A stretch of 64,000 nucleotides of DNA, from assembly GCF_001457795.1 (NCBI RefSeq), contig NZ_LN898210.1, forward strand, positions 248,001 through 312,000, in the 5' to 3' direction. Under the pieces are notes generated by a model. That model ran no database searches, was not told the origin of the DNA, and worked only from the letters and a program-made list of their open reading frames with translations. The stretch comes from Olsenella massiliensis. Its GTDB lineage: Bacteria > Actinomycetota > Coriobacteriia > Coriobacteriales > Atopobiaceae. This document shows, one piece after another, positions 1 to 64,000 of the stretch (position 1 is its first letter; each line of letters opens with the position of its first letter). The position numbers and the translations under genes were made by a program.

Positions 1-184
1 CTAATTATTACTCTTTTTGCTTGTTCTTGTACGTCTTTTTATGAAAACCCGTTCACCGAAAAATCAACAATATATGACACAAATCAAAAAGAATCTCACA
101 TAAACAAAAAAGAAACGTGTAATATCAGGCAATGTACTATGTGTTCTTGTTGATAGATGTTGATTTTGAGAGGTGGTGAATTCA
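1..184 (+). promoter_or_regulatory. AT-rich leader of the PTS/aldolase operon
   Basis: This stretch is far more AT-rich than the rest of the window and holds no ORF. Just before the first gene the heptamer TGTTGAT is directly repeated (about 148-163), and its complement ATCAACA occurs near 63-69, so it could carry an operator. A strong ribosome binding site, GAGAGGTGG (168-176), sits 8 bases before the ATG at 185. I could not place a convincing -35/-10 pair. Confidence 0.4.
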
Positions 185-901
185 ATGAAACAGATATTCA
201 TGTCTGAAAAGGAGGCTCGTCAGGCAATTGTCGAAGTAGGAAGGCGCATGTATGGTCATGGCTATGTCGTCACTAACGACGGTAACATTTCCGTCCGGAC
301 TTCTCGATCGGAGATAGTTGTTACGCCGACTGGTGTTTCCAAGGGATTCATGACGCCAGAGATGATGGTGAAGATGAATCTAGATGGCGAAGTGCTTGAT
401 GCAAAGGACACAAAGCCTTCCAGCGAAGTGAAAATGCATCTGCGTGTCTACGCAGAAGACGACAATGTGACGGCGGTTGTCCATGCGCACCCCATCTACG
501 CGACGTCCTATGCAATTGCGGGCATTCCGCTGGATGAACCGATTTTGTCTGAAGCGATGCTCCAAATAGGAGCTGTGCCTATTGCAAAATATGCGAAGCC
601 CGGAACATATGATGTTCCGGATGGCATCGCGGCGTTCGTGAAGGGCTATGGGGCAGTACTTCTCTCGAACCATGGCGCCCTGACATGGGGGACGACGCTC
701 GGTGAAGCATTTTCCCGCATGGAGGTGCTCGAGAACTATGCACATATCAGCTTTGTTGTAGGCCTGCTCGGTGGTGGACGAGGTCTTGATGCGGAACAGG
801 TAGCCGGGCTGGCCGGAATCCGGAAAGAGATGGGTCTTGCGGCGATTTCCATGCCCGTGGGTCGGCAAGAAAAGGAAAACGGAGAAGACCTGATTCCGTA
901 A
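185..901 (+). CDS. Class II aldolase (FucA/AraD family), first copy
   Basis: A 238-residue class II aldolase/adducin-family protein, expected to be a cytoplasmic zinc enzyme cleaving or epimerising a sugar phosphate. The family's metal-site residues are visible: Glu81 in SSEVKMH, His100 and His102 in VVHAHP, and His163 in SNHGAL. The glycine-rich GNIS phosphate-binding loop lies near residue 33. ATG 185 is preferred to the in-frame GTG at 173 because the GAGAGGTGG ribosome binding site is correctly spaced only for 185. It heads an operon with a galactitol-type PTS and a second, divergent aldolase. The substrate (L-fuculose-1-P, L-ribulose-5-P or another ketose phosphate) cannot be read from sequence. 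Confidence 0.9.
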   Translation: MKQIFMSEKEARQAIVEVGRRMYGHGYVVTNDGNISVRTSRSEIVVTPTGVSKGFMTPEMMVKMNLDGEVLDAKDTKPSSEVKMHLRVYAEDDNVTAVVHAHPIYATSYAIAGIPLDEPILSEAMLQIGAVPIAKYAKPGTYDVPDGIAAFVKGYGAVLLSNHGALTWGTTLGEAFSRMEVLENYAHISFVVGLLGGGRGLDAEQVAGLAGIRKEMGLAAISMPVGRQEKENGEDLIP

Positions 902-954
902 ACGTCACGGATTCTGCAGGTGCGCGCAACGAATGTGGTGAGGGGTATTTCGAA

Positions 955-1407
955 ATGCTGTTGAGGAAAGAACTTGTCTATGTCAATCTCAAAGCTTTGT
1001 CAAGAGAGGACTTACTTCGAAAGCTTGCAGGTGAATTTCTGAAAGAGGGGTTGGTCAAGCCGTCTTTTCCCCAGGCGATCCTTGACAGGGAGGCAGTTTA
1101 TCCCACAGGACTTCCTGCTGTTGCGTTTGATATAGCCATTCCTCATTGTGCAGCTTCGAATGTCAACGAAACGTCTATGGCGGTTGCTACCCTGGAACAT
1201 CCTGTGGAATTCCAGCAGATGGGGTCAGCAGATATAACGCTGCATCCTGAAGTCGTTTTCATGCTTGCCATCCAGGATCCCGGCAAGCAGTTGGAGATGC
1301 TCCAAAAGATCATGGGAATCATACAGGATCGCGGGCTGCTCGAAAAGATTCGCAGCTCGAAGAATGCCGATGAGCTGTATGGTTTGCTGTCGCCAAAGGT
1401 CAATTAA
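955..1407 (+). CDS. PTS EIIA component, fructose/galactitol (GatA) type
   Basis: A 150-residue single-domain EIIA of the mannitol/fructose/galactitol superfamily. It takes phosphate from HPr and passes it to EIIB. The active histidine is His64 in the AIPHC motif, where the family has AIPH. Length matches GatA. It lies 53 bases after the first aldolase and 46 bases before EIIB, so it is co-transcribed. Because the best fit is to the galactitol branch, a hexitol or pentitol-like substrate is plausible, but this is inference. Confidence 0.9.
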   Translation: MLLRKELVYVNLKALSREDLLRKLAGEFLKEGLVKPSFPQAILDREAVYPTGLPAVAFDIAIPHCAASNVNETSMAVATLEHPVEFQQMGSADITLHPEVVFMLAIQDPGKQLEMLQKIMGIIQDRGLLEKIRSSKNADELYGLLSPKVN

Positions 1408-1453
1408 GGTCAGGCTGTCGGAAGGACCGGCAAAAGCGAGAAAGGAAGCAATC

Positions 1454-1756
1454 ATGCTCAAGAAAGTAAAGTTCCTGTCAGTGTGCGGTTCAGGTGTGGT
1501 GACCTCCCACATGATGGCCAATAAAATCGTCGACATGCTCTCTGATGAGGGCTATGACGCAGAAGCTGACGAATGCAACCCCTCCGAGCTCGATGGATAT
1601 CTGATGCGCGGAAACTATGATTTCATTGCCAATTCGAGCCCCATTGGCGACGCGCATGGAGTGCCTGCATTCTCCGCAATGGGCCTCATCACGGGACTGG
1701 GAGACGAGGAGTTTTTGAAGCAGGTGCTTAATCTTCTTCAGAAAAAAGACAAGTAA
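1454..1756 (+). CDS. PTS EIIB component, galactitol (GatB) type
   Basis: A 100-residue EIIB protein. The phosphorylated cysteine is Cys11 in the loop SVCGSGVVTS near the N-terminus, the normal P-loop of GatB-like EIIB. It relays phosphate from EIIA to the sugar bound at EIIC. ATG 1454 is preceded by AAAGGAAG (1441-1448). A longer in-frame reading from 1265 would run through most of the EIIA gene and is not credible. Stop at 1756 and the EIIC start at 1804 are 47 bases apart. Confidence 0.9.
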   Translation: MLKKVKFLSVCGSGVVTSHMMANKIVDMLSDEGYDAEADECNPSELDGYLMRGNYDFIANSSPIGDAHGVPAFSAMGLITGLGDEEFLKQVLNLLQKKDK

Positions 1757-1803
1757 GTGCTTTTGCTCGGGCAGCAAGCTTGGATATAACAGAAAGGGAA
1801 AGA

Positions 1804-3228
1804 ATGGACGCATTCCTCAATGCCTTGAATCTGTTCTTCACGACATTCAAGGCTGCCGTTTTTGTTCCTGTATTCATTTTCATCATTGCCCTTGCCATGG
1901 GCGTAAAACCCAAGAAGGCCTTCTTCTCTGCGCTGTCAGCTGGTGTAGGCCTTGAGGGCTTTTCGCTCGTTATCGGCACGTATAGCCCGATTCTCCAGCC
2001 TATCGTCGACAACATGATCAATTCGGTTGGTATCAATCTTCCTGTCGTTGATCTTGGCTGGCAGACTACTTCCATCATTGCCTATTCCTATCAGGTTGGC
2101 ATGATCTACATTGCAGTTGCAATTGCCCTGCAGGTCATTCTCTATCTTGCAAAATTCACGACCATTTTCCAGGCAGGAGACCTCTGGAACAACTACTCGT
2201 ACTTTGCATGGGGTTCCTGCCTGTTTGTACTCACGGGTAATTTCTGGCTTGCAATGGCATGCATGATCGTACAGCAGCTCTACACGCTGCTCTGCACCGA
2301 AATAATCGCTAAGCGTTGGTCTACCTACTACGGTTATCCCAACTGCTCCATTGCGTCTCTTCACACTGCAACCTGTGGCATTATCGCGGTTCCCCTAAAT
2401 CTTCTTCTTGATAAGCTCGGCCTCTACAAGACCAATGCTGATCCCCAGACCCTTCGCCAGAAGCTCGGCTTCATCGGCGAGCCTATGACCCTTGGTCTAT
2501 TCCTTGGGCTTCTGATTGGCGTCATTGGCGACTTCAATAAGTTGGGAGAGCTTGCTACTTGGGGAGAGATTACGACTTGCGGCATCGCCACGGCAGCTGT
2601 TATGGCAGTGTTTCCGAAAGTATCCGGCATCTTTGCCGGATCTTTCTCGGCCATTACCGAAGCCGGCAAGAAGAAGATGAAGAAGGCCGGAGCCAGCAAT
2701 CGTGAGTGGTATCTTGCCGTCAACGATGCTACGGGCTACGGCGAGGCCGCAACGCTAATCACCGGCATCTTGCTTATGCCGGTTACGCTGCTTGTCGCAT
2801 TCATCCTGCCGGGCAACCTCACGCTTCCAATGCTCGATCTCGTTGCTATTCCGTATATCATCCAGCCTTTCGTTGCCTGCTCCAACGGAAACATTGTCAA
2901 GTCGTTCATCGGTGGCTTGGTTTTTATGATTATCGACCTGTACTGCTGCTCGTTGACAGGCGCTGCATTCACGCAGGTGGCAATCTCTACCGGCATTGAT
3001 ATTGGCTCCTACGGCATGATTACCTCCCTTGTCATCCTTGGACAGCCAGTCGGAGCCATCATCTTCCTGGCATTTCTTAGCCAGAACCCCATTATTATTG
3101 CGATCGTGATTGCCATCTACGCCGTTTGCTACATTCTCGTTCACAAGAACATGGCATCCATCCATGAATTTATCGAGAACTCTGCAGTGAACCACCAGAT
3201 TGGTGCTCCAACAGCGACGGTCGAATAG
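1804..3228 (+). CDS. PTS EIIC permease, galactitol (GatC) type
   Basis: A 474-residue polytopic membrane protein of the galactitol EIIC family, forming the sugar channel of the PTS whose EIIA and EIIB lie just upstream. It has many hydrophobic segments from residue 10 to about 455 and a conserved cytoplasmic region around residues 270-310 (GSFSAITEAGKKKMKKAG). ATG 1804 follows AGAAAGGGAAAG and is preferred over the TTG at 1780, which would put the ribosome binding site inside the gene. GC content is lower than in the genes after 6 kb, like the rest of this operon. Confidence 0.9.
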   Translation: MDAFLNALNLFFTTFKAAVFVPVFIFIIALAMGVKPKKAFFSALSAGVGLEGFSLVIGTYSPILQPIVDNMINSVGINLPVVDLGWQTTSIIAYSYQVGMIYIAVAIALQVILYLAKFTTIFQAGDLWNNYSYFAWGSCLFVLTGNFWLAMACMIVQQLYTLLCTEIIAKRWSTYYGYPNCSIASLHTATCGIIAVPLNLLLDKLGLYKTNADPQTLRQKLGFIGEPMTLGLFLGLLIGVIGDFNKLGELATWGEITTCGIATAAVMAVFPKVSGIFAGSFSAITEAGKKKMKKAGASNREWYLAVNDATGYGEAATLITGILLMPVTLLVAFILPGNLTLPMLDLVAIPYIIQPFVACSNGNIVKSFIGGLVFMIIDLYCCSLTGAAFTQVAISTGIDIGSYGMITSLVILGQPVGAIIFLAFLSQNPIIIAIVIAIYAVCYILVHKNMASIHEFIENSAVNHQIGAPTATVE

Positions 3229-3266
3229 CGGTTTTCCGACGTTATCAAAGAAGGAGACTCGTTTCC

Positions 3267-3938
3267 ATGCCTTCATCTAAAGATGTGAAGCCCGATCTTC
3301 AGGAGCTTGTTAGACTCTCGGGTGTCCGGATGATTGATTCTGGTCTTACTGTGGCAACTTGGGGCAACATCAGCTGTTGCGACAGAGAGACGGGCCTGAT
3401 GTATATCACGCCCAGCGGTATGAACTACCATGAGATAGTCTATGATGATATCAATGTATACGATTTAAAAGGCAACCTTGTCCAAGGCCATCGTCGTCCG
3501 TCTATCGAGCACGATATGCATCGCGGCATGTACAATGCGCGCCCCGAGATATCGGCTTGTGTGCATACCCATCCCATTTTTTCAACCGTATTTTCGTCGA
3601 TGGGTGAGAACATTCCCATTAACCTTCACGATGAAGCAGCGCAGGCGTTAGGTGATACCGTGCGCTGTGCGGACTACTGCCTTCCGGGGACGATCGATCT
3701 GGCAAGTGCTGTAGTGAGGGCCATGGGGGAAAAGGCAAATGCATGCCTGCTCCGGAATCATGGAGCCGTGTGCATTGGTGAAGATATGGACGGTGCGTTC
3801 AAAGTTTCGACTGTCCTTGAAATGGTCGCGGAGATTTATTGGCGCATTCGCGCTACAGGTAGCACCTATGTCCCCATATCTGATGAAAACGTCGCTGCGA
3901 TGCAAATGTTTGTCAAGACTAAGTACGGCCAGTATTAG
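3267..3938 (+). CDS. Class II aldolase (FucA/AraD family), second copy
   Basis: A 223-residue class II aldolase, clearly a paralogue rather than a duplicate of the first gene of the operon. The metal ligands are present: His100 and His102 in CVHTHP, His165 in RNHGAV, and Glu81 in SIEHDMH. The WGNIS phosphate loop is at about residue 32. AAGGAGAC precedes the ATG by about 11 bases. Two dissimilar class II aldolases in one PTS operon suggest two sequential steps (for example epimerisation then cleavage) or two related substrates. That division of labour is inferred, not shown. Confidence 0.9.
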   Translation: MPSSKDVKPDLQELVRLSGVRMIDSGLTVATWGNISCCDRETGLMYITPSGMNYHEIVYDDINVYDLKGNLVQGHRRPSIEHDMHRGMYNARPEISACVHTHPIFSTVFSSMGENIPINLHDEAAQALGDTVRCADYCLPGTIDLASAVVRAMGEKANACLLRNHGAVCIGEDMDGAFKVSTVLEMVAEIYWRIRATGSTYVPISDENVAAMQMFVKTKYGQY

Positions 3939-3959
3939 ATTTGCATGGAGAGACAGGCC

Positions 3960-4505
3960 ATGAAGTATACATATAAGTTCAAAATTGATGTGCCTACTTT
4001 TCGGAAGGCGCTGTATTTCAATGCCTTTGCTCGTAACCGTGCTCAGCTGGGATTTGTGGCCGCTGCATGGGCAGGAGCTGCAGTCCTTGCCGGTTTGGAC
4101 CTATTTGGCAGGCTAGAACTTACCAATGTTGTCCAGATTTGCTACATCGTGGTACTTCTCTCAATGCCGCTTCTTATCTTCTCGTGCGAGCGCGGGTGGC
4201 GTGAATATCGGGATAGTGGGCTGCAAGAACGCGAACGAAGCGTTTCTGTCAGTGAAGACTGGGTGAAGTTTTGCATAAGTGGAGATGCAAATTCAGATAA
4301 GGTCGAGTGGCATAATATATCTGCTATTTTCGAACTTTTTGATGAGTTCGTCATCTACCGTGATGCCGATCAGATGGTTGTTCTCCCAAAATCAGTGATT
4401 AGTAATGAGGATATGCTAGTTCTACGCAGCCTGTTCATCAGGAAGTTGGGAAGAAGCTATAAGCTGCGAGCTTCTGTACCTGAAGGAGCATGTATTAAAG
4501 CATGA
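3960..4505 (+). CDS. YcxB-like membrane protein
   Basis: A 181-residue protein of the YcxB-like type. It has a short N-terminal strand region, two hydrophobic segments (about residues 27-50 and 55-75), and then a soluble C-terminal part. The C-terminal part has the family pattern of an EW/HNISAIFE stretch and a VVLPKS motif. The function of the family is unknown. ATG 3960 follows GGAGAG with 8-base spacing, so it is preferred over ATG 3945. It is 21 bases after the second aldolase and is the last gene of the operon; a terminator begins 29 bases beyond its stop. Confidence 0.75.
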   Translation: MKYTYKFKIDVPTFRKALYFNAFARNRAQLGFVAAAWAGAAVLAGLDLFGRLELTNVVQICYIVVLLSMPLLIFSCERGWREYRDSGLQERERSVSVSEDWVKFCISGDANSDKVEWHNISAIFELFDEFVIYRDADQMVVLPKSVISNEDMLVLRSLFIRKLGRSYKLRASVPEGACIKA

Positions 4506-4534
4506 TGACGAACGGGGATTGATCCAATTTCGGA

Positions 4535-4565
4535 GCAGAGGGGCTGTATGCCTCTCTGCTTTTTG
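4535..4565 (+). terminator. Intrinsic terminator of the PTS/aldolase operon
   Basis: A 9-bp stem, GCAGAGGGG pairing with CCTCTCTGC (one G-U pair), closes a 7-base loop and is followed by TTTTTGCTTT. It lies 29 bases after the YcxB-like stop, so it fits as the end of the six-gene transcript. Confidence 0.8.
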
Positions 4566-5323
4566 CTTTATTACATTTTTACCTATGTTGTCGTCCTCTT
4601 GGCTGAGAAGTCCGGCTTACTGAACTCGAGAAAGGTCCATGGTCTCGAAGTGGGTGGTGTTTCTCTGGAACCGGATGGCGGATTGAGCCATTGAGGGATG
4701 CGTTATTGGGTTGCTTTTCCACCAGTCGAGTATCTCTCGCTGCTCTTTTTGCAGAGCCTCCTGCCATGGTCTTCATCTCCCACGCGCCGAAATGCTCGCT
4801 GAGTTCATGGAAATCTACTGCATCCATTTCTGTTATTAAGGGTTTAACTGGAACTGGAGCTGCGAAATCTATGCAAAACCCCAAGCATCTCGATAGCCTC
4901 TCATGTAATTCCAAAGACGTATGATCCGCATAGATTTTAAAACTTGCTGTCCATGACATTTACAGGGATTACAGGACGAGGACCAGAAATACGAGACAGG
5001 AAGCTGCTGCTTGCGACTGACAGTATGTGATCCGGAGCACAGTTGTTTTTGTCCCTCGAGCCTCCAGGCCCTCCAAGCTGCTGACTCTCCAAGATGTCTA
5101 GGGTTCCGTTCCCAATGAGAGCGGCTTATAAGCTTTGCTGTCATATGGATGCTAAAAATTTGGAAATTTGTCAGTTTTAAACATAATAAGTTGATTTGTA
5201 TGGCAATCAAAAATGTTCCAGCGACAAGCGCATGGCATGCAGGCTATCGCGTAATTCCTGGATTCTGCGAATTGTTTCATCCTCACGGATGCTCGAGGTT
5301 TCTTTCATGATGCCCTCGTGCTA
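4566..5323. other. Gene-poor, decayed stretch
   Basis: No intact gene is supported here. ORFs on both strands are short, mutually antisense, lack ribosome binding sites and do not show the codon bias of real genes nearby. The longest minus-strand reading (4579-4959) contains a protein-like run but I recognise no family. A 33-codon minus-strand reading (5308 down to about 5207) overlaps the end of the ogt relic. Base composition is intermediate between the PTS operon and the GC-rich core. It looks like a graveyard of dead genes. Confidence 0.45.
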
Positions 5324-5915
5324 AAGGTAATCTTTTCATCGATGCCGCTGCTGAAGTTTGTCAGGTTGTCGTTGATTCCAATGACGCAGTGGCAGGCAAC
5401 AATGACGGGATAGATGTTGCGGATGATGGCACCTCCGACGACATGAGGAGACAAGCGCCTTCCTATCTTTTTTCATGATGTCCTTGGTTATGTCGCCGTG
5501 GGTCATTGTTTTGCCGCAGGGAATAGCGAGCTGGACAGTGCGGACACTTCTCTGGACTTGGTGCCGCATGGCGCCAAGGGAGGTTCTCAGGGATCGGGAC
5601 GCCTGTCTGCAAAATGGCGGTCCAGTCTGTCTCGCTCCTTCTGCAGAATGTCCAGATCGTTTCTGCTTTCCATCGTGTCGCCCAGGCCAAATCCGAAACG
5701 GTGGGCGCTGCCGACGATGGGGTGGGGCATCCCCTGAAATACACAGGCCATTCTTCCTGTTGGCCAGGCATGCCTTTACGACCGTCCTCTAGACGGCATC
5801 CGTCTTGGCTCGTGCGTCTGTTCCTGCTCCCGGCGTCTCTCGCCCGGAAGGATGCAGACGGAAATATCCGTCGCATTTCATGTGCAGAGGATGGTCCATG
5901 GTGCAGAAGCCTGCT
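5324..5915 (-). pseudogene. ogt: Decayed O6-alkylguanine-DNA alkyltransferase (ogt)
   Basis: Reading the minus strand and allowing frameshifts gives the hallmarks of Ogt in order. First is a FCTMDHPL N-terminus (near 5884-5912), then a LDRHFADRRPD-like helix, then GTK-x-QRSV and IPCGKTMTHGDITK (the family IPxGxTxTYGdIA). Last are VGGAIIRN and VACHCVIGINDNLTNF followed by SGIDEKI (family PCHRVIGxxGxLTGYxGG). The alkyl-acceptor Cys survives but PCHR is degraded to ACHC, and the pieces lie in different frames with stops. The gene is dead. An intact, shorter MGMT-like protein is encoded at 9756. Confidence 0.55.
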
Positions 5916-6142
5916 GCCGGTCGAGAAATATCGGATGTGGGATCCCAGCTGCTGTCATTATTATGGTGTGGAAAGAGACAATGTGAAAGCCTCTTCGTTA
6001 CGTTCGAGAGTGCATATGCATCCGTTATCGGTTGCAAGAATAGGAGATGCTCAGAGACTCCTGGCGCAGCGGGTGTCGGAAGGGCAACCCCCCTTTACTC
6101 ATGATTTCAATTGCCGAACCGTCATCGCGTTCGAGCAGCCCT

Positions 6143-6469
6143 TTAGTCTACCGACATGGGAGCCGTGCTTAAGCGTCCGAGATTCGAGATCTCCAGCACA
6201 CACTTCGCTCGTTTGGCAAAGAAGAGCGCCCGGTACGCGCATGCTGTAAAGAGATAGGACCCCCGCGAGAGGTACCGCATGGCCTTGGCCTTGGGAAACG
6301 CGATTTGCCTTTTTGGGGTGAGCTTCGGCTTCTTGATCATCCGTACATCCACCATCTCCACCCTTCCGACGTGTTTCGCGGCCGCCTCGGCCCTGGTCGA
6401 GCTGCAGTCGGGGATGAGGGCGACGCCTCGCGCGTCCTGGACCACATCCAGGTGCTCATGCCCCTTCAA
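6143..6469 (-). CDS. Small basic hypothetical, or displaced C-terminus of the CHAD protein
   Basis: A 108-codon reading beginning with TTG, rich in Lys/Arg (MIKKPKLTPKRQ, FPKAKAMRYL) and with very high G/C in third codon positions, so it is probably coding. It overlaps the end of the CHAD gene by 14 bases in another frame. Removing one base from the C run at 6461-6464 would fuse the two into one protein of about 517 residues. Either it is a separate, translationally coupled gene (AGGGGGG lies just before the TTG), or it is the true C-terminus of the CHAD protein cut off by an indel. No family recognised. Confidence 0.4.
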   Translation of the reverse strand: MKGHEHLDVVQDARGVALIPDCSSTRAEAAAKHVGRVEMVDVRMIKKPKLTPKRQIAFPKAKAMRYLSRGSYLFTACAYRALFFAKRAKCVLEISNLGRLSTAPMSVD

Positions 6470-7694
6470 AGAGCCCCCCTGTCGCCCTCCACGTCTTGAG
6501 GCCTTCCATCAGCACGTGCTCGTCGGCCGCCTGTCTCTCCGCCATGTGCTCGAGCTCCGCGCACCACGTCTGACCCGCGCTGCAGGCCAGCCTCCCCAGC
6601 AACTGCTGGTTGGTGCGGGCGTCGCAGAGCTCCCCCAGGCGCGTCTGCAGCTCCTTGAGTCGTGGTTCCGTCCCCTCGAGGGACTCGGGGCATCCGAGGC
6701 TCTCGATGACGTACCGCAGCCGCTTTGTGGCCTTCCTGAGCTCGTGCGTTGCCGTGACGTTCGCAAAGTCATGGGCGTCGAGTCGCAGCTGGAGGTTGAG
6801 GGCCTCATTAAGACAGGTCTCGTCCCCATGGCGCGCCAGGGCGTCCTCGTCGAGCTCGAGCGCGCCGAGGGCTTCGCGCAGGGAGCCGAGCCTGGTGGGC
6901 AGCGTCCCGTCCACCATCGCGTCGAGAAACCCCTCCATAGACGTCGCACGTCGCTGCATCAGCCTCGTGACCAATGCCCGCGCTGCGTCCGTCGTCAGCT
7001 GTCCCGCCTCTTCCGCCTCCTTCAGGCGTGCGCACAGCACGTCGGTCTCGCGCACGTCCGATAGGCTTCGTGCGAGATCGCGCAGGATCTGGCGCGCCTG
7101 GCGGTTGGGGGCACTCCTTGTCCACGGCCGCATGAAGTCAAGCAGGGAGCGCAGGGTTCGTGCCCTCACCCGCACGTCATGAACGGACTCCCCGTCGCCG
7201 CCCTGAAGGAGGCGCAGGAGTGCCGCGCGAAGTGCTCGTTCCAGCTCGTCCAGGTGTCGTGTCGCTGACGTCTCGGCATGCTCGCGCGTCGCTGACGAGC
7301 GAAAGAGGTGCGTCCGCCCGCTCTCGTCGATGCTCCAGCGAACCTGAGAGGAGGGTGCGTCGCCATCCAGGTCGAGCAGCACGGCAATGCGGTCTGACCC
7401 TCCCGTCGAGCAGAGGCAGCGATACGTCTTTCTGAACAGCCTTCGCGGCTGTATGACGGCAAGCCGCCCTTCATAGCCCATGACGGCGGCGAGGACCTCC
7501 CCCAGGCCGGGGCCGGGCGCACGCTGCAGCCGTGAGCCGGGTGGCAGCAGGCCCTCGCCGGGCTCCGCCGACGCGAGCCAGCGGGTCGGCAGGTCGCCCG
7601 CAAGCAGCGAGCAGCGCCTGAGCAGCTCTTCCGAAGAGACGGCATGTCCCGACGTCCGCCGTGGCTCTGTGAGGAACAAGACCCAATGGTCCAT
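6456..7694 (-). CDS. CHAD domain protein
   Basis: A 412-residue protein. An N-terminal part of about 165 residues (unrecognised) is followed by a CHAD domain. The paired histidine/arginine helices typical of CHAD are visible: HDVRVRARTLRSLLDF near residue 170 and HELRKATKRLRYVIES about 150 residues later. CHAD proteins are known to bind polyphosphate; the partner here is unknown. ATG 7694 has AAGGGGGG just upstream; the longer reading to 8000 lacks a start signal and runs under the sigma-factor promoter region. It is divergent from the ECF sigma gene and is the only clear minus-strand gene left of 21.3 kb. Confidence 0.85.
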   Translation of the reverse strand: MDHWVLFLTEPRRTSGHAVSSEELLRRCSLLAGDLPTRWLASAEPGEGLLPPGSRLQRAPGPGLGEVLAAVMGYEGRLAVIQPRRLFRKTYRCLCSTGGSDRIAVLLDLDGDAPSSQVRWSIDESGRTHLFRSSATREHAETSATRHLDELERALRAALLRLLQGGDGESVHDVRVRARTLRSLLDFMRPWTRSAPNRQARQILRDLARSLSDVRETDVLCARLKEAEEAGQLTTDAARALVTRLMQRRATSMEGFLDAMVDGTLPTRLGSLREALGALELDEDALARHGDETCLNEALNLQLRLDAHDFANVTATHELRKATKRLRYVIESLGCPESLEGTEPRLKELQTRLGELCDARTNQQLLGRLACSAGQTWCAELEHMAERQAADEHVLMEGLKTWRATGGLFEGA

Positions 7695-7992
7695 GGCGCA
7701 CCCCCCTTGCACGGTCGTTTCGCATGGCCTCGGCCGTTCGCGCTCATGCCTCAAGTATCGCCCTTGGTCGGGCACCAAAGGCGCGCATGCGGGGGAGAGG
7801 CGCGGCGGCGTCGGGGAAGGCGACACAGCCCCGGCCCGCGCGACGATCGCGTCGCAGGATGAGGGGCTGCGGGCGCATCGGCGAGTGACATCGGCGTTCT
7901 TGTCAGCTTTGGCACCGTGCGTCGTGTCATACGTAGAGAGGGTCCCTGCTCGGGTATGACGACGAAAAAGAAGGCATGTGCGCGGAGGAAGC

Positions 7993-8544
7993 ATGTTCAC
8001 ACTGACGAGAGATTCCGCCCGACGGGGCCGACGGAAGCGAGGACGAGCCGAGCAGCTGGTGGAGGCCTATGCCGACCTCATTCTGCGCCTGAGCTACAGC
8101 TACCTGCGCTCCACGCAGGACGCGGAGGACATCTGCCAGACGGTGCTGCTTCGGCTTCTCATGACCGACCCGCCCATACGCGACGAGGAGCATGAGCGAG
8201 CCTGGGTCATTCGCACCACGGCAAACGCCTGCAAGGACGTCCTTAAGTCAGCCCGACATCGTCGGGTGGTGGCACTTGACGCCATCGGCGAGGTCCAAGG
8301 CCCGGCGACGGACGACCCCGCCGAGCTCGCGAGCGACGCGGGCGCGGAGGCGCTCGCCGCCGTTATGGAGCTGCCCGACGTCTACCGCGAGGCGGTGCAC
8401 CTGCACTACGTGGAGGGATGCCCCATAAGGGAGGTCGCCCGCCTCACGGACTCTACGGAGGCGGCCGTCACCAAGCGTCTGAGCAGGGCACGCAAGATGC
8501 TGCGCACAAGATTGGGGGAAGACCATGGCCGAGCCGATGGATGA
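7993..8544 (+). CDS. ECF-type RNA polymerase sigma factor
   Basis: A 183-residue sigma-70 family protein with only regions 2 and 4. Region 2 covers about residues 18-85 (YADLILRLSYSYLRSTQDAEDICQ shows the core-binding helix). Region 4 covers about 125-175 (LPDVYREAVHLHYVEG, then the helix-turn-helix SIREVA-like PIREVARLTDSTEAAV). CGGAGGA precedes ATG 7993, which is preferred over the upstream GTG at 7978. The next gene overlaps its end by 20 bases and encodes a single-span membrane protein, the usual sigma/anti-sigma arrangement. Confidence 0.93.
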   Translation: MFTLTRDSARRGRRKRGRAEQLVEAYADLILRLSYSYLRSTQDAEDICQTVLLRLLMTDPPIRDEEHERAWVIRTTANACKDVLKSARHRRVVALDAIGEVQGPATDDPAELASDAGAEALAAVMELPDVYREAVHLHYVEGCPIREVARLTDSTEAAVTKRLSRARKMLRTRLGEDHGRADG

Positions 8545-9625
8545 CTACAAGAGACGGATGAAGGCGCTGTCGTTCTCTGACGAGGCAAAGGGGCGCCTGG
8601 TGACGAGGCTCGTCGAGGCGTCGACGCAACAACGGGCGGGGGAGGCGGACTGCCGTCGGCGCCACATGGCGCTGAGGCCCGTTGCGGCGGCTGCCGCCCT
8701 TGTCGCGGCGTGTGCCCTCGGCGGTCTGGGCGTGGCATATGCCGGCGGCTCCCTCGTGAGCGTGTCGGACTTCTTCGGGGACGTCTTCCAGGGCGCCCCG
8801 GCACAGACTGACGTCGTCAACAAGGTGGGACGTCCCCTGGGCGCCGTCGCGCATGCGGACGGCATCAGCGTGAGCGCCGACGCCGTCATCGGTGATGGCA
8901 AGAACGTCGCCGTGGTGTACAGCATCACGCGCGACGACGGCAGGCCCCTGGTTGGCGCCGAACGGGGTGGCGACGCAATCGTCCCGCTCATGTTCTCGAC
9001 GAGCGACCTGCGCATCGCGGGCGTCACGGGAAGCTACGGCAGCAGCTACTTCTACGACGCGGACCCTGCGGACCCCTCCGTGCAGTACGTGCAGCAGCTG
9101 TCGATGAGCGGGAGCTCAATCGTCGGCAAGACGGCTCACGTGACCTTGGCCGGCCTCTCTGCGACCGACGCCGCTTCGCAGCAGGCCACGCCCCTCTCGT
9201 CCGGCAGCTGGAACCTCAAGTTCGACATCAACTACGAAGACAGTGCACGGGCGCTGCCGGCGGGTGAAGACATCACGTTCAACGGGCTCTTTGCCACCGT
9301 GAGCGAGGCGTCCGTCTCGCCGATCGCGCTCAATCTGCGCTACGTCGTCCATGATGCGGCGGGCCTGCCCGCGGACGCGCCGAGCGGAAAGCTGCCCGCA
9401 TACATGGAGGAGCGCACAAGGCAGCTCCTTGACCTGGGCACCATCACCATCACCATGGCAGACGGAAGCGTCGTCACAATCAAGGACAACGGCGGCGGCA
9501 TAGTCTCAGAGCCCCGCGACGGCGTGATCGAGGTCGAGAAGAGCGTCTTTCTGCCGCAGGGAATCGACGTCGGCCGGCTCGCCTTCGTCACGGTGGGCGG
9601 CGCGACCTTACCCGCAGGCGCATAG
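8525..9625 (+). CDS. DUF4179-like single-span membrane protein, probable anti-sigma factor
   Basis: A 366-residue protein with a short cytoplasmic N-terminus (about 48 residues), one transmembrane segment (about 50-75) and a large extracytoplasmic beta-rich region. This matches DUF4179 proteins that are commonly encoded next to ECF sigma factors. Its start overlaps the sigma gene by 20 bases, implying translational coupling and matched amounts, so control of that sigma factor is the likely job. That is inference from layout. No zinc-binding HxxxCxxC anti-sigma motif is visible in the N-terminal segment, so it is not a classical ZAS-type protein. Confidence 0.8.
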   Translation: MAEPMDDYKRRMKALSFSDEAKGRLVTRLVEASTQQRAGEADCRRRHMALRPVAAAAALVAACALGGLGVAYAGGSLVSVSDFFGDVFQGAPAQTDVVNKVGRPLGAVAHADGISVSADAVIGDGKNVAVVYSITRDDGRPLVGAERGGDAIVPLMFSTSDLRIAGVTGSYGSSYFYDADPADPSVQYVQQLSMSGSSIVGKTAHVTLAGLSATDAASQQATPLSSGSWNLKFDINYEDSARALPAGEDITFNGLFATVSEASVSPIALNLRYVVHDAAGLPADAPSGKLPAYMEERTRQLLDLGTITITMADGSVVTIKDNGGGIVSEPRDGVIEVEKSVFLPQGIDVGRLAFVTVGGATLPAGA

Positions 9626-9755
9626 CGTCCCCGTCCGACATCATCGCACGCTCAGAGGACGTGGCTTGCGCACTGCGTGTCGGTGGCTCACGATGGGCAC
9701 GACGACAGGAGGGGCGCGACGGACGACGTCGCGCCCCGCACAGGGGGAGGCAGAC

Positions 9756-10079
9756 ATGGCGCGCGCCGACGGCGGATTCTTTGATAGATGCTATGAAGTG
9801 GTCCGACAGATACCGTGCGGACGGGTGGCAAGCTATGGGCAGGTGGCAGCGCTGATGGGTGAGCCGCGCAAGGCGCGTTTCGTGGGCTTTGCGCTCCATA
9901 AGAGCCCGGGTGCGGCAGCGGGCGTTCCCTGCCATCGTGTGGTCTTCAAGGACGGGATGCTGGCGCCGGGCTTTGCCTTTGGCGGTCCCGACGCCCAGAG
10001 AGATCTGCTCGAGCACGAGGGCGTGGCATTTTTACAGGACGGGCGCGTGGACATGGAGCACTGTCAGTGGCTCAAGTAA
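9756..10079 (+). CDS. MGMT-family DNA alkyltransferase-like protein
   Basis: A 107-residue protein made only of the C-terminal DNA-binding/active-site domain of O6-methylguanine methyltransferases. It contains IPCGRVASYGQVA and GVPCHRVV; the reactive Cys is kept, unlike ATL proteins, which have Trp there. It may repair or sense alkylated guanine. CAGGGGGAGG precedes ATG 9756; the longer reading from 9666 has no signal. An independent full-length ogt relic lies at 5.3-5.9 kb. Whether this short protein is an active alkyltransferase or only a sensor cannot be told. Confidence 0.85.
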   Translation: MARADGGFFDRCYEVVRQIPCGRVASYGQVAALMGEPRKARFVGFALHKSPGAAAGVPCHRVVFKDGMLAPGFAFGGPDAQRDLLEHEGVAFLQDGRVDMEHCQWLK

Positions 10080-10332
10080 GTCTCAAATAAGTCTTAGGCA
10101 AGTCTATATCATGTCGTACCCATATCATTCAAAAACTCTCAAGTAACTCGTAAGTCACCAGATATAAGACCCTTTTTCATGCCGCACCCCTACGACCCGA
10201 CACCAACGCGATCCATCAGTCGTCGCACCGCGCATCGCTTGTGAGCGACCTCGTGATCTTTAGGCAGGTAAGCCTCACGACATGCCGTAGACTGTGGGCG
10301 TCGGGTCCATGCAGTCGGAGAGGGGGCCGCGT

Positions 10333-10833
10333 ATGGCCATGGAACATGAGGAGCGACGTCCCTGCAAGAGACGGGAGGACTCCCTGACCGAGACGGTCCA
10401 TGTGGTCATGCATGCCGACGCCAACCCCGGGGGGCGTATCTTTGGCGGCAGGCTCATGGAGTGGATCGACATGGTGGGAGGTATCGCCGCCATCAGGCAC
10501 TGCGGCGGTTCCGTGACCACGGCCTGCGTGGACAACCTCAACTTCATGGCGCCCGCCTACGTGGGCGACATCGTCGTCATGCGCGCCTTCGTGACCTTCG
10601 TGGGCCGCAGCTCCTGTGAGGTGCGCGTCGAGACCAACGTCGAGAACGTGGCGACGGGGGAGCGTACGCTCATCAACACCGCCTACCTCACGGAGGTCCA
10701 TGTGACGCACGAGGGCCTCGTGGCCCCCATACCCTTTGGACTCGCGCTTGACGACCCCGACGTGCGTCGGGAGTGGGAGCTGGCCCTGCGCCGCCGGGAG
10801 ATTCGGGGGATCCGCCGCTCGTCGGGCGTATAG
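10333..10833 (+). CDS. Acyl-CoA thioesterase, hotdog fold
   Basis: A 166-residue hotdog-domain thioesterase of the acyl-CoA hydrolase (YciA/BACH-like) group. The motif HADANPGGRIFGGRLMEWIDMVGGIAA around residues 25-50 has the family N-x-x-G-x-x-F/G-G-x-L-M pattern with the catalytic Asp in WIDM. NLNFMAPAYVGD follows at about residue 67. It should hydrolyse acyl-CoA thioesters in the cytoplasm. GGAGAGGGGG precedes ATG 10333; the GTG at 10294 lacks a binding site. The 253 bases before it hold nothing I could identify. Confidence 0.88.
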   Translation: MAMEHEERRPCKRREDSLTETVHVVMHADANPGGRIFGGRLMEWIDMVGGIAAIRHCGGSVTTACVDNLNFMAPAYVGDIVVMRAFVTFVGRSSCEVRVETNVENVATGERTLINTAYLTEVHVTHEGLVAPIPFGLALDDPDVRREWELALRRREIRGIRRSSGV

Positions 10834-10975
10834 GATTGCGGGGGCGTGGGGCGGGGGTGCCCGTCCATAGCGAACGACTCGCACCGACTTCTTCTGTCAC
10901 CGACTTCCCTGATATACGATGGTCGTATCAGCCACTCTTCAGTTCTCAGCCACCATTCGAAGAAGGTCGTGCTCG

Positions 10976-13558
10976 ATGATGTCCTCTCGCCTCGCCTCGC
11001 TCGGTGTCGCCGCGGCCCTCATGCTCGGGCTGCTCAGCGCCACCCCCGCCAACGCAGCTGACGTTGCGCCCGCTCTTGCGCCGACGCCATCACAGGGGCA
11101 GCCCGTCGCCAGCGACACGCTCGGCGCCCCCACGAAGGACCTTGGCGAGCAGCCGGCCCTCCGGCCGGACGACCTGCCCGGCGAGACGCCCGCTCCGCAG
11201 GACTCAGGCGCCTCTCTTCCCGCGGCGCCGCAGAACGACCCCGTCTTCCTGGGACGGCCCGTCCCTGCCGTCCCGACCGCCGACGAGCTGGCGTCACGCA
11301 ACGTCGACGGGCGCCTCCTGGCGCCAGGCACCTACGCCGTCCACGCCCTGGGCAAGTCGCTCGACGTCGCCGGGGGCAGCGACGCGGACGGCGCCAACGT
11401 CCAGCTGTGGCAGGACAACGGCACCGCCGCTCAGCAATGGCAGGTGCTTGTCGATGCAAAGGGATACGTGACCTTGCGCAATGTCCGTTCGGGCAGATGC
11501 CTTGACGTTACCGGGGGGCGCGCCCGCGACGGCGCCAACGTCCAGCAGTACGGCGGCAACGGAACCATCGCCCAGTCGTGGGTGATCGACAGGACGGATG
11601 CCGGCCTCGTGCTGCGCCCCGCGCTCGACTGTGGCCTGGCGCTCGACGTTGCCGGGGGCAGCGACGCGGACGGCGCTAACGTCCAGCTGTGGCAGGACAA
11701 CGGAACGCCGGCGCAGGTCTGGTCGTTCACCCTCTCCGACCTGGGCAAGGCGGTCGCCCGCAACGAGGGCGGCGCCATCTTGGGGTCGGGGACCTACGTT
11801 CTGACGGGCGAGGGGTCCGGCAAGGTCGTCGACGTGGCGGCGGGAAGCTACGAGGCCGGCGCCAGGGTCCAGACCTACGAGCGAAACGGCACCGGGGCGC
11901 AGAGCTGGATCGCCACGGTTGACGAGCAGGGCTACGTGACGCTCTGTAACGCCCAGTCGGGGAAGGTCCTGGACGTGCGTCACGGCATCGGGTGCGAGGG
12001 GACTCCCGTCCAGCAGTACGATCCCAACGGCACGGGCTCCCAGAGGTGGGTGGCCCTTCCCTGCGGAGCGGGTCTCGTCTCGCTGCGCTGCGCCCTTGAC
12101 CTGACGCTTGCCCTGGACGTCCGGGCGGGCTCACTGGCAAACGGCGCGACGCTCCAGCTCTACGCCGCCAACGGCACGCAGGCGCAGGCCTGGCGCCTTG
12201 AGGCGGCGCCCGCCGCCGCAATCGCCCCAGGGTGGCACCGCCTGGCCCCCCTCGCGGACCTCACGCGGTCGCTTGACGTTCCCGGCGGGTCGACGAGCGC
12301 CGCAGGCCTCCAACTTTACGCCGCCAACGGCACGCAGGCGCAGTCCTGGTGGGTGAGGCATCTGGGGGGTTCGAGCTACGCGCTTCAGGCGAGCTGCTCG
12401 GGCCTCTATCTTACCGACGACGATGGCCGGCGTCAGGCGCCCGACGCGGGTGCGCGGAGTCGCTGGGGCGTCTCGTACGCCCCGTCAGGCGGCTACGTGC
12501 TGACCAACGAGGCGACGGGTGCGCGCCTCGACCTCGGTCAGGGTGCGCGCTGGGCCGCCCTGTGGGCGACGAGCGGCGTGCGCGCCGGCTTCTACGAGGT
12601 CTGCCTGGCCGCAAATCCCTCGCTTCGTCTTGATGACGAATACGCCTCCAAGACCCCTGGGACCAGGGTACAGCTTTGGTCGGGCAACGGCACCCTTGCC
12701 CAGCGATGGTGGCTTCGCGAGGCGGGAGGGGGCGCACTCACGCTCACCAACTGCAACTCCGGGCTGGCCCTCGACGCGCGAGGAGCAAATCTCGGTTCCG
12801 GGACGGACGTCCGGCAGTGGCCCCGCGGCGGCGGTGCGACGCAACGCTGGCTCATCACCATGGGCGCCTCGGGGCTCGAGCTGCGCTCGGCCGCCGAAGA
12901 GGCGGTGCTCCAGGCCTGTGGCGAGACGATGAGTGCCGGCGCGGGCGTGCGGCTCTTTGAGCCCGACGGATCTGTCGCCCAGTCCTGGCGTCTTGCTGCG
13001 GCGCCGGCGCCCTCGAAGATCGGCTATCAGAACCCGGCGGGCCACTACCAGGTTTCGAGCTGGAACGTCGTCGTTCCCGGCGGCCACGGCATCTTTTCCT
13101 ACGCCTCGCCAAGCGTGATCGGGCTTGAGGCCACGCGCGAGGACTGCGTTGACGCGTTCGTGCGGCGCGCGTACGACTATCTTGGCACCCCCTACGTGTG
13201 GAACTACTCCTGCGCCCCCGGGGTGGGCGTGGACTGCATCGGACTGGTGTTTCAGTGCGCCTACGCGACGGGCATGGACCTGGGTAGCGCTGTGTACGAG
13301 AGCGACTTCAACCCCTGGAGCCATGTGTCGTCAGGCCCCCGGGGCTGGCACAGCCATGACGCCAACAACTTCTGGAACTACGCACGGGCGCAGAAGGTTC
13401 CCTACGAGGACCTCCGACGCGGCGACGTCATCTCCTATGCGGGCCATGCGGCCATCTACGTGGGCGGCGGCAAGATGATCGAGGCGTATTCGCGCGCCAC
13501 GGGGGTGAGGCTCACGGCGGTGCGCCCGGGCCGTGGCTGCATCAGGCTCTTCAGCTAG
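10976..13558 (+). CDS. Secreted ricin-type beta-trefoil repeat NlpC/P60 hydrolase
   Basis: An 860-residue exported protein. Residues 1-28 form a signal peptide ending in ANA-A. After an Ala/Pro-rich linker come many ricin-type beta-trefoil repeats with Q-x-W signatures (AQQW, AQSW, AQVW, AQSW, SQRW, AQAW, AQSW, AQRW, TQRW, AQSW). These fill about residues 100-685 and should bind glycans. The C-terminal 150 residues are an NlpC/P60 peptidase with catalytic Cys in GVDCIGL and His in GHAAIYVGGG, expected to cleave peptidoglycan stem peptides. ATG 10976 follows GAAGAAGG and starts the signal peptide cleanly. Two 63-base segments inside the gene are almost identical. Confidence 0.92.
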   Translation: MMSSRLASLGVAAALMLGLLSATPANAADVAPALAPTPSQGQPVASDTLGAPTKDLGEQPALRPDDLPGETPAPQDSGASLPAAPQNDPVFLGRPVPAVPTADELASRNVDGRLLAPGTYAVHALGKSLDVAGGSDADGANVQLWQDNGTAAQQWQVLVDAKGYVTLRNVRSGRCLDVTGGRARDGANVQQYGGNGTIAQSWVIDRTDAGLVLRPALDCGLALDVAGGSDADGANVQLWQDNGTPAQVWSFTLSDLGKAVARNEGGAILGSGTYVLTGEGSGKVVDVAAGSYEAGARVQTYERNGTGAQSWIATVDEQGYVTLCNAQSGKVLDVRHGIGCEGTPVQQYDPNGTGSQRWVALPCGAGLVSLRCALDLTLALDVRAGSLANGATLQLYAANGTQAQAWRLEAAPAAAIAPGWHRLAPLADLTRSLDVPGGSTSAAGLQLYAANGTQAQSWWVRHLGGSSYALQASCSGLYLTDDDGRRQAPDAGARSRWGVSYAPSGGYVLTNEATGARLDLGQGARWAALWATSGVRAGFYEVCLAANPSLRLDDEYASKTPGTRVQLWSGNGTLAQRWWLREAGGGALTLTNCNSGLALDARGANLGSGTDVRQWPRGGGATQRWLITMGASGLELRSAAEEAVLQACGETMSAGAGVRLFEPDGSVAQSWRLAAAPAPSKIGYQNPAGHYQVSSWNVVVPGGHGIFSYASPSVIGLEATREDCVDAFVRRAYDYLGTPYVWNYSCAPGVGVDCIGLVFQCAYATGMDLGSAVYESDFNPWSHVSSGPRGWHSHDANNFWNYARAQKVPYEDLRRGDVISYAGHAAIYVGGGKMIEAYSRATGVRLTAVRPGRGCIRLFS
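11359..11703 (+). repeat. Near-identical 63-bp internal repeats in the ricin region
   Basis: Bases 11359-11421 and 11641-11703 are the same length and differ at only two synonymous positions. They encode the same beta-trefoil segment (LDVAGGSDADGANVQLWQD). Other units of the gene are much more diverged, so this pair reflects recent duplication or gene conversion. Confidence 0.85.
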
Positions 13559-13729
13559 AGGTCGTACCAGTTCGGGGGCCTTGGGCCGAGGCCGCGTCGA
13601 TGGCGCGTCGGCCGCTCGCCGCGGCGCCCCCGCGCCGAGTGGAGCGTCTTTCTTATGGGGTGAGGGGCACGTCCTCTTTTTGACCCTCTATACTGCTCAA
13701 TGTACGCTCAGGACGACGAGAGGGGCACC

Positions 13730-14212
13730 ATGCCGGGCAAGCGAAGCGACGTCATCTCGTGGGACGAGTTCTTCATGCGGGTCGCCATCGCGGCGAGCCT
13801 CAGAAGCAAGGACCCCAAGACCCAGGTGGGTGCCTGCATCGCCGACACCAACCACCGCATCCTCTCCGTGGGGTACAACGGCACGCCCTCGGGCATCACG
13901 GATGACGCGTTTCCCTGGGAGGACTCCGATGACCCCCTCTTTGACAAGCACAACTACGTCATCCATGCCGAGGCCAACGCCCTGCTCAACTATCGCGGCT
14001 CGCTCAAGGACGTGCAGGGGGCTACGGTCTACGTGACGCTCTTCCCCTGCCAGGAGTGTGCCAAGATGCTCATCCAAGCGGGCGTCGGCGAGGTCGTCTA
14101 CCTGGACGACAAGTACCATGACACGCTGGGTGCACAGGTCTCTCGCACCGCCCTCGAGACCTGCGGGGTCACGTATCGCAGGATCGAGCTGAGCGACGAC
14201 GCGCTCGGCTAG
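13730..14212 (+). CDS. Deoxycytidylate (dCMP) deaminase
   Basis: A 160-residue zinc-dependent cytidine-deaminase-fold enzyme that converts dCMP to dUMP for thymidylate synthesis. The zinc/catalytic signature is complete: His79-Ala-Glu81 and Cys107-x-x-Cys110 (PCQEC). The N-terminal FFMRVAIAASLRSKDPKTQVGA block is typical of dCMP deaminases. GAGAGGGG precedes ATG 13730, preferred to ATG 13700. It complements the dUTPase gene elsewhere in the window as a dUMP source. Confidence 0.92.
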   Translation: MPGKRSDVISWDEFFMRVAIAASLRSKDPKTQVGACIADTNHRILSVGYNGTPSGITDDAFPWEDSDDPLFDKHNYVIHAEANALLNYRGSLKDVQGATVYVTLFPCQECAKMLIQAGVGEVVYLDDKYHDTLGAQVSRTALETCGVTYRRIELSDDALG

Positions 14213-14363
14213 GAACATGAGCGCCTGCTCACGGCACGGCTACGGCGCTCTCGCGCGCGGCGCGAGGTGACGAAGGCGTGATTGCCGCCTTGGGCCCATG
14301 TACGCGCACCCACCCATCGGGTAGGATAGTGCACCGTAATGACGTCACGTGGAAAGGCCCGAG

Positions 14364-15107
14364 GTGTCCGAGAAGACGACGCGCATGCTCGATGACGTCC
14401 GTGGTCGCGTTGACCCCGACGTCCTCGCCGCGCAGCAGAGGGGGAGCGTTGCCGCCCCGGTGGGCACGCCGGACAATCCCTCCGACCGCGTCCTCACGCT
14501 CGCCAATCTCATCACGGCCTGCCGCCTCGCACTGACGGTCGCGTTTTTGGCGCTGTTCGTAAGCGGGGTCAACCGGTCGCTCGCCCTTGTCTGCTATGCC
14601 GTCGCCGCGCTCACCGACTTCGTTGACGGGCAGGTCGCTCGCCGCACGCAGACCGTGAGCTGGCTGGGCAAGATCATGGACCCCGTCATGGACCGCGTGC
14701 TGCTCTTTACGGGCGTGCTGGGCCTCATGGCCACAGGCGAGCTGCCCGCGTGGGTCGCCGCCTTCGTGATCCTGCGCGACGGCTACCTCTTCGTGGGCAC
14801 GCTCATCCTGCAGCGCTACCGTCGGCGCCCGGTTGACGTCATCTACATTGGCAAGGTCACCACCGCGCTGCTCATGTCCGGCTTCGTCCTCATGCTCCTC
14901 GGCGTCCCGCACATGGGCGGCCTGGGCGTCACGGGGGCGTCCTGGCTTCCCGTCCTCAATGCCCATGGGGGTTCCGTGGGCGTGCTGCTCGTGTACGCGG
15001 GCGTGGTGCTCTCCGCCATCACGGCGGGCGTCTACACCGCAACCGGCATCCGGATCATGAGGCGCGCCCGCGCCACGCGCAGGGGCGCGGAAGGGGAAGC
15101 GTCATGA
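14364..15107 (+). CDS. CDP-alcohol phosphatidyltransferase
   Basis: A 247-residue integral membrane enzyme with the CDP-alcohol phosphatidyltransferase signature D-x2-D-G-x2-A-R-x8-G-x3-D-x3-D (DFVDGQVARR then G, D and D spaced as required; MDPVMD). It has several transmembrane segments. It should transfer a phosphatidyl group from CDP-diacylglycerol to a polar acceptor, probably glycerol-3-phosphate, but the acceptor is not readable. A second member (pgsA, 38.1 kb) is closer to canonical PgsA. The start is uncertain: GTG 14364 after GGAAAGG is my choice, GTG 14349 is in frame upstream. The gene overlaps the next by four bases (ATGA). Confidence 0.85.
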   Translation: MSEKTTRMLDDVRGRVDPDVLAAQQRGSVAAPVGTPDNPSDRVLTLANLITACRLALTVAFLALFVSGVNRSLALVCYAVAALTDFVDGQVARRTQTVSWLGKIMDPVMDRVLLFTGVLGLMATGELPAWVAAFVILRDGYLFVGTLILQRYRRRPVDVIYIGKVTTALLMSGFVLMLLGVPHMGGLGVTGASWLPVLNAHGGSVGVLLVYAGVVLSAITAGVYTATGIRIMRRARATRRGAEGEAS

Positions 15108-16267
15108 CGAGAGAGGCGCGCAGACGCCCGTCACGGCTGCTCCTTACGCTCGCTGTCATGCTCATGGCGGCACTGCTGACGCCCGCGAGGGCATGGGCCG
15201 ACGAGCCCGCTCTGAGCGAAGCCCAGGCCTATGTCCTTGTTGACCAGGGCGGCAACGTCCTTGCCTCCCAAAACGCCGACCAGCAGATGGAGCCCGCCTC
15301 CATAACCAAGATCATGACGGCGATGGTCGCGCTCGACTCGGGCAAGGACCTTGACGACGCCTGCACCCTCACGCGGGTGACCTATGACTCCAATGCCCAG
15401 CTCGCGGGCATCGCGACGGGCGACGTCATCAGCTTCAGGAACCTCCTGCAGGTCATGCTCGTCTATTCCGCCAACGACGCGGCCGACAACGTCGCCCTGG
15501 CCGTCTCGGGGTCCACGGAGGACTTCGTGGCGCGGATGAACGAGAAGGCCCGCGAGATCGGCATGACGAACACGCATTTCTCCAACACGCACGGGCTGTC
15601 CGAGGACGCTCACCGCTCGACCGCCGAGGACCTCGTCAAGATGGGCGCATATGCGCTCGAGCACTATCCCTTCATCGCGCGGACGGTGCGCATGCGCTCG
15701 GTCACGGCGACCTTCGCGGGGACGCAGACGACCTACGCCTCCACCGACGAGCTCATGGACAGCTACGCGGGGCTGATCGGCATCAAGACGGGCTCCGTCG
15801 AGTCGGGCTACACCTTCCTCGGCTGCTCGGAGCGCAGCGGCGTCAGGCTCTATAGCTGCGTGTTGGGCTGCGCCACCAACGCCGGGCGCTTCGGGGACAC
15901 GGCTCGCCTCATGGACTGGGGGTACGAGAGCCGCTACCAGCGCAGGACGCTGTCGCGCGCCAAGCTCCCCGTGCGCATCGTCAACGCCTCCACGAGCTTC
16001 TTCGGCCGCCTGCTGGTCGTTGCCGGCATGGATGCGAGCGGCCTCGTCCTGCCCGAACGAGACATCGCGTGGAGCTCGACGATGCTGCTGCCGGGGTCGT
16101 TGGTTGACCCCGGATCGGGGTACGGGAGCAGCGTCTGGACACAGGACGGGCGCACGGTCTGCGCCGAGACCTATCTGGCCGACACGCAAACGCGTGACCT
16201 TCCCCAGGTCAACGTGTTCGCGCTGCCGCTCTTCGTCAACATGGACGAGCTTCTTGGCGCGGCATGA
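15104..16267 (+). CDS. D-alanyl-D-alanine carboxypeptidase (PBP5/DacF type)
   Basis: A 387-residue exported penicillin-binding protein that trims the terminal D-Ala from peptidoglycan stems. A signal peptide (residues 1-32) precedes the S11 peptidase domain. The catalytic motifs are all present: Ser66-x-x-Lys69 (SITK), Ser122-Ala-Asn124 and Lys228-Thr-Gly230. A beta-rich C-terminal part follows. Its ATG overlaps the stop of the phosphatidyltransferase, so the two envelope genes are coupled. Confidence 0.92.
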   Translation: MTREARRRPSRLLLTLAVMLMAALLTPARAWADEPALSEAQAYVLVDQGGNVLASQNADQQMEPASITKIMTAMVALDSGKDLDDACTLTRVTYDSNAQLAGIATGDVISFRNLLQVMLVYSANDAADNVALAVSGSTEDFVARMNEKAREIGMTNTHFSNTHGLSEDAHRSTAEDLVKMGAYALEHYPFIARTVRMRSVTATFAGTQTTYASTDELMDSYAGLIGIKTGSVESGYTFLGCSERSGVRLYSCVLGCATNAGRFGDTARLMDWGYESRYQRRTLSRAKLPVRIVNASTSFFGRLLVVAGMDASGLVLPERDIAWSSTMLLPGSLVDPGSGYGSSVWTQDGRTVCAETYLADTQTRDLPQVNVFALPLFVNMDELLGAA

Positions 16268-16277
16268 GGGGAGGGCC

Positions 16278-17114
16278 ATGGACCTGACGACGCTCAAAGA
16301 TGAGCAGCTGGCGCTCGGCGCCCGCTTTGAGGGGGAGGGGGGCACACTGGCATCCCCCTCGTCCTATGTGGGAGAGCCCCGTCCTGAGGACCTTGAGGAC
16401 GGCGTAGCCCTGGTGGACCTGAGCGGGATGCTCCTGCTTCTTGCCTCGGGCGCTCAGGCGGCGTCCTTTGGCGGACTCGCGCTCGCCGGGCCCAAGCTCG
16501 CCGTGGGCGACTGCGCCCTCCAGGCGTCGCTGCTGGGCGACGGGGCGCTGGCGTCGGTCCCCCTTGTCGCGCGCACGGGTGACGCGGAGCTGCTCGTGAT
16601 GGACCCCTGGCCGCGTCACGAGCTGTTGCGCTCGTGGCTGGGCTTTCTGAGGGACGTCGAGCAGGACGGCGTGAGGCCTTTCGAGAGCCTCGACCTTGAC
16701 GACATGAGCGATCGTCTCGTGCCCCTGGCCCTCGTCGGCTCGACGGCGCGCCTCGTCCTTCAGGACTACGTCCGAGGCACGGAGCGCCTGCCGGAGCCGG
16801 GCGAGGTGGTGAACCTCGACCTGGACGGTCACATCACGACCATCGTGGCGTCCCCCGCAGGCGCCGGGGACGCGTGTTTGCTGCTGCTCGTGCCGCCCGC
16901 CTGCGCACGTGTCGTGTGGAGGAGCCTGCTCTCCTTTGCCGTCGTGACGCCCCTGGGGCATGAGGGCTTCCTCTCATGGTCCCGGCGACGGTGGAGGGCG
17001 CTCAGAAGCTGCGCGTCGCAGGACAGAATACGGGTGCCGCGCGCGCAGCTGGAGCGCGACGGGCTCGTGCGCCCCGGGCGCGACTTCGTGGGCGCACGAG
17101 GGTTGGATGACTGA
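16278..17114 (+). CDS. GcvT/YgfZ-like folate-binding-fold protein
   Basis: A 278-residue protein resembling the aminomethyltransferase (GcvT)/YgfZ fold. The C-terminus has the GcvT-like RDFVGARGL motif and the middle has the folate-barrel layout. The family includes glycine-cleavage T-protein and YgfZ proteins for Fe-S enzyme repair. No other glycine-cleavage genes are near, so a YgfZ-like or unrelated role is more likely. GAGGGGAGGG precedes ATG 16278; the longer reading from 16020 runs antiparallel in sense to the upstream carboxypeptidase gene's frame and is rejected. Sequence is rather diverged, so the assignment is moderate. Confidence 0.65.
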   Translation: MDLTTLKDEQLALGARFEGEGGTLASPSSYVGEPRPEDLEDGVALVDLSGMLLLLASGAQAASFGGLALAGPKLAVGDCALQASLLGDGALASVPLVARTGDAELLVMDPWPRHELLRSWLGFLRDVEQDGVRPFESLDLDDMSDRLVPLALVGSTARLVLQDYVRGTERLPEPGEVVNLDLDGHITTIVASPAGAGDACLLLLVPPACARVVWRSLLSFAVVTPLGHEGFLSWSRRRWRALRSCASQDRIRVPRAQLERDGLVRPGRDFVGARGLDD

Positions 17115-17206
17115 CGGCCCCACAACGGCCTCGGCGCCAGGGGCCCTTCGTGCGCCGTGGGCCGTGCGACTGCCGCAGGCGAGGATGGCGACCGGAAGGA
17201 AGGCAT

Positions 17207-17587
17207 ATGAAATACTCGATCAACGCACCGCACGTTCCCGACGCCCCGGGCCCCTTCTCGATGGGCACCACCGCGGGGCGCCTCATCTTCACGGCCGGTC
17301 AGGTCGCCCTTGACCCGCGCCATCCCGACCGAATCGTCGAGGGTGGGGTGGCGTCGCAGCTGGAGCGCATCCTTGACATCGTCGAGGAGCTCCTCGGGGA
17401 GTGCGACTGCTCGGTCGTGGACGTCGCGAAGGCGACGCTGTACCTCGCCTGCCTTGACGACCTGCCCGAGGCCGAGGCCGTCATCTCGCGGCGCTTTCCC
17501 GCGCCCGCGCCGGCGCTTTCGGTGGTCGAGGTCTCGCGCCTCCCCCTGGGCGCACTTGTCGAGATGGACTGCATCGCCTGCAGGTAG
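17207..17587 (+). CDS. RidA family protein (YjgF/YER057c/UK114)
   Basis: A 126-residue RidA-family protein. Classical RidA hydrolyses reactive enamine/imine intermediates made by PLP enzymes. The family core is visible: APGPFSMGTTAGRLIFTAGQVALDP at residues 13-37 and VVDVAKATLYL. However, the conserved catalytic Arg of RidA (normally in a ...RxxVEV... stretch near residue 105) is replaced here: the C-terminus reads ALSVVEVSRLPLGALVEMD. It may therefore belong to a sub-family with altered activity. ATG 17207 follows GGAAGGAAGG. Confidence 0.88.
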   Translation: MKYSINAPHVPDAPGPFSMGTTAGRLIFTAGQVALDPRHPDRIVEGGVASQLERILDIVEELLGECDCSVVDVAKATLYLACLDDLPEAEAVISRRFPAPAPALSVVEVSRLPLGALVEMDCIACR

Positions 17588-17635
17588 TAGGGTTAGAATA
17601 GCTGTGCTAGCACCTTGATGATGGGAGCGTGCACT

Positions 17636-18070
17636 ATGGATCAGACCAAGAAGAACGGCGCGGACATGGACGCCACCGAGATCTTCAGGATGCCGTCCAC
17701 GGACTCCACGTCGCCCGACCTCATCGGGGGCGCCACGCCCGCGCGGCCGACGCTCTCGATCGTGAAGGGTCCCCAGACGGGATCCGTCTTCGAGCTGGGC
17801 ACGGTGGAGATCTCCATCGGTCGCGACCCCTCCAACGCCGTCTTTCTCAACGATATGACCGTCTCGCGTCGCCATGCGCGCATCGACCTGTCGGGCATCT
17901 CGTCCGGCTACGCCACGATCGAGGACCTGGGGTCGCTCAACGGCACCTGGGTTGACGGGGCCATCGTGAACAAGGCGGTCCTCAAGGACGGGTCCACGGT
18001 GCAGATCGGCACGTTTCGCATGGTCTTCCACACCAACCGGAAGCCCACGAGGATCGAGACCGGTGCCTAG
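17636..18070 (+). CDS. garA: GarA-like FHA domain protein
   Basis: A 144-residue protein with a short N-terminal tail and an FHA domain (about residues 40-135). The phosphothreonine-binding residues are seen in IGRDPSN, SRRHARI and LGSLNGTWVDG. The tail has Thr14 in DATEIFR, matching the position of the ETTSVFR phosphorylation site of mycobacterial GarA. In mycobacteria this tail, once phosphorylated by a Ser/Thr kinase, binds its own FHA domain and switches control of 2-oxoglutarate enzymes. The next gene is MerR-type, as in the Rv1827-Rv1828 pair. ATG 17636 is chosen over TTG 17615. Confidence 0.85.
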   Translation: MDQTKKNGADMDATEIFRMPSTDSTSPDLIGGATPARPTLSIVKGPQTGSVFELGTVEISIGRDPSNAVFLNDMTVSRRHARIDLSGISSGYATIEDLGSLNGTWVDGAIVNKAVLKDGSTVQIGTFRMVFHTNRKPTRIETGA

Positions 18071-18073
18071 CCC

Positions 18074-18802
18074 ATGCCAGATGCCGGGTATCTCACGATA
18101 GGGAAGGTCGTCAAAAGGCTGCAGGCGCAGTACCCGGACCTCTCCATCTCAAAGGTGCGCTACCTTGAGGACGAGGGGCTGCTCACGCCCTCGCGCACCC
18201 CGTCGGGCTACCGCCTGTACTCACAGTCGGACATCCATCGCCTGGAGACGATTCTCTACCTGCAGAAGAATCGATTCATGCCCCTGCAGGTCATCAGGGA
18301 CCAGCTGGAGGGCAAGAGCGGCGACGCGCTGTCAGGGGCCCTCGCCGCCAGCCTCACGGAGGCGCAGCAGGAGGGCGCCGCGGCCCAGGACCGCCTCTAT
18401 CCCATCGATCGCGTCCCCGAGCTCTTCGGCACGTCCGTGAGTCTGGTGCGTCAGTGCTCCGACGCCGGGCTCATCGTCCTCAAGAAGTCGCCGCACGGTC
18501 GCGACCTGGTTGACGGGCACGACATCCCCCTCATACGAACCTGCAACGAGCTCCAGCACTTTGGCATCGCCCCCAAGAACCTTCGCCAGTACGTCACGGC
18601 GGCCAACCGCGAGAGCGCCCTCTTTGAGCAGGCCCTCATGGTGTACGCACGCAAGGCGGGCGGCGTCGAGATGGAGCATACGAACGAGACGCGCGAGCAG
18701 TTTGCCAACGCCCTCCAGCAGATACTGATACTTACGAGCCAGGTGCACGACACCCTGCTCAAGCGGCAGATCAGACGGGCCTTCTCACAGATGGGGGAGT
18801 AG
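18074..18802 (+). CDS. MerR-family transcriptional regulator (Rv1828/FtsR-like)
   Basis: A 242-residue regulator with an N-terminal MerR helix-turn-helix (LTIGKVVKRL, then KVRYLEDEGLLTPSRTPSGYRLYS, residues 6-55). A second, winged-helix-like repeat (IDRVPELFGTSVSLVRQCSDAGL) begins near residue 115. Position directly after a GarA-like FHA gene matches the actinobacterial pair Rv1827-Rv1828, whose corynebacterial relative FtsR activates ftsZ. The functional match is inferred from synteny and architecture. Only 3 bases separate it from the FHA stop and its own ribosome binding site is weak, so coupling is likely. Confidence 0.88.
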   Translation: MPDAGYLTIGKVVKRLQAQYPDLSISKVRYLEDEGLLTPSRTPSGYRLYSQSDIHRLETILYLQKNRFMPLQVIRDQLEGKSGDALSGALAASLTEAQQEGAAAQDRLYPIDRVPELFGTSVSLVRQCSDAGLIVLKKSPHGRDLVDGHDIPLIRTCNELQHFGIAPKNLRQYVTAANRESALFEQALMVYARKAGGVEMEHTNETREQFANALQQILILTSQVHDTLLKRQIRRAFSQMGE

Positions 18803-18845
18803 GAGGCCGCCTGGCTTGACCGCACGATTGACGAAAGGACCTTTC

Positions 18846-19385
18846 ATGCCCCAGGACGACGGCACGCTCGAGAGCCACATCATTGACATACCGGACTATC
18901 CCGAGCCGGGCGTCGTCTTCAAGGACATCACGCCCCTTCTCGCCTCGCCTGCGGGATTGCGCGAGGCCGTCGATAGGATGGCGGACCACTTTACGGACGC
19001 GGGAATCACGAAGGTCATCGGTGCGGAGGCGCGCGGCTTCTTGGTGGGCGCCCCGGTTGCCTACAAGCTGGGGGCCGGCTTCGTGCCGGCCCGCAAGCCC
19101 GGCAAGCTCCCTCGCGCCGTGTATAGCGAGTCGTATCTGCTGGAGTACGGCACGGACGAGCTTCAGATACACCAGGACGCCATCCAGGCGGGCGACAGGA
19201 TCCTCATCGTGGACGACCTCGTCGCGACGGGCGGCACGGCGGTGGCGACGGCCAAGCTTGCGACCAAGGCCGGCGGGGAGGTCGTGGGCTTTGCCTTCCT
19301 CCTCGAGCTTGCCTTCCTCGACCCGCGTACGACCATCGGGCGGGAGTTTTCCCAGGAGGTCTTCACGCTCGTGACGGTCAGCTAG
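18846..19385 (+). CDS. apt: Adenine phosphoribosyltransferase
   Basis: A 179-residue type I PRTase converting adenine and PRPP to AMP. It has the APT features FPEPGVVF-like YPEPGVVFKDITPLL near residue 17, the adenine loop EARGF, and the PRPP motif ILIVDDLVATGGTA near residue 121. ATG 18846 follows AAAGGA; the longer reading from 18816 has no start signal. With the NCS2 permeases downstream of 22.6 kb it forms part of the purine/pyrimidine salvage set. Confidence 0.95.
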   Translation: MPQDDGTLESHIIDIPDYPEPGVVFKDITPLLASPAGLREAVDRMADHFTDAGITKVIGAEARGFLVGAPVAYKLGAGFVPARKPGKLPRAVYSESYLLEYGTDELQIHQDAIQAGDRILIVDDLVATGGTAVATAKLATKAGGEVVGFAFLLELAFLDPRTTIGREFSQEVFTLVTVS

Positions 19386-19566
19386 GCACCGTCCTGCCGG
19401 CTTGCGACGGTCGCCTGAACCCCTTGCGCCGCAGCTCTGACGGGTCACGTCGGCTTTTTCGTCGCCGACTGTCGCGAGGGCCGCGTGCCACCCCACGCAT
19501 CGTGGCGCGTCGCTCCCACCAAGGGATATGATGGAACCCTCGCACGCGAGGGAGGGAGAGGGCGCG

Positions 19567-21177
19567 ATGCCCAACAATCGAGCGGACAAACAGGTGAGCA
19601 GGCGCTTCTCGCGGCGCTTTCAGGTGGACATGATCTGGGAGGGGGCCCTTGTGGGCCTGGCGGGAGGTGGCGTCGTCACGCTGTATCGCCTGAGCCTCAC
19701 CCGCGCCGAGGTCCTTTTGCGCCAGCTGCTTGCCCTCATGCAGCGACAGCCCCTTGCTATCGTGGGCCTCGTGGCCCTGCTCGTCGTCTCGTGCCTGATC
19801 GTGGCAAAGCTGGTGAGCTGGGAGCCGTATACCCAGGGTTCGGGCATTCCCCAGATCGACGCCGAGGTCATGGGCCGCATCGACATGCCCTGGCATCGGG
19901 TGGTGCTGGCAAAGTTCGTGGAGGGGACCCTCCTGACGCTCTCGGGCCTCTCGCTGGGCCGTGAGGGTCCCAGCGTGCAGCTGGGCGGCATGGGCGGCAA
20001 GGCCGTCTCGCGGGCGCTCAAACGCGGCAGGGGAGAGGAGCGTCTGCTTGTCACCTGCGGGGCGGCGGCGGGCATGTCAGCCGCGTTCCATGCGCCCCTC
20101 ACGGGCGTGCTCTTTGCGGTGGAGGAGATTCACAAGGAGTTCACCCCGTCGCTCATCGTCTCGGCCATGGCGTCGGCCGTCGCCGCGGACTTTCTCGTCT
20201 CGCAGGTGCTCGGCGTCACGCCGGTGCTGCAGCTGCGCTTCGTGCGCGACCTGCCGCATGCCTACTATCTGGCGGTGCTGGGACTGGGGCTGCTCTGCGG
20301 CGTCCTGGGGTCGCTTCACAACCAGGGCATGTTCCTGCTGAGCGAGCGGGCCTTCGCGCGTCTCGGGCGCCTTCCCTTCGTGGTGCGCCTCGCCGTGCCC
20401 TACCTGCTCTCCGGCGTCGTGGCATGCGTCGCTCCGGTGCTCTTGTGCGGTGGCGACGCCATCGTCGAGGTCCTCGGGAGGCCCGACGCGCTGCCCCTGC
20501 TGACCATCGTGGGCCTGCTGGTGGGGAAGTACCTCTTCACCAGCGTCTCCTTTGCATCGGGGGCGCCGGGCGGCACGCTGTTTCCGCTCTGCGTCATGGG
20601 AATGCTCATCGGTGCCCTCTACGGGAGCCTTCTCGCGCACGTCACGGGCATCCAGGGCCTCTTTGTCGTCAACTTCATGGCCTTGGGCATAGCCGGCCTG
20701 TTCTCCTCGGTCGTGCGTGCGCCCGTCACGGGCGTGGTGCTCGCCTTTGAGCTCACGGGGAGCTTCAGCGCGCTGCTGGCGGTATCCATCGTGTCCATCG
20801 TGGCATACGTGATCGCCAACGTGCTGGGCAGCGACCCGTTCTACGAGCACCTGCTGGCAAACCTGCTGGGCGTGAGGAAGGTCACCTCGTCCGTGCGCGG
20901 TAACGTGACGGGCGAGAAGGCCCTTCATTCCTACACGGTGGGCGCGGGCAGCCGCCTTGAGGGCAGACGCCTGTGCGACGTTGACTGGCCGGCGTCCTCC
21001 CGCATCGTGACGATCGACCGCATGGGCACGGACATCGTGCCCACGGGCTCCACGATGCTCGAGTCGCTCGACAGCATCCTGGTCATCATGGACGCCGACA
21101 GCGAGGACCAGATTCAACCCAAGATATGGGACCTGTGTCGGAGCTCTCTGGCTACGGCGCGCACGCCGCGACGCTAG
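19567..21177 (+). CDS. ClC-family chloride channel/transporter with TrkA-C domain
   Basis: A 536-residue polytopic ClC protein. The anion selectivity motifs are present: GSGIPQ, GREGPSVQLG and GAPGGTLFP. The C-terminal 75 residues after the last membrane segment form a TrkA-C (RCK-C) domain (ending LESLDSILVIMD), instead of the CBS pair common in other ClCs. Such a domain suggests ligand gating by a nucleotide or ion. Whether it is a channel or a Cl-/H+ exchanger is not decided here. ATG 19567 follows GGGAGGGAGAGGG; ATG 19528 lies upstream in frame but has no such site. It is the last plus-strand gene before the dif-like site. Confidence 0.9.
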   Translation: MPNNRADKQVSRRFSRRFQVDMIWEGALVGLAGGGVVTLYRLSLTRAEVLLRQLLALMQRQPLAIVGLVALLVVSCLIVAKLVSWEPYTQGSGIPQIDAEVMGRIDMPWHRVVLAKFVEGTLLTLSGLSLGREGPSVQLGGMGGKAVSRALKRGRGEERLLVTCGAAAGMSAAFHAPLTGVLFAVEEIHKEFTPSLIVSAMASAVAADFLVSQVLGVTPVLQLRFVRDLPHAYYLAVLGLGLLCGVLGSLHNQGMFLLSERAFARLGRLPFVVRLAVPYLLSGVVACVAPVLLCGGDAIVEVLGRPDALPLLTIVGLLVGKYLFTSVSFASGAPGGTLFPLCVMGMLIGALYGSLLAHVTGIQGLFVVNFMALGIAGLFSSVVRAPVTGVVLAFELTGSFSALLAVSIVSIVAYVIANVLGSDPFYEHLLANLLGVRKVTSSVRGNVTGEKALHSYTVGAGSRLEGRRLCDVDWPASSRIVTIDRMGTDIVPTGSTMLESLDSILVIMDADSEDQIQPKIWDLCRSSLATARTPRR

Positions 21178-21268
21178 CGTCGCACAAGGAAACGGCGGTG
21201 TCGCACAAAAGGGCACGACGCGTCTGTCGTCACGTGTGCGACCCCACTCGGTCCACCCGGGACCCGTC

Positions 21269-21309
21269 CGCGCCTGCGAGGGTAGGCGAAAAAGGCCCTC
21301 GCAGGCGCG
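21269..21309. repeat. 14-bp perfect inverted repeat between convergent genes
   Basis: CGCGCCTGCGAGGG (21269-21282) and its exact complement (21296-21309) enclose a 13-base loop. It lies between the 3' ends of the ClC and trxB genes, 44 bases from the dif-like site. No T tract follows on either strand, so it is not a classical intrinsic terminator. It may still stop transcription from both sides, as U-less hairpins do in some actinobacteria. Confidence 0.7.
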
Positions 21310-21352
21310 ATCGGAGGCAGGACCCCAGGCTCCTAAAGCGGGCGTTTCTTTT

Positions 21353-21380
21353 ACTTTACATAAGATATATTATCATATTT
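21353..21380. other. dif: dif-like XerCD recombination site
   Basis: On the minus strand, a XerD-type arm TTATGTAAAGT follows a 6-bp centre TATATC and a XerC-type arm AAATATGATAA. From memory, known dif sites carry TTATGTTAAAT (E. coli), TTATGTAAACT (B. subtilis) or TTATGTCAAGT (actinobacteria) as the XerD arm and usually ATAA/GATAA at the inner end of the XerC arm. This site is an AT-rich island in GC-rich DNA, lies in an intergenic gap, and sits where gene orientation switches from plus to minus. All of these fit a chromosome-dimer resolution site at the replication terminus. Confidence 0.75.
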
Positions 21381-21403
21381 TTAGGAGGCGGCGGAGGGGG
21401 GTG

Positions 21404-22351
21404 CTAGCCCTCGACGGGCTGTCCCAGATACGACGCGACGCTCGTCGCGGCGATGGCGCCGTCCGCAGCGGCCGTCACGATCTGTCGCAGGCTCTTCTGC
21501 CTCACGTCACCAGCGGCAAAAAGGCCCGGAACCGTCGTCTCCATGCGCTCGTTTGCGACCACATATCCCTGGCGGTCAAGCTCAACGAGGTCCTTGACGA
21601 GTCCGGACGCAGGCACGCGACCCACGAAGACAAAGACGCCAAACGACCCCTTGTCGAAGGTCTCGGTGGTCAGCGCACCCGTCTCGTTGTTGCGGAAGGT
21701 CACGCTCTGCAGCAGCCCGTCTCCCCCGACCGCCGTGATACTAGTTAGGTACCTAACTTCTAGTTTCTCGCTCTCGGCGACCTGCTTCGCCACGGAGGCC
21801 TGGGCGCGCATGTGGTCCTTGCGGACGACCATGGTCACCTTGTCGGCAAACTTGGTGAGAAAAAGGGCCTCCTCGGCCGCGGAGTTGCCGCCGCCGATCA
21901 CGAAGACCTGCTTGCCGCGGTAGAACATGCCGTCACACGTGGCGCAGTATGACACGCCATGACCGCCAAACTCCTCCTCGCCGTCAAAGCCCGCATGGCG
22001 CGGCGTGGCGCCGCCGGCGAGGATGACCGCTCTGGTGACGTAGCTCGCTGCGGAGGTCGTCACGGTGAAGAGCCCGGACGACTCGTCGCGGCTGATGGAG
22101 CGTACGTCCTCCATGACGATGGCCGCTCCCAGGTCCTTGGCCTGCCTTTGCATGGCGTCGGTGAGCGAGAAGCCGTCGGTGTGCGGCACGCCAGGATAGT
22201 TGTCAACCTCGTTCGTGAGGATGACCTGCCCGCCGACGGCCTCCTGCTCAAGCGTGACGGCGTCAAGCAGCGCTCGGGCGGCGTAGATGGCGGCGGAGAG
22301 CCCCGCCGGGCCCCCTCCCACGATGACGAGGTCCCTGATGTTATCTGTCAT
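21404..22351 (-). CDS. trxB: Thioredoxin reductase
   Basis: A 315-residue FAD/NADPH disulfide reductase that keeps thioredoxin reduced. FAD motif GGGPAGLSAA at residues 12-21, redox pair Cys136-Ala-Thr-Cys139 (YCATCD), NADPH motif GGGNSAAEE, and the C-terminal FAD motif FAAGDVR are all present. ATG 22351 begins the FAD-binding sequence; upstream in-frame extension is unsupported. The coding DNA contains a 16-bp AT-rich palindrome (21743-21758). No thioredoxin gene is adjacent. Confidence 0.95.
   Translation of the reverse strand: MTDNIRDLVIVGGGPAGLSAAIYAARALLDAVTLEQEAVGGQVILTNEVDNYPGVPHTDGFSLTDAMQRQAKDLGAAIVMEDVRSISRDESSGLFTVTTSAASYVTRAVILAGGATPRHAGFDGEEEFGGHGVSYCATCDGMFYRGKQVFVIGGGNSAAEEALFLTKFADKVTMVVRKDHMRAQASVAKQVAESEKLEVRYLTSITAVGGDGLLQSVTFRNNETGALTTETFDKGSFGVFVFVGRVPASGLVKDLVELDRQGYVVANERMETTVPGLFAAGDVRQKSLRQIVTAAADGAIAATSVASYLGQPVEG
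21743..21758. repeat. 16-bp perfect palindrome inside trxB
   Basis: AGTTAGGTACCTAACT is its own reverse complement. It lies inside the trxB coding sequence and encodes VRYLT using codons (AGG, CTA, ACT, AGT nearby) that are rare in this GC-rich gene. That makes it stand out. Confidence 0.8.
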
Positions 22352-22536
22352 GAGGCAACCCTTCGTTGTTGCGATGGCACTACAGGGACTGTTGTACCCA
22401 ACTACGGGGCTCAACCATGGGCGGGTCGGTCGCGACATGACGCTCGTCCTGCCTGACGGCGCGCCCGGTGCATGGCAACAATTGGCCGCTGGCGGCGCAA
22501 CATGGCGAGTTGGCGCGTGCGACCTGCGTCAACGTA

Positions 22537-22607
22537 GCCAAACACGACATTGATACCAAAACGTGGCGGCAAACGGCCTAATGTTGGTATGTCCGTCGTG
22601 TTTTGGC
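22537..22607. promoter_or_regulatory. Interrupted dyad upstream of trxB
   Basis: An imperfect inverted repeat between uraA and trxB. The left arm starts GCCAAACACGAC and ends ATACCAA (22537-22559); the right arm starts TTGGTAT and ends GTCGTGTTTTGGC (22584-22607). There is no T tract, so a protein-binding or RNA-structure role is as likely as termination of uraA. The remaining bases of the 267-base gap hold no other signal I trust. Confidence 0.4.
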
Positions 22608-22618
22608 CACGAAGGACG

Positions 22619-23908
22619 TCACGATGACGATGACTCCACGTCCGACTCCGCCTTCGAGGCTGCCGGCGAGGAGGGCAGGATGAGGTTGAGCGCGATGCCC
22701 GCGAGCGCCGAGGTGGCCATGCCAGGCAGCGTGTAGGAGCCCAGCGGGATTGCCGCACCCGACGTCTCCATGCCGACGCCCAGGATGATGACGACGGAGG
22801 CGATCATGAGGTTGCGGTTCTCGTCAAAGTTCACGCGATTTGCCACGAGCATGCGCAGCCCGTTGGAGGCGATGAGACCAAAGAGGAGAAGGCTCACGCC
22901 CCCCATGACCGGCGTGGGGATGGTGCTGATGAAGGCGGCGAGCTTGGGGCAGAAGCCGCCCACGAACAGGGCAAAACCAGCGGCGTACCAGAACACCTGG
23001 GTCGCATACACGCGCGTGACGCTCATGACGCCGATGTTCTCGGCATAGGTGGTGGTGGGAGGGCCGCCGAGAAAGCCGGAGATCATGGTCGAGATGCCGT
23101 CACCGGCCAGGGAGCGCGGCAGCATGGGACGATAGTCGCGTCCCACGATCTCGCCGACGGCAAGCAGGTGGCCGATGTGCTCGATGACGACGACCAGCGC
23201 GACCGGCGCGACGAGCGCGACGGCGCCCGGGTCAAGCTGGGGCATCTGCACGGGAGGCAGGCCCAGCCAGGCGGCATCGGCGACGGCCTGCACGTTCACG
23301 AGCCCCAGGGGGATGGAGACAAGGTAGCCGACGATGATGGCCAAAAGGATGGGAAGCGTTCCTAGGAGGCCTCCCCTGCTGGAGAACGCGACGGCGGCAA
23401 TAAGCGTGACGGCGGCGACGAGGGCGCCCTCGGCGACGAACGAGTCCGTCGCCGCGTTGAGGGCCATCCGCACGGCCGTGGCGGAGAGGCCCACGCCAAT
23501 GACCACCATGACGGATGCGACGAGCACGGGCGGCAGAAGCCTGTCGAGCCATCCCGTGCCGACGAGCTTGATGATGCCGGCAACGACCAGAAAGACGACG
23601 CCCGCCGCGACGACGCCCGAAAGCGCCGTGGACAGGCTTCCCGTGGCGGCGGTCGCCGCGATGATGGGGCTGATGAACGCAAAGGAGCTGCCAAGATAGC
23701 TGGGAATCTTGTTGCGCGTGACGAGCAGGTAGCAGATCGTGCCGATGCCCGAGCACATGATGGCGACGTTGGGATTCAGGCCCGTGAGGACCGGTACGAG
23801 CACCGTCGCGCCGAACATGCTCATCATGTGCTGGATGCCGAGCGGTATGGCCCTCGAGCTGCTCATGCGCTCGTCGACGCCGATGACCGATCGAGTGGTG
23901 CGTGCCAT
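22619..23908 (-). CDS. Uracil/xanthine permease, NCS2 family (UraA-like)
   Basis: A 429-residue nucleobase permease with about 14 transmembrane segments. It carries UraA-type signatures: PLGIQHMMSMFGATVLVP near residue 22 and, later, a conserved Glu in VVIEHIGH and the GDGISTM/GGPPTTTYAENIGVM loop. It should import uracil with protons. GAAGGGAG precedes ATG 23908. It follows the terminator of the purine permease, so it probably has its own promoter in the 69 bases between. Confidence 0.92.
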   Translation of the reverse strand: MARTTRSVIGVDERMSSSRAIPLGIQHMMSMFGATVLVPVLTGLNPNVAIMCSGIGTICYLLVTRNKIPSYLGSSFAFISPIIAATAATGSLSTALSGVVAAGVVFLVVAGIIKLVGTGWLDRLLPPVLVASVMVVIGVGLSATAVRMALNAATDSFVAEGALVAAVTLIAAVAFSSRGGLLGTLPILLAIIVGYLVSIPLGLVNVQAVADAAWLGLPPVQMPQLDPGAVALVAPVALVVVIEHIGHLLAVGEIVGRDYRPMLPRSLAGDGISTMISGFLGGPPTTTYAENIGVMSVTRVYATQVFWYAAGFALFVGGFCPKLAAFISTIPTPVMGGVSLLLFGLIASNGLRMLVANRVNFDENRNLMIASVVIILGVGMETSGAAIPLGSYTLPGMATSALAGIALNLILPSSPAASKAESDVESSSS

Positions 23909-23977
23909 GCGTCTCCCTTCATTCTGGGTGTGGTCCCGCGAGGCGAAGGCTTCGCGGCAAGTTACGCCTCAAAGGTC

Positions 23978-24006
23978 AAAAAAAGGGCCCGACCTCAGTC
24001 GGGCCC
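23978..24006 (-). terminator. Intrinsic terminator after the purine permease
   Basis: On the minus strand a 9-bp GC-rich stem (GGGCCCGAC/GTCGGGCCC, 23985-24006) with a 4-base loop is followed by seven T residues (A run 23978-23984 on plus). It starts 15 bases after the NCS2 permease stop and separates it from uraA. Confidence 0.92.
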
Positions 24007-24021
24007 CGGACGGCCTCGCCG

Positions 24022-25335
24022 CTAGGAGACGAGGAAGTAGATAACGAAGGCGGCCGCCGCAACCCACATGAGGGGCTTGATCTTCCTGACCTGGCCCGTG
24101 GCGAGGGCGACGACGACATAGCCGATGAAGCCCAGACCGATGCCGGACGAGATGGAGTAGGTCATGGGGATGCCGGCGACGATGAGGAAGGCGGGAAGGC
24201 CCTCGAGAAGGTCACCCCATGCGATCTCGGCCGCCTCGGACAGCATGAGGTAGCCAACATACACCAAGGCGCCGCAGGTGGCGGCCCCGGGAACCACGGC
24301 GATCAGGGGTGCGAAGAACGCGGCGAGGATGAAGAGCAGACCGCAGGACACGGACGTGAGGCCCGTGCGCCCGCCGTCGGCGGCGCCGGAGGCGGACTCG
24401 ACGAAGGAGGTGATGGAGGAGGCGCCCACGAGGCCGCCCATCCAGGCGGCGCAGGAGTCCACGACGAGAATCTCTCGCATGTTCTCCACGTTGTCGTCCT
24501 CGGTGAGGAACTCACCCTGCTTCGCGACGGCCATGGCGGTGCCCATCGTGTCGAAGAAGTCCGACATCATGAGCGAGAAGGCCAGGATGAGCAGGGTGGG
24601 CGTCGTGACGACCTTGGCGAGGCCGATGACGCCGGCCTGGTCGGCCTGGAAGGGCGCCCCAAAGGACGAGAAGTCGGGCAGCGAGACGACGCCCGCCGGC
24701 ATGGCCGTGAGCCCCAGGGGGATGCCCAGGACGACGGCGACGAGGATGCCCAGGAGCAGGGCGCCCTTGACGCCCAACGCCACGAAGGTGACCGTGGCAA
24801 CGATGGAGATGACACCCAGGATGAACGAGGGGCTCGTGACGTCGCCCAGCGAGACCAGCGTCGCGCCGTCACCGTTGATGATGCCGGCATTGGCGAGGCC
24901 GATCATGGCGATGAAGAGGCCGAGCCCCACCGAGATGCCATGGCGCAGCGACACGGGGATGGCGTCCATGATGGCCTCGCGCAGGCCGCACAGGACCAGC
25001 AGCAGGATGACGACGCCCTCGACGAAGATGACGCCCATGGCGGCGTGCCAGTCGCCGTCGCAGTACGACGTGGTGGCGACGACGATCATGGAGTTGATGC
25101 CGAGCCCGGAGGCCAGGGCGATCGGTCGGTTGGCGAAGACTCCCATGAGAATCGTCATGACGCCGGCGCCAAAGCAGGTGCTGGTGATGGTGGCGGAGAT
25201 GGGGACGCCCGCGCTCGAGAGAATGAGGGGGTTCAGGGCGATGATGTAGGACATCGCCAGAAACGTCGTCAGGCCGGCGCGAAACTCCTGCGAGAGGGAC
25301 GATCCCCTCTCGGACATCTTGAAGAGCTGTTCCAT
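24022..25335 (-). CDS. Guanine/hypoxanthine-type purine permease (NCS2, AzgA-like)
   Basis: A 437-residue polytopic permease of the AzgA/PbuG branch of NCS2, importing hypoxanthine, guanine or adenine. Family landmarks include EFRAGLTTFLAMSYIIALNP near residue 20, the ATCFGAG-like STCFGAG, and MMSDFFDTMGT. GGAAGGA precedes ATG 25335, which opens at MEQLFKM; the longer reading has no start site. It is downstream of nrdR-dut on the same strand with a 75-base gap, so the three may share a transcript ended by the terminator at 23978. No purine riboswitch is visible. Confidence 0.9.
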   Translation of the reverse strand: MEQLFKMSERGSSLSQEFRAGLTTFLAMSYIIALNPLILSSAGVPISATITSTCFGAGVMTILMGVFANRPIALASGLGINSMIVVATTSYCDGDWHAAMGVIFVEGVVILLLVLCGLREAIMDAIPVSLRHGISVGLGLFIAMIGLANAGIINGDGATLVSLGDVTSPSFILGVISIVATVTFVALGVKGALLLGILVAVVLGIPLGLTAMPAGVVSLPDFSSFGAPFQADQAGVIGLAKVVTTPTLLILAFSLMMSDFFDTMGTAMAVAKQGEFLTEDDNVENMREILVVDSCAAWMGGLVGASSITSFVESASGAADGGRTGLTSVSCGLLFILAAFFAPLIAVVPGAATCGALVYVGYLMLSEAAEIAWGDLLEGLPAFLIVAGIPMTYSISSGIGLGFIGYVVVALATGQVRKIKPLMWVAAAAFVIYFLVS

Positions 25336-25410
25336 GCGTTCCTTCCTTCCAGCATGTTTGGATGGGTCCTTGCCGCCACGACGCTGGCTCGGCGGCATCG
25401 TGCGACGGCG

Positions 25411-25863
25411 TCAGACGCCGCTGGAGCCAAAGCCCTGCGCGCCGCGGTCGGTCTCGTCAAGGGCGCTGACCTCCTTGAGCGTCACGACGGGGACGCGCTT
25501 GATGACGAGCTGGGCGATGCGCTCGCCGCGCTCGATGCGGATGTCATGGACCGGGTCAAGGTTGATGGCGCAGACCTTGAGCTCGCCGCGGTAGTGGGCG
25601 TCGATGAGGCCGGGGGTGTTGGCCATGGAGAGGCCCTTCTTGAGGGCGAGGCCGCTGCGCGGCTGGACGAAGCCCCCGAAGCCCTCGGGGATGGCGACGG
25701 CGAGCCCCGTCGACACGAGGCGCCGCTCAAAGGGCTTGAGCGTCACGTCCTCGTTCGAGCGCAAATCAAGCCCCGCGTCGCCCTCATAGGCATAGCTTGG
25801 CAGCTGGACGGTGGGATCGAGGCGGCGTATGGGAAGGGTGATGCGGTCGGGCTGGTGCGTCAT
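25411..25863 (-). CDS. dut: Deoxyuridine triphosphatase (dUTPase)
   Basis: A 150-residue trimeric dUTPase converting dUTP to dUMP. The five family motifs can be followed: GDAGLDL (motif 1), PRSGLA (motif 2), [11 protein letters not shown] (motif 3), RGERIAQLV (motif 4) and the C-terminal [10 protein letters not shown] (motif 5). Its ATG overlaps the nrdR stop (ATGA), so the two are translationally coupled. Together with the dCMP deaminase this supplies dUMP for thymidylate and keeps uracil out of DNA. Confidence 0.96.
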
Positions 25864-26309
25864 CGGGCAAGACTCCTCAGTTCCTCGCTGAATTCATCGA
25901 CGTCCTTGAAATCACGGTAGACGGAGGCGAAGCGCACGTAGGCGACCTTGTCAACGTCGGCAAGGCGCTGCAGCACCATCTTTCCCAGGTCCTGGGAGTC
26001 AACCTCGGACATGCCGTTGTCCCTGAGCTCCGAGACGATCTCGTCGATGAGGCCGTCGAGCTTCTCCATGGGGACGTCGCGCTTGATGGTGGCCGCGACG
26101 AGGCCCCGCATGAGCTTGCCCCTCTCGAAGGTCTCCTTGTGACCGTCCTTCTTGACGACCAGAAGGGGCATCTCCTCGCGCCGCTCGTAGGTGGTGAATC
26201 GCGTGCCGCAGCGAACGCATTCCCTGCGGCGGCGGATGGCGTCATTGCTCTCGGAGGGACGCGAGTCCACGACCTTGGACTCCTCGCACCCACACTTCGG
26301 ACAGCGCAT
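25860..26309 (-). CDS. nrdR: Ribonucleotide reductase regulator NrdR
   Basis: A 149-residue NrdR repressor. Residues 1-45 form the zinc ribbon (CPKC, then CVRCGTRF) and the ATP-cone follows ([20 protein letters not shown]). It senses dATP/ATP and represses ribonucleotide reductase genes. ATG 26309 begins MRCPKCG, the universal NrdR start, preceded by AGGGGGA. No NrdR box is visible nearby, so its targets lie elsewhere. It is coupled to dut. Confidence 0.96.
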
Positions 26310-26460
26310 GTATCCCCCTATCAAAGTGACAACGGGACGATAGCACAAGACGTCCGGTCGCGGCAGGCCCGAGGTCAATCGTCCTGAATATGAAACAAAG
26401 CAGGACGCCGGCAAAGCAAGGCCGCGATGGTGCCTGAGGCTGCCCCTGGGCGGGCCCCTC

Positions 26461-26895
26461 CTAGGAGGCGGGGACGACGAGGCGGTCCCCCGGCCGGACG
26501 CGCGCCCCGTCGAGGCCGTTTTGAACGCCGATCCAGGAGGCGACGTCCTGGGTCGAGACGCCGTCCAGGCGGGACCTTTGGGCGATGTCCCAGACGCTGT
26601 CCCCCTGATGCACGACGACGACCTGCGTGGGGGCGGCCTCGAGCAGGGCGGCCGCGCGGCGCTGCGCCCCAGACGAGAGCAGGCCGACGGCCACGAGGGC
26701 CGCGAGCGCAAGGACGACGCCTGCCGCGGTGAGGCGCCAAGGCACGCGGGCGTGCCGCGGCCGACGCATGGCCGGGGCGTCCGCGCGGGACCTGCCTCCC
26801 GTGATGAGCGTGAACAGCGGGCGCTCCTCGTCCTCGGGGGCCGAGGCGTCAAGGGCGGCAGAGGGCAGGGCAATGGCGGCGATGGCGGTGGGCAT
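26461..26895 (-). CDS. LysM membrane protein, YneA-like SOS division inhibitor candidate
   Basis: A 144-residue protein with a basic cytoplasmic N-terminus, one transmembrane segment (about residues 50-72) and a C-terminal LysM domain (VVHQGDSVWDIAQRSR to RPGDRLVVP). It is divergent from lexA with several LexA boxes in between. In Bacillus, yneA sits divergent from lexA, has one membrane span plus LysM, and blocks division during DNA damage. The match in architecture, orientation and operator supports the same role, but this is inferred. Sequence identity cannot be judged here. Confidence 0.75.
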   Translation of the reverse strand: MPTAIAAIALPSAALDASAPEDEERPLFTLITGGRSRADAPAMRRPRHARVPWRLTAAGVVLALAALVAVGLLSSGAQRRAAALLEAAPTQVVVVHQGDSVWDIAQRSRLDGVSTQDVASWIGVQNGLDGARVRPGDRLVVPAS

Positions 26896-26963
26896 GATGG
26901 CTTCTCCCCTGTCGTAGGTAACTGGGATAGGTATAGCAGGCGGACCCGACAGGAATGCGATTA

Positions 26964-27041
26964 GAACACACGTACTTAGAACACATGTGCTATACTACGA
27001 ACACGCAGGGCGGCTGTCAAGTGAAATAAGAACATATGTTT
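26964..27041. promoter_or_regulatory. Cluster of LexA (SOS) boxes between the LysM gene and lexA
   Basis: Three half-to-full matches to GAAC-N4-GTTC lie in the divergent intergenic region: GAACACACGTAC (26964-26975), GAACACATGTGC (26979-26990) and GAACATATGTTT (27030-27041). A weaker GAACACGCAGGG lies at 26999-27010. A near-consensus -10 (TATACT, 26991-26996) overlaps the second box. Binding of LexA here would repress both divergent genes and give lexA autoregulation. Confidence 0.8.
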
Positions 27042-27083
27042 TCATTCCGCCCCGTCGCTCGGCGACCACCGCAAGGGGGAGAC

Positions 27084-27734
27084 ATGTCCAAGGACAAGCT
27101 CAGCAAGAGGCAGGCGTCCATCTACGACTACATCTGCGCGTATACGGCCGAGCACGGCTATGCGCCCTCGGTGCGCGAGATCGGCAAGGCCGTGGGGCTC
27201 GCCTCCCCCTCCACCGTCCACATGCACCTTAAGGTGCTCGAGGAGCGCCAGCTCATCAAGCGGGCCAGCAACAAGCCCCGCACGATCGAAGTCAAGGGCC
27301 CGGAGCGTCCCTCCGACGCCGTCGGCGTGGCCCCCGCCACCCGTGACGTCAACGTCGCCATGCTGTCGTTGCCGCTCGTGGGCCGCGTGGCCGCCGGCAC
27401 CCCCATCCTGGCCGAGCAGAACGTCGAGGAGGAAGTCGCCCTGCCCGTCAGCCTGGTGGGCGACGCCTGCTCGTTCCTGTTGCGGGTCCGCGGCAGCTCC
27501 ATGATCAACAAGGGCATCCTCGACGGCGACGTCATCGCCGTCCACGAGCAGCCGGACGCCTCCGACGGCGACGTCGTCGTGGCGCTCGTCGATGACGGAG
27601 CCACGGTCAAGACGTTCTATCGCGAGAAGGGCCGGATTCGCCTGCAGCCCGAGAACGACGCGATGGAGCCCATCTACGCCACGAACCCGCGTATCGTGGG
27701 CAAGGTCGTGGCGCTGGTGCGCTCCCTTGCCTAG
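27084..27734 (+). CDS. lexA: SOS repressor LexA
   Basis: A 216-residue repressor: winged helix-turn-helix at residues 1-65 (SVREIGKAVGLASPSTVHMHL is the recognition region) and an S24 self-cleavage domain. The scissile Ala104-Gly105 is in RVAAGTP, the nucleophile is Ser139 in RGSSM, and the general base is Lys176 in ATVKTFY. RecA filament triggers autocleavage. AAGGGGGA precedes ATG 27084. It is one of few plus-strand genes right of the dif-like site and is divergent from the YneA-like gene. Confidence 0.97.
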   Translation: MSKDKLSKRQASIYDYICAYTAEHGYAPSVREIGKAVGLASPSTVHMHLKVLEERQLIKRASNKPRTIEVKGPERPSDAVGVAPATRDVNVAMLSLPLVGRVAAGTPILAEQNVEEEVALPVSLVGDACSFLLRVRGSSMINKGILDGDVIAVHEQPDASDGDVVVALVDDGATVKTFYREKGRIRLQPENDAMEPIYATNPRIVGKVVALVRSLA

Positions 27735-28503
27735 CGCCGCGCGCCCACGAACCCCGCCTGCCCGCCCTGGGCGTTTGGCGACGGTTGACGCCCTCAAGGG
27801 GCTCACGGTGATCTCCATGGCCCTCTTCCACTGGTGCTATGACCTGAGTCATCTCTTTGGGGTGCCCCTTGCGTTCTTTCGGCCGCCTCTTCTGGATGTG
27901 TGGCGCGCGTCCATCAGTTGGACCTTCCTGTTCGTCGCCGGCTGGATGTGCTCCTACTCACGCAGCCTGCCGCGCCGCGCCGCCAGGTACCTGCTCGTCG
28001 CGCTGGGGATATGCGCGGCCACGAGCGTGGCGGGCGTCGATGCGCCCATAAGCTTTGGCATCATCTTCTGCATGGGGGCCAGCACGCTTCTTGCCGCCCT
28101 GCTGGGCCGCTATGGCCTCCCGCGAGGAGGTGGGGCCACGACGCTGGCCCTCGTCGCCCTCTTCGTGCTGAGCCTCAATGTTCCTGCCGGCTTTTTTGGC
28201 GCGGGACCCGTTCTGATGCGCCTGCCGCAGGGGCTCTACGCCACCCCCTGGCTTGCCTGGCTCGGCTTTCCTGACGCCCTCTTCTGCTCGGGGGACTACT
28301 ACCCCCTTCTCCCCTACGGCCTCATGTACCTGGCTGGCGCGAGCTTTGGCAGGGGGCTCTCGGCGACGTCGACGCCCACGGCGCTCGGCAGGTCCGTGTG
28401 TCGCCCCCTCGAGTGGCTGGGCAGGCACTCGCTCGTGGCGTATCTGGTCCACCAGCCCCTGCTGCTGGCGCTTGGGGCCGCGCTGACAGGCAAGGTCCCT
28501 TAG
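27727..28503 (+). CDS. HGSNAT/DUF1624-like membrane acyltransferase
   Basis: A protein of about 258 residues with six to seven transmembrane segments. It opens with the family motif RLATVDALKGLTVISMALFHWCYD, typical of the heparan-alpha-glucosaminide N-acetyltransferase catalytic (PF07786/DUF1624) family. Bacterial members are probable acyltransferases for cell-surface glycans. The start is unclear: TTG 27727 (8 bases inside lexA, coupled) or TTG 27775; no ATG fits. Its place directly after lexA makes co-expression in the SOS response possible. Substrate unknown. Confidence 0.75.
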   Translation: MPSAARPRTPPARPGRLATVDALKGLTVISMALFHWCYDLSHLFGVPLAFFRPPLLDVWRASISWTFLFVAGWMCSYSRSLPRRAARYLLVALGICAATSVAGVDAPISFGIIFCMGASTLLAALLGRYGLPRGGGATTLALVALFVLSLNVPAGFFGAGPVLMRLPQGLYATPWLAWLGFPDALFCSGDYYPLLPYGLMYLAGASFGRGLSATSTPTALGRSVCRPLEWLGRHSLVAYLVHQPLLLALGAALTGKVP

Positions 28504-29846
28504 GACCGGCCGTCCTCGACGTCCTGGTCATGACGCTCGCGTCCGCCAGACCGGGTGTCTGCGCAGGCGTATCGCCGGAGCGTGTCTGCCAGGCGTGCGG
28601 GCACCCGCGCCGTGACGAGCAGACCCTCCTGCAGGTACTGCTCGCGCATGATCTGGCAGCGCTCATGGATCAGCTTCTGAAGGAGCCCCTTGTCATAGGG
28701 GATGAGGACGGTCATGGCCCGGTCGCCCTCGCCCGCCTTCTGCGCCACGCTAACGAGCAGCGCGTCCAGGCCTCGACCGTCCAGCGCCGAGACGAGAAGG
28801 GCGCTCGGATGCGCGCCCATGACGCCCGCCAGGTCCGTCTCGTCAAGAAGGTCGCACTTGTTGTAGACGATAAGCGAGGGGGTGTCGGCGGCGCCGATCT
28901 GGCCGAGCACCTGATCGACCGCCTCGAGCTGCCTGTCGCGCTGGGGGTCAGAGGCGTCGGCGACCCTGAGGATCAGGTCGGCGGCGCGCGCCTCGGCCAG
29001 CGTCGACTTAAAGGACTCGACGAGCGTGGTGGGCAGCTTTTGGATGAACCCCACGGTGTCGGTGAGGGTGACCTTGCGCCCCGCGTCCAGTGACAGCGCC
29101 CTCGTGGTGGGGTCGAGGGTCGCAAACAGCTCGTCCTTGGCATACACCTGCGCGCCCGTGAGCCGGTTGAGCAGGGTTGACTTGCCGGCGTTCGTGTAAC
29201 CGACGAGCGCGACGCGATAGACGCCCGAGTCCCATCGCGCCTTGCTCTGCACGCGGCGGCGCCCCTCGAGCGCCTTAAGCTCGCGCCTCAGCCAGCTGAT
29301 GCGGTCCCTGATGAGACGGCGGTCAACCTCGAGCTGGCTCTCCCCCTGGCCAAAGCGGCTCCCGATGCCGCCGCGCGTCTGCTCGCCCACGAGGTGGCCC
29401 CACATCCCGCGCAGGCGGGGCAGCACGTACTGCAGCTGTGCGAGCTGGACCTGGAGCCTGCCCTCGTGCGTCTTGGCATGCGTGCCAAATATGTCAAGTA
29501 TCAGGGCGGTGCGGTCGATGACCTTGGTCGGCTCCCCCATGACGCGTTCGAGGTTGCTCTGCTGCGAGGGGCTCAGCTCGTCGTCAAAGATGACGACGTC
29601 GGCATGGAGCGACCGTGCCAGGCGGGCGATCTCCTCGGCCTTGCCGCTGCCGACGAGGGTGCGCGGCACGAGACGCTCGAGGCGCTGGGTGACCACGGCG
29701 ACGACGTCGGCGCCGTCCGTGTGCGCGAGGCGGCCGAGCTCCTCGAGCGAGTCCTCGAGGGACCAGCTCGCGTCTCCCAGATCAACGCCGACGAGGATGG
29801 CGCGCTCGCGCGCCGGGGCCGTGGGCCGCGGGGTGAACCTAGCCAT
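28500..29846 (-). CDS. hflX: Ribosome-associated GTPase HflX
   Basis: A 448-residue HflX GTPase that splits stalled ribosomes. The N-terminal HflX domain (NLERVMGEPTKVIDRTALILDIF) and middle glycine-rich helical part precede the G domain. The G domain shows G1 GYTNAGKST, G3 DTVGF and G4 NKCD. A C-terminal tail of about 80 residues follows. ATG 29846 overlaps the miaA stop (ATGGCTAG), linking it to miaA as in many bacteria. It converges on the plus-strand HGSNAT-like gene, overlapping it by four bases. Confidence 0.95.
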   Translation of the reverse strand: MARFTPRPTAPARERAILVGVDLGDASWSLEDSLEELGRLAHTDGADVVAVVTQRLERLVPRTLVGSGKAEEIARLARSLHADVVIFDDELSPSQQSNLERVMGEPTKVIDRTALILDIFGTHAKTHEGRLQVQLAQLQYVLPRLRGMWGHLVGEQTRGGIGSRFGQGESQLEVDRRLIRDRISWLRRELKALEGRRRVQSKARWDSGVYRVALVGYTNAGKSTLLNRLTGAQVYAKDELFATLDPTTRALSLDAGRKVTLTDTVGFIQKLPTTLVESFKSTLAEARAADLILRVADASDPQRDRQLEAVDQVLGQIGAADTPSLIVYNKCDLLDETDLAGVMGAHPSALLVSALDGRGLDALLVSVAQKAGEGDRAMTVLIPYDKGLLQKLIHERCQIMREQYLQEGLLVTARVPARLADTLRRYACADTRSGGRERHDQDVEDGRS

Positions 29847-30797
29847 CCGCAGCACCGACCTCCCGCGCCTCCGCAAGGGCGTCGAGGACCTTCTCCGCCG
29901 TCTCCTCGGGCGTCATGAGATCCAGGTTGAGCGTCCGGGCGCGACCGTCCCTCCTGATCCAGGAGAGCTGGCGCTTCGCATAGCGCCGCGTGCGCGTGAC
30001 CATGAGGCGTCGCGCGTCGTCGAGCGTGGCCTCGCCGCGCAGCACCGACACAAGCTCCTTGTAGCCGATGGCCTGCGCCGCCGTCGTGTCATCGATGAGG
30101 GCCCCCTCCTCCCACAGCCCGCGCACCTCATCGAGAAGCCCCGCCTCGAGCATCTGGTCCACGCGCCGCTCGATGCGCCGGTAGAGACGCTGGCGGTCCA
30201 TCATGAGCGCGAAGATGAGCGTGTGGTAGCGCGGGCGACGGTCCTTGAGGCCCTCGTGCGTGCGCGCGTAGCTCAGCCCTCGCTCCCATAGCTCGAGGGC
30301 GCGCATGACGCGGCGGGAGTTCTGCGGGTGGATGAGGCGCGCGCTTTGGGGGTCGAGCTCTGCGAGTCGGGCATGCAGGCCGGCGGGGCCCAGCGTTCGC
30401 AGCTGCTCGTCCAGGCGCTCCCGCACGCCGTCTGCCAGCCCCTCGGGGCCCGGGGGAAAGTCCATCTCGTCGATGACGGCGTCAAGGTAGAGTCCCGTCC
30501 CGCCGCAGAGGACGGGCGTGAGCCGCCGTGCGAGGAGGCGGTCGAGCTGCGCGCGTGCCTGGTCCTGGAAGAGCCGTGCCGAGAAGCTCTCGCGAGGGTC
30601 GGCGACGTCAACCATGAGCAGGGGCGCCCGACGGGCGCCGACGGGCGTCTTGGCGGTGCCGACGTCCATGCCACGATAGACCTGCATCGCATCGACGGAG
30701 ATGACGGCGGATCCCAGGCGCTCGGCGACGCGCTCGGCGACGGCGCTCTTGCCGGAGGCCGTGGGGCCGACGATGGCTATGACGGGACCGGGAAGGC

Positions 30798-30801
<4 letters not shown>
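29839..30801 (-). CDS. miaA: tRNA dimethylallyltransferase
   Basis: A 320-residue enzyme that adds a dimethylallyl group to A37 of tRNAs reading UNN codons. P-loop GPTASGKS at residues 12-19, the substrate loop SVDAMQVYRGMDVGTAK, and GGTGLYL are conserved family signatures. It overlaps miaB by four bases (ATGA), so the two successive steps of ms2i6A synthesis are coupled. Confidence 0.96.
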
Positions 30802-32161
<1,360 letters not shown>

Positions 32162-32165
<4 letters not shown>

Positions 32166-32503
32166 GACGCCTCGCCGCCCATGTGCGCGCCGCCGTCGGA
32201 GGTCTCGGGCCCAAGACAGCTCGACGAGCTTTGGGCGCTGATGCGATGCACGTAGATGGCGATGCGGATGGCCGTGCGCGTCTCGCCGCCGATCTCGATG
32301 TCCGAGAACGTGGGCGCGCAGGAGATGTCAACGCCCGTGGGGATGAGAAAGCCGCGGGCGATGGCGATGGCCTTGACGGCCTGGTTGACGGCCCCGGCGC
32401 CCACGGACTGTATGTTGACGGGCGCGCCGTCCTTGACCATGCCCGCAATGGCGCCGGCGACGGAGGCGGGAGAGGACTTGCTCGAGACCTTGAGGAACTT
32501 CAT
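32162..32503 (-). CDS. spoVS: SpoVS family protein
   Basis: A 113-residue protein: 85 residues of SpoVS (KVSSKSSPASVAGAIAG, GAGAVNQAVKAIAIARGFL, FSDIEI, RTAIRIAIYV) and a 25-residue low-complexity Ser/Gly tail. In Bacillus SpoVS affects sporulation and division, but it is widespread in non-sporulating bacteria, possibly as an Alba-like nucleic-acid protein. Nothing else in the window suggests sporulation. It lies between the GHKL ATPase and miaB, the standard neighbourhood. Confidence 0.93.
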
Positions 32504-32607
32504 GAAACTCTCCTGTTGTGCGATTACCTCGTTTGAGCTGCGACGTCTGCGTGTTGGATCGATGCGTGCGAGAGTGGGCCTGTCTGCCTATGGTACCGCA
32601 GAACCCC

Positions 32608-33696
32608 TCAGTCATCCTGCGAGACGCGGAAGGTGACGACCACCTTGCCGCCTGTGGCGCGCACCTCGGGGTCTTCCATGAGGTCAAGGTAGTACCGGTC
32701 GGCCAGGTAGGAGAAGTCCTTGCGCATGAGGCGCGAGAACGCGCTGGCGTCGCGCGCGTCGATCCTGAGCCGACGTGCCTCGCGATAGATGTCCGCCGGC
32801 TTGGCGACGCCAGGACCCCTGCGATCGAGGCGGCGCGTGAGCGTGGCGTAGACGCTGCGCACCGGCTTGATCTGCCCTGAGCACACGCGATGCGCCGTGC
32901 GCTCCCCCATCTCGAGCCCGACGGAGCGGGCCGCGTCGAGGAGCTCCGTCGCGTCGGCGGCGGCGGGAAAGCGCTCGAGCACTCCCAGGTCGTCAAGGCC
33001 GTCAACGAAGAGGAGCTCGCTGGGACCGCGTACGAGGCCCGTCTTGCTCCGCAGGGTGGCGGCGACGTCGGAGGGCGATCCCACCCACACGTCCAGGCTT
33101 CCATGCTCCTCCAGGGCAAACTCGCAGCAGCGCCTGATGATGTTGTGCGGCCCCCTCGTCAGCCGACGCTCTCCGTCCTCGCCCACCTCGAACGCAGGCC
33201 AGCTCGACTGGTCCTTGCGCTCGGGCAGCCGGGTGACGTCAAAGGTCACCTTGACGGCCGTACCGCGTCCGGGGACCGTGGCGCTCACGCAGGAGCTCGC
33301 GGCGTTCTCCCGGACCGAGAAGAGCGCCATGCCCCTGCCGTGGACGCCCCAGCGGTCCTGGCGAAAGCTGTCCAGCTTGGAGGTGACGCGCGCGTCAAAG
33401 ACGCGTTCGCGCAGGTCATCCGGGATGCCGCAGCCGTCGTCGAGCATGACGAGCGTGCGGGTGTCCCCCTCGCGGGACAAGGCGAGAAAGACGTGGCGGG
33501 CCCCGGCGTCGCGGGCGTTGCGCAGGAGCTCGAGCACGGCGTCCTCCACGCAGCGGACGTCCTGCTTGGCCTGACGACGCTCCGCCTCAGAGACCCTGAG
33601 GCGGACGAAGCCCTCCCCGAGGTTCTCCTCGACTCGCAGCGAGCGGTCGAGGCCGACGTCGGAGATGAAGTCTGCGAGGTCGTCGGAGGCGGACAT
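32608..33696 (-). CDS. GHKL-type ATPase of unknown function
   Basis: A 362-residue protein with an N-terminal GHKL (Hsp90/MutL/gyrase-like) ATP-binding fold. N box: Glu-Leu-Leu-Arg-Asn60-Ala-Arg-Asp; G1: Asp86/87-Gly-Cys-Gly (DDGCGIP); G2: GVHGRGMALFSV at 117-128. No histidine-kinase dimerisation domain, transmembrane segment or MutL endonuclease motif is seen; the C-terminal half (about 200-362) is unrecognised. It stands between rny and spoVS, where Firmicutes often have ymdB. It is therefore a candidate partner for RNA decay or recombination genes, but I cannot name the family. Confidence 0.8.
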   Translation of the reverse strand: MSASDDLADFISDVGLDRSLRVEENLGEGFVRLRVSEAERRQAKQDVRCVEDAVLELLRNARDAGARHVFLALSREGDTRTLVMLDDGCGIPDDLRERVFDARVTSKLDSFRQDRWGVHGRGMALFSVRENAASSCVSATVPGRGTAVKVTFDVTRLPERKDQSSWPAFEVGEDGERRLTRGPHNIIRRCCEFALEEHGSLDVWVGSPSDVAATLRSKTGLVRGPSELLFVDGLDDLGVLERFPAAADATELLDAARSVGLEMGERTAHRVCSGQIKPVRSVYATLTRRLDRRGPGVAKPADIYREARRLRIDARDASAFSRLMRKDFSYLADRYYLDLMEDPEVRATGGKVVVTFRVSQDD

Positions 33697-33705
33697 CCGT
33701 GCCGC

Positions 33706-35259
33706 CTATTTGGCGATGCCCACGGCGCGCGACTCGCGGATGACGACGACGCGCACCTGCCCGGGATACTGCATGCCGTCCTCGATCTGACGGGCGATGT
33801 CGTGGGCGAGGACCGTCGCCTCGGCGTCGGAGACCTTCTCGGGCTGCACCATGACGTGCAGCTCGCGACCGGCCTGCATGGCGTAGGTGCGCTCGACGCC
33901 CTCGTGCGCGTTGGAGATCTCCTCGAGCTTCTCGAGGCGCTTGATGTACGCCTCGGCGCTCTCGCGGCGGGCGCCGGGTCGTGCCGCCGAGATGGCGTCG
34001 GCGGCCTGCACCAGGACGTCAAGCACCGTGTTGGGCTCGATGTCCGCATGGTGCGCCTCGACGGCGTGGACGATCTCGGGGCGCTCGCCCAAGCGACGGC
34101 AGAGGTCGGCGCCGATGACGGCATGCGGCCCCTCGACGTCATGGTCGATGGCCTTGCCGATGTCGTGCAGAAGGCCGGCGCGCTTGGCGGGCGTCTCGTC
34201 AAGACCCAACTCGGAGGCCATCATGCCGCAGAGCGAGGCAACCTGGACCGAGTGCCTGAGGACGTTCTGGCCAAAGGAGGTCCGGTAGCGCAGGCGGCCG
34301 AGGACCTTGATGAGGTCGGGATGGAGGTCTTGGATGCCGCAGTCAAAGGCGGCCTGCTCGCCGGCCTCGACCACGCGCTCGTTGACGAGCGTCTCCGCCT
34401 TGGCGTACATCTCCTCGATGCGCGCGGGATGGATGCGCCCGTCGGCGATGAGGTTTTCGAGGGCGACGCGGGCCGTCTCGCGGCGCACGGGGTCGAAGCT
34501 GGACAGAACGACGGTCTCGGGCGTGTCGTCGATGACGAGTGAGACGCCCGTTACCTGCTCGAACGTGCGGATGTTGCGCCCCTCGCGCCCGATGATGCGC
34601 CCCTTGAGGTCGTCGGAGGGGATGTGAACGGACGTGACGGTGATCTCGCTGGCCTGGTCCGAGGCGCAGCGCTGAATGGCCGTCGAGACGATCTCGCGCG
34701 CGGTCTTGTCGGCCCGGGCGCGCACGCGCTGCTCGGACTCGCGCAGGATCTGCGCCTCCTCGCGCACCGCGTCCGCGCGGACGCGGTCGAGCAGCTCCCT
34801 GTGGGCGTCCTCGCGGGTCAGGACGGCGATGCGCTCGAGCTCCGCCGTCTGCTTGCCAAAGAGCTCGTCAACCTCGACTTTTCGCTTGTCGATCTGACCC
34901 TGGAGGCTCGAGAGCTGATGCTCCTTGCGATCGAGGGCGTCGTTGCGGCGGTCAAGGGACTCCTCGCGCTGCATGATGCGATTCTCCATGGCCTGAAGCT
35001 CCTGCTTGCGCTTCTTCTCCTCGCCCTCGGAGCTCTGCTTGAGCTTGAGAATCTCCTCGCGTGCCTCGACGAGGGAGGTCTTTCGCGCGGTCTCGGCGTC
35101 ACGCTGGGCGTCCTCGGTGATGCGGCGCGCCCGTTGCTCCGCCTCGCTGACGACTCTCGCGGCCTCCTGGACCTTGGAGTTGTTGGCGTTCGAGACGAAC
35201 AGGTAGGACCCGATCGCCCCCGCCGCCAGGCAGATTATGCCAATGATGATCCATTCCAT
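33706..35259 (-). CDS. rny: Ribonuclease Y
   Basis: A 517-residue membrane-anchored endoribonuclease that starts mRNA decay. Residues 1-23 form the membrane anchor, 25-185 a long coiled coil, then a KH domain (DLKGRIIGREGRNIRTFE) and an HD domain (HDIGKAID with metal His-Asp). The window also has RNase J and PNPase, giving a Bacillus-style degradation set. Start MEWIIIG at 35259. Confidence 0.96.
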   Translation of the reverse strand: MEWIIIGIICLAAGAIGSYLFVSNANNSKVQEAARVVSEAEQRARRITEDAQRDAETARKTSLVEAREEILKLKQSSEGEEKKRKQELQAMENRIMQREESLDRRNDALDRKEHQLSSLQGQIDKRKVEVDELFGKQTAELERIAVLTREDAHRELLDRVRADAVREEAQILRESEQRVRARADKTAREIVSTAIQRCASDQASEITVTSVHIPSDDLKGRIIGREGRNIRTFEQVTGVSLVIDDTPETVVLSSFDPVRRETARVALENLIADGRIHPARIEEMYAKAETLVNERVVEAGEQAAFDCGIQDLHPDLIKVLGRLRYRTSFGQNVLRHSVQVASLCGMMASELGLDETPAKRAGLLHDIGKAIDHDVEGPHAVIGADLCRRLGERPEIVHAVEAHHADIEPNTVLDVLVQAADAISAARPGARRESAEAYIKRLEKLEEISNAHEGVERTYAMQAGRELHVMVQPEKVSDAEATVLAHDIARQIEDGMQYPGQVRVVVIRESRAVGIAK

Positions 35260-35516
35260 GGTTGCTCCTCAGATAGCTGGTATGTCTGTTCAGGAGACCG
35301 ATGCGCACGTCATCGGAACCCGCCATCTGAGGCGTACTCTGAGCTGTGTGTTTCGACCGAGAGCAAAAGGAACGTGGCCAACAGAACAGATATGGATACC
35401 AGCCCCGCAAGGCTGGAAAAAACGACTCAAACAGCAGCTTTAATCCTAATTTGGCGGCCGCGACCTGTCAAACCAAAAGAACGAGCGGCAACCCAAACGC
35501 ATGGATTGCCGACAAC
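35260..35516. other. Intergenic region before rny
   Basis: A 257-base gap between recX and rny, more AT-rich than its flanks, and the only sizeable gap in this long run of genes. A stem CCAGCC/GGCTGG followed by A residues on the plus strand is in the wrong orientation for a minus-strand terminator. It most likely carries the rny promoter, but I see no reliable hexamers. Confidence 0.35.
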
Positions 35517-36212
35517 TCAGGAGGGCAGGAGTCCCTCGTCTCGCAGCCGTGCGGCCGCGGCGTGGGCGACGGCCGCCGAGAAGCCGCGCGCGCACAAAAA
35601 GCGGACGGCCTTGGCGTACGGGTCACGCCCGCCGAGGCGCCGTCGCGCGACCAGCTCGAAGGCGCGCGCGTCCTCGCCCCCGGGGTCAATGAAGGCGTCA
35701 GGCCAGCCGTCGAGCTCGCCCACGTCAACGCCGCGCTGGGTGAGCGCCCGCTCGATCTTGGCCATGCCCCAGCCGGCGTAGAGCTTCGAGCGCACGAAGA
35801 CGTCGGCATAGCGGGCGTCGTTGACGAGCCCCAGGTCGCGCAGACGTACGAGGCAGGCCGTCGTGACGTCCGACCAATAGCCGTCCGCCCGCAGCCTGTC
35901 CGCAAGCTCCTTGGAGGAGTAGTCGCGCCTGTCCAGAAGAAAGGTGGCCCGCAGGCGCGCCTGGCGCTCCTGAAGCTCGCGCAGCTTGAAGACGAGCTCG
36001 TTGCGCGAGCGGGGCGCGAGCGACCCCTGCCTCCTGAGACGCTCCAGCTCCTTGCCGACCGCGAGCGGCACCCAAAACGTCTCCTCGGCGTCGTCCTGGA
36101 CGAGCGAGACGCACGCCGTCGGCTTGAGGTGCGAGATTCCCTCCTGCCGAGCGCGACGGGCGGGAAGCGCGACGCTCCAGGTGAGGGCGCCCTTGTCCTG
36201 GCGTGCGTCCAT
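35517..36212 (-). CDS. recX: RecA modulator RecX
   Basis: A 231-residue RecX protein built from three-helix repeats (RDYSSKELADRLRADGYW, LVNDARYADVFVRSKL, GWGMAKIERALTQRGV). It controls RecA filament growth. The N-terminal 75 residues are longer than in short RecX proteins. It follows recA with a 2-base gap and is surely co-transcribed under the recA LexA box. Confidence 0.9.
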   Translation of the reverse strand: MDARQDKGALTWSVALPARRARQEGISHLKPTACVSLVQDDAEETFWVPLAVGKELERLRRQGSLAPRSRNELVFKLRELQERQARLRATFLLDRRDYSSKELADRLRADGYWSDVTTACLVRLRDLGLVNDARYADVFVRSKLYAGWGMAKIERALTQRGVDVGELDGWPDAFIDPGGEDARAFELVARRRLGGRDPYAKAVRFLCARGFSAAVAHAAAARLRDEGLLPS

Positions 36213-36214
36213 GG

Positions 36215-37309
36215 CTAGGCCTCGCTCGTGGGCCCGTCGCCCAGGAGGGGCTCCCCCACCCGCTCGTCGCCCAGCTCGAGCCCGCAGGCGACGCGCACCT
36301 TGTGGTCAACCTCCTCGCGCAGGTCGGGATTGGTGGCCAAAAACTCCTTGGCCGCCTCGCGACCCTGACCCAGGCGTTCCTCGCCATAGGTGAACCAGGA
36401 CCCGGCCTTCTCGACGATGTCATAGTCGACGGCCATGTCGAGGATGGAGCCCTCCTTGGAGATGCCCGTGCCGTACATGATGTCAAACTCCGCCTGCTTG
36501 AACGGGGGCGCGACCTTGTTCTTGACGACCTTGACGCGGACGCGGTTGCCGACGATCTCGTTGTTGCGCTTGATGGAGTCGATGCGACGTATGTCCATGC
36601 GGACGGACGAGAAGAACTTGAGGGCGCGGCCGCCCGGCGTGGTCTCGGGGTTGCCGAACATGATGCCGATCTTCTCGCGCAGCTGGTTGATGAAGACGCA
36701 GGTGGTTTTTGACTTGGAGAGCGACCCGGCGAGCTTGCGCAGGGCCTGGCTCATGAGACGTGCCTGAAGGCCGACCGTGGTGTCGCCGATCTCACCCTCT
36801 ATCTCGGCGCGGGGCACCAGCGCCGCGACGGAGTCTATGACGACGACGTCGATGGAGCCCGAGCGCACGAGCATGTCGCAGATCTCGAGCGCCTGCTCGC
36901 CCGTGTCGGGCTGGGAGATGAGCACCTCGTCTATGTCGACGCCGATGCGCGCGGCATAGCTGGGGTCGAGCGCGTGCTCCGCGTCGATGAAGGCGACCAT
37001 GCCCCCCATGGCCTGGGCCTCGGCAAGGATCTCGAGGGACAGCGTCGTCTTGCCGGAGGACTCGGGGCCGTAGATCTCGACGATGCGGCCGCGGGGCACG
37101 CCGCCGATGCCGAGCGCCGCGTCAAGGGCGATGGAGCCCGTGGGGATGGCCTCCACCTCAAGGTCCGTACCGCCGTCGCCGAAGCGCATGATGGCCCCGC
37201 TGCCAAACTTCTTGTTGATCTCCTTGGCGGTGGCCTCGATCATCTTGTCGCGCTCCTCGCCGTAGGTCTTCTCGTGGACCTCGCGCGCGGGAGCCTTGCT
37301 CTTTGCCAT
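36215..37309 (-). CDS. recA: Recombinase RecA
   Basis: A 364-residue RecA. Walker A GPESSGKT at residues 81-88, Walker [10 protein letters not shown], the L2 loop region, and the conserved MRFGDG and NQLREKIG motifs are all present. It drives strand exchange and LexA cleavage. A perfect LexA box lies 40 bases upstream. Only the rny gap interrupts the recA-recX-rny run. Confidence 0.98.
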
Positions 37310-37349
37310 GCTGTCTCCTCAGGTCGTGACTACGCGAATGACTATATGC

Positions 37350-37361
37350 GAACACCCGTTC
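37350..37361. promoter_or_regulatory. LexA box upstream of recA
   Basis: GAACACCCGTTC is an exact GAAC-N4-GTTC dyad, 41 bases before the recA start. It indicates SOS control of recA-recX, consistent with lexA in the same window. Confidence 0.85.
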
Positions 37362-37523
37362 TATGTCAATCAAGCTGCCACAAGCGTACGAGCGGTGACT
37401 GGCAGGGGGCTTGCAAAAAGCTGGCGGCATCCTCGCGCCCTGCCGCGCGGCAAGCGTGAGGCGGCCTCTGAGCAGGCGGGCGGATGAGACCGTGGTCCCG
37501 TGGCGTCTCTTCCGCGCGTCCGT

Positions 37524-38057
37524 CTATGGCCTGGCGCCCTCAATCTCCTCACAAAGGAGGCGCAAGGCGCGACGGACCGCCTGACGGCGCACGGACGCCC
37601 TGTCGCCCGAGAAGCGCTCGAGGACGCAGCGCGTGCCGTCTGGGCCGTGCACGCCAAACCACACCGTTCCGACGGGCCTGCCGGGCTCTGCGCCGTCCGG
37701 GCCGGCTATGCCCGTCACCGAGACGCCAAAGTCGCTTCCGACGACGCGCGTGACGCCCTCGGCCATCTGGGCGGCGCAGGGCGCCGAGACGGCGCCTCGC
37801 GCCGGGTCGCTCAGGACGTCCTGCGCCACGCCGAGCACTCGCGCCTTCACGGACGTCGCGTAGGAGACGACGCCACCCACGAGCGCGGCGGACGAGCCGG
37901 GCACGGAGGTGAGGGCGCCGCACACCAGGCCGCCCGTGCAGGACTCCGCGCAGCCGACGGTCACGCCGCGCGAGCGCGCCGCACGCACCACCCGCCGCGC
38001 GAGTGCCTCCTCGCCCGGGGCGTCCGGGGCCCCTTTCGCCCGTGCGCCGTCGCCCAT
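37524..38057 (-). CDS. cinA: CinA C-terminal family nicotinamide-nucleotide amidase
   Basis: A 177-residue stand-alone CinA C-terminal domain that deamidates nicotinamide mononucleotide. It shows the family motifs AESCTGGLV near residue 37, GSSAALVGGVVSYAT and VTGIAGPDGAEPGRPVGTVW. The N-terminal MoCF-like domain of long CinA is absent. It sits between pgsA and recA as usual. Confidence 0.93.
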   Translation of the reverse strand: MGDGARAKGAPDAPGEEALARRVVRAARSRGVTVGCAESCTGGLVCGALTSVPGSSAALVGGVVSYATSVKARVLGVAQDVLSDPARGAVSAPCAAQMAEGVTRVVGSDFGVSVTGIAGPDGAEPGRPVGTVWFGVHGPDGTRCVLERFSGDRASVRRQAVRRALRLLCEEIEGARP

Positions 38058-38061
38058 GGCC

Positions 38062-38655
38062 CTACCCCTTCCTGACGATGACGTGCCAGGACTTCATGAA
38101 GTAGTCCAGGCCGGACCAGATCGTGAGGACGACCGCCGCCGCGAGGCATAGCCGAAACGCCGTCGCAAGCAGGTTGACGTACGTCCCCTGCGGCAGGGCC
38201 ATGACGAGAAGGAGCCCCGATATGGCCACCATCGTCGTGGCGGTCTTCCATTTTCCCAGGTCGCTCGCCGCGACGACCTCGCCCTCGGAGGCGACCACCA
38301 TCCGCAGCCCCGAGACGAGGAACTCGCGGGCGACGACGACGAGCAGAACCCAGGGGCTGACCCATCCCATCTCGAGCAGGAAGCAGAGGGACACGACGAC
38401 GACGAGCTTGTCGGCGATGGGGTCGAGGAACTTGCCGAAGGTCGTCACCTCGTCGCGACTGCGCGCCAGGTACCCGTCGAGCTTGTCGGTGAGCGACAGG
38501 AGGACGAAGAGAACGGCGACGAGAGCCAGGCCGGGCTGGAACTCCCCCGGCACGGGCGCCCCCGCAAGCTCGGCCGCGAACAGCCAGGCGGGCACGAGCG
38601 CCACGCGAAGGCAGGTCACGATATTGGCTGGAGTCCAGATTCCCTTAGTCGCCAC
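38062..38655 (-). CDS. pgsA: Phosphatidylglycerophosphate synthase
   Basis: A 197-residue membrane enzyme making phosphatidylglycerophosphate from CDP-diacylglycerol and glycerol-3-phosphate. The signature is DKLDGYLARS then G, D, D (TFGKFLDPIADK). The N-terminus WTPANIVTCLRVALVP is typical of PgsA. The chosen start is GTG 38655 (VATKGIW), which overlaps the rimO stop by 11 bases; the longer reading from 38700 lies inside rimO. It is the second CDP-alcohol transferase in the window. Confidence 0.93.
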   Translation of the reverse strand: MATKGIWTPANIVTCLRVALVPAWLFAAELAGAPVPGEFQPGLALVAVLFVLLSLTDKLDGYLARSRDEVTTFGKFLDPIADKLVVVVSLCFLLEMGWVSPWVLLVVVAREFLVSGLRMVVASEGEVVAASDLGKWKTATTMVAISGLLLVMALPQGTYVNLLATAFRLCLAAAVVLTIWSGLDYFMKSWHVIVRKG

Positions 38656-40000
38656 ATGTCTCACCGTCCTCGTCGGAAACGACCTTGCCCTCGAGCTCAT
38701 AGCAGAACGAGTCCGTCAGCAGGACCCGGACCTTGTCACCGACGGACGCCTCGCCGCAGGCGAGGTGCACCGCGCCGTCGCAGTCGGGCGCCTGGAACCA
38801 GGCGTGGCCTATGAGCTCGACGCCCTCGTCGGTCTCGTCCACGCCGTCAATGATGACGTCAACGACCTCGCCCACGTGGGACGCCGTCGCGGCAAAGCCC
38901 AGGTCCTCGGCGACGTCATGGAGGCGCTGCTCGCGCTCGCGCCGTTCGTCCTCCCCCACCTGGCCGTCCATGCCGGCCGCGCGCGTGCCGTCCTCGCGCG
39001 AGTACGCGAAGACGGAGGTGTAGTCAAACTCCTGCTCCCTCACGAAGTCGAGCAGCTCCTCGAACTCCTCCTCCGTCTCGCCGGGAAAGCCCACGAGCCC
39101 GGTGGTCCTGAGCACCATGTGGGGGATCTCGCGCCTGAGGCGGGAGAAGAGCTCCGCGAGCTCGCGACGTGAGCCGCTGCGGCCCATGGAAGAGAGCACC
39201 CTCTCGTTGCAGTGCTGGATGGGGATGTCAAGGTAGGGCAGCACCTCGCTGACGTCGCGCAACGTCGCGACGAGCTCATCGGTCATGCCCTCGGGCTGCA
39301 GGTAGAGCACGCGCACCCACCCGCCGTACGGGGCGACCTCGCGTGCGACCTGACGCAGGAGCCAGGCCAGGCTCAGCTCGCCCGCGCCGAGGTCATGGCC
39401 CCACACGCCCGTGTCCTGTCCGATGAGGACGATCTCGCGCACGCCGCCTGCCAACAGGTCACGCACCTCAAGGAGGATCTCGTCGGCCGGCCGCGACGCA
39501 TAGCGGCCGCGGATGTAGGGTATGGCGCAGAAGGCGCAGAAGCGGTCGCAGCCGTCGGAGATCTTGACGTAGGCGCTCGCGCCCTCCACGGTGCGCAGGC
39601 TCGCCGAGGCGTCTCGTCCCTGCGCGGCCTGCGGAGGCTCCGTGTCGAGCACGCGCGACACCACCTCGACGATCTGGTCCTCCTCGCTGGTCCTCACGAA
39701 GGCGGCCACCTCGGGAAGCTCCGCCTCAAGGGCGCTTCCGTAGCGGGAGGGCACGCATCCGCACATGATGATGGGTCGTGCGCGGACCCCCCGATGGACG
39801 TCATCGGCGAGCTCCAGGGTGGCCTCGACGGACTCGGAGGTCGCCGAGGCCAGAAAGGAGCAGGTGTTGACGAGCACGACGTCGGCGTCATCGACGTCAT
39901 GGGCCTCGCCGAAGCCCGCGTTGAGCAGCAGCGCCCTCATGCGGTCGGTGTCGACTTCGTTCTTCGCGCAGCCGAGCGTCACGAACAGGCAGGATTGCAT
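38645..40000 (-). CDS. rimO: Ribosomal protein S12 methylthiotransferase
   Basis: A 451-residue radical-SAM enzyme that methylthiolates an Asp of ribosomal protein S12. Markers are FVTLGCAKNEVDTDRM at the N-terminus, NTCSF, MCGCVPSRYG, the CDRFCAFC radical-SAM cluster and a C-terminal TRAM domain. It is one of three methylthiotransferases in this window, the others being miaB and mtaB; the LGCAKN start separates it from them. Confidence 0.95.
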   Translation of the reverse strand: MQSCLFVTLGCAKNEVDTDRMRALLLNAGFGEAHDVDDADVVLVNTCSFLASATSESVEATLELADDVHRGVRARPIIMCGCVPSRYGSALEAELPEVAAFVRTSEEDQIVEVVSRVLDTEPPQAAQGRDASASLRTVEGASAYVKISDGCDRFCAFCAIPYIRGRYASRPADEILLEVRDLLAGGVREIVLIGQDTGVWGHDLGAGELSLAWLLRQVAREVAPYGGWVRVLYLQPEGMTDELVATLRDVSEVLPYLDIPIQHCNERVLSSMGRSGSRRELAELFSRLRREIPHMVLRTTGLVGFPGETEEEFEELLDFVREQEFDYTSVFAYSREDGTRAAGMDGQVGEDERREREQRLHDVAEDLGFAATASHVGEVVDVIIDGVDETDEGVELIGHAWFQAPDCDGAVHLACGEASVGDKVRVLLTDSFCYELEGKVVSDEDGETCGD

Positions 40001-40012
40001 CGACGCCTCCCG

Positions 40013-40510
40013 CTAGCGGTAGTTGACGAACTGGAGCGGCTGGCCGTAGTCGCCCTCCCTGAGCGCGGCGATGACCTGCTGGAGCACGTCGCGGGAGGCG
40101 GAGCTCACCCGAAGCTTGTCCCCCTCGACCGTGGGCTTGCACTTGAGCTTGAGGTCGCGAACGTCCTTCGCGATGCGTTTGGCCGTCTCCTTGTCTATGC
40201 CCTGGACGAGGCTCCCGCTCTGGCGCACCGATGCGCCGGCGGCAGGCTCGACCTTGCCCCAGCGCAGCGCCGCGAGGTCGATCTGACGCTTGGCGAGCTT
40301 GCCGGCGAGGACGTCGCGCACCTGGGCGCATACGAAGTCGGAGGGGGCCTGGATCGTGAAGGTCTCGTCCTTGCGGGAGAAGTCCAGGGTGGCACCCGTC
40401 TGCTTGAGGTCATAGCGCTGCGTCAGCTCGCGCGCCGCCTGCTGGTAGGCGTTGTCCACCTCCTGGAGGTCCACCATCGACACGATGTCAAAGCTTGCTT
40501 CCTTTGCCAT
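40013..40510 (-). CDS. YajQ family nucleotide-binding protein
   Basis: A 165-residue YajQ/DUF520 protein with two alpha/beta repeats. The start MAKEASFDIVS and ends with QFVNYR, both typical. Some homologues bind cyclic di-GMP, others have been linked to tRNA or phage transcription factors, so the role here is open. A CDS start at 40510 is well marked (GGAAGG just upstream). Confidence 0.93.
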   Translation of the reverse strand: MAKEASFDIVSMVDLQEVDNAYQQAARELTQRYDLKQTGATLDFSRKDETFTIQAPSDFVCAQVRDVLAGKLAKRQIDLAALRWGKVEPAAGASVRQSGSLVQGIDKETAKRIAKDVRDLKLKCKPTVEGDKLRVSSASRDVLQQVIAALREGDYGQPLQFVNYR

Positions 40511-40549
40511 GAGGCCTTCCTTCCTGTGACGTTGCTGGTGCCAGGGCGC

Positions 40550-41145
40550 CTAGGCGCCCGTCGAGTCCGTGCCGGCCGCCGAGCGGGAGGTCGCCTTGGA
40601 CGCCGCGGCGTCCGTCTTGCCCGTGCGTAGCGAGAGCTCGCGCGCGACGGGGGCGAGCTGAGGTCACGGGAGGTGTAGCGACGCTCCCAGTCGTCCGCGC
40701 CCGCGGTTCCGCGACGCACGAGGGGGCTGCTCTGCCCCTTGGGCCTCACGGGGGACGTCGTGGCGAAGCCTCCCATGTCACCCGCATATCCGCCGGAGGT
40801 GGGCAGGAGCCCCTGGCTCCCCCGGAAGCCCTCGCGACGGGGCATCCCCACGGACGCGTCGACGTGTCGCGACCGGGCGAGGTCCCTGCCTCCCGCCCGC
40901 TCCCAGTCTGCCATGTCCCGGCTGAACTGCTGGGAGACGGTGCGGGGATTGAGGCCGAGATAGCGCGAGTACGACGCGAGCATGCCCTGGGCGTAGCCGC
41001 TCTTGGGCATGTGGGCAAAGTCGCCCTCCTCAAACGCGACGAGGGCGCGCTCCTTGAGCTTGAGGACCGACGAGGCCTGGGCGATGGAGAGGCCGAGCGC
41101 TCTGCGCCTCTCGACGAGCATCTCGCTGAAGCGTGGACGAGCCAT
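40550..41145 (-). pseudogene. HTH (RodZ/YmfM-position) protein with apparent frameshift
   Basis: A helix-turn-helix protein with an intact N-terminus (MARPRFSEMLVERRRALGLSIAQASSVLKL, about 70 residues of an HTH_25-type domain) and a low-complexity basic tail. As sequenced, the reading shifts into another frame near the G run 40649-40653 and runs on into yajQ. Adding one base to that run restores a tail reading PVARELSLRTGKTDAAASK and ending at a TAG at 40550-40552, about 198 residues. Position after ftsK matches ymfM/rodZ, but I see no transmembrane segment. It may be a sequencing indel rather than a dead gene. Confidence 0.7.
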
Positions 41146-41150
41146 GGTCC

Positions 41151-43703
41151 CTACACCCCCCTAAAGGCGGCTTCTTGGGTCTTGAGCTGCTCGAGGGAGT
41201 CCTTGTCCAGGAGCACCTCCCGAGGCTTCGAGCCGTCCGGCGGGCCGACGACGCCCTTTGCCTCGAGCATGTCCATGATTCTACCAGCACGGGCGTACCC
41301 CACCTTGAGCCTTCGCTGCAGTCCCGAGGTGGAGCCCAGCTGGGAGTCGACGACGATGCTTGCGGCCTCCCACAGAAGCGGGTCGTCCGCCTCGTCCTCC
41401 TCTCCCATGCCCGCGCCGGACGCGCCGGGCTGCCCGGGGACGATCTGCGAGAGGATCTCCTCGTGGTAGTCGGGCGCCGCCTGGGCGCGAATGAACTCCA
41501 CCACGTCGTTGATCTCGCGGTCCGACGTGTAGCAGCCCAGGACGCGGCGGGGCGAGAGGCCGCGGTCCTTGAAGAGCATGTCGCCGTTGCCCAAGAGGCG
41601 CTCGGCGCCCGTCTCGTCAAGGATGACGCGCGAGTCGATGCCCGAGGACACCTTGAGCGCCACGCGGCTGTCGATGTTTGACTTGATGAGACCGGTGACG
41701 ACGTTGGCGGAGGGGCGCTGCGTGGCGATGACGAGATGGATGCCCGCCGCGCGGGCGAGCTGCGCGATGCGGACGATGGACGCCTCGACGTCCTTGCCGG
41801 CGACCATCATGAGGTCTGAGAGCTCGTCGATGATGACGACGAGGAAGGGCATGGGCTCGGGCGGGTTGTCCATCTTGGCGAGGGCGCCGTCTTTGCAGAG
41901 GCGGTTGTAGACCTTGATGTCGCGCGCCCCCGCCTTCTGGAAGACCTTGAGGCGCCGCTCCATCTCCGAGACGGCCCAGGCGAGCGCGCTCGCGGCCTGG
42001 CGAGGCTCCGTGACGACGGGGACGTAGAGGTGCGGAAGGCCGTTGTATGCCGAGAACTCCACGCGCTTGGGGTCGATCATGATGAGGCGCACCTGCTTGG
42101 GAGTGGTGCGCATGAGCAGGGACATGATCATGGAGTTGATCATGACGGACTTGCCCGATCCCGTCGTGCCCGCCACGAGCATGTGAGGCATCTTGGCTAT
42201 GTCGGCGATGACGGGCCTGCCCGCCGAGTCGCGGCCGATGGCCACCTCGAGGGGGCCGCCCGCGGCAAAGGGCAGCACGTCCCCCAGGTGCACGTTCTGG
42301 CGCGACTTGTTGGGAATCTCGATGCCCACGTAGGAGGTGCCTGGGATGGGAGCGAAGATGCGCACCTTCTCGGCGGCGAGCGTGAGCGCGATGTCGTCCT
42401 CGAGGTTGCGGATGCGGTTGACGCGCTCCCCCTCCCCCATCTCGACTCGGAAGGTGGTCACGAGCGGCCCCGAGACGTAGTCAACGACGCGGCCGGTGAG
42501 CCCGAACTCCTCCAGGGTGCCCTGGAGACGCGCGCGCGTCTGGTCGAGCTCCTCCTTGCTGCTCGCGCTTGCGGCGCTGTTGGGGTTGGAGGAGAGCATG
42601 GAGAACCGTGGCAGCTCGTAGCCGTCGGCGTCATCGCCCGGGCGCGACGTCTTGGCCTTGGCCGCAGCGGACACGGGACGGGCGGGCGCCTCCGCGCGGG
42701 CCCGAGAGGTGGTGCAGCTGGGAGTTTGGGCGGCCGCGTGCTTGCGCGGGGTCCCTCGGCGCCCGCGCGCCAGGGAGCGTGCGGCGGCGTCCTCGAGAAA
42801 CGGCGGGACGGCCGGCTGACCTGGCAGGTCGCTCGCAACGTCCAAGGCTCCCTCGCCTGCGATGACGGCCGTCGTCGCGGCGGGCTCGGACGTGGCGACG
42901 TCTATGTCAGGATGACGATGACGCAGCAGCCGCGTGGGCGCCTCCTCCGGCGCCTCGGGGCGCCCCCTCCTGAGGACGGTGGTCTTGCGCGAGCCCAAGA
43001 ACGTGGTCTGGGCGACGTCCTCACGCTGGGCGACGGCATCAGGGAGCCCGTCGTCAAGAGGCCCCTCAAGGTCCACGGGCCGGCGGCGGGCGGCGATGCG
43101 GCGCCGCGCCGACCCCAAGGAGCCCTGAAGGCGCTCGACCAGGCGCGACACCGAGAAGCCGCAGACGACGACGCCCACGATGGCGAGGCCCACGAGGACG
43201 ATGTTGCCGATGACCTGGCCGACGCTCTCGAGGAGGAGCAAGGCAAGCGCCCCGCCCACGTAGCCGCCAAACTCCTTGGCGACCTCGTCCAACAAGACGG
43301 CCGGGGGCTTTACCCCGACGACGTATGAGTTGATGGAGAGCAGGCCCAGGATCGCAAGCGCGATGAGGAGCACGCCCAGCGCGATGTGGCCCGAGAGAGG
43401 CCCGTCGTCAGGCACGAAGAACGTCAGCGCGAGCACGGCGACGGCCACGGGGCAGAGAAGCGCGCCCGCGCCAAAGCACAGGTGAAGCGCCTGACCGCAG
43501 GCCTGCGTCACGATCGCGTCAGAGGGTGCCACGACGGAGACGGCCAGCGCCATGGCGAGCACCATGAGCAGGACCCCGACGATGTCGCCTGCGGTCGTGC
43601 CGCGCAGGCTTCCCAGGGTGCGAGAGGGGCTCGGGGCCCCCGGGCGCGAGACGGGCTTGCGCGTGCGGTTGTGAGCTGCGTTTGATCTACGTAGTGCGGC
43701 CAT
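41151..43703 (-). CDS. ftsK: DNA translocase FtsK/SpoIIIE
   Basis: An 850-residue membrane-anchored translocase that pumps DNA at the septum. About four membrane segments fill residues 35-185, followed by a Ser/Arg/Ala-rich linker and the ATPase motor with Walker A GTTGSGKS and Walker B LVVIIDELSDL. The C-terminal gamma winged helix (GLQRRLKVGYARAGRIMDMLE) reads orienting sequences and activates XerCD. A dif-like site is present at 21.35 kb in this same window. Start 43703. Confidence 0.95.
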   Translation of the reverse strand: MAALRRSNAAHNRTRKPVSRPGAPSPSRTLGSLRGTTAGDIVGVLLMVLAMALAVSVVAPSDAIVTQACGQALHLCFGAGALLCPVAVAVLALTFFVPDDGPLSGHIALGVLLIALAILGLLSINSYVVGVKPPAVLLDEVAKEFGGYVGGALALLLLESVGQVIGNIVLVGLAIVGVVVCGFSVSRLVERLQGSLGSARRRIAARRRPVDLEGPLDDGLPDAVAQREDVAQTTFLGSRKTTVLRRGRPEAPEEAPTRLLRHRHPDIDVATSEPAATTAVIAGEGALDVASDLPGQPAVPPFLEDAAARSLARGRRGTPRKHAAAQTPSCTTSRARAEAPARPVSAAAKAKTSRPGDDADGYELPRFSMLSSNPNSAASASSKEELDQTRARLQGTLEEFGLTGRVVDYVSGPLVTTFRVEMGEGERVNRIRNLEDDIALTLAAEKVRIFAPIPGTSYVGIEIPNKSRQNVHLGDVLPFAAGGPLEVAIGRDSAGRPVIADIAKMPHMLVAGTTGSGKSVMINSMIMSLLMRTTPKQVRLIMIDPKRVEFSAYNGLPHLYVPVVTEPRQAASALAWAVSEMERRLKVFQKAGARDIKVYNRLCKDGALAKMDNPPEPMPFLVVIIDELSDLMMVAGKDVEASIVRIAQLARAAGIHLVIATQRPSANVVTGLIKSNIDSRVALKVSSGIDSRVILDETGAERLLGNGDMLFKDRGLSPRRVLGCYTSDREINDVVEFIRAQAAPDYHEEILSQIVPGQPGASGAGMGEEDEADDPLLWEAASIVVDSQLGSTSGLQRRLKVGYARAGRIMDMLEAKGVVGPPDGSKPREVLLDKDSLEQLKTQEAAFRGV

Positions 43704-43709
43704 GCGGCG

Positions 43710-45371
43710 CTAGACCTCCATAATGACCGGAATGACCATGGGACGCGTGCGCGTCTTGTCCCAGAGGTAGCTGGACAGCGCGCTGCGAGCCGCCTTGCGG
43801 AGCGTCTCGAGATTGCTGCCGCTCTTGTGCGCACGCTTGGACATCTGTTCCTTGACGAGGCGCTGGGCATCCTCGACGAGCCCCTCGGAGTCGAAGGTGA
43901 CGCCGCGGCAGGCGAGTGCCACGTCGCCGACCTCGCCCCCGCGGCGCGACACGGTGACGACGCAGGTGACGATGCCGTCGCTCGCGAGCTTCTGACGGTC
44001 GCGGAACACCACGGGGTCACTGTCCGTCACGTTGAGGCCGTCCACGTAGACCACGCCCGACTCCACGGGCTGGCCCCAGCTCACCTGCCCGTTGCGCATC
44101 TCGAGGGTGTCACCGTTGTCGGCGATGAAGATGTGGTCGCGGGGCACCCCCATGGCCTCGCCCAGGCGCGCGTGGGCGCGCAGATGGACCGCCTCGCCGT
44201 GGACGGGCATGAAGTAGCGCGGACGCGTCATGGCGAGCATGAGCTTGAGCTCCTCCTGCGAGGCGTGGCCCGAGACGTGCACGACGGTCGTTGACTTGTC
44301 AAAGATCGTGCACCCGATCTTCGAGAGCGCGTTGATGATGCCCTGAACGCTCTTCTCGTTGCCGGGAACGGGCGTGGCCGAGATGATCACCGTGTCGTCT
44401 GCCGTGATGGTGAGCGACTTGTGGTCGCCGTTGGCCATGCGGGCCAGGGCGCTCATGGGCTCGCCCTGGCTGCCCGTGCAGAGGACGACGATCTTCTCGT
44501 CGGGAATGTCGTGGACCTCGTAGGCGTCGATGAGGTCGTCCTGGTCAATCTTGAGGTAGCCCAGCTCGCGGGCGATGCGCGTGTTGTTGATCATGGAGCG
44601 GCCCGTGACGACCACCTTGCGACCGACGCAGGTCGCGGCGTCGCAGACCTGCTGGATGCGGTGAATCTGGCTCGAGAACGACGCGACGAAGACGCGACCC
44701 GCGGCGTTCTTGATGATGTGGCGCAGAGACGGCCCCACCGTGGCCTCCGAGGGGGTGTAGCCCGGGCGCGTGGCGTTGGTGGAGTCCGAGAGCAGCAGGT
44801 CGATCCCCATCGTGGAGAAGCGGTTGATGGCCTGATAGTTGGGAAGGCGTCCGTCGATGGGCGTCTGATCGAGCTTGAAGTCGCCGGTGTGGAGCACGGA
44901 GCCCGCCGGGGTGCGCATGTACACGCCGAGCGCCGCCGGGATGGAGTGCGTCTGGGAGAAGAAGTCGATGCTGAAGGCCCCCAGGTTGATGTGGGTGCCG
45001 TTTTTGACCTCGCGGAACTTGGGAGCGTTGAGCTTGTGCTCGGCGAGCTTGCCCTCGATGAGCCCAAGCGTGAGCTTGCTGGAGTAGATGGGCACCTTCC
45101 TGCCCAGGTCCATGAGCAGGTACGGGAGGGAGCCCGTGTGATCCTCGTGCCCGTGGGTTATGAGGATGCCCCTGAGCTTGTCCTCGTTCTCGAGGACGTA
45201 GCTGTAGTCGGGAAGCACCAGGTCAACACCCGGCTGCTCATCGTCGGGAAACATGAGTCCCGCATCGACGAGAACCAGGTCGTCGCCATACTCGAAGGCG
45301 GTCATGTTCTTGCCGATGCCGTCGAGTCCGCCCAGAGGGATGACCCTCAGGGGAGTCTGCTGTTTTGCCAT
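43710..45371 (-). CDS. Ribonuclease J
   Basis: A 553-residue metallo-beta-lactamase/beta-CASP ribonuclease. The metal motif THGHEDHTG is near residue 73; later histidines lie in HTGDFKLD and HVSGHA. It acts as a 5'-3' exo- and endoribonuclease in mRNA turnover, complementing RNase Y and PNPase here. ATG 45371 starts MAKQQTP; the longer reading from 45425 lacks a good start. It is 7 bases before ftsK on the same strand. Confidence 0.95.
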   Translation of the reverse strand: MAKQQTPLRVIPLGGLDGIGKNMTAFEYGDDLVLVDAGLMFPDDEQPGVDLVLPDYSYVLENEDKLRGILITHGHEDHTGSLPYLLMDLGRKVPIYSSKLTLGLIEGKLAEHKLNAPKFREVKNGTHINLGAFSIDFFSQTHSIPAALGVYMRTPAGSVLHTGDFKLDQTPIDGRLPNYQAINRFSTMGIDLLLSDSTNATRPGYTPSEATVGPSLRHIIKNAAGRVFVASFSSQIHRIQQVCDAATCVGRKVVVTGRSMINNTRIARELGYLKIDQDDLIDAYEVHDIPDEKIVVLCTGSQGEPMSALARMANGDHKSLTITADDTVIISATPVPGNEKSVQGIINALSKIGCTIFDKSTTVVHVSGHASQEELKLMLAMTRPRYFMPVHGEAVHLRAHARLGEAMGVPRDHIFIADNGDTLEMRNGQVSWGQPVESGVVYVDGLNVTDSDPVVFRDRQKLASDGIVTCVVTVSRRGGEVGDVALACRGVTFDSEGLVEDAQRLVKEQMSKRAHKSGSNLETLRKAARSALSSYLWDKTRTRPMVIPVIMEV

Positions 45372-45613
45372 GTGCGCGTGCTGTCCTTTCGTGACGTTCT
45401 TGGTCAAAGCTATCTCTGGGGCCACGTCGTGGAGGCCCCGCCATCTTCATCGTGACCATTGTACTATCCCCGCCGTCCGTCACCGAAAAGGGACGGAAGC
45501 CACCATCAACACTCCCGAGGAGCCTGGGCGCCTTTTGCCACGTGGCCAAACGACGCCGGCACGATCAGGGAAGTCCCCGTGAGGGCTCACTGCCGCCGGT
45601 GAGCCATAGGTAC

Positions 45614-45652
45614 GGCTGGACCAGCCGGGAGAGCTCCGAGGCTGGTCCAGAA
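45614..45652. repeat. 39-bp dyad element, copy 1
   Basis: Identical at 38 of 39 positions to the element at 46098-46136. Its ends, CTGGACCAGCC and GGCTGGTCCAG, are complementary, so each copy can form an 11-bp hairpin. The two copies lie in the same orientation, 445 bases apart, flanking the small hydrophobic ORF. Confidence 0.88.
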
Positions 45653-45666
45653 CGGTCAGAAGGAAG

Positions 45667-45690
45667 GCTGTCGCACCACGGTGCGGCAGC
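45667..45690 (-). terminator. Hairpin after the small hydrophobic ORF
   Basis: On the minus strand, a stem GCTGCCGCACC/GGTGCGACAGC with one G-T type mismatch is followed by CTTCCTTCT. It begins directly after the tandem stop codons of the small ORF, so it plausibly ends its transcript. Confidence 0.6.
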
Positions 45691-45693
45691 TTA

Positions 45694-45816
45694 TTACGTG
45701 TTGCGGATGTACTTTACAAGCGCAATGCATCCCAGGACTTGAAGTAAGGCTGTCAGTATCAGGCTGAGATAGGAACAGGCCGAGACGAACAAAACAAACA
45801 GATCAACAGAATGCAT
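45694..45816 (-). CDS. Small hydrophobic peptide, 40 residues (toxin-like)
   Basis: An ORF too short for normal annotation. ATG 45816 is preceded by GAGGGTGATGAATT (a fair ribosome binding site) and it ends with tandem stops TAA TAA. The peptide starts MHSVDLFVLFVS, has one long hydrophobic helix (about residues 5-35) and ends with the charged VKYIRNT. This layout (short, single helix, basic end, hairpin terminator, flanking repeats, gene desert) resembles type I toxin or holin-like peptides of Gram-positive bacteria. No antisense RNA can be proved from sequence alone, so the role is inference. Confidence 0.5.
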   Translation of the reverse strand: MHSVDLFVLFVSACSYLSLILTALLQVLGCIALVKYIRNT

Positions 45817-46097
45817 AATTCATCACCCTCACATTCCTACTAGGGCCTACCTCAATATAGATACGTATGTATGCCCTCGTCCACAGCTCCTTTTGTCACA
45901 TTTAACACACTTTGGTGCACAGTGTCACAAACCATGCTTTATTCACCTGTGGCTATATACTAAGGCATTCTGTGTCACGTCACGCACAATGAACCACTTG
46001 AGAAGCGCAGCGGCACAAGCGTCACGGTAGGTAGGTGACAATAAAAGCATTAAACCTACCCACGGACACAAGTGCCGCCGCGGCGACGCCTGCAAAA
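45817..46097. other. AT-rich intergenic region upstream of the small ORF
   Basis: A 281-base stretch distinctly AT-richer than the flanking genes. It contains palindromic TGTGACACTGTGCAC-like sequences near 45908-45934 and several TATA-like stretches on both strands (such as TATATACT near 45954). It probably holds the promoter of the small ORF and perhaps an opposing RNA, but I cannot pick either with confidence. Confidence 0.35.
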
Positions 46098-46136
46098 GGC
46101 TGGACCAGTCGGGAGAGCTCCGAGGCTGGTCCAGAA
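46098..46136 (-). terminator. 39-bp dyad element, copy 2; likely pnp terminator
   Basis: Second copy of the dyad element. On the minus strand the hairpin CTGGACCAG...CTGGTCCAG is followed by CCTTTTGC and lies about 30 bases past the pnp stop, so this copy can act as the pnp terminator. Copy 1 has no T tract. Confidence 0.65.
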
Positions 46137-46165
46137 TGACGCGACGTTATGGATGATGACGGTGA

Positions 46166-48385
46166 CTAGCCCTCGTGACGACGGCGGGGCTGGCGGCCCG
46201 ACCCGTTGCCGCCGCGATCGCCGGGACGGCGGCTGGGACGGCCGCGACGCTCCGCGCCCTCGTGCTCGTGCGACCTGCCGGAGCCGGCGGGCGCCTCGGG
46301 CTTGTCGAGGCGGTCGAGGCTGATCTTGCCCTTCTCGTCCACCTCGAGCACCTGGACGCGGACCTCGTCGCCGACGCTGAGGACGTCCTCGACCTTGTCT
46401 ACGCGACCCTTGGCGACGCGCGAGACGTGGAGCAGGCCGTCCTTGCCGGGCAGAAGCTCGATGAAGGCGCCGAAGGGCTGGATGTTCACGACGCGGCCCA
46501 GATACTCCTCCCCCACCTCGGGGACCTTGACGATGGCCCTGATGCGCTCGGCCGCCTCGTCGCCAGCGCCGGCGGTGCCCGCGATGAAGATGGTGCCGTC
46601 CTCCTGGACGTCGATCGTGGCGCCCGTGTCGTCCTGGATGCCGCGGATGACCTTGCCGCCCGAGCCGATCACGTCGCGGATCTTGTCCGTGGGGATGGTG
46701 AGGCTGATGATGCTGGGCGCCGTGTCCTTGGTGGTCTCGCGCGGGGCGGGAATCTGTTCGAGCATGGCGTCGAGGATGAACATGCGGCCCTCGTGCGCCT
46801 GGTGGAGCGCCTGGCGCAGGATCTCGGGGGTGAGGCCCGTGGCCTTGTTGTCCATCTGCATGGCCGTGATGCCCTTGGTGGTGCCGCAGACCTTGAAGTC
46901 CATGTCGCCGAGGAAGTCCTCGATCCCCTGGATGTCGGTGAGGACGACGGTCTTGCCCTCCTCCTGGATGAGGCCCATGGCCACGCCCGAGACGGGACGG
47001 GCGAGGGGCACGCCGGCGTCCATGAGAGCCAGCGTCGAGCCGCAGGTCGAGGCCATCGACGAGGAGCCGTTGGACTCCATGACCTCAGAGACCACGCGGA
47101 TGGTGTAGGGGAACTCGTCCTCGGAGGGGATCACGGGCAGAAGTGCGCGCTCGGCGAGGTTGCCGTGGCCTATCTCGCGACGCTTGGGCGCGCCCATGCG
47201 GCCCGTCTCGCCCGTGCAGAACGGCGGGAAGTTGTAGTGGTGGATGTAGCGCTTGCCATCGACGGGCTCGATGGTGTCAAGGCGCTGCCACTCGTTGAGC
47301 ATGCCGAGCGTGGCCACGGAGAGGACCTGCGTCTGGCCGCGCTGGAAGAGGCCGGAGCCGTGCACGCGGGCGAGGTAGTTGGGCTTGACCATGAGCGGAC
47401 GAATCTCGGTGGCCGCGCGCCCGTCCACGCGCTCGCCGGTCTCGACGACCATCTTGCGCATGGCGTGCTTCTCGAGGCCCTTGAGCTCCACGGGGATGGC
47501 GCGGTCCCACAGGGATTGCTCCTCCTCGGAGAACTCCGCCCTGATGGCGTCCTTGAGCGCCTCGACCCTGCCCATGCGGGCGAGCTTGTCGGCGTCCTTG
47601 AGCGCGGCGGCCATCTCGTCAAAGTGCGCGAAGACGCGCTCGTGAACCTCGGCGACGGGCTCGTCGAGCAGGTACTCGCGCGGCGCGATGGGGCCGTTCG
47701 CGGCCTCCACCTTGGCAAAGAAGGCCTTTTGCTCCTCGCAGAAGGCCGCGATGGCCTCCTGGCCGAAGGCCATGGCGGCGAGCATATCATCCTCGGAGAT
47801 CTCCTTGGCGCCCGCCTCGAGCATGCTGATGAAGGTGGCCGAGCCGCCCAGCTCCAGGTCGAGGTCGGAGGCGTCGCGCTCCTCGTAGGTCGGGTTGACG
47901 ATGAACTCGCCCGTCTCGACGTCGCGGCCGATGCGCACGCCGGCCAGCGGGCCCTCGAAGGGGACGCCGCCCACGGTGAGCGCCGCGGAGGCGCCCATGA
48001 TGGAGATCGTGTCCACTGAGTTGACCTGGTCGGCCACGAGCGGCATGGCGACGATCTGCACCTCGTTGCGGAAGCCGTCGGGGAAGGACGGGCGGATGGG
48101 GCGGTCGATCATGCGCGCCGTGAGCGTGGCCTTCTCGGAGGGACGCGCCTCGCGCTTGAGGTAGCCCCCCGGGATGCGTCCCACGGCGTACATCTTCTCG
48201 ATGAAGTCCACGGTCAGCGGGAAGAAGTCGTAGTTCTTGCGCTCCTTTGAGACGACCACGGTCACGTTGACCGTGGACTCCCCGCAGGACACCACGCACG
48301 CGCCGGTGGCCTGCTTCGCGAGTTCGCCCGTCTCGAGACGGTAGTGCTTTCCGTAGAGGTCGAACTCGTGCGTAACTTTTGCCAT
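46166..48385 (-). CDS. pnp: Polynucleotide phosphorylase
   Basis: A 739-residue 3'-5' phosphorolytic exoribonuclease. Two RNase PH domains (first with the EGRASRGR-like region, second with GQTQVL and TCGSTLALMDAGVP) flank an all-alpha linker. KH (IRDVIGSGGKVI) and S1 (GRVVNIQPFGAFIELLPGKDGLLHVS) domains follow near the C-terminus, then an Arg/Gly-rich tail. It follows rpsO on the same strand, the classic rpsO-pnp pair. Confidence 0.97.
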   Translation of the reverse strand: MAKVTHEFDLYGKHYRLETGELAKQATGACVVSCGESTVNVTVVVSKERKNYDFFPLTVDFIEKMYAVGRIPGGYLKREARPSEKATLTARMIDRPIRPSFPDGFRNEVQIVAMPLVADQVNSVDTISIMGASAALTVGGVPFEGPLAGVRIGRDVETGEFIVNPTYEERDASDLDLELGGSATFISMLEAGAKEISEDDMLAAMAFGQEAIAAFCEEQKAFFAKVEAANGPIAPREYLLDEPVAEVHERVFAHFDEMAAALKDADKLARMGRVEALKDAIRAEFSEEEQSLWDRAIPVELKGLEKHAMRKMVVETGERVDGRAATEIRPLMVKPNYLARVHGSGLFQRGQTQVLSVATLGMLNEWQRLDTIEPVDGKRYIHHYNFPPFCTGETGRMGAPKRREIGHGNLAERALLPVIPSEDEFPYTIRVVSEVMESNGSSSMASTCGSTLALMDAGVPLARPVSGVAMGLIQEEGKTVVLTDIQGIEDFLGDMDFKVCGTTKGITAMQMDNKATGLTPEILRQALHQAHEGRMFILDAMLEQIPAPRETTKDTAPSIISLTIPTDKIRDVIGSGGKVIRGIQDDTGATIDVQEDGTIFIAGTAGAGDEAAERIRAIVKVPEVGEEYLGRVVNIQPFGAFIELLPGKDGLLHVSRVAKGRVDKVEDVLSVGDEVRVQVLEVDEKGKISLDRLDKPEAPAGSGRSHEHEGAERRGRPSRRPGDRGGNGSGRQPRRRHEG

Positions 48386-48403
48386 GTCGTTTCCTCTTTA
48401 TCT

Positions 48404-48460
48404 CCGCCTGCCCCTTTGCAGGCGGGCCGTCATGTGAGGGGAGCGCCTTGCGGCGCTCCC
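48404..48460 (-). promoter_or_regulatory. Double hairpin in the rpsO-pnp intergenic leader
   Basis: Two GC-rich hairpins lie between rpsO and pnp: GGGGAGCGCC/GGCGCTCCCC with a 4-base loop (48437-48460) and CCGCCTGC/GCAGGCGG (48404-48424). No T tract follows, so transcription can continue into pnp. In E. coli the equivalent leader hairpin is cut by RNase III and mediates pnp autocontrol; the same may apply here. Confidence 0.65.
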
Positions 48461-48478
48461 CACGATGCCATCTGTGGT

Positions 48479-48757
48479 CTACTGGATGTTGTCGCGAATG
48501 CCCAGACTCTTGATGAGCGCTCGATATGCCTCGATGTCCTGCCTCTTGATGTAGGACAGGAGGCGACGACGCTGGCCGACGAGCATCAGAAGGCCGCGGC
48601 GGGTGTGGAAGTCCTTCTTGTGCGACTTCATGTGCTCGGTGAGGCCCTTGATGCGCTCGGTGAGCAGGGCCACCTGGACGGGCGCGGAGCCGGAGTCCTG
48701 GGCGTCCTTGCCATACTGGGCGATGAGCTCTGCCTTGCGATCCTTTGAGACTGCCAT
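48479..48757 (-). CDS. rpsO: 30S ribosomal protein S15
   Basis: A 92-residue S15 protein. The family signature is clear: [48 protein letters not shown] and ending in GIRDNIQ. It binds 16S rRNA helices 20-22. Upstream of pnp. Confidence 0.98.
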
Positions 48758-48951
48758 GGGGGTTCTTCCTTTCCTGGATATTCGCCTCAGACCGGGAGAG
48801 CCGCCTGGCGAGCGAGCCCCTAGGTCAAAGGTACGGACGGAAGCTAGGATAGCACGCCGGAGCCGTTACGGGGCTGGAGGCGGGACCACGGGCGCAACTA
48901 AACAAGGTCGCCATAGTTGCCACGCCCGCCCGGCGCCGGGCGGGCAGGAGC

Positions 48952-49701
48952 TCAGGCCCCGAGCATGAACTCCAGGCAGCGCAGGCGCGCGTCAAGGTGG
49001 GTGGACGCCCACTCGTGAGAGACCTCCAACAGCAGCGACGCCGTGGCGTCGTCAGAATCAAGGGACAGCAGCTGGTCAAAGGTGAGCGAGAGCAGCGACG
49101 AGACCCAGGAGAGGCCCCCTGCTCCCAGGAGCCGGACACCCGGCACGTCCTTGGCACAGCTGGCGCAGAGGGCCCCGCCCGCCAGCGAGGAGAACGACGA
49201 CACGTCCGGGTCGCCGCAGGCGACGCATGACGCCAGCTGCGGCATCCAGCCGCAGTGCGCGCAGACCTTGAGGGCGTAGGCCGCCGTGAGGAGCCTGAGC
49301 GAGGCCTGGGAGGACAGCCCCTCCACGGCCGAGAGCGCCTTGGCGCAGATGCCGTACAGGTAGGGGTCGCGCACGTCCTCGAAGCTGGTGAGGCGCGCCA
49401 GCTCCGCCACGGCGCTGGCCGCGCACACGCGCCCGTAGTCGCCCCGGATGGCTCGATGGGGGTTGACGAGGGCGGCCTCGCTGACGATGGAGAGCGCGCC
49501 GCGCCCCTTGGCGAGCAGGACGTCCACCTCCGAGAAGAGCTCGGAGCGCGAGGCGAGGCGGCCCCCCGGCTTGCGCGCGCCCTTGGCGACGGCGCGCACC
49601 TGCTCGCCCTCGCGGCTGAGCAGCGTCAGGATGAGGTCCTGCTCCGAGAGCTTGGTGCGGTCGAGGACGACGCAGCCGAGCCGGAAGGTGCGCGCGGGCA
49701 C
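48952..49701 (-). CDS. recO: DNA repair protein RecO
   Basis: A 249-residue RecO that helps load RecA on SSB-coated DNA. An N-terminal OB fold (FRLGCVVLDRTKLSEQDLILTLLSREGEQVRAVAKGARKP) is followed by the helical part with a zinc site: CAHCGW, CVACGD and CASC. It lies 6 bases after era. Confidence 0.94.
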   Translation of the reverse strand: MPARTFRLGCVVLDRTKLSEQDLILTLLSREGEQVRAVAKGARKPGGRLASRSELFSEVDVLLAKGRGALSIVSEAALVNPHRAIRGDYGRVCAASAVAELARLTSFEDVRDPYLYGICAKALSAVEGLSSQASLRLLTAAYALKVCAHCGWMPQLASCVACGDPDVSSFSSLAGGALCASCAKDVPGVRLLGAGGLSWVSSLLSLTFDQLLSLDSDDATASLLLEVSHEWASTHLDARLRCLEFMLGA

Positions 49702-49707
49702 GGGGCG

Positions 49708-50646
49708 CTACTCCTCGACGGACAGGCCCATGCGCCTGATCTCGGACTGGTCGCGCCGCCACGCGGGACGCACCTGGACGCGCAGGTCAAGGTAGCAGGG
49801 GGCGTCGAGGAGCCTCTCCACGTCGCGGCGGGCCGAGATGCCGATGCGCTTGATCATGGCGCCCTTGTGGCCGATGACGATGCCCTTCTGGCCCTCGCGC
49901 TCGACCACGATGGTGGCGCGGACGGAGGCGTGGCCGTCCTTGGCCCACTCGATGCCGTCACAGACCACGCCCACGGAATGGGGAACCTCCTCCCGCAGGT
50001 TCAGGAGCACCTTCTCGCGCACGAACTCCGCAACGAGCTCCTCGTCCGTCATGTCGACGTCCATGTCCTCGGGAAACCAGGAGGGGCCCAGGGGCAGGTG
50101 CGCGGACACGAGGCGCAAAAAGACGTCCACGTTGAAGCCCTCCTTGGCCGAGACGATGATGCCCTCGTCAAAGTGGGCCAGGGCCGCCGCCGCATGAAGC
50201 TGCGCGGCGGCACGCTCGGGCTCGACGAGGTCGGCCTTGGTGATGACGAGGAGCTTGTACGGGGCGCCTGAGGCCTCCACGTGCGAGGCGACCCACTCGT
50301 CTCCCCTTCCGACGGGCTTGGTGGCGTCAACGAGGAAGGCCGCGACGTCCACGTCGGCGAGCGACGAGAGCGCGGCCCTGTTGAGCTCCTTGCCCAGGGC
50401 GTCCTGAGGCTTGTGGAGGCCGGGCGTGTCAACGATGACGACCTGCGTGTCATCGGTGTTGATGACGGCCCTCATGCGCCGACGCGTCGTCTGCGCCACG
50501 TTGGAGGTGATGGCGATCTTGCCCCCGTAGCAGGCGTTGAGCAGCGTGGACTTGCCGGCGTTGGGCCTGCCGACGAGGGCGACGAAGCCGCTGTGATGCG
50601 AGGGCTGGCCGGGCACGTCTCCCATGCCGGCATGCTGGTCTGACAT
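49708..50646 (-). CDS. era: Ribosome-assembly GTPase Era
   Basis: A 312-residue Era GTPase for 30S maturation. G1 GRPNAGKST, G3 DTPGLHKP and G4 TKAD are followed by a C-terminal KH domain (VIGHKGAMIKRIGISAR). The start is ATG 50646; a second ATG seven codons in is possible. Confidence 0.96.
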   Translation of the reverse strand: MSDQHAGMGDVPGQPSHHSGFVALVGRPNAGKSTLLNACYGGKIAITSNVAQTTRRRMRAVINTDDTQVVIVDTPGLHKPQDALGKELNRAALSSLADVDVAAFLVDATKPVGRGDEWVASHVEASGAPYKLLVITKADLVEPERAAAQLHAAAALAHFDEGIIVSAKEGFNVDVFLRLVSAHLPLGPSWFPEDMDVDMTDEELVAEFVREKVLLNLREEVPHSVGVVCDGIEWAKDGHASVRATIVVEREGQKGIVIGHKGAMIKRIGISARRDVERLLDAPCYLDLRVQVRPAWRRDQSEIRRMGLSVEE

Positions 50647-50653
50647 GACTCAC

Positions 50654-51040
50654 CTATCCTAGGACGAGACGGACGATGGCATTGACGTACAGTATGAGAC
50701 CGATGAGCGCCACCACGACCGAGAGGGTCCAGGTGGCGGCCGCGGCGATGTCCTTGGCCCGCCCCGCGAGGGGGTGGAACTCGGGAGACACGAGGTCGAC
50801 GACCGTCTCGACGGCCGTGTTGAGCAGCTCGGCGGCGATGACGACGCCGCAGCAGAGCAAGAGGAGGGCCCAGCTCAGCGGGTCAAGTCGCACGGCGATG
50901 CCCCCGATGAGCGCGCAGGCTCCCACGGCGAGCATGACCTTGAGGTTGCGTTCCTGTCGCAGGGCGCCCCGAAGGCCCTGGACGGCAAAGAGGAAGCTCC
51001 TCCTGAAGGACGGATGACGGGGCGTCTTTCCCGGAATCAT
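50654..51040 (-). CDS. dgkA: Diacylglycerol/undecaprenol kinase
   Basis: A 128-residue membrane kinase with three transmembrane segments. The active-site block ELLNTAVETVVDL and the downstream AKDIAAAAT motif identify the DgkA family. Gram-positive members phosphorylate undecaprenol. It is between ybeY and era as in many genomes. Confidence 0.93.
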   Translation of the reverse strand: MIPGKTPRHPSFRRSFLFAVQGLRGALRQERNLKVMLAVGACALIGGIAVRLDPLSWALLLLCCGVVIAAELLNTAVETVVDLVSPEFHPLAGRAKDIAAAATWTLSVVVALIGLILYVNAIVRLVLG

Positions 51041-51043
51041 GCG

Positions 51044-51547
51044 CTAGCCCTCACGATGACGGGTCAGTCTCACGGGCGCCACGCGCTCGTCGGCCACAAC
51101 CAGGCGCACGAGCTCGTCCTCACGCGCCTCCATGGCCCGCGCCTCGTCCTCCTCCAGATGGTCGTAGCCAAGAAGATGGAGGGTGCCGTGAACGAGCAGG
51201 AGCCTGAACTCGTCAGCCCAGGTGGTGCCGTAGCGTCGTGCCTGGCGAGCGATGTAGTCGGGCGCGATCACGACGTCGCCCAGCTCGCAGGGCTCGCCGG
51301 GCGCAAGGTCAGGGTCGCAGGGACGCTCGCACTCGAGCGAGATGACGTCAGTGGCCTGCGGGCACCCGCGCCACCTCTCGTTGAGGGACGCCATGCGCTC
51401 GTCGCTGACGACGCTCACCGACATGAGGCAGGGCCGCTCGACGCCCTCCTGGTCAAGGACGAGGCTCACGTCGCGGACGATCTCCTCCGGGCTGACGGGG
51501 CATGTGACGCCCTCGTCGCAGCAATAGTCAATCTCGTGGTGGGGCAT
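51044..51547 (-). CDS. ybeY: rRNA maturation endoribonuclease YbeY
   Basis: A 167-residue YbeY with the metal motif HGTLHLLGYDH (H-x3-H-x5-H). It acts in 16S rRNA 3'-end processing and 70S quality control. ATG 51547 gives MPHHEI; the longer reading lies inside phoH. One base separates it from the phoH stop. Confidence 0.93.
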   Translation of the reverse strand: MPHHEIDYCCDEGVTCPVSPEEIVRDVSLVLDQEGVERPCLMSVSVVSDERMASLNERWRGCPQATDVISLECERPCDPDLAPGEPCELGDVVIAPDYIARQARRYGTTWADEFRLLLVHGTLHLLGYDHLEEDEARAMEAREDELVRLVVADERVAPVRLTRHREG

Positions 51548-51548
51548 G

Positions 51549-52514
<966 letters not shown>

Positions 52515-52592
52515 GGGCAGGCGCTCCTTCCAGGTTGACGCTGGGCGCACCCCAAGGCGCACGACTCCATGATAGCCCGAGAACGCCCGCGC

Positions 52593-53840
52593 TCACAGAA
52601 GCTCGGCAAGGAGGCTCCCGTCATCGAGCAGGGACGTGAGACGTGCGCGCACCATCGAGCCCACCTGCGCCGCCGGTGAGACGCGCACGTCAAAGAGGCC
52701 GCCCGTGACGCCTCTGCCGCGCGACTCCACCACCACGAGCTCTTCGGTGCCCAGACGAGCCCGTGCCGCCTCACGGCGGAGGTCGCGCGCGAGGGCGCGC
52801 AGCCGGGCGCTGCGCGCGGCCTTGTCCTGGGCGCTGACCTGGTCGGGGGCGTCCGCCGCCGGCGTGAGGGGTCGGGGCGAGTAGCGAAACACGTGCATGT
52901 TGGCAAAGGCCATGTCACGGCAGAACGACAGGCTCTGCTGAAACTCCGCCTCAGTCTCGCCGGGAAAGCCTGCGATCACGTCGGTGCCCAGCGCCAGGGA
53001 GGGCACGGCGGCGCGGGCCATGTGGGCCATGCGGGCGTACGCGGCGACGTCATAGGGCCTGCCCATGCGGGCGAGCGTCGCATCGCAGCCGGATTGCAGG
53101 CACACGTGCAGGAAGGGGGCGAGACGCTCCGGATACGCCCCGAGCGTCTCGACGAGGCGGGCACTGACGTCCATGGGCTCGATGGAGCCTATGCGCACCC
53201 GACGCACGTCCGTCTCGCGCATGAGCATCGCCAAGAGGCCGGCGAGGTCCAGTCCCCGGTCCTGATAGCTTCCCAGGTTGATGCCCGAGAGGACGACCTC
53301 GGCAGCGCCGCGCTCGCTCTCGCGGGCGACCCGCTCGAGCACGTCCGCGGCAGGAAGCGAGCGCTGGGCGCCCCGCGCCCTCCAGACGATGCAGTAGCTG
53401 CAGCGATGGTCGCAGCCGTCCTGGATCTTGATGCCGGGGCGCGTGCGACCCGTGGGCGTGCCGGGGCGTGGCGCGGCGCTCTCGTGCGGCAGGGCCGAGG
53501 TCCCCACGACGCTCATGACCTGGGCGGCGACCTGTGCCTTGTCGGGCACCACGCGCACGTTGGGGGCGACGGACGCGAGCTCGTCGGCAAAGAGGCTGGC
53601 GACGCAGCCGCTCACGACCACCTCGGGGGCCTGGGGCAGGGCCGCCAGGCGACGCACGCGCTTGCGCGTCGTCGCCTGCGCCTCCCCCGTGACGGCGCAG
53701 CTGTTGACGACGATGACGCTCGCGTCGGGCGGGTCCACGACGGCGACGCCCTCGGCCGCGAGCGTGCGGGCGATGTCGTCCAGCTCGTCACGATTGACCC
53801 TGCACCCGAGGTTCACGTAGGCGACGCGCGGCGCCGTCAA
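52593..53840 (-). CDS. mtaB: tRNA t6A37 methylthiotransferase
   Basis: A 415-residue MtaB that makes ms2t6A in tRNA. The N-terminal [12 protein letters not shown] and [10 protein letters not shown] motifs and SGCVAS give the MTTase cluster; the radical-SAM cluster is CDHRCSYC. It overlaps the dnaJ stop by four bases. Confidence 0.94.
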
Positions 53841-55015
53841 CGACGCCTCCTGCCGTGGGGCCTCTTCTTTTCGCGCGCCGCCGACGACGTGGCGTCGGCG
53901 GCCGTGTCGCGAGGCTCGACCCCTGCGGCGGCCCGGCGACGCCTGATGAGCCCGCGCAGCAGCTCAAGGTCTTCCTCGGCCAGATTCGCGGGGGGGTTCA
54001 CCTGGACGACGGCGATGAGCGAGCCGCGCGTCGCGGAGCCCGTCCGCGGCATGCCCCTGCCCGGCACCCTCACCCGCTCGCCGTAGGCGCAGTTCGCCGG
54101 CACCCGCACCTCGACGCGCTCGCCCTCGATGACGCCGTCCAGGGTCAGGGTCCTGCCGACGATGGCGTCAAGGGCGTCGACCTCGACCTTGCAGAACAGG
54201 TCGTCGCCCTGCCGCTCGAAACGCTCGTGCGCCTGCACGTCAACGGTCACCACGAGGTCGCCGGCACGGTCGTTGCGCACGCCCGCCTCGCCCTTGCCCC
54301 CCAGCGCGAGCGACTGTCCTGCGTGGACGCCCGCGGGGATCTTGACCTCGACGACCTCGCGCGAGGGCGTGCGCCCCTGCCCCCCGCACGTCTCGCAGGG
54401 GTGGTCCATCACCGTGCCGGCGCCCTGGCACGCCGGGCAGGTCGTCTGCGACTGCATCTGTCCGAAGATGGTGCGCTGGACCTCGACGACGCGCCCGGTG
54501 CCCTGGCAGCGCGTGCAGGTGACGACCTTGCCGTGTTCTGCCGCGCCGCTGCCGCCGCAGTCGTCGCAGGGGGCCAGCCGCTCATAGGAGACCGTCTTGG
54601 TGCAGCCCGAGGCCGCCTCCTCGAGCGTGATGCGCAGCGTGATGCCCATGTCACGCCCGCGGGTGCGCGGAGCCCGACCGCCGGCGGAACCGCCGCCGCC
54701 GAAGAAGGAGTCAAAGATGTCGTTGATGCCGAAGCCCCCGCCGAAGATATCCGACATGTCCACGTAGTCAGCGCCGAAGCCGCCCGGGCCGTCGGGCGTG
54801 CCGTAGCGGTCGTAGTTCGAGCGCTTGCGCTCGTCAGAGAGGACGGAGTAGGCCTCGTTGACCTCCTTGAAGCGCGCCTCCGCGTCAGGCTCCTTGCTGA
54901 CGTCGGGGTGCAGCGTGCGCGCCTTCCTGAGGAAGGAGCGCTTGATGGTCTTGGCGTCGGCGTCCCTCGCGACGCCGAGGATCTCGTAATAGTCCGGACT
55001 TGCAGCCAATCTCAC
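53837..55015 (-). CDS. dnaJ: Chaperone DnaJ
   Basis: A 392-residue type I J protein. J domain at residues 8-70 with HPD; Gly/Phe-rich linker ([11 protein letters not shown]); four zinc repeats ([32 protein letters not shown]); and the two C-terminal substrate domains ([19 protein letters not shown]). The start is GTG 55015 with AAGGGAG upstream. No dnaK, grpE or hrcA lies adjacent in the window. Confidence 0.94.
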
Positions 55016-55060
55016 CGATCTCCCTTGCGAATCAACTGACGTGGCGTGACGCCCAAAGGC

Positions 55061-56146
55061 CTACCTGCCAACATAGCCCCGGGTGCCCAGGCTGGCGCAG
55101 GAGTGCATCATCGTGAGCAGAAGCGCGAGCAGAAGGCCGTTGGAGGCCCCGTTGGCGGCGACCCTGAGGCCGTGCTTCCACCAGGTCCTGGGATGCATGA
55201 CGCCCTCGCCCAGCAGGCTCCAGAGCCCCACGCCCATCACGAGGACCACGAAGACGCCCATGCTCGTAAGATCCTGCGACGCCAGGCCGAAGGCGACGAA
55301 GGGCGTCCCAAAGCCCAGCAGGTAGAACCCTCGTGCCTGGCGCGAGCTCAGGCGCTCGGAGGCGACGGCGACGCGACACACGAAGTCGCCCCCCTCCCTG
55401 CCGTTTGTGCCGGCGTTTCCCATCCCGGCGACGCGGACCTCGCTCCCGTCGTGGGAGCCCGCCGGCACGTGGACGACCACCTCGCTGGCCGAGAGGGTGC
55501 GTCCCGACCCGCCGCATGCGGGACAGGGGTCGGCCACCACCTTGCCGGTGCCCGCGCACTCGGGACACTCCATCTCGAGGGTGCCGAAGCCGAAGATGCC
55601 GCTGAGGTCAACGCCGATATGCCCCGACCCGCCGCAGGTGGGGCAGGTCTCCGCGTGCTCATGGCGTATGGAGCCAAAGCCGTGGCAGCTGTCGCAGCTC
55701 GCATAGCGCTGGTAGGTGACCCCGCGCGTGCAGCCCTCCCGAGCGGACCGCTCGTCCAGGTCGAGCTCGACCACGACGTCAGACCCGGCGCGCGGGTTGT
55801 ACGCGCGTCCCGCCGACCGGCCGGCCGTGCGCCCGACGCCGCCGAAGGGAAAGCCCCAGCCAAACGGGTCGCCGCCCGATCGTGCCGTGCTCGCGCCCGC
55901 ACCTTCCCATGGCGCGAAGGGGCTGCCCGAGCGCATCGCGTCATAGCGGCTGCGCTTGCCGTCGTCCGACAGGACGGCATAGGCCTCAGAGACCTCCTTG
56001 AAGCGCTCCTCCGCGCCGGGGTCCTTGTTGACGTCCGGGTGGAGCTTGCGCGCCTTCTGTTGGAAGGCCCGACGAATCTCGTCTGACGAGGCATCCTTCT
56101 CCACGCCCAGAATCGCGTAATAGTCCTTCTCGTTCATTGCGGTCAT
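55061..56146 (-). CDS. Membrane-anchored J-domain protein with DnaJ zinc repeats
   Basis: A 361-residue protein. J domain with HPD near residue 36; four zinc repeats (CDSCHGFG, CPTCGGSG, CPECAGTG, CPACGGSG); then only a shortened substrate domain (VPAGSHDGSEVRVAGMGNAG). After about residue 275 it switches to three hydrophobic segments, the last ending near GYVGR. So it looks like a DnaJ whose second C-terminal domain is replaced by membrane spans. It lies just upstream of dnaJ on the same strand. I know no named family; it may bring Hsp70 to the membrane. Confidence 0.8.
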   Translation of the reverse strand: MTAMNEKDYYAILGVEKDASSDEIRRAFQQKARKLHPDVNKDPGAEERFKEVSEAYAVLSDDGKRSRYDAMRSGSPFAPWEGAGASTARSGGDPFGWGFPFGGVGRTAGRSAGRAYNPRAGSDVVVELDLDERSAREGCTRGVTYQRYASCDSCHGFGSIRHEHAETCPTCGGSGHIGVDLSGIFGFGTLEMECPECAGTGKVVADPCPACGGSGRTLSASEVVVHVPAGSHDGSEVRVAGMGNAGTNGREGGDFVCRVAVASERLSSRQARGFYLLGFGTPFVAFGLASQDLTSMGVFVVLVMGVGLWSLLGEGVMHPRTWWKHGLRVAANGASNGLLLALLLTMMHSCASLGTRGYVGR

Positions 56147-56234
56147 GCGATGGTCCTGCCTGCCTGTCCGTCGTGGTCCTGCAGTCTAGAGAGTATAGCC
56201 AAGTGACGCCCTGCCTAAGCACCTGCGGCGCCCA

Positions 56235-57506
56235 TTAGCACCGCGCGCCCAAAACCTCCCCCTCATGCAGGCCCCAGAGCTCGCCGTAGAGCTCGTTGCC
56301 CTGGAGCCACCCGCGTCGCGTGGGCGCGAGCGCGCCGTCGGGACGCGACGTCACGAGTCCACGCCGCAGGACGCGGCCAAGGCAGGCGTCCAGGCGTCGT
56401 GCGCCCAGGCGCTCTCGGGCGCGCTCGAGCAGAGGCGCCCCCAGGCCCGCGGAGGTGCGCGCGGCGAGCATGAGATCCTCGCAGAGCGCCTGGTCCGCCG
56501 TGAGGAACTCGAGGTCACACGAGAGGTCACGCAGGCGGGGGCGAAGGGCGACGGCGCGCGGGGAGCTGGTGACGGTGAGACGGACCCGCGTGATGTTCGC
56601 CGGCAGCTTGGGCAGCTGCGGGGCGACGACGCTGAGGCGGGCGTACCCGCGCGCGTCGAGCATGCCCGCTGCGCCCGTCCCCAGGCCCAGGTACGGGCGT
56701 CCCGTCCAATAGGCCAGGTTGTGGGCGCAGGCCTCGCCCGGGCGGGCGTAGCTCGCCACCTCATAGCGAACGAGCCCGGCCGCGCCCAGCGCCCCCTCCG
56801 CCTCGAGCATGCGGGCGGCCTGGACGTCGGGGTCGTTGAAGGCTGCCTCGGCGTGAACGTAGCGCCTGCCGAAGGCGCTGCTCTCCTCAATCTGGAGCGG
56901 GTACACGCTCACGTGGCCGACGCCCGCGTCGATGACGCCGGCGAGCGTGGCGCGCCAGGATCGTTCCGTCTGCAGGGGTATGGCACACATGAGGTCGCAG
57001 GAGACGAGAAGGCCGCTTTTGACGGCCGCGGACAGGCGCTCTCGGGCCTGCGGCGCACCGTGTGCGCGCCCCAGGGCGGCGAGCTCCGCGTCGTCCAGGC
57101 TCTGGACGCCCACCGAGACGCGCGTGACCCCGCCGTCCGCGAGCTTTGCCAGCAGCTCGTCGCCAAGCGAGTCGGGATTGGCCTCGCAGCTGAGCTCCGC
57201 GAGCGCGGGGCAGGCACGGTGCACCGTCGCCACGAGGGACCCCAGCGTCTTGGGTCCCAAGAAGCTCGGGGTGCCCCCGCCCAGATAGGCCGTCCGGACC
57301 CCCTCGAGCAACCCCAGGGACGTCAGCTCTGCGAGCTGAAGGCGAAGGGCCCGCGCGTAGGCGACGAGAAGCTCGTCGTCCGCTCGTGCCGCGCGCGTGG
57401 GAAAGTCGCAGTAGAGGCACCTGCGGGCGCAGAAGGGAACGTGCAGGTACAGGGCAGACACGCTCGGCGGGTTTTCGCGGGTCGGGTCACGGGCGCCGTC
57501 AGACAT
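56235..57506 (-). CDS. hemW: HemW-like radical SAM protein
   Basis: A 423-residue protein of the HemN/HemW class. The cluster motif is CARRCLYC near residue 24 and the start motif LYLHVPFC precedes it. Typical HemW features include YLGGGTPS, ANPDSL and GVQSL. HemW is thought to deliver heme rather than oxidise coproporphyrinogen. It overlaps the end of dus by 8 bases. The place after lepA matches the conserved gene order. Confidence 0.9.
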   Translation of the reverse strand: MSDGARDPTRENPPSVSALYLHVPFCARRCLYCDFPTRAARADDELLVAYARALRLQLAELTSLGLLEGVRTAYLGGGTPSFLGPKTLGSLVATVHRACPALAELSCEANPDSLGDELLAKLADGGVTRVSVGVQSLDDAELAALGRAHGAPQARERLSAAVKSGLLVSCDLMCAIPLQTERSWRATLAGVIDAGVGHVSVYPLQIEESSAFGRRYVHAEAAFNDPDVQAARMLEAEGALGAAGLVRYEVASYARPGEACAHNLAYWTGRPYLGLGTGAAGMLDARGYARLSVVAPQLPKLPANITRVRLTVTSSPRAVALRPRLRDLSCDLEFLTADQALCEDLMLAARTSAGLGAPLLERARERLGARRLDACLGRVLRRGLVTSRPDGALAPTRRGWLQGNELYGELWGLHEGEVLGARC

Positions 57507-58599
57507 CGGCGCCTTCGTCCGCCAGACGGTCGCGCGCGTCGTCAAGCAGGTCAAGGAAGTCGGCCAGGGTGACGCAGGACATGGCGGCGTCGCGCCAGAC
57601 GGAGGCGTGGGGCAGCCCCTTGAGATACCAGCCGGCGACGCTCCTCCCGCGCACGAGATGCCCGCCCGTCGCCTCGAGAATCTGAAGATGGAGCCCAAGC
57701 GCGTCCAGGCGCTGGGCGATTGTGGGGGACATGCCCTCCTCGTGGCGCCGGAGCGCCTGCGCCTGGCAGAAGAGCCAGGGGTTGCCATAGGATCCGCGGG
57801 CGACCATGACGGCCGTCGCGCCCGTCTCGTCCAGCAGCCGCGCGGCCGCGCGGGCGTCCGCCGGATCGTCGGATGCGAGAACGTCCTGGAGGCTCGTCTC
57901 GCCCTTCTTGATCTTGTCGCGCAGCTCAGCGCTTGTCTCTTATCCACATCTAGATGTGTATAAGAGACGGGGGTGGGGCGCCGCGGCCGGGCGCCCGTGG
58001 ACGGCTATGGCGGACGCCCCCGCCTGCTCCAGACGGCGCGCGAAGTCGGGGGCGACCTCCTCGCCGTCACGCCGTCCGCGACGAATCTTGCAGGTCACGG
58101 GCACCTGGTCGCAAACGCCTCGCCGACAGGCGCGCACGATCGCCTCTGCGCGCGCGGGCTCGTCGAGGAGGGCCGACCCCTCCCCCTTCGAGACGACCTT
58201 GCGGACGGGGCAGGCCATGTTGACGTCGATGAGGGCGAGCCTCTCGCCCAGGCGCTCGGCCACGAGCGCGGCGGCCTCCTCGAACTGCTCGGGCCTGCTC
58301 CCGAAGAGCTGGACGGCGAGGTCGGGCTCTCCCTCGACGGGCAGCACGAGGTCCCAGGTCTTGTCGCTCCCGTAGTGGATGCCCGCGACGGAGACCATCT
58401 CGGTGTAGGCCAGGGCCGCTCCCCCGGCACGCGCCATCAGGCGATACGCGCCGTCGGAGACGCCGGCCATGGGAGCCATGAGCAGGGGGTTTCGGGCAAG
58501 GAGAGAACGAAGGCTCGAGCCGCGCCCGACGAAGGGGCGCACGGTGGCACCCAGGCCCGCGGCCGGGGCGCGCGCCGCCAGAAGCTCGGAGGGGGTCAT
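57499..58599 (-). pseudogene. dus: tRNA-dihydrouridine synthase interrupted by adaptor sequence
   Basis: A Dus flavoenzyme that reduces tRNA uridines. The 5' part reads normally: LLMAPMAGVSDGAYR near residue 40, then NMACPVRKV with the catalytic Cys, and IAVHGR. The 3' part ends ETGATAVMVARGSYGNPW, the FMN-phosphate site. Between them, bases 57933-57970 are two head-to-head Tn5 mosaic ends, adding an in-frame stop (57940-57942). The biological gene is probably intact in the organism; a few residues after IAVHGR may be missing in this assembly. Its ATG overlaps the lepA stop (ATGA). Confidence 0.85.
57933..57970. other. Head-to-head Tn5 mosaic ends (library adaptor artefact)
   Basis: Bases 57952-57970 match the mosaic-end 19-mer AGATGTGTATAAGAGACAG at 18 of 19 positions. 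Bases 57933-57951 match its reverse complement at 17 of 19. The two abut with no transposon between them and no target-site duplication flanks them. This is the signature of tagmentation (Nextera-type) adaptors, not a natural insertion. Confidence 0.93.
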
Positions 58600-60407
58600 T
58601 CGTCCCCCACCTTGAGGACGGCGAGGAAGGCCTCCTGGGGCACGTCAACGGACCCGATGGCCTTCATGCGCCTCTTGCCCTCCTTCTGCTTCTCGAGGAG
58701 CTTGCGCTTGCGGGATATGTCGCCGCCGTAACACTTTGCCAGGACGTCCTTGCGCACGGCCCGCACCGTGGAGCGACTGATGATCTTGTTGCCGATGGCG
58801 CCCTGGATGGGAACCTCGAACTGCTGACGCGGAATGATCTCCTTGAGCTTGTCGCAGAGGCCGCGTGCCAGGGCGTAGGCCTTGTCCTTGTGCACGATGA
58901 ACGAGAAGGCGTCCACCTCGTCGCCGGCGAGCAGGATGTCGAGCTTGACCAGGTCGCTCGGCCGATAGTCGGCCATCTCGTAGTCAAGAGAGGCATAGCC
59001 CTTCGTGCGGCTCTTGAGCTGGTCGAAGAAGTCGAGGATGAGCTCGGCCAGCGGGATGTCAAAGTGGATCTCAACCGACTTCTCGCTGAGGTAGACCATG
59101 TCCTTGGTGATGCCGCGGTGCTCGATGGCAAGCTGCATCACCGCCCCCATGTGCTCGGGGGGGACGATGACCTTGGCGGCGAGGTAGGGCTCCTCGATGC
59201 GGTCGATGCGCGTGACGTCAGGAAGGTCCTGGGGGCTGGTGATGGCGAGCTCGCTGCCGTCGGTGAGGAACACGTGGTAGTTCACGGAGGGCGAGGTTGC
59301 GATGAGGTCGAGGCCGAACTCCCGCTCAAGGCGCTCCTTGACGACCTCCATGTGCAGGAGGCCCAGAAACCCCACGCGAAAGCCAAAGCCCAGGGCAACC
59401 GAGGTCTCGGGCGACCAGACCAGGGAGGGGTCGTTGACGCGCAGCTTCTCCAGGGCGTCCCTGAGGTTCTCGTACTGCTTGTTGTCGATGGGAAAGAGGC
59501 CGGTGTAGACCATGGGCTTGGCGTCCTGGTAACCCGGGCAGGCCTGGGCGCAGGGGCGCGTCGCCGAGGTGATCGTGTCGCCCGTCTTGACGAGCGCGGT
59601 GTCCTTGAGGCCCGTGACCACGAAGCCCACCTCGCCCACGGACAGGGCGTCAACCATGGTCTCGCCCGGGCGCTTGCAGCCGACGCCGTCGCAGAGGAAA
59701 CCGTCGCCCAGGGCCATCATGCGCAGCTGGTCGCCCTTCCGGATGCTGCCGTCAAACACGCGCACCGTGGCGATGACGCCCCGATACTCGTCGAAGTAGG
59801 AGTCCAGGATAAGGGCCTTGAGAGGCGCGGCGGCGTCTCCCGCGGGGGGCGACACCAGGTAGACGATGGCCTCGAGCAAATCATGGATGCCCTCGCCCGT
59901 CTTGCCCGAGACGAGCACGGCGTCGTCGGCGGGGATGGCCAGCTCCTCCTCGATCTCGTCTTTGACCTCGTCGGGATGGGCGGAGGGAAGGTCGATCTTG
60001 TTGATGGCGGGGACGATGTCGAGGCCGGCGTTCATGGCGAGGGTGGCGTTGGAGACGGTCTGGGCCTCGACGCCCTGGGTGGCGTCCACGACCAGCACCG
60101 CGCCCTCGCAGGCCGCGAGCGAGCGGGAGACCTCGTAGGTGAAGTCGACGTGACCCGGGGTGTCAATGAGGTTGAACTGGTAGCTGTCACCGTCGTCCGC
60201 GTCGTAGCTCACGCGGACGGCGTTCGACTTGATGGTGATCCCACGCTCCCGCTCGATGTCCATGGAGTCGAGCATCTGGGTGGAGAGGTCGCGGTCCTCG
60301 ACCGTGTGCGTGAGCTCGAGGATGCGGTCCGAGATCGTGGACTTGCCATGGTCGATGTGGGCAACGATAGAGAAGTTGCGAATATGTGAGACGTCATGCG
60401 TGTTCAT
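58596..60407 (-). CDS. lepA: Elongation factor 4 (LepA)
   Basis: A 603-residue ribosome GTPase. G1 AHIDHGKST, effector [16 protein letters not shown] and NKIDLP are followed by the domains shared with EF-G and the LepA-specific C-terminus. ATG 60407 ([13 protein letters not shown]) is the family start; the longer reading to 60494 has no sense as coding. It is divergent from rpsT. Confidence 0.96.
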
Positions 60408-60442
60408 GCGGAAGATGATAGCAAATGTGCCGGCCAGCATGC

Positions 60443-60448
60443 TATACT
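60443..60448 (+). promoter_or_regulatory. Probable -10 of rpsT
   Basis: TATACT, preceded by TGC, lies 97 bases before the rpsT start in the lepA-rpsT divergent gap. No good -35 is visible at normal spacing. Confidence 0.35.
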
Positions 60449-60544
60449 TCAGCGGTTGACCTCGCCGTGTCGAGGGTGGGTGCCCCACGCCCATCCGCAG
60501 CTAAGTCAAGAGGCCTCTGGGACAGCATTTGAAAGGATTCGCAC

Positions 60545-60805
60545 GTGGCAAACATCAAGTCGCAGAAGAAGCGCATCATCACCGCCGAGAAGGCCCGCAT
60601 GCGCAACAAGGCGGTTCGCTCCGCGCTCAAGACTGCCGTCAAGAAGGTTCGCGCGGCCGTCGAGGCCGAGGACAAGGACGGCGCCCAGGATCTTGCCAAC
60701 AAGGCCGGACGCCTGCTCGACAAGGCGGCCTCCAAGGGCGTTATCCACAAGAACCAGGCCGCCAAGCGCAAGAGCGGCATCCAGAGCCTCGTCAACTCCC
60801 TCTAG
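60545..60805 (+). CDS. rpsT: 30S ribosomal protein S20
   Basis: An 86-residue S20 with the typical NIKSQKKRI start, RNKAVRSALKT, and GVIHKNQAAKRKSGI. The start codon is GTG with AAAGGA upstream, common for rpsT. It is a lone plus-strand gene between lepA and holA. Confidence 0.97.
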   Translation: MANIKSQKKRIITAEKARMRNKAVRSALKTAVKKVRAAVEAEDKDGAQDLANKAGRLLDKAASKGVIHKNQAAKRKSGIQSLVNSL

Positions 60806-60890
60806 GGCCCAGGGCCTGATCATGCCGCGCGTTCGCGTTGCGCTCGCGGGTCTCGAACGTTAGGGATTGCGCCGACAGCTCACATCGTAA

Positions 60891-60919
60891 GGGGTCCGTC
60901 CGCCACGACGGGCCCCTTC
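60891..60919 (+). terminator. Hairpin terminator after rpsT
   Basis: GGGGTCCGTC pairs with GACGGGCCCC (one mismatch) around a short loop and is followed by TTCCTC. It lies about 86 bases past the rpsT stop. The T run is short, so termination may be partial. Confidence 0.6.
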
Positions 60920-60997
60920 CTCATATGCACCTGATCCCAAGCTCGTCCTGGGGCCTTGCGGAATGCGGGATTTCAGTTTGGTCCCGGCCGCGAGGAC

Positions 60998-61966
60998 TCA
61001 GAGGCCGCAGACGGCGGCCATGAGGGACAGAAAGGCGGTCTCGGCATCCCCGCCGCCCTTGAGGGAGCGCTCGCAGCTCGCGCAGGAGGCCAAGGCGCGT
61101 TCAAGCTCGCCCTCGCCAAAGCGCCGCGCCCATCCGACGTGCCGCCTGACGGCCCATTCGGGCTTTCTGAGCGTCGAGGCGAGCAGGTTCGCCTCTCCCC
61201 TGTCCGCCAGCGAGCGGGCGCAGATGAGCTCGCGCACTCGTCCGGCGACGAGGGCCGTGAGGGCGATCTGCGAGGGCTTCTGCATGAGGCCGTACAGCTC
61301 GAGCGCCCGCGGAAGCCTCCGCTCGCAGAGGGCGTCGAGGAAGTCCCACGGCTTGACCTCCGCCGTCCGCGCCACGTGGCGCTCGACGTCCGCGAGCATG
61401 ATCTCGCCCCTGCCGCCGCAGAGCGCGGCGAGGGCCCTCACCTGGTTGTCAAGCATGGTGGTTGACGTGCCCGCGCGACTCACGAGCTCACGCGCCGCGT
61501 CCTGCCCCATGCTCATCCCTCGCGCCGTCGCAAGCTTCTGGACCAACGTCGAGAGGTCCCGCGACCTCATGGCGGCGCAGTCGATGACGGCCTGGGGGCC
61601 CAGGGCCGCCACCGCCTTGTAGAGGCGCGTGGACTTGGCCAGGGACTTTGCGACCAGCAGCAGGACGCAGCCGGGGTTGGGGTCGGCAAGATAGGTGATG
61701 ATGGCCTCCGACACGGGCTTGGGCAGACGCTCGGACTCGCCGATGAGCACCAGCCTGAAGCCCGAGCCCATGGGCAGCGTGTTGAGCGAGGCGACGAGCT
61801 CGACGGGGTCAAGGTCGGGTCCCGCCTGGCGCTCGTCCAGGTTGAAGGCCTCCAGGCCAGGCTCGAGCCTCGCCTTGAGGCGCGTCTGGGCGGCGCGGCT
61901 CTTGAGCTCGTCCTCCCCCACGACCAGATAGGCCGCCAGAAGCGGTCGCGCGGAGCGTGATGCCAT
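60998..61966 (-). CDS. holA: DNA polymerase III subunit delta
   Basis: A 322-residue clamp-loader delta subunit. The N-terminal AYLVVGEDELKSRAAQTRLKARL and the FRLVLIGESERLPKP region (sensor-like) fit HolA. ATG 61966 follows AAAGGAC. It lies 31 bases after comEC, the usual order. Confidence 0.9.
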   Translation of the reverse strand: MASRSARPLLAAYLVVGEDELKSRAAQTRLKARLEPGLEAFNLDERQAGPDLDPVELVASLNTLPMGSGFRLVLIGESERLPKPVSEAIITYLADPNPGCVLLLVAKSLAKSTRLYKAVAALGPQAVIDCAAMRSRDLSTLVQKLATARGMSMGQDAARELVSRAGTSTTMLDNQVRALAALCGGRGEIMLADVERHVARTAEVKPWDFLDALCERRLPRALELYGLMQKPSQIALTALVAGRVRELICARSLADRGEANLLASTLRKPEWAVRRHVGWARRFGEGELERALASCASCERSLKGGGDAETAFLSLMAAVCGL

Positions 61967-61997
61967 ATGACACGTCCTTTCCCCTCGTGACCCTACA

Positions 61998-64000
61998 CTA
62001 TGCCACATCCGTCCCGTCCAAGGCGTCGTCCCGCGCGCTCACGACGACGACGCCGCGCGCGTTGGGCCTCAGTCGTATCGTGCCCTGGTCCTTGGTGCAG
62101 AGAAAGAGCGCCCGCGCCCCTTCGAGCGTCTCGCGACACGCTCGCGTGGGGTGATTGAACTTGTTGTTCTCTCCTGCGGAGGCCACCGCGACGTCAGGAG
62201 AGAGGATGCGGGCCGTCTCTGGGTCGATGGACGCCTCGGAACCATGATGGCCCACCTTGAGCACGTCTATGTCACGAAGGCGGGCCCCCCGGACCGCGCG
62301 GCGCGTCTCGTCGCGCTCGGCGTCCCCCGTCAACAGGGCCGTCATGCAACCCGCCGGCCCCTCGTAGCTCACGACGAGCTCGATGGAGTCCTCGTTGTCC
62401 TTCCCGTCCACGGGGGCGGTCGGCCATATCATGGTGAGGGTGAATGCGCCCGCCTTGAGCGTGTCTTTTTCGGACATCTGTCGCGGGCGTCGTCCCGTGA
62501 TGCGCCGGCTGCTTGCGACGACGTCCGCCGGCAGGTCATCGACGCCGCGCGCAACGACGACGCTGCCGCATCCCAAGGGCGGCGCGAGGTCGCGCAGGCC
62601 GTTGATGTGGTCGGCGTGCAGGTGCGTGAGAACGACGGCGTCAAGGCGCAGGACCCCCAGCCGCGAGAGCTCACGTGAGCAGGAGGCGTCAGGCCCCGTG
62701 TCCACGAGGATCGCATGGGGCCCGTCACGCACGAGGATGGCGTCCCCCTGCCCCACGTCGAGCACGCAGACCTCTGCGGGGGACAGGACGAAGGGCACGA
62801 TGACAAGCGTAAGGACAAGGGCGAGGGCGCCCGCCGCGAGCCGTGCCACCACCGCGGGTCTCACGTCGTCCCAGCGCCACCAGAGCAGGGCGGCCGCGAG
62901 GGCGCAGACGGCAGGGGGTAACGCCAGCCCCTCCGGGACGACGAGGGAGGCCCAGGGCAGCGCGCAGAGCAGGCGCAGGGGCATGAGGCAGAGGCGGGCG
63001 CAGAGCTCGGCCGCACACAGCGTCACCGAACCCAGCACGGGCAGCGAACATGTGAGGGCGGCACAACATCCCGCACCGACCAGCAGCGAGAACGGCAGCG
63101 ACAGCACCAGGTTGGCCACGGGCGCCACCAGGGAGAGCTCGCCAAAGGCGGGAAGGGTCAACGGCAGGGTGGCCAGCTGGCACACGAGCGTCGCGGCCAC
63201 GATTTCGCCCCCTCCCCTCACCAGGCCGCTCGCGACACGAGCGGGACGCGACCTCGACGCTTCCAGCCTGCGCCGCGGCCCCGCGAGTGCACGCCGGGCC
63301 AGATGAGTGGCCAGGGGCGAGAACACGCACAGCGCCGCGACCGAGCACAGCGAGAGAAGGAACCCGAGCTGGCCCGAAAGGCCGGGGTCCGCAAGGAGCA
63401 TGGCGGACCCGACGATCGAGAGGGAGGACAGGCCGTGCGAGCGCCTGCCCGCCAGCTCGCCCGCGCACGCGACCGTCGCCATGGCCCACGAGCGCAGCGC
63501 AGAGAGGGGAAGGCCGCAGGCCACGACGAAACAGCCGAGCGCAACCGTCAGGACGCCCACGCGCGCCGCCGGTCGCAGGCGCGAGCGGCGCAGCGGCGCG
63601 CTCATGAGGGCGGAGAGGATAACCAGGTGGCCCCCGGAGACGGCGACGAGGTGGGCGACGCCGGCGCGAGAGAAGAGCTCCCGCAGGGACCGCGCGGCCA
63701 TGCCGGGCGCGAAGCCCAGCACCGTGGCGGCGAGCAGCGCGCGCCCGTCAGACGAGGCGGGGTCGATTCGCGCGAGAGCGTCCCTTCTCCAGCCCATGAC
63801 ACGGCCCAACGGTCCCGACGCCTCGCTGCGCCCCAGGACGCGCACCACGCGCACCCTCCCGATCACCCCCTGCCGGGCGCTGCGCGCGCCCCAGTCGTCC
63901 TGCGCGTTGGGAGAGAAGCGCCCCACCACTCGCAGGCGGTCGAAGGCGGCAAGCTCCTCGGGCGCGCTCACCCACACGTTTGCCGCCTGGGCGCCGGGCC
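61998..64000 (-). CDS. comEC: ComEC/Rec2 DNA-uptake channel (5' end beyond window)
   Basis: A partial gene; the frame stays open to the right edge, so about 667 C-terminal residues are seen. It contains the competence membrane domain (GVAHLVAVSGGHLVILSAL, LPLSALRSW, many transmembrane segments). A C-terminal metallo-beta-lactamase domain follows with THLHADHINGL and VGHHGSEAS. It transports single-stranded DNA into the cytosol during natural transformation. Confidence 0.93.
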   Translation of the reverse strand, partial: PGAQAANVWVSAPEELAAFDRLRVVGRFSPNAQDDWGARSARQGVIGRVRVVRVLGRSEASGPLGRVMGWRRDALARIDPASSDGRALLAATVLGFAPGMAARSLRELFSRAGVAHLVAVSGGHLVILSALMSAPLRRSRLRPAARVGVLTVALGCFVVACGLPLSALRSWAMATVACAGELAGRRSHGLSSLSIVGSAMLLADPGLSGQLGFLLSLCSVAALCVFSPLATHLARRALAGPRRRLEASRSRPARVASGLVRGGGEIVAATLVCQLATLPLTLPAFGELSLVAPVANLVLSLPFSLLVGAGCCAALTCSLPVLGSVTLCAAELCARLCLMPLRLLCALPWASLVVPEGLALPPAVCALAAALLWWRWDDVRPAVVARLAAGALALVLTLVIVPFVLSPAEVCVLDVGQGDAILVRDGPHAILVDTGPDASCSRELSRLGVLRLDAVVLTHLHADHINGLRDLAPPLGCGSVVVARGVDDLPADVVASSRRITGRRPRQMSEKDTLKAGAFTLTMIWPTAPVDGKDNEDSIELVVSYEGPAGCMTALLTGDAERDETRRAVRGARLRDIDVLKVGHHGSEASIDPETARILSPDVAVASAGENNKFNHPTRACRETLEGARALFLCTKDQGTIRLRPNARGVVVVSARDDALDGTDVA

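Follow-up and report, generated by a model that had tools for sequence, protein, structure and literature searches.

A 28-bp sequence between convergent ClC and trxB genes of Olsenella massiliensis is supported as the dif site at the replication terminus

Dif has been predicted for 66 actinobacterial chromosomes in a general survey, which suggests a site for Frankia alni and reports ftsK for the most part in the interval from xerC, close to dif, to xerD, close to the origin (PMC3025954). The KOPS motif of E. coli and V. cholerae, GGGNAGGG, is a G-rich octamer that is aimed at dif and switches there (PMC2533119 and PMC13342612, as excerpted), and residues N1296, R1300 and E1303 of E. coli FtsK are needed to read it (PMC2533119, same excerpt). 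V. cholerae has two sites, dif1 and dif2, on its two chromosomes (PMC5357621, as excerpted). The 28-mer described here is almost certainly the chromosomal dif of an Atopobiaceae-type bacterium (Coriobacteriia), at which chromosome dimers are resolved via XerCD and FtsK. As a dif it is of a well-known kind; the points of interest are the linkage of ftsK to dif and a variant guide motif. By analogy with the described systems, XerC and XerD would bind the two arms of the 28-mer, and G-rich motifs, oriented and switching at dif, would guide the septal pump FtsK along the two chromosome arms. On arrival, the FtsK gamma domain would switch on XerD, and one crossover at dif would split a chromosome dimer into monomers.

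The DNA analysed (the window) is a stretch of 64,000 nucleotides from contig C12 (421,722 bases) of an assembly of 1,818,711 bases (1.82 Mb) in 13 contigs. The 28-mer lies at 269,353-269,380 of C12, and in window coordinates the site and its surroundings are as follows:

21353 to 21380, minus strand: dif site, 28 bp, reading from XerC arm to XerD arm on the minus strand
21370 to 21380, minus strand: XerC-type arm AAATATGATAA, the arm being assigned by analogy with known dif sites
21364 to 21369, minus strand: dif centre TATATC, 6 bp
21353 to 21363, minus strand: XerD-type arm TTATGTAAAGT
19528 to 21177, plus strand: chloride channel/antiporter of the ClC type that also has a TrkA_C domain, adjoining dif on the XerD side and convergent with TrxB
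21264 to 21314, no strand assigned: inverted repeat after the ClC gene, 19-nt arms, 89% complementary, a putative terminator
21404 to 22438, minus strand: TrxB, a flavoenzyme of the thioredoxin reductase type, adjoining dif on the XerC side and convergent with ClC

The minus strand of 21353-21380 thus has an 11+6+11 layout, two 11-bp arms with a dyad core around a 6-bp centre, and the original prediction of a dif-like 28-mer with a XerD arm, a 6-bp centre and a XerC-like arm was right to the base. Compared with the B. subtilis dif, 20 of the 28 positions are identical, with 10/11 in the XerD arm and 5/6 in the centre but only 5/11 in the XerC arm. The site suggested for Frankia alni in the excerpt of PMC3025954 shares the 11+6+11 layout, the GATAA...TTATGT core and 10 of 11 XerD-arm positions; it differs in the XerC arm (6/11 identical), in the centre (TGCACA vs TATATC here) and in matching only 18/28 positions overall. 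The 28-mer has a G/C content of 4/28, and the 41-bp windows starting at 21343-21346, with 17% G+C, are the AT-richest of the window between 8 and 64 kb, as expected from the claim that the site is an AT-rich island. Its place in the gap between convergent ClC and trxB genes was also correctly predicted, the gap being 226 bp long. Searches of the window with Rfam and for tRNAs found no feature. A 15-nt inverted repeat, 80% complementary, flanks dif at 21323-21337 and 21380-21394 and is probably due to chance.

A convergent gap with an inverted repeat nearby is also where an AT-rich terminator- or promoter-like stretch might resemble dif by chance, and AT-rich gaps do yield loose matches. Within the window, TTATGTAAANT occurs without mismatch at the dif place only. 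Allowing up to three mismatches gives 61 places against 38.5 expected, many of them in a 49% G+C stretch at 1-6 kb, so these loose matches are meaningless. Across the whole assembly, ATAA-N6-TTATGTAAANT is found at one place with no mismatch, at one with a single mismatch and at 12 with three; since the reversed control also has 14 places at up to three mismatches, only the exact match carries weight. There is one exact copy in the assembly, in keeping with one dif per chromosome. The single-mismatch place, C13:811635, was considered as a second dif and rejected: it lies upstream of a PTS-like ORF and contains TTGACA, and a search of 39 other genomes with this sequence (L110:11635) returned only two matches, each with three mismatches. 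No better dif site thus competes with the predicted one. C13:811635 resembles a Frankia-type site, and its downstream ORF reads by eye as a mannose-type PTS protein.

Conservation in relatives is strong. A stricter exact pattern matched 29 of 60 genomes (our own included), 28 of them at a single site and one, G024, at two; the reversed control matched 0/60. Among the remaining 31 genomes, 24 matched a second pattern at up to three mismatches, six of these at none, and the control of that pattern matched three places. Counting sites with at most one mismatch, 34 of 37 family genomes (own included) have the site, 23 by the exact and 11 by the second pattern; neither pattern found it in G006, G012 (57% complete) or G030. 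In an alignment of 51 sites, from which the second site of G024 (L031) and the additional or weaker matches L129 and L134-L139 were excluded, the 28-mer has a mean of 1.58 bits per column compared with 0.08 in the outer flanks; in this figure GATAA and TTATG were fixed by the search pattern, and the centre was free in 29 of the 51 rows. Where the centre was left free, it reads TATATN in 27 of 29 sites. The original expectation that the 28-mer would be conserved in relatives is therefore borne out, at up to one mismatch and with variable flanks. A chance resemblance would not explain why 28 bp are conserved letter by letter over 51 sites whose flanks vary, why this holds also where ClC or TrxB was not found beside the site, or why control patterns matched 0 of 60 genomes, and we consider it next to inconceivable. 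With a looser dif pattern, some genomes, among them G017, G098, G026, G096 and G112, had multiple matches.

The dif 23-mer was found in 85 stretches of the species genome collection; among the matches listed (80), most are from Atopobiaceae, Olsenella or other Coriobacteriia, and a few are listed under other names (Neomarinimicrobiota, Acidobacteria, Bacteroidota, Atribacteria, a methanogen). One of these, L231 (CACWTF010000020.1), is titled as a methanogenic archaeon and has a ClC gene beside dif as in Coriobacteriia; it is probably a mis-binned contig.

The neighbours of dif are conserved as well. We examined 139 dif loci, drawn from overlapping sets of relatives and named genomes. In 67 of them, which are all of the loci where both genes were detected (67/67), ClC is located toward the XerD arm and TrxB toward the XerC arm, each aimed at dif. 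Only one neighbour was detected in 32 loci, always in the same place and direction, neither in 35, and the site itself was not found in five. Because the loci are only 1.4-8 kb long, a missing ClC or TrxB may be due to truncation.

In seven relatives with near-complete chromosomes, the distance from dnaA to dif is 46.6-54.6% of the chromosome, with rounded lengths for G020 and G027 and the main contig used for G019 and G031. The position opposite dnaA rests on these relatives, since our own dnaA is on contig C13 and dif is on C12. A dnaA gene was found in all 18 genomes searched with E-values of 1e-92 or better, the matches in all 18 being below the curated cut-off of TIGR00362. Dif and dnaA are on the same strand in nine of ten genomes with both on one contig, the exception being G026.

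The original prediction also held that gene direction flips at the site, with a few exceptions, all of which are real:

6456 to 8000, minus strand: CHAD gene, exception left of dif
27036 to 27734, plus strand: lexA, exception right of dif
27592 to 28503, plus strand: HGSNAT-type acyltransferase, exception right of dif
60545 to 60805, plus strand: rpsT, exception right of dif

Along contig C12, 146 of 202 genes left of dif are on the plus strand and 102 of 121 to its right are on the minus strand; within 50 kb of dif the flip is sharper (36/45 left on plus, 41/43 right on minus). The same switch within 50 kb is followed by 31/43 genes on the left and 36/45 on the right in G004, and by 36/38 and 35/41 in G002. 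A maximum-likelihood fit places the change of gene strand within the dif gap in all three genomes. These counts come from a simple purpose-made gene caller, which in the window missed the acyltransferase, miscalled parts of 1-6 kb and put a minus-strand ORF at 16236-16961 where Pfam supports a plus-strand gene at 16020-17114. The genes for two class II aldolases, a PTS EIIA and an EIIC of the GAT type in window positions 1-6250, a stretch of 49% G+C in a contig of 67% G+C, probably form an acquired cluster for sugar use.

An extremum of GC skew, which had been expected at the site, is absent in our genome, where the skew is too weak to show a switch. Within the window the skew is flat left of dif and mildly positive to its right, contrary to the usual leading-strand expectation, and over contig C12 it is weak, with no clear extremum of the genome's skew at dif. 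Cumulative skew peaks near the site in G002; that of G004 hardly varies and has its broad maximum shortly beyond the site. Given its weakness in C12 and near flatness in G004, we rejected GC skew as a terminus marker. Genes and oriented motifs (see below) switch at dif in our genome, whereas GC skew alone does not. The reading of the 28-mer as dif at the replication terminus is supported, and dif marks the meeting point of the oriented chromosome arms.

Dif-like sites are also carried by mobile elements that use Xer recombination, and GATAA-N6-TTATGTAAAGTA occurs in 57 stretches of viral contigs, so that the 28-mer could be the Xer attachment site of an integrated element (IMEX) instead of a working chromosomal dif. 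Against this, there is one exact site and no second copy flanking an element, the same two genes adjoin the site in all 67 loci (of 139) with both detected, and in relatives the site lies opposite dnaA and at the strand switch. An integrated element is thus highly improbable, and we retain the chromosomal dif. Two viral contigs, L282 and L286, each have two co-stranded dif-like sites 73-74 bp apart and possibly belong to Xer-using elements. G096 and G112 combine one ordinary dif with multiple copies of GATAAGCGCGGTTATGT(A/G)A, which are perhaps Xer sites of mobile elements or another repeat.

The host encodes the proteins that such a site needs: a XerC-type and a XerD-type recombinase and an FtsK with a gamma domain. 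In the assembly, PF00589 matched two proteins strongly and one fragment weakly, and the two proteins score best as XerC (C12, at 198 kb) and XerD (C10), each slightly below its own NCBIfam equivalog cut-off and above that of the general Xer-type model. By eye, the gene after xerC reads as ribosomal protein S2, and xerD overlaps a frame that reads as CTP synthase. The only gamma-domain FtsK of the assembly is the one in the window:

41151 to 43703, minus strand: FtsK DNA translocase (alpha, motor and gamma domains), located on the XerC side at about 20 kb from dif and transcribed in its direction

That FtsK is encoded some 20 kb from the site had been pointed out correctly, and this distance is part of a conserved arrangement. 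In 119 genomes drawn from the class, a dif-like place was found in 94 and an FtsK gamma match in all 119. In 81 genomes the two share a contig; there ftsK is always transcribed toward dif (81/81), and in 73 it lies on the XerC side no more than 35 kb from the site. Where a genome had several dif-like places, the count used the one closest to ftsK, a choice that biases such genomes towards linkage. Outside the order, linkage is seen in 24/24 genomes. The eight exceptions are G017, G098, G102, G026, G120, G100, G114 and G068. In a draw from the phylum as a whole, 157 of 158 genomes had an FtsK gamma domain. In G017:C1 and G098:C1 alike there are two dif-like places, of which the one whose XerD arm is complete has TCAATA in place of TATATN as its centre; ftsK lies 94 kb away on the other side. 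A literature search, with subscription papers mostly outside its scope, found nothing on point on ftsK-dif linkage or on dif in Coriobacteria. According to the excerpted text of PMC5993296, inversions are few near termini, Actinobacteria included, and this would help the ftsK-dif arrangement to persist.

A flip of KOPS at the site had been expected, and it was seen for a family of motifs with a GGGGAG core and not for GGGNAGGG in general. In the discovery set (contig C12 plus 400 kb from each of G002 and G004), the words tied most to replichore over gene strand are GGGGGAG, AGGGGAG, TGGGGGAG and GGGGAGGG, which share this core. Regression on both factors gave GGGGAGGG a replichore z of 5.2 and a gene-strand z of -0.1, and TGGGGGAG values of 6.0 and 2.7. 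GGGGAGGG is one of the four forms of KOPS GGGNAGGG (as given in the excerpts cited above); the other forms, GGG[ACT]AGGG, have no significant replichore effect here (z 1.8; gene-strand z 1.1), and TGGGGGAG is as polar as GGGGAGGG. Neither GAAGAAG nor GAGAAGGG, which we take to be the B. subtilis SRS, gave a convincing switch when tried as a guide motif. In the window, all but two copies of TGGGGGAG and GGGGAGGG point to dif or share the strand of those that do:

18792 to 18799, plus strand: KOPS-like TGGGGGAG, left of dif and pointing to it
16268 to 16275, plus strand: KOPS-like GGGGAGGG, left of dif and pointing to it, with a second at 16332
29532 to 29539, minus strand: first of seven KOPS-like TGGGGGAG right of dif (others start at 32902, 36251, 38951, 42432, 46508 and 61913), all minus and pointing to dif
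31739 to 31746, minus strand: first of five KOPS-like GGGGAGGG right of dif (others start at 33611, 42430, 58178 and 63210), all minus
6630 to 7504, minus strand: two wrong-way TGGGGGAG (starts 6630 and 7497), inside the minus-strand CHAD gene and against the pattern

In C12, [AGT]GGGGAG is best fitted by a switch at 268,028-269,720, an interval that includes dif. The best switch point brackets dif in G002 and misses it by about 3.5 kb in G004, where the support interval contains dif; the change-points in these three are not independent of motif discovery, in which dif served as the breakpoint. The motif is likewise enriched on the leading strand and switches at dif in G024, which was held out. 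In 20 samples of the G024 chromosome, [AGT]GGGGAG is distributed 101:25 between the strands on one arm and 34:104 on the other (p 3e-20), and GGGGAGGG 36:4 and 5:37; the switch is present yet the GC skew of G024 is weak and, if anything, inverted. Samples of the whole G002 chromosome show a weaker bias (76:43 and 39:64, p 1.5e-4); the three immediately past dnaA have mixed or reversed polarity. On our own C13 (G000:C13), motifs and genes are forward at 0-220 kb, although the motifs should be reverse there, then reverse from about 240 to 380 kb and forward again past 440 kb; their polarity does not switch simply at dnaA, which is at 371 kb. The odd polarity of C13 may reflect an inversion or a misjoined contig.

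Chi sites are likewise G-rich and leading-strand biased, and the G-rich motif might be a Chi-like hot spot or a by-product of coding- or leading-strand bias, and not KOPS. Codon-like control words are indeed strongly strand biased and keep some replichore effect (GACTAC, replichore z 3.2 and gene-strand z 12.0; CGAGGAG, 5.4 and 10.6), intergenic AGGGGAG may partly represent ribosome-binding sites, and GGGGAGGG is not denser near dif in the three genomes (p 0.10; 0.06 in the opposite direction; 0.37). Against such a by-product, TGGGGGAG is richer on the template strand of head-on genes, with 16 copies vs five in 3.6 times as much co-directional coding DNA, and it is about twice as dense near dif in 3/3 genomes (p 0.0055, 0.022 and 0.046). 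Moreover, GGGGAGGG fits the GGGNAGGG family, and the switch in G024 holds whatever its GC skew. For the motif, a Chi-like or bias origin is therefore possible, if somewhat doubtful, and we continue to treat it as a candidate guide for FtsK.

In an alignment, the helix of our FtsK gamma domain reads GYARAGRIMD where the solved chains, presumably those of E. coli and P. aeruginosa, have GYNRAARIIE and GYNRAARMIE. The positions of N1296, R1300 and E1303 are thus occupied by A, R and D, so that A and D stand where E. coli has N1296 and E1303. In 30 FtsK loci that we read, the first position is A in 27 and S in three, and R and D are present in 30/30. Since FtsK has A, R and D at the recognition positions, we call the motif KOPS-like, not E. 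coli KOPS.

The second dif of G024 is on contig C2 (146,863 bases; loci L269-L276 and L031), at 115,866-115,892, and has the centre TGTGGA vs TATATG at the chromosomal site. On C2, [AGT]GGGGAG switches strand between 114,779 and 115,903, and again near 40 kb, just before a ParM/MreB-like actin gene of the kind found on plasmids. The switch score of C2 was reached by 0 of 300 shuffles for [AGT]GGGGAG, by 3/300 for GGGGAGGG and by 9/300 for TGGGGGAG. We infer that C2 is a separate replicon; a search of the plasmid collection with 4 kb around the second site found no match. The two G024 sites, with near-equal arms and different centres, resemble dif1 and dif2 of V. cholerae (PMC5357621, as excerpted). 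Unlike the two V. cholerae chromosomes, the second G024 contig is only 147 kb long, its replicon status being our inference.

Taken together, the Coriobacteriia terminus may be a frozen module, a joint reading whose truth as a whole we judge to be evenly balanced. It would comprise a dif whose orientation is kept between convergent ClC and trxB in Atopobiaceae, and an ftsK that has kept, across several orders, a place on the XerC side some 15-31 kb from dif and a direction toward it. It would further include a variant KOPS code (TGGGGGAG, GGGGAGGG), read by an FtsK gamma helix with two of three residues unlike E. coli, and the same code would also organise a second, 147-kb replicon in one species.

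The GGGGAG core is a testable candidate for an FtsK guide motif: if the variant code is true, FtsK should reverse at TGGGGGAG and GGGGAGGG only, and not at GGGCAGGG. The linkage in 73/81 genomes, at an unusually short distance, raises the question of why a translocase gene stays beside its own target; if true, linkage may let the translocase, its motifs and the site co-evolve, or be co-regulated by late replication. For these gut and rumen bacteria, in which GC skew may fail, dif fixes the terminus, the replichore boundary and the polarity of segregation.
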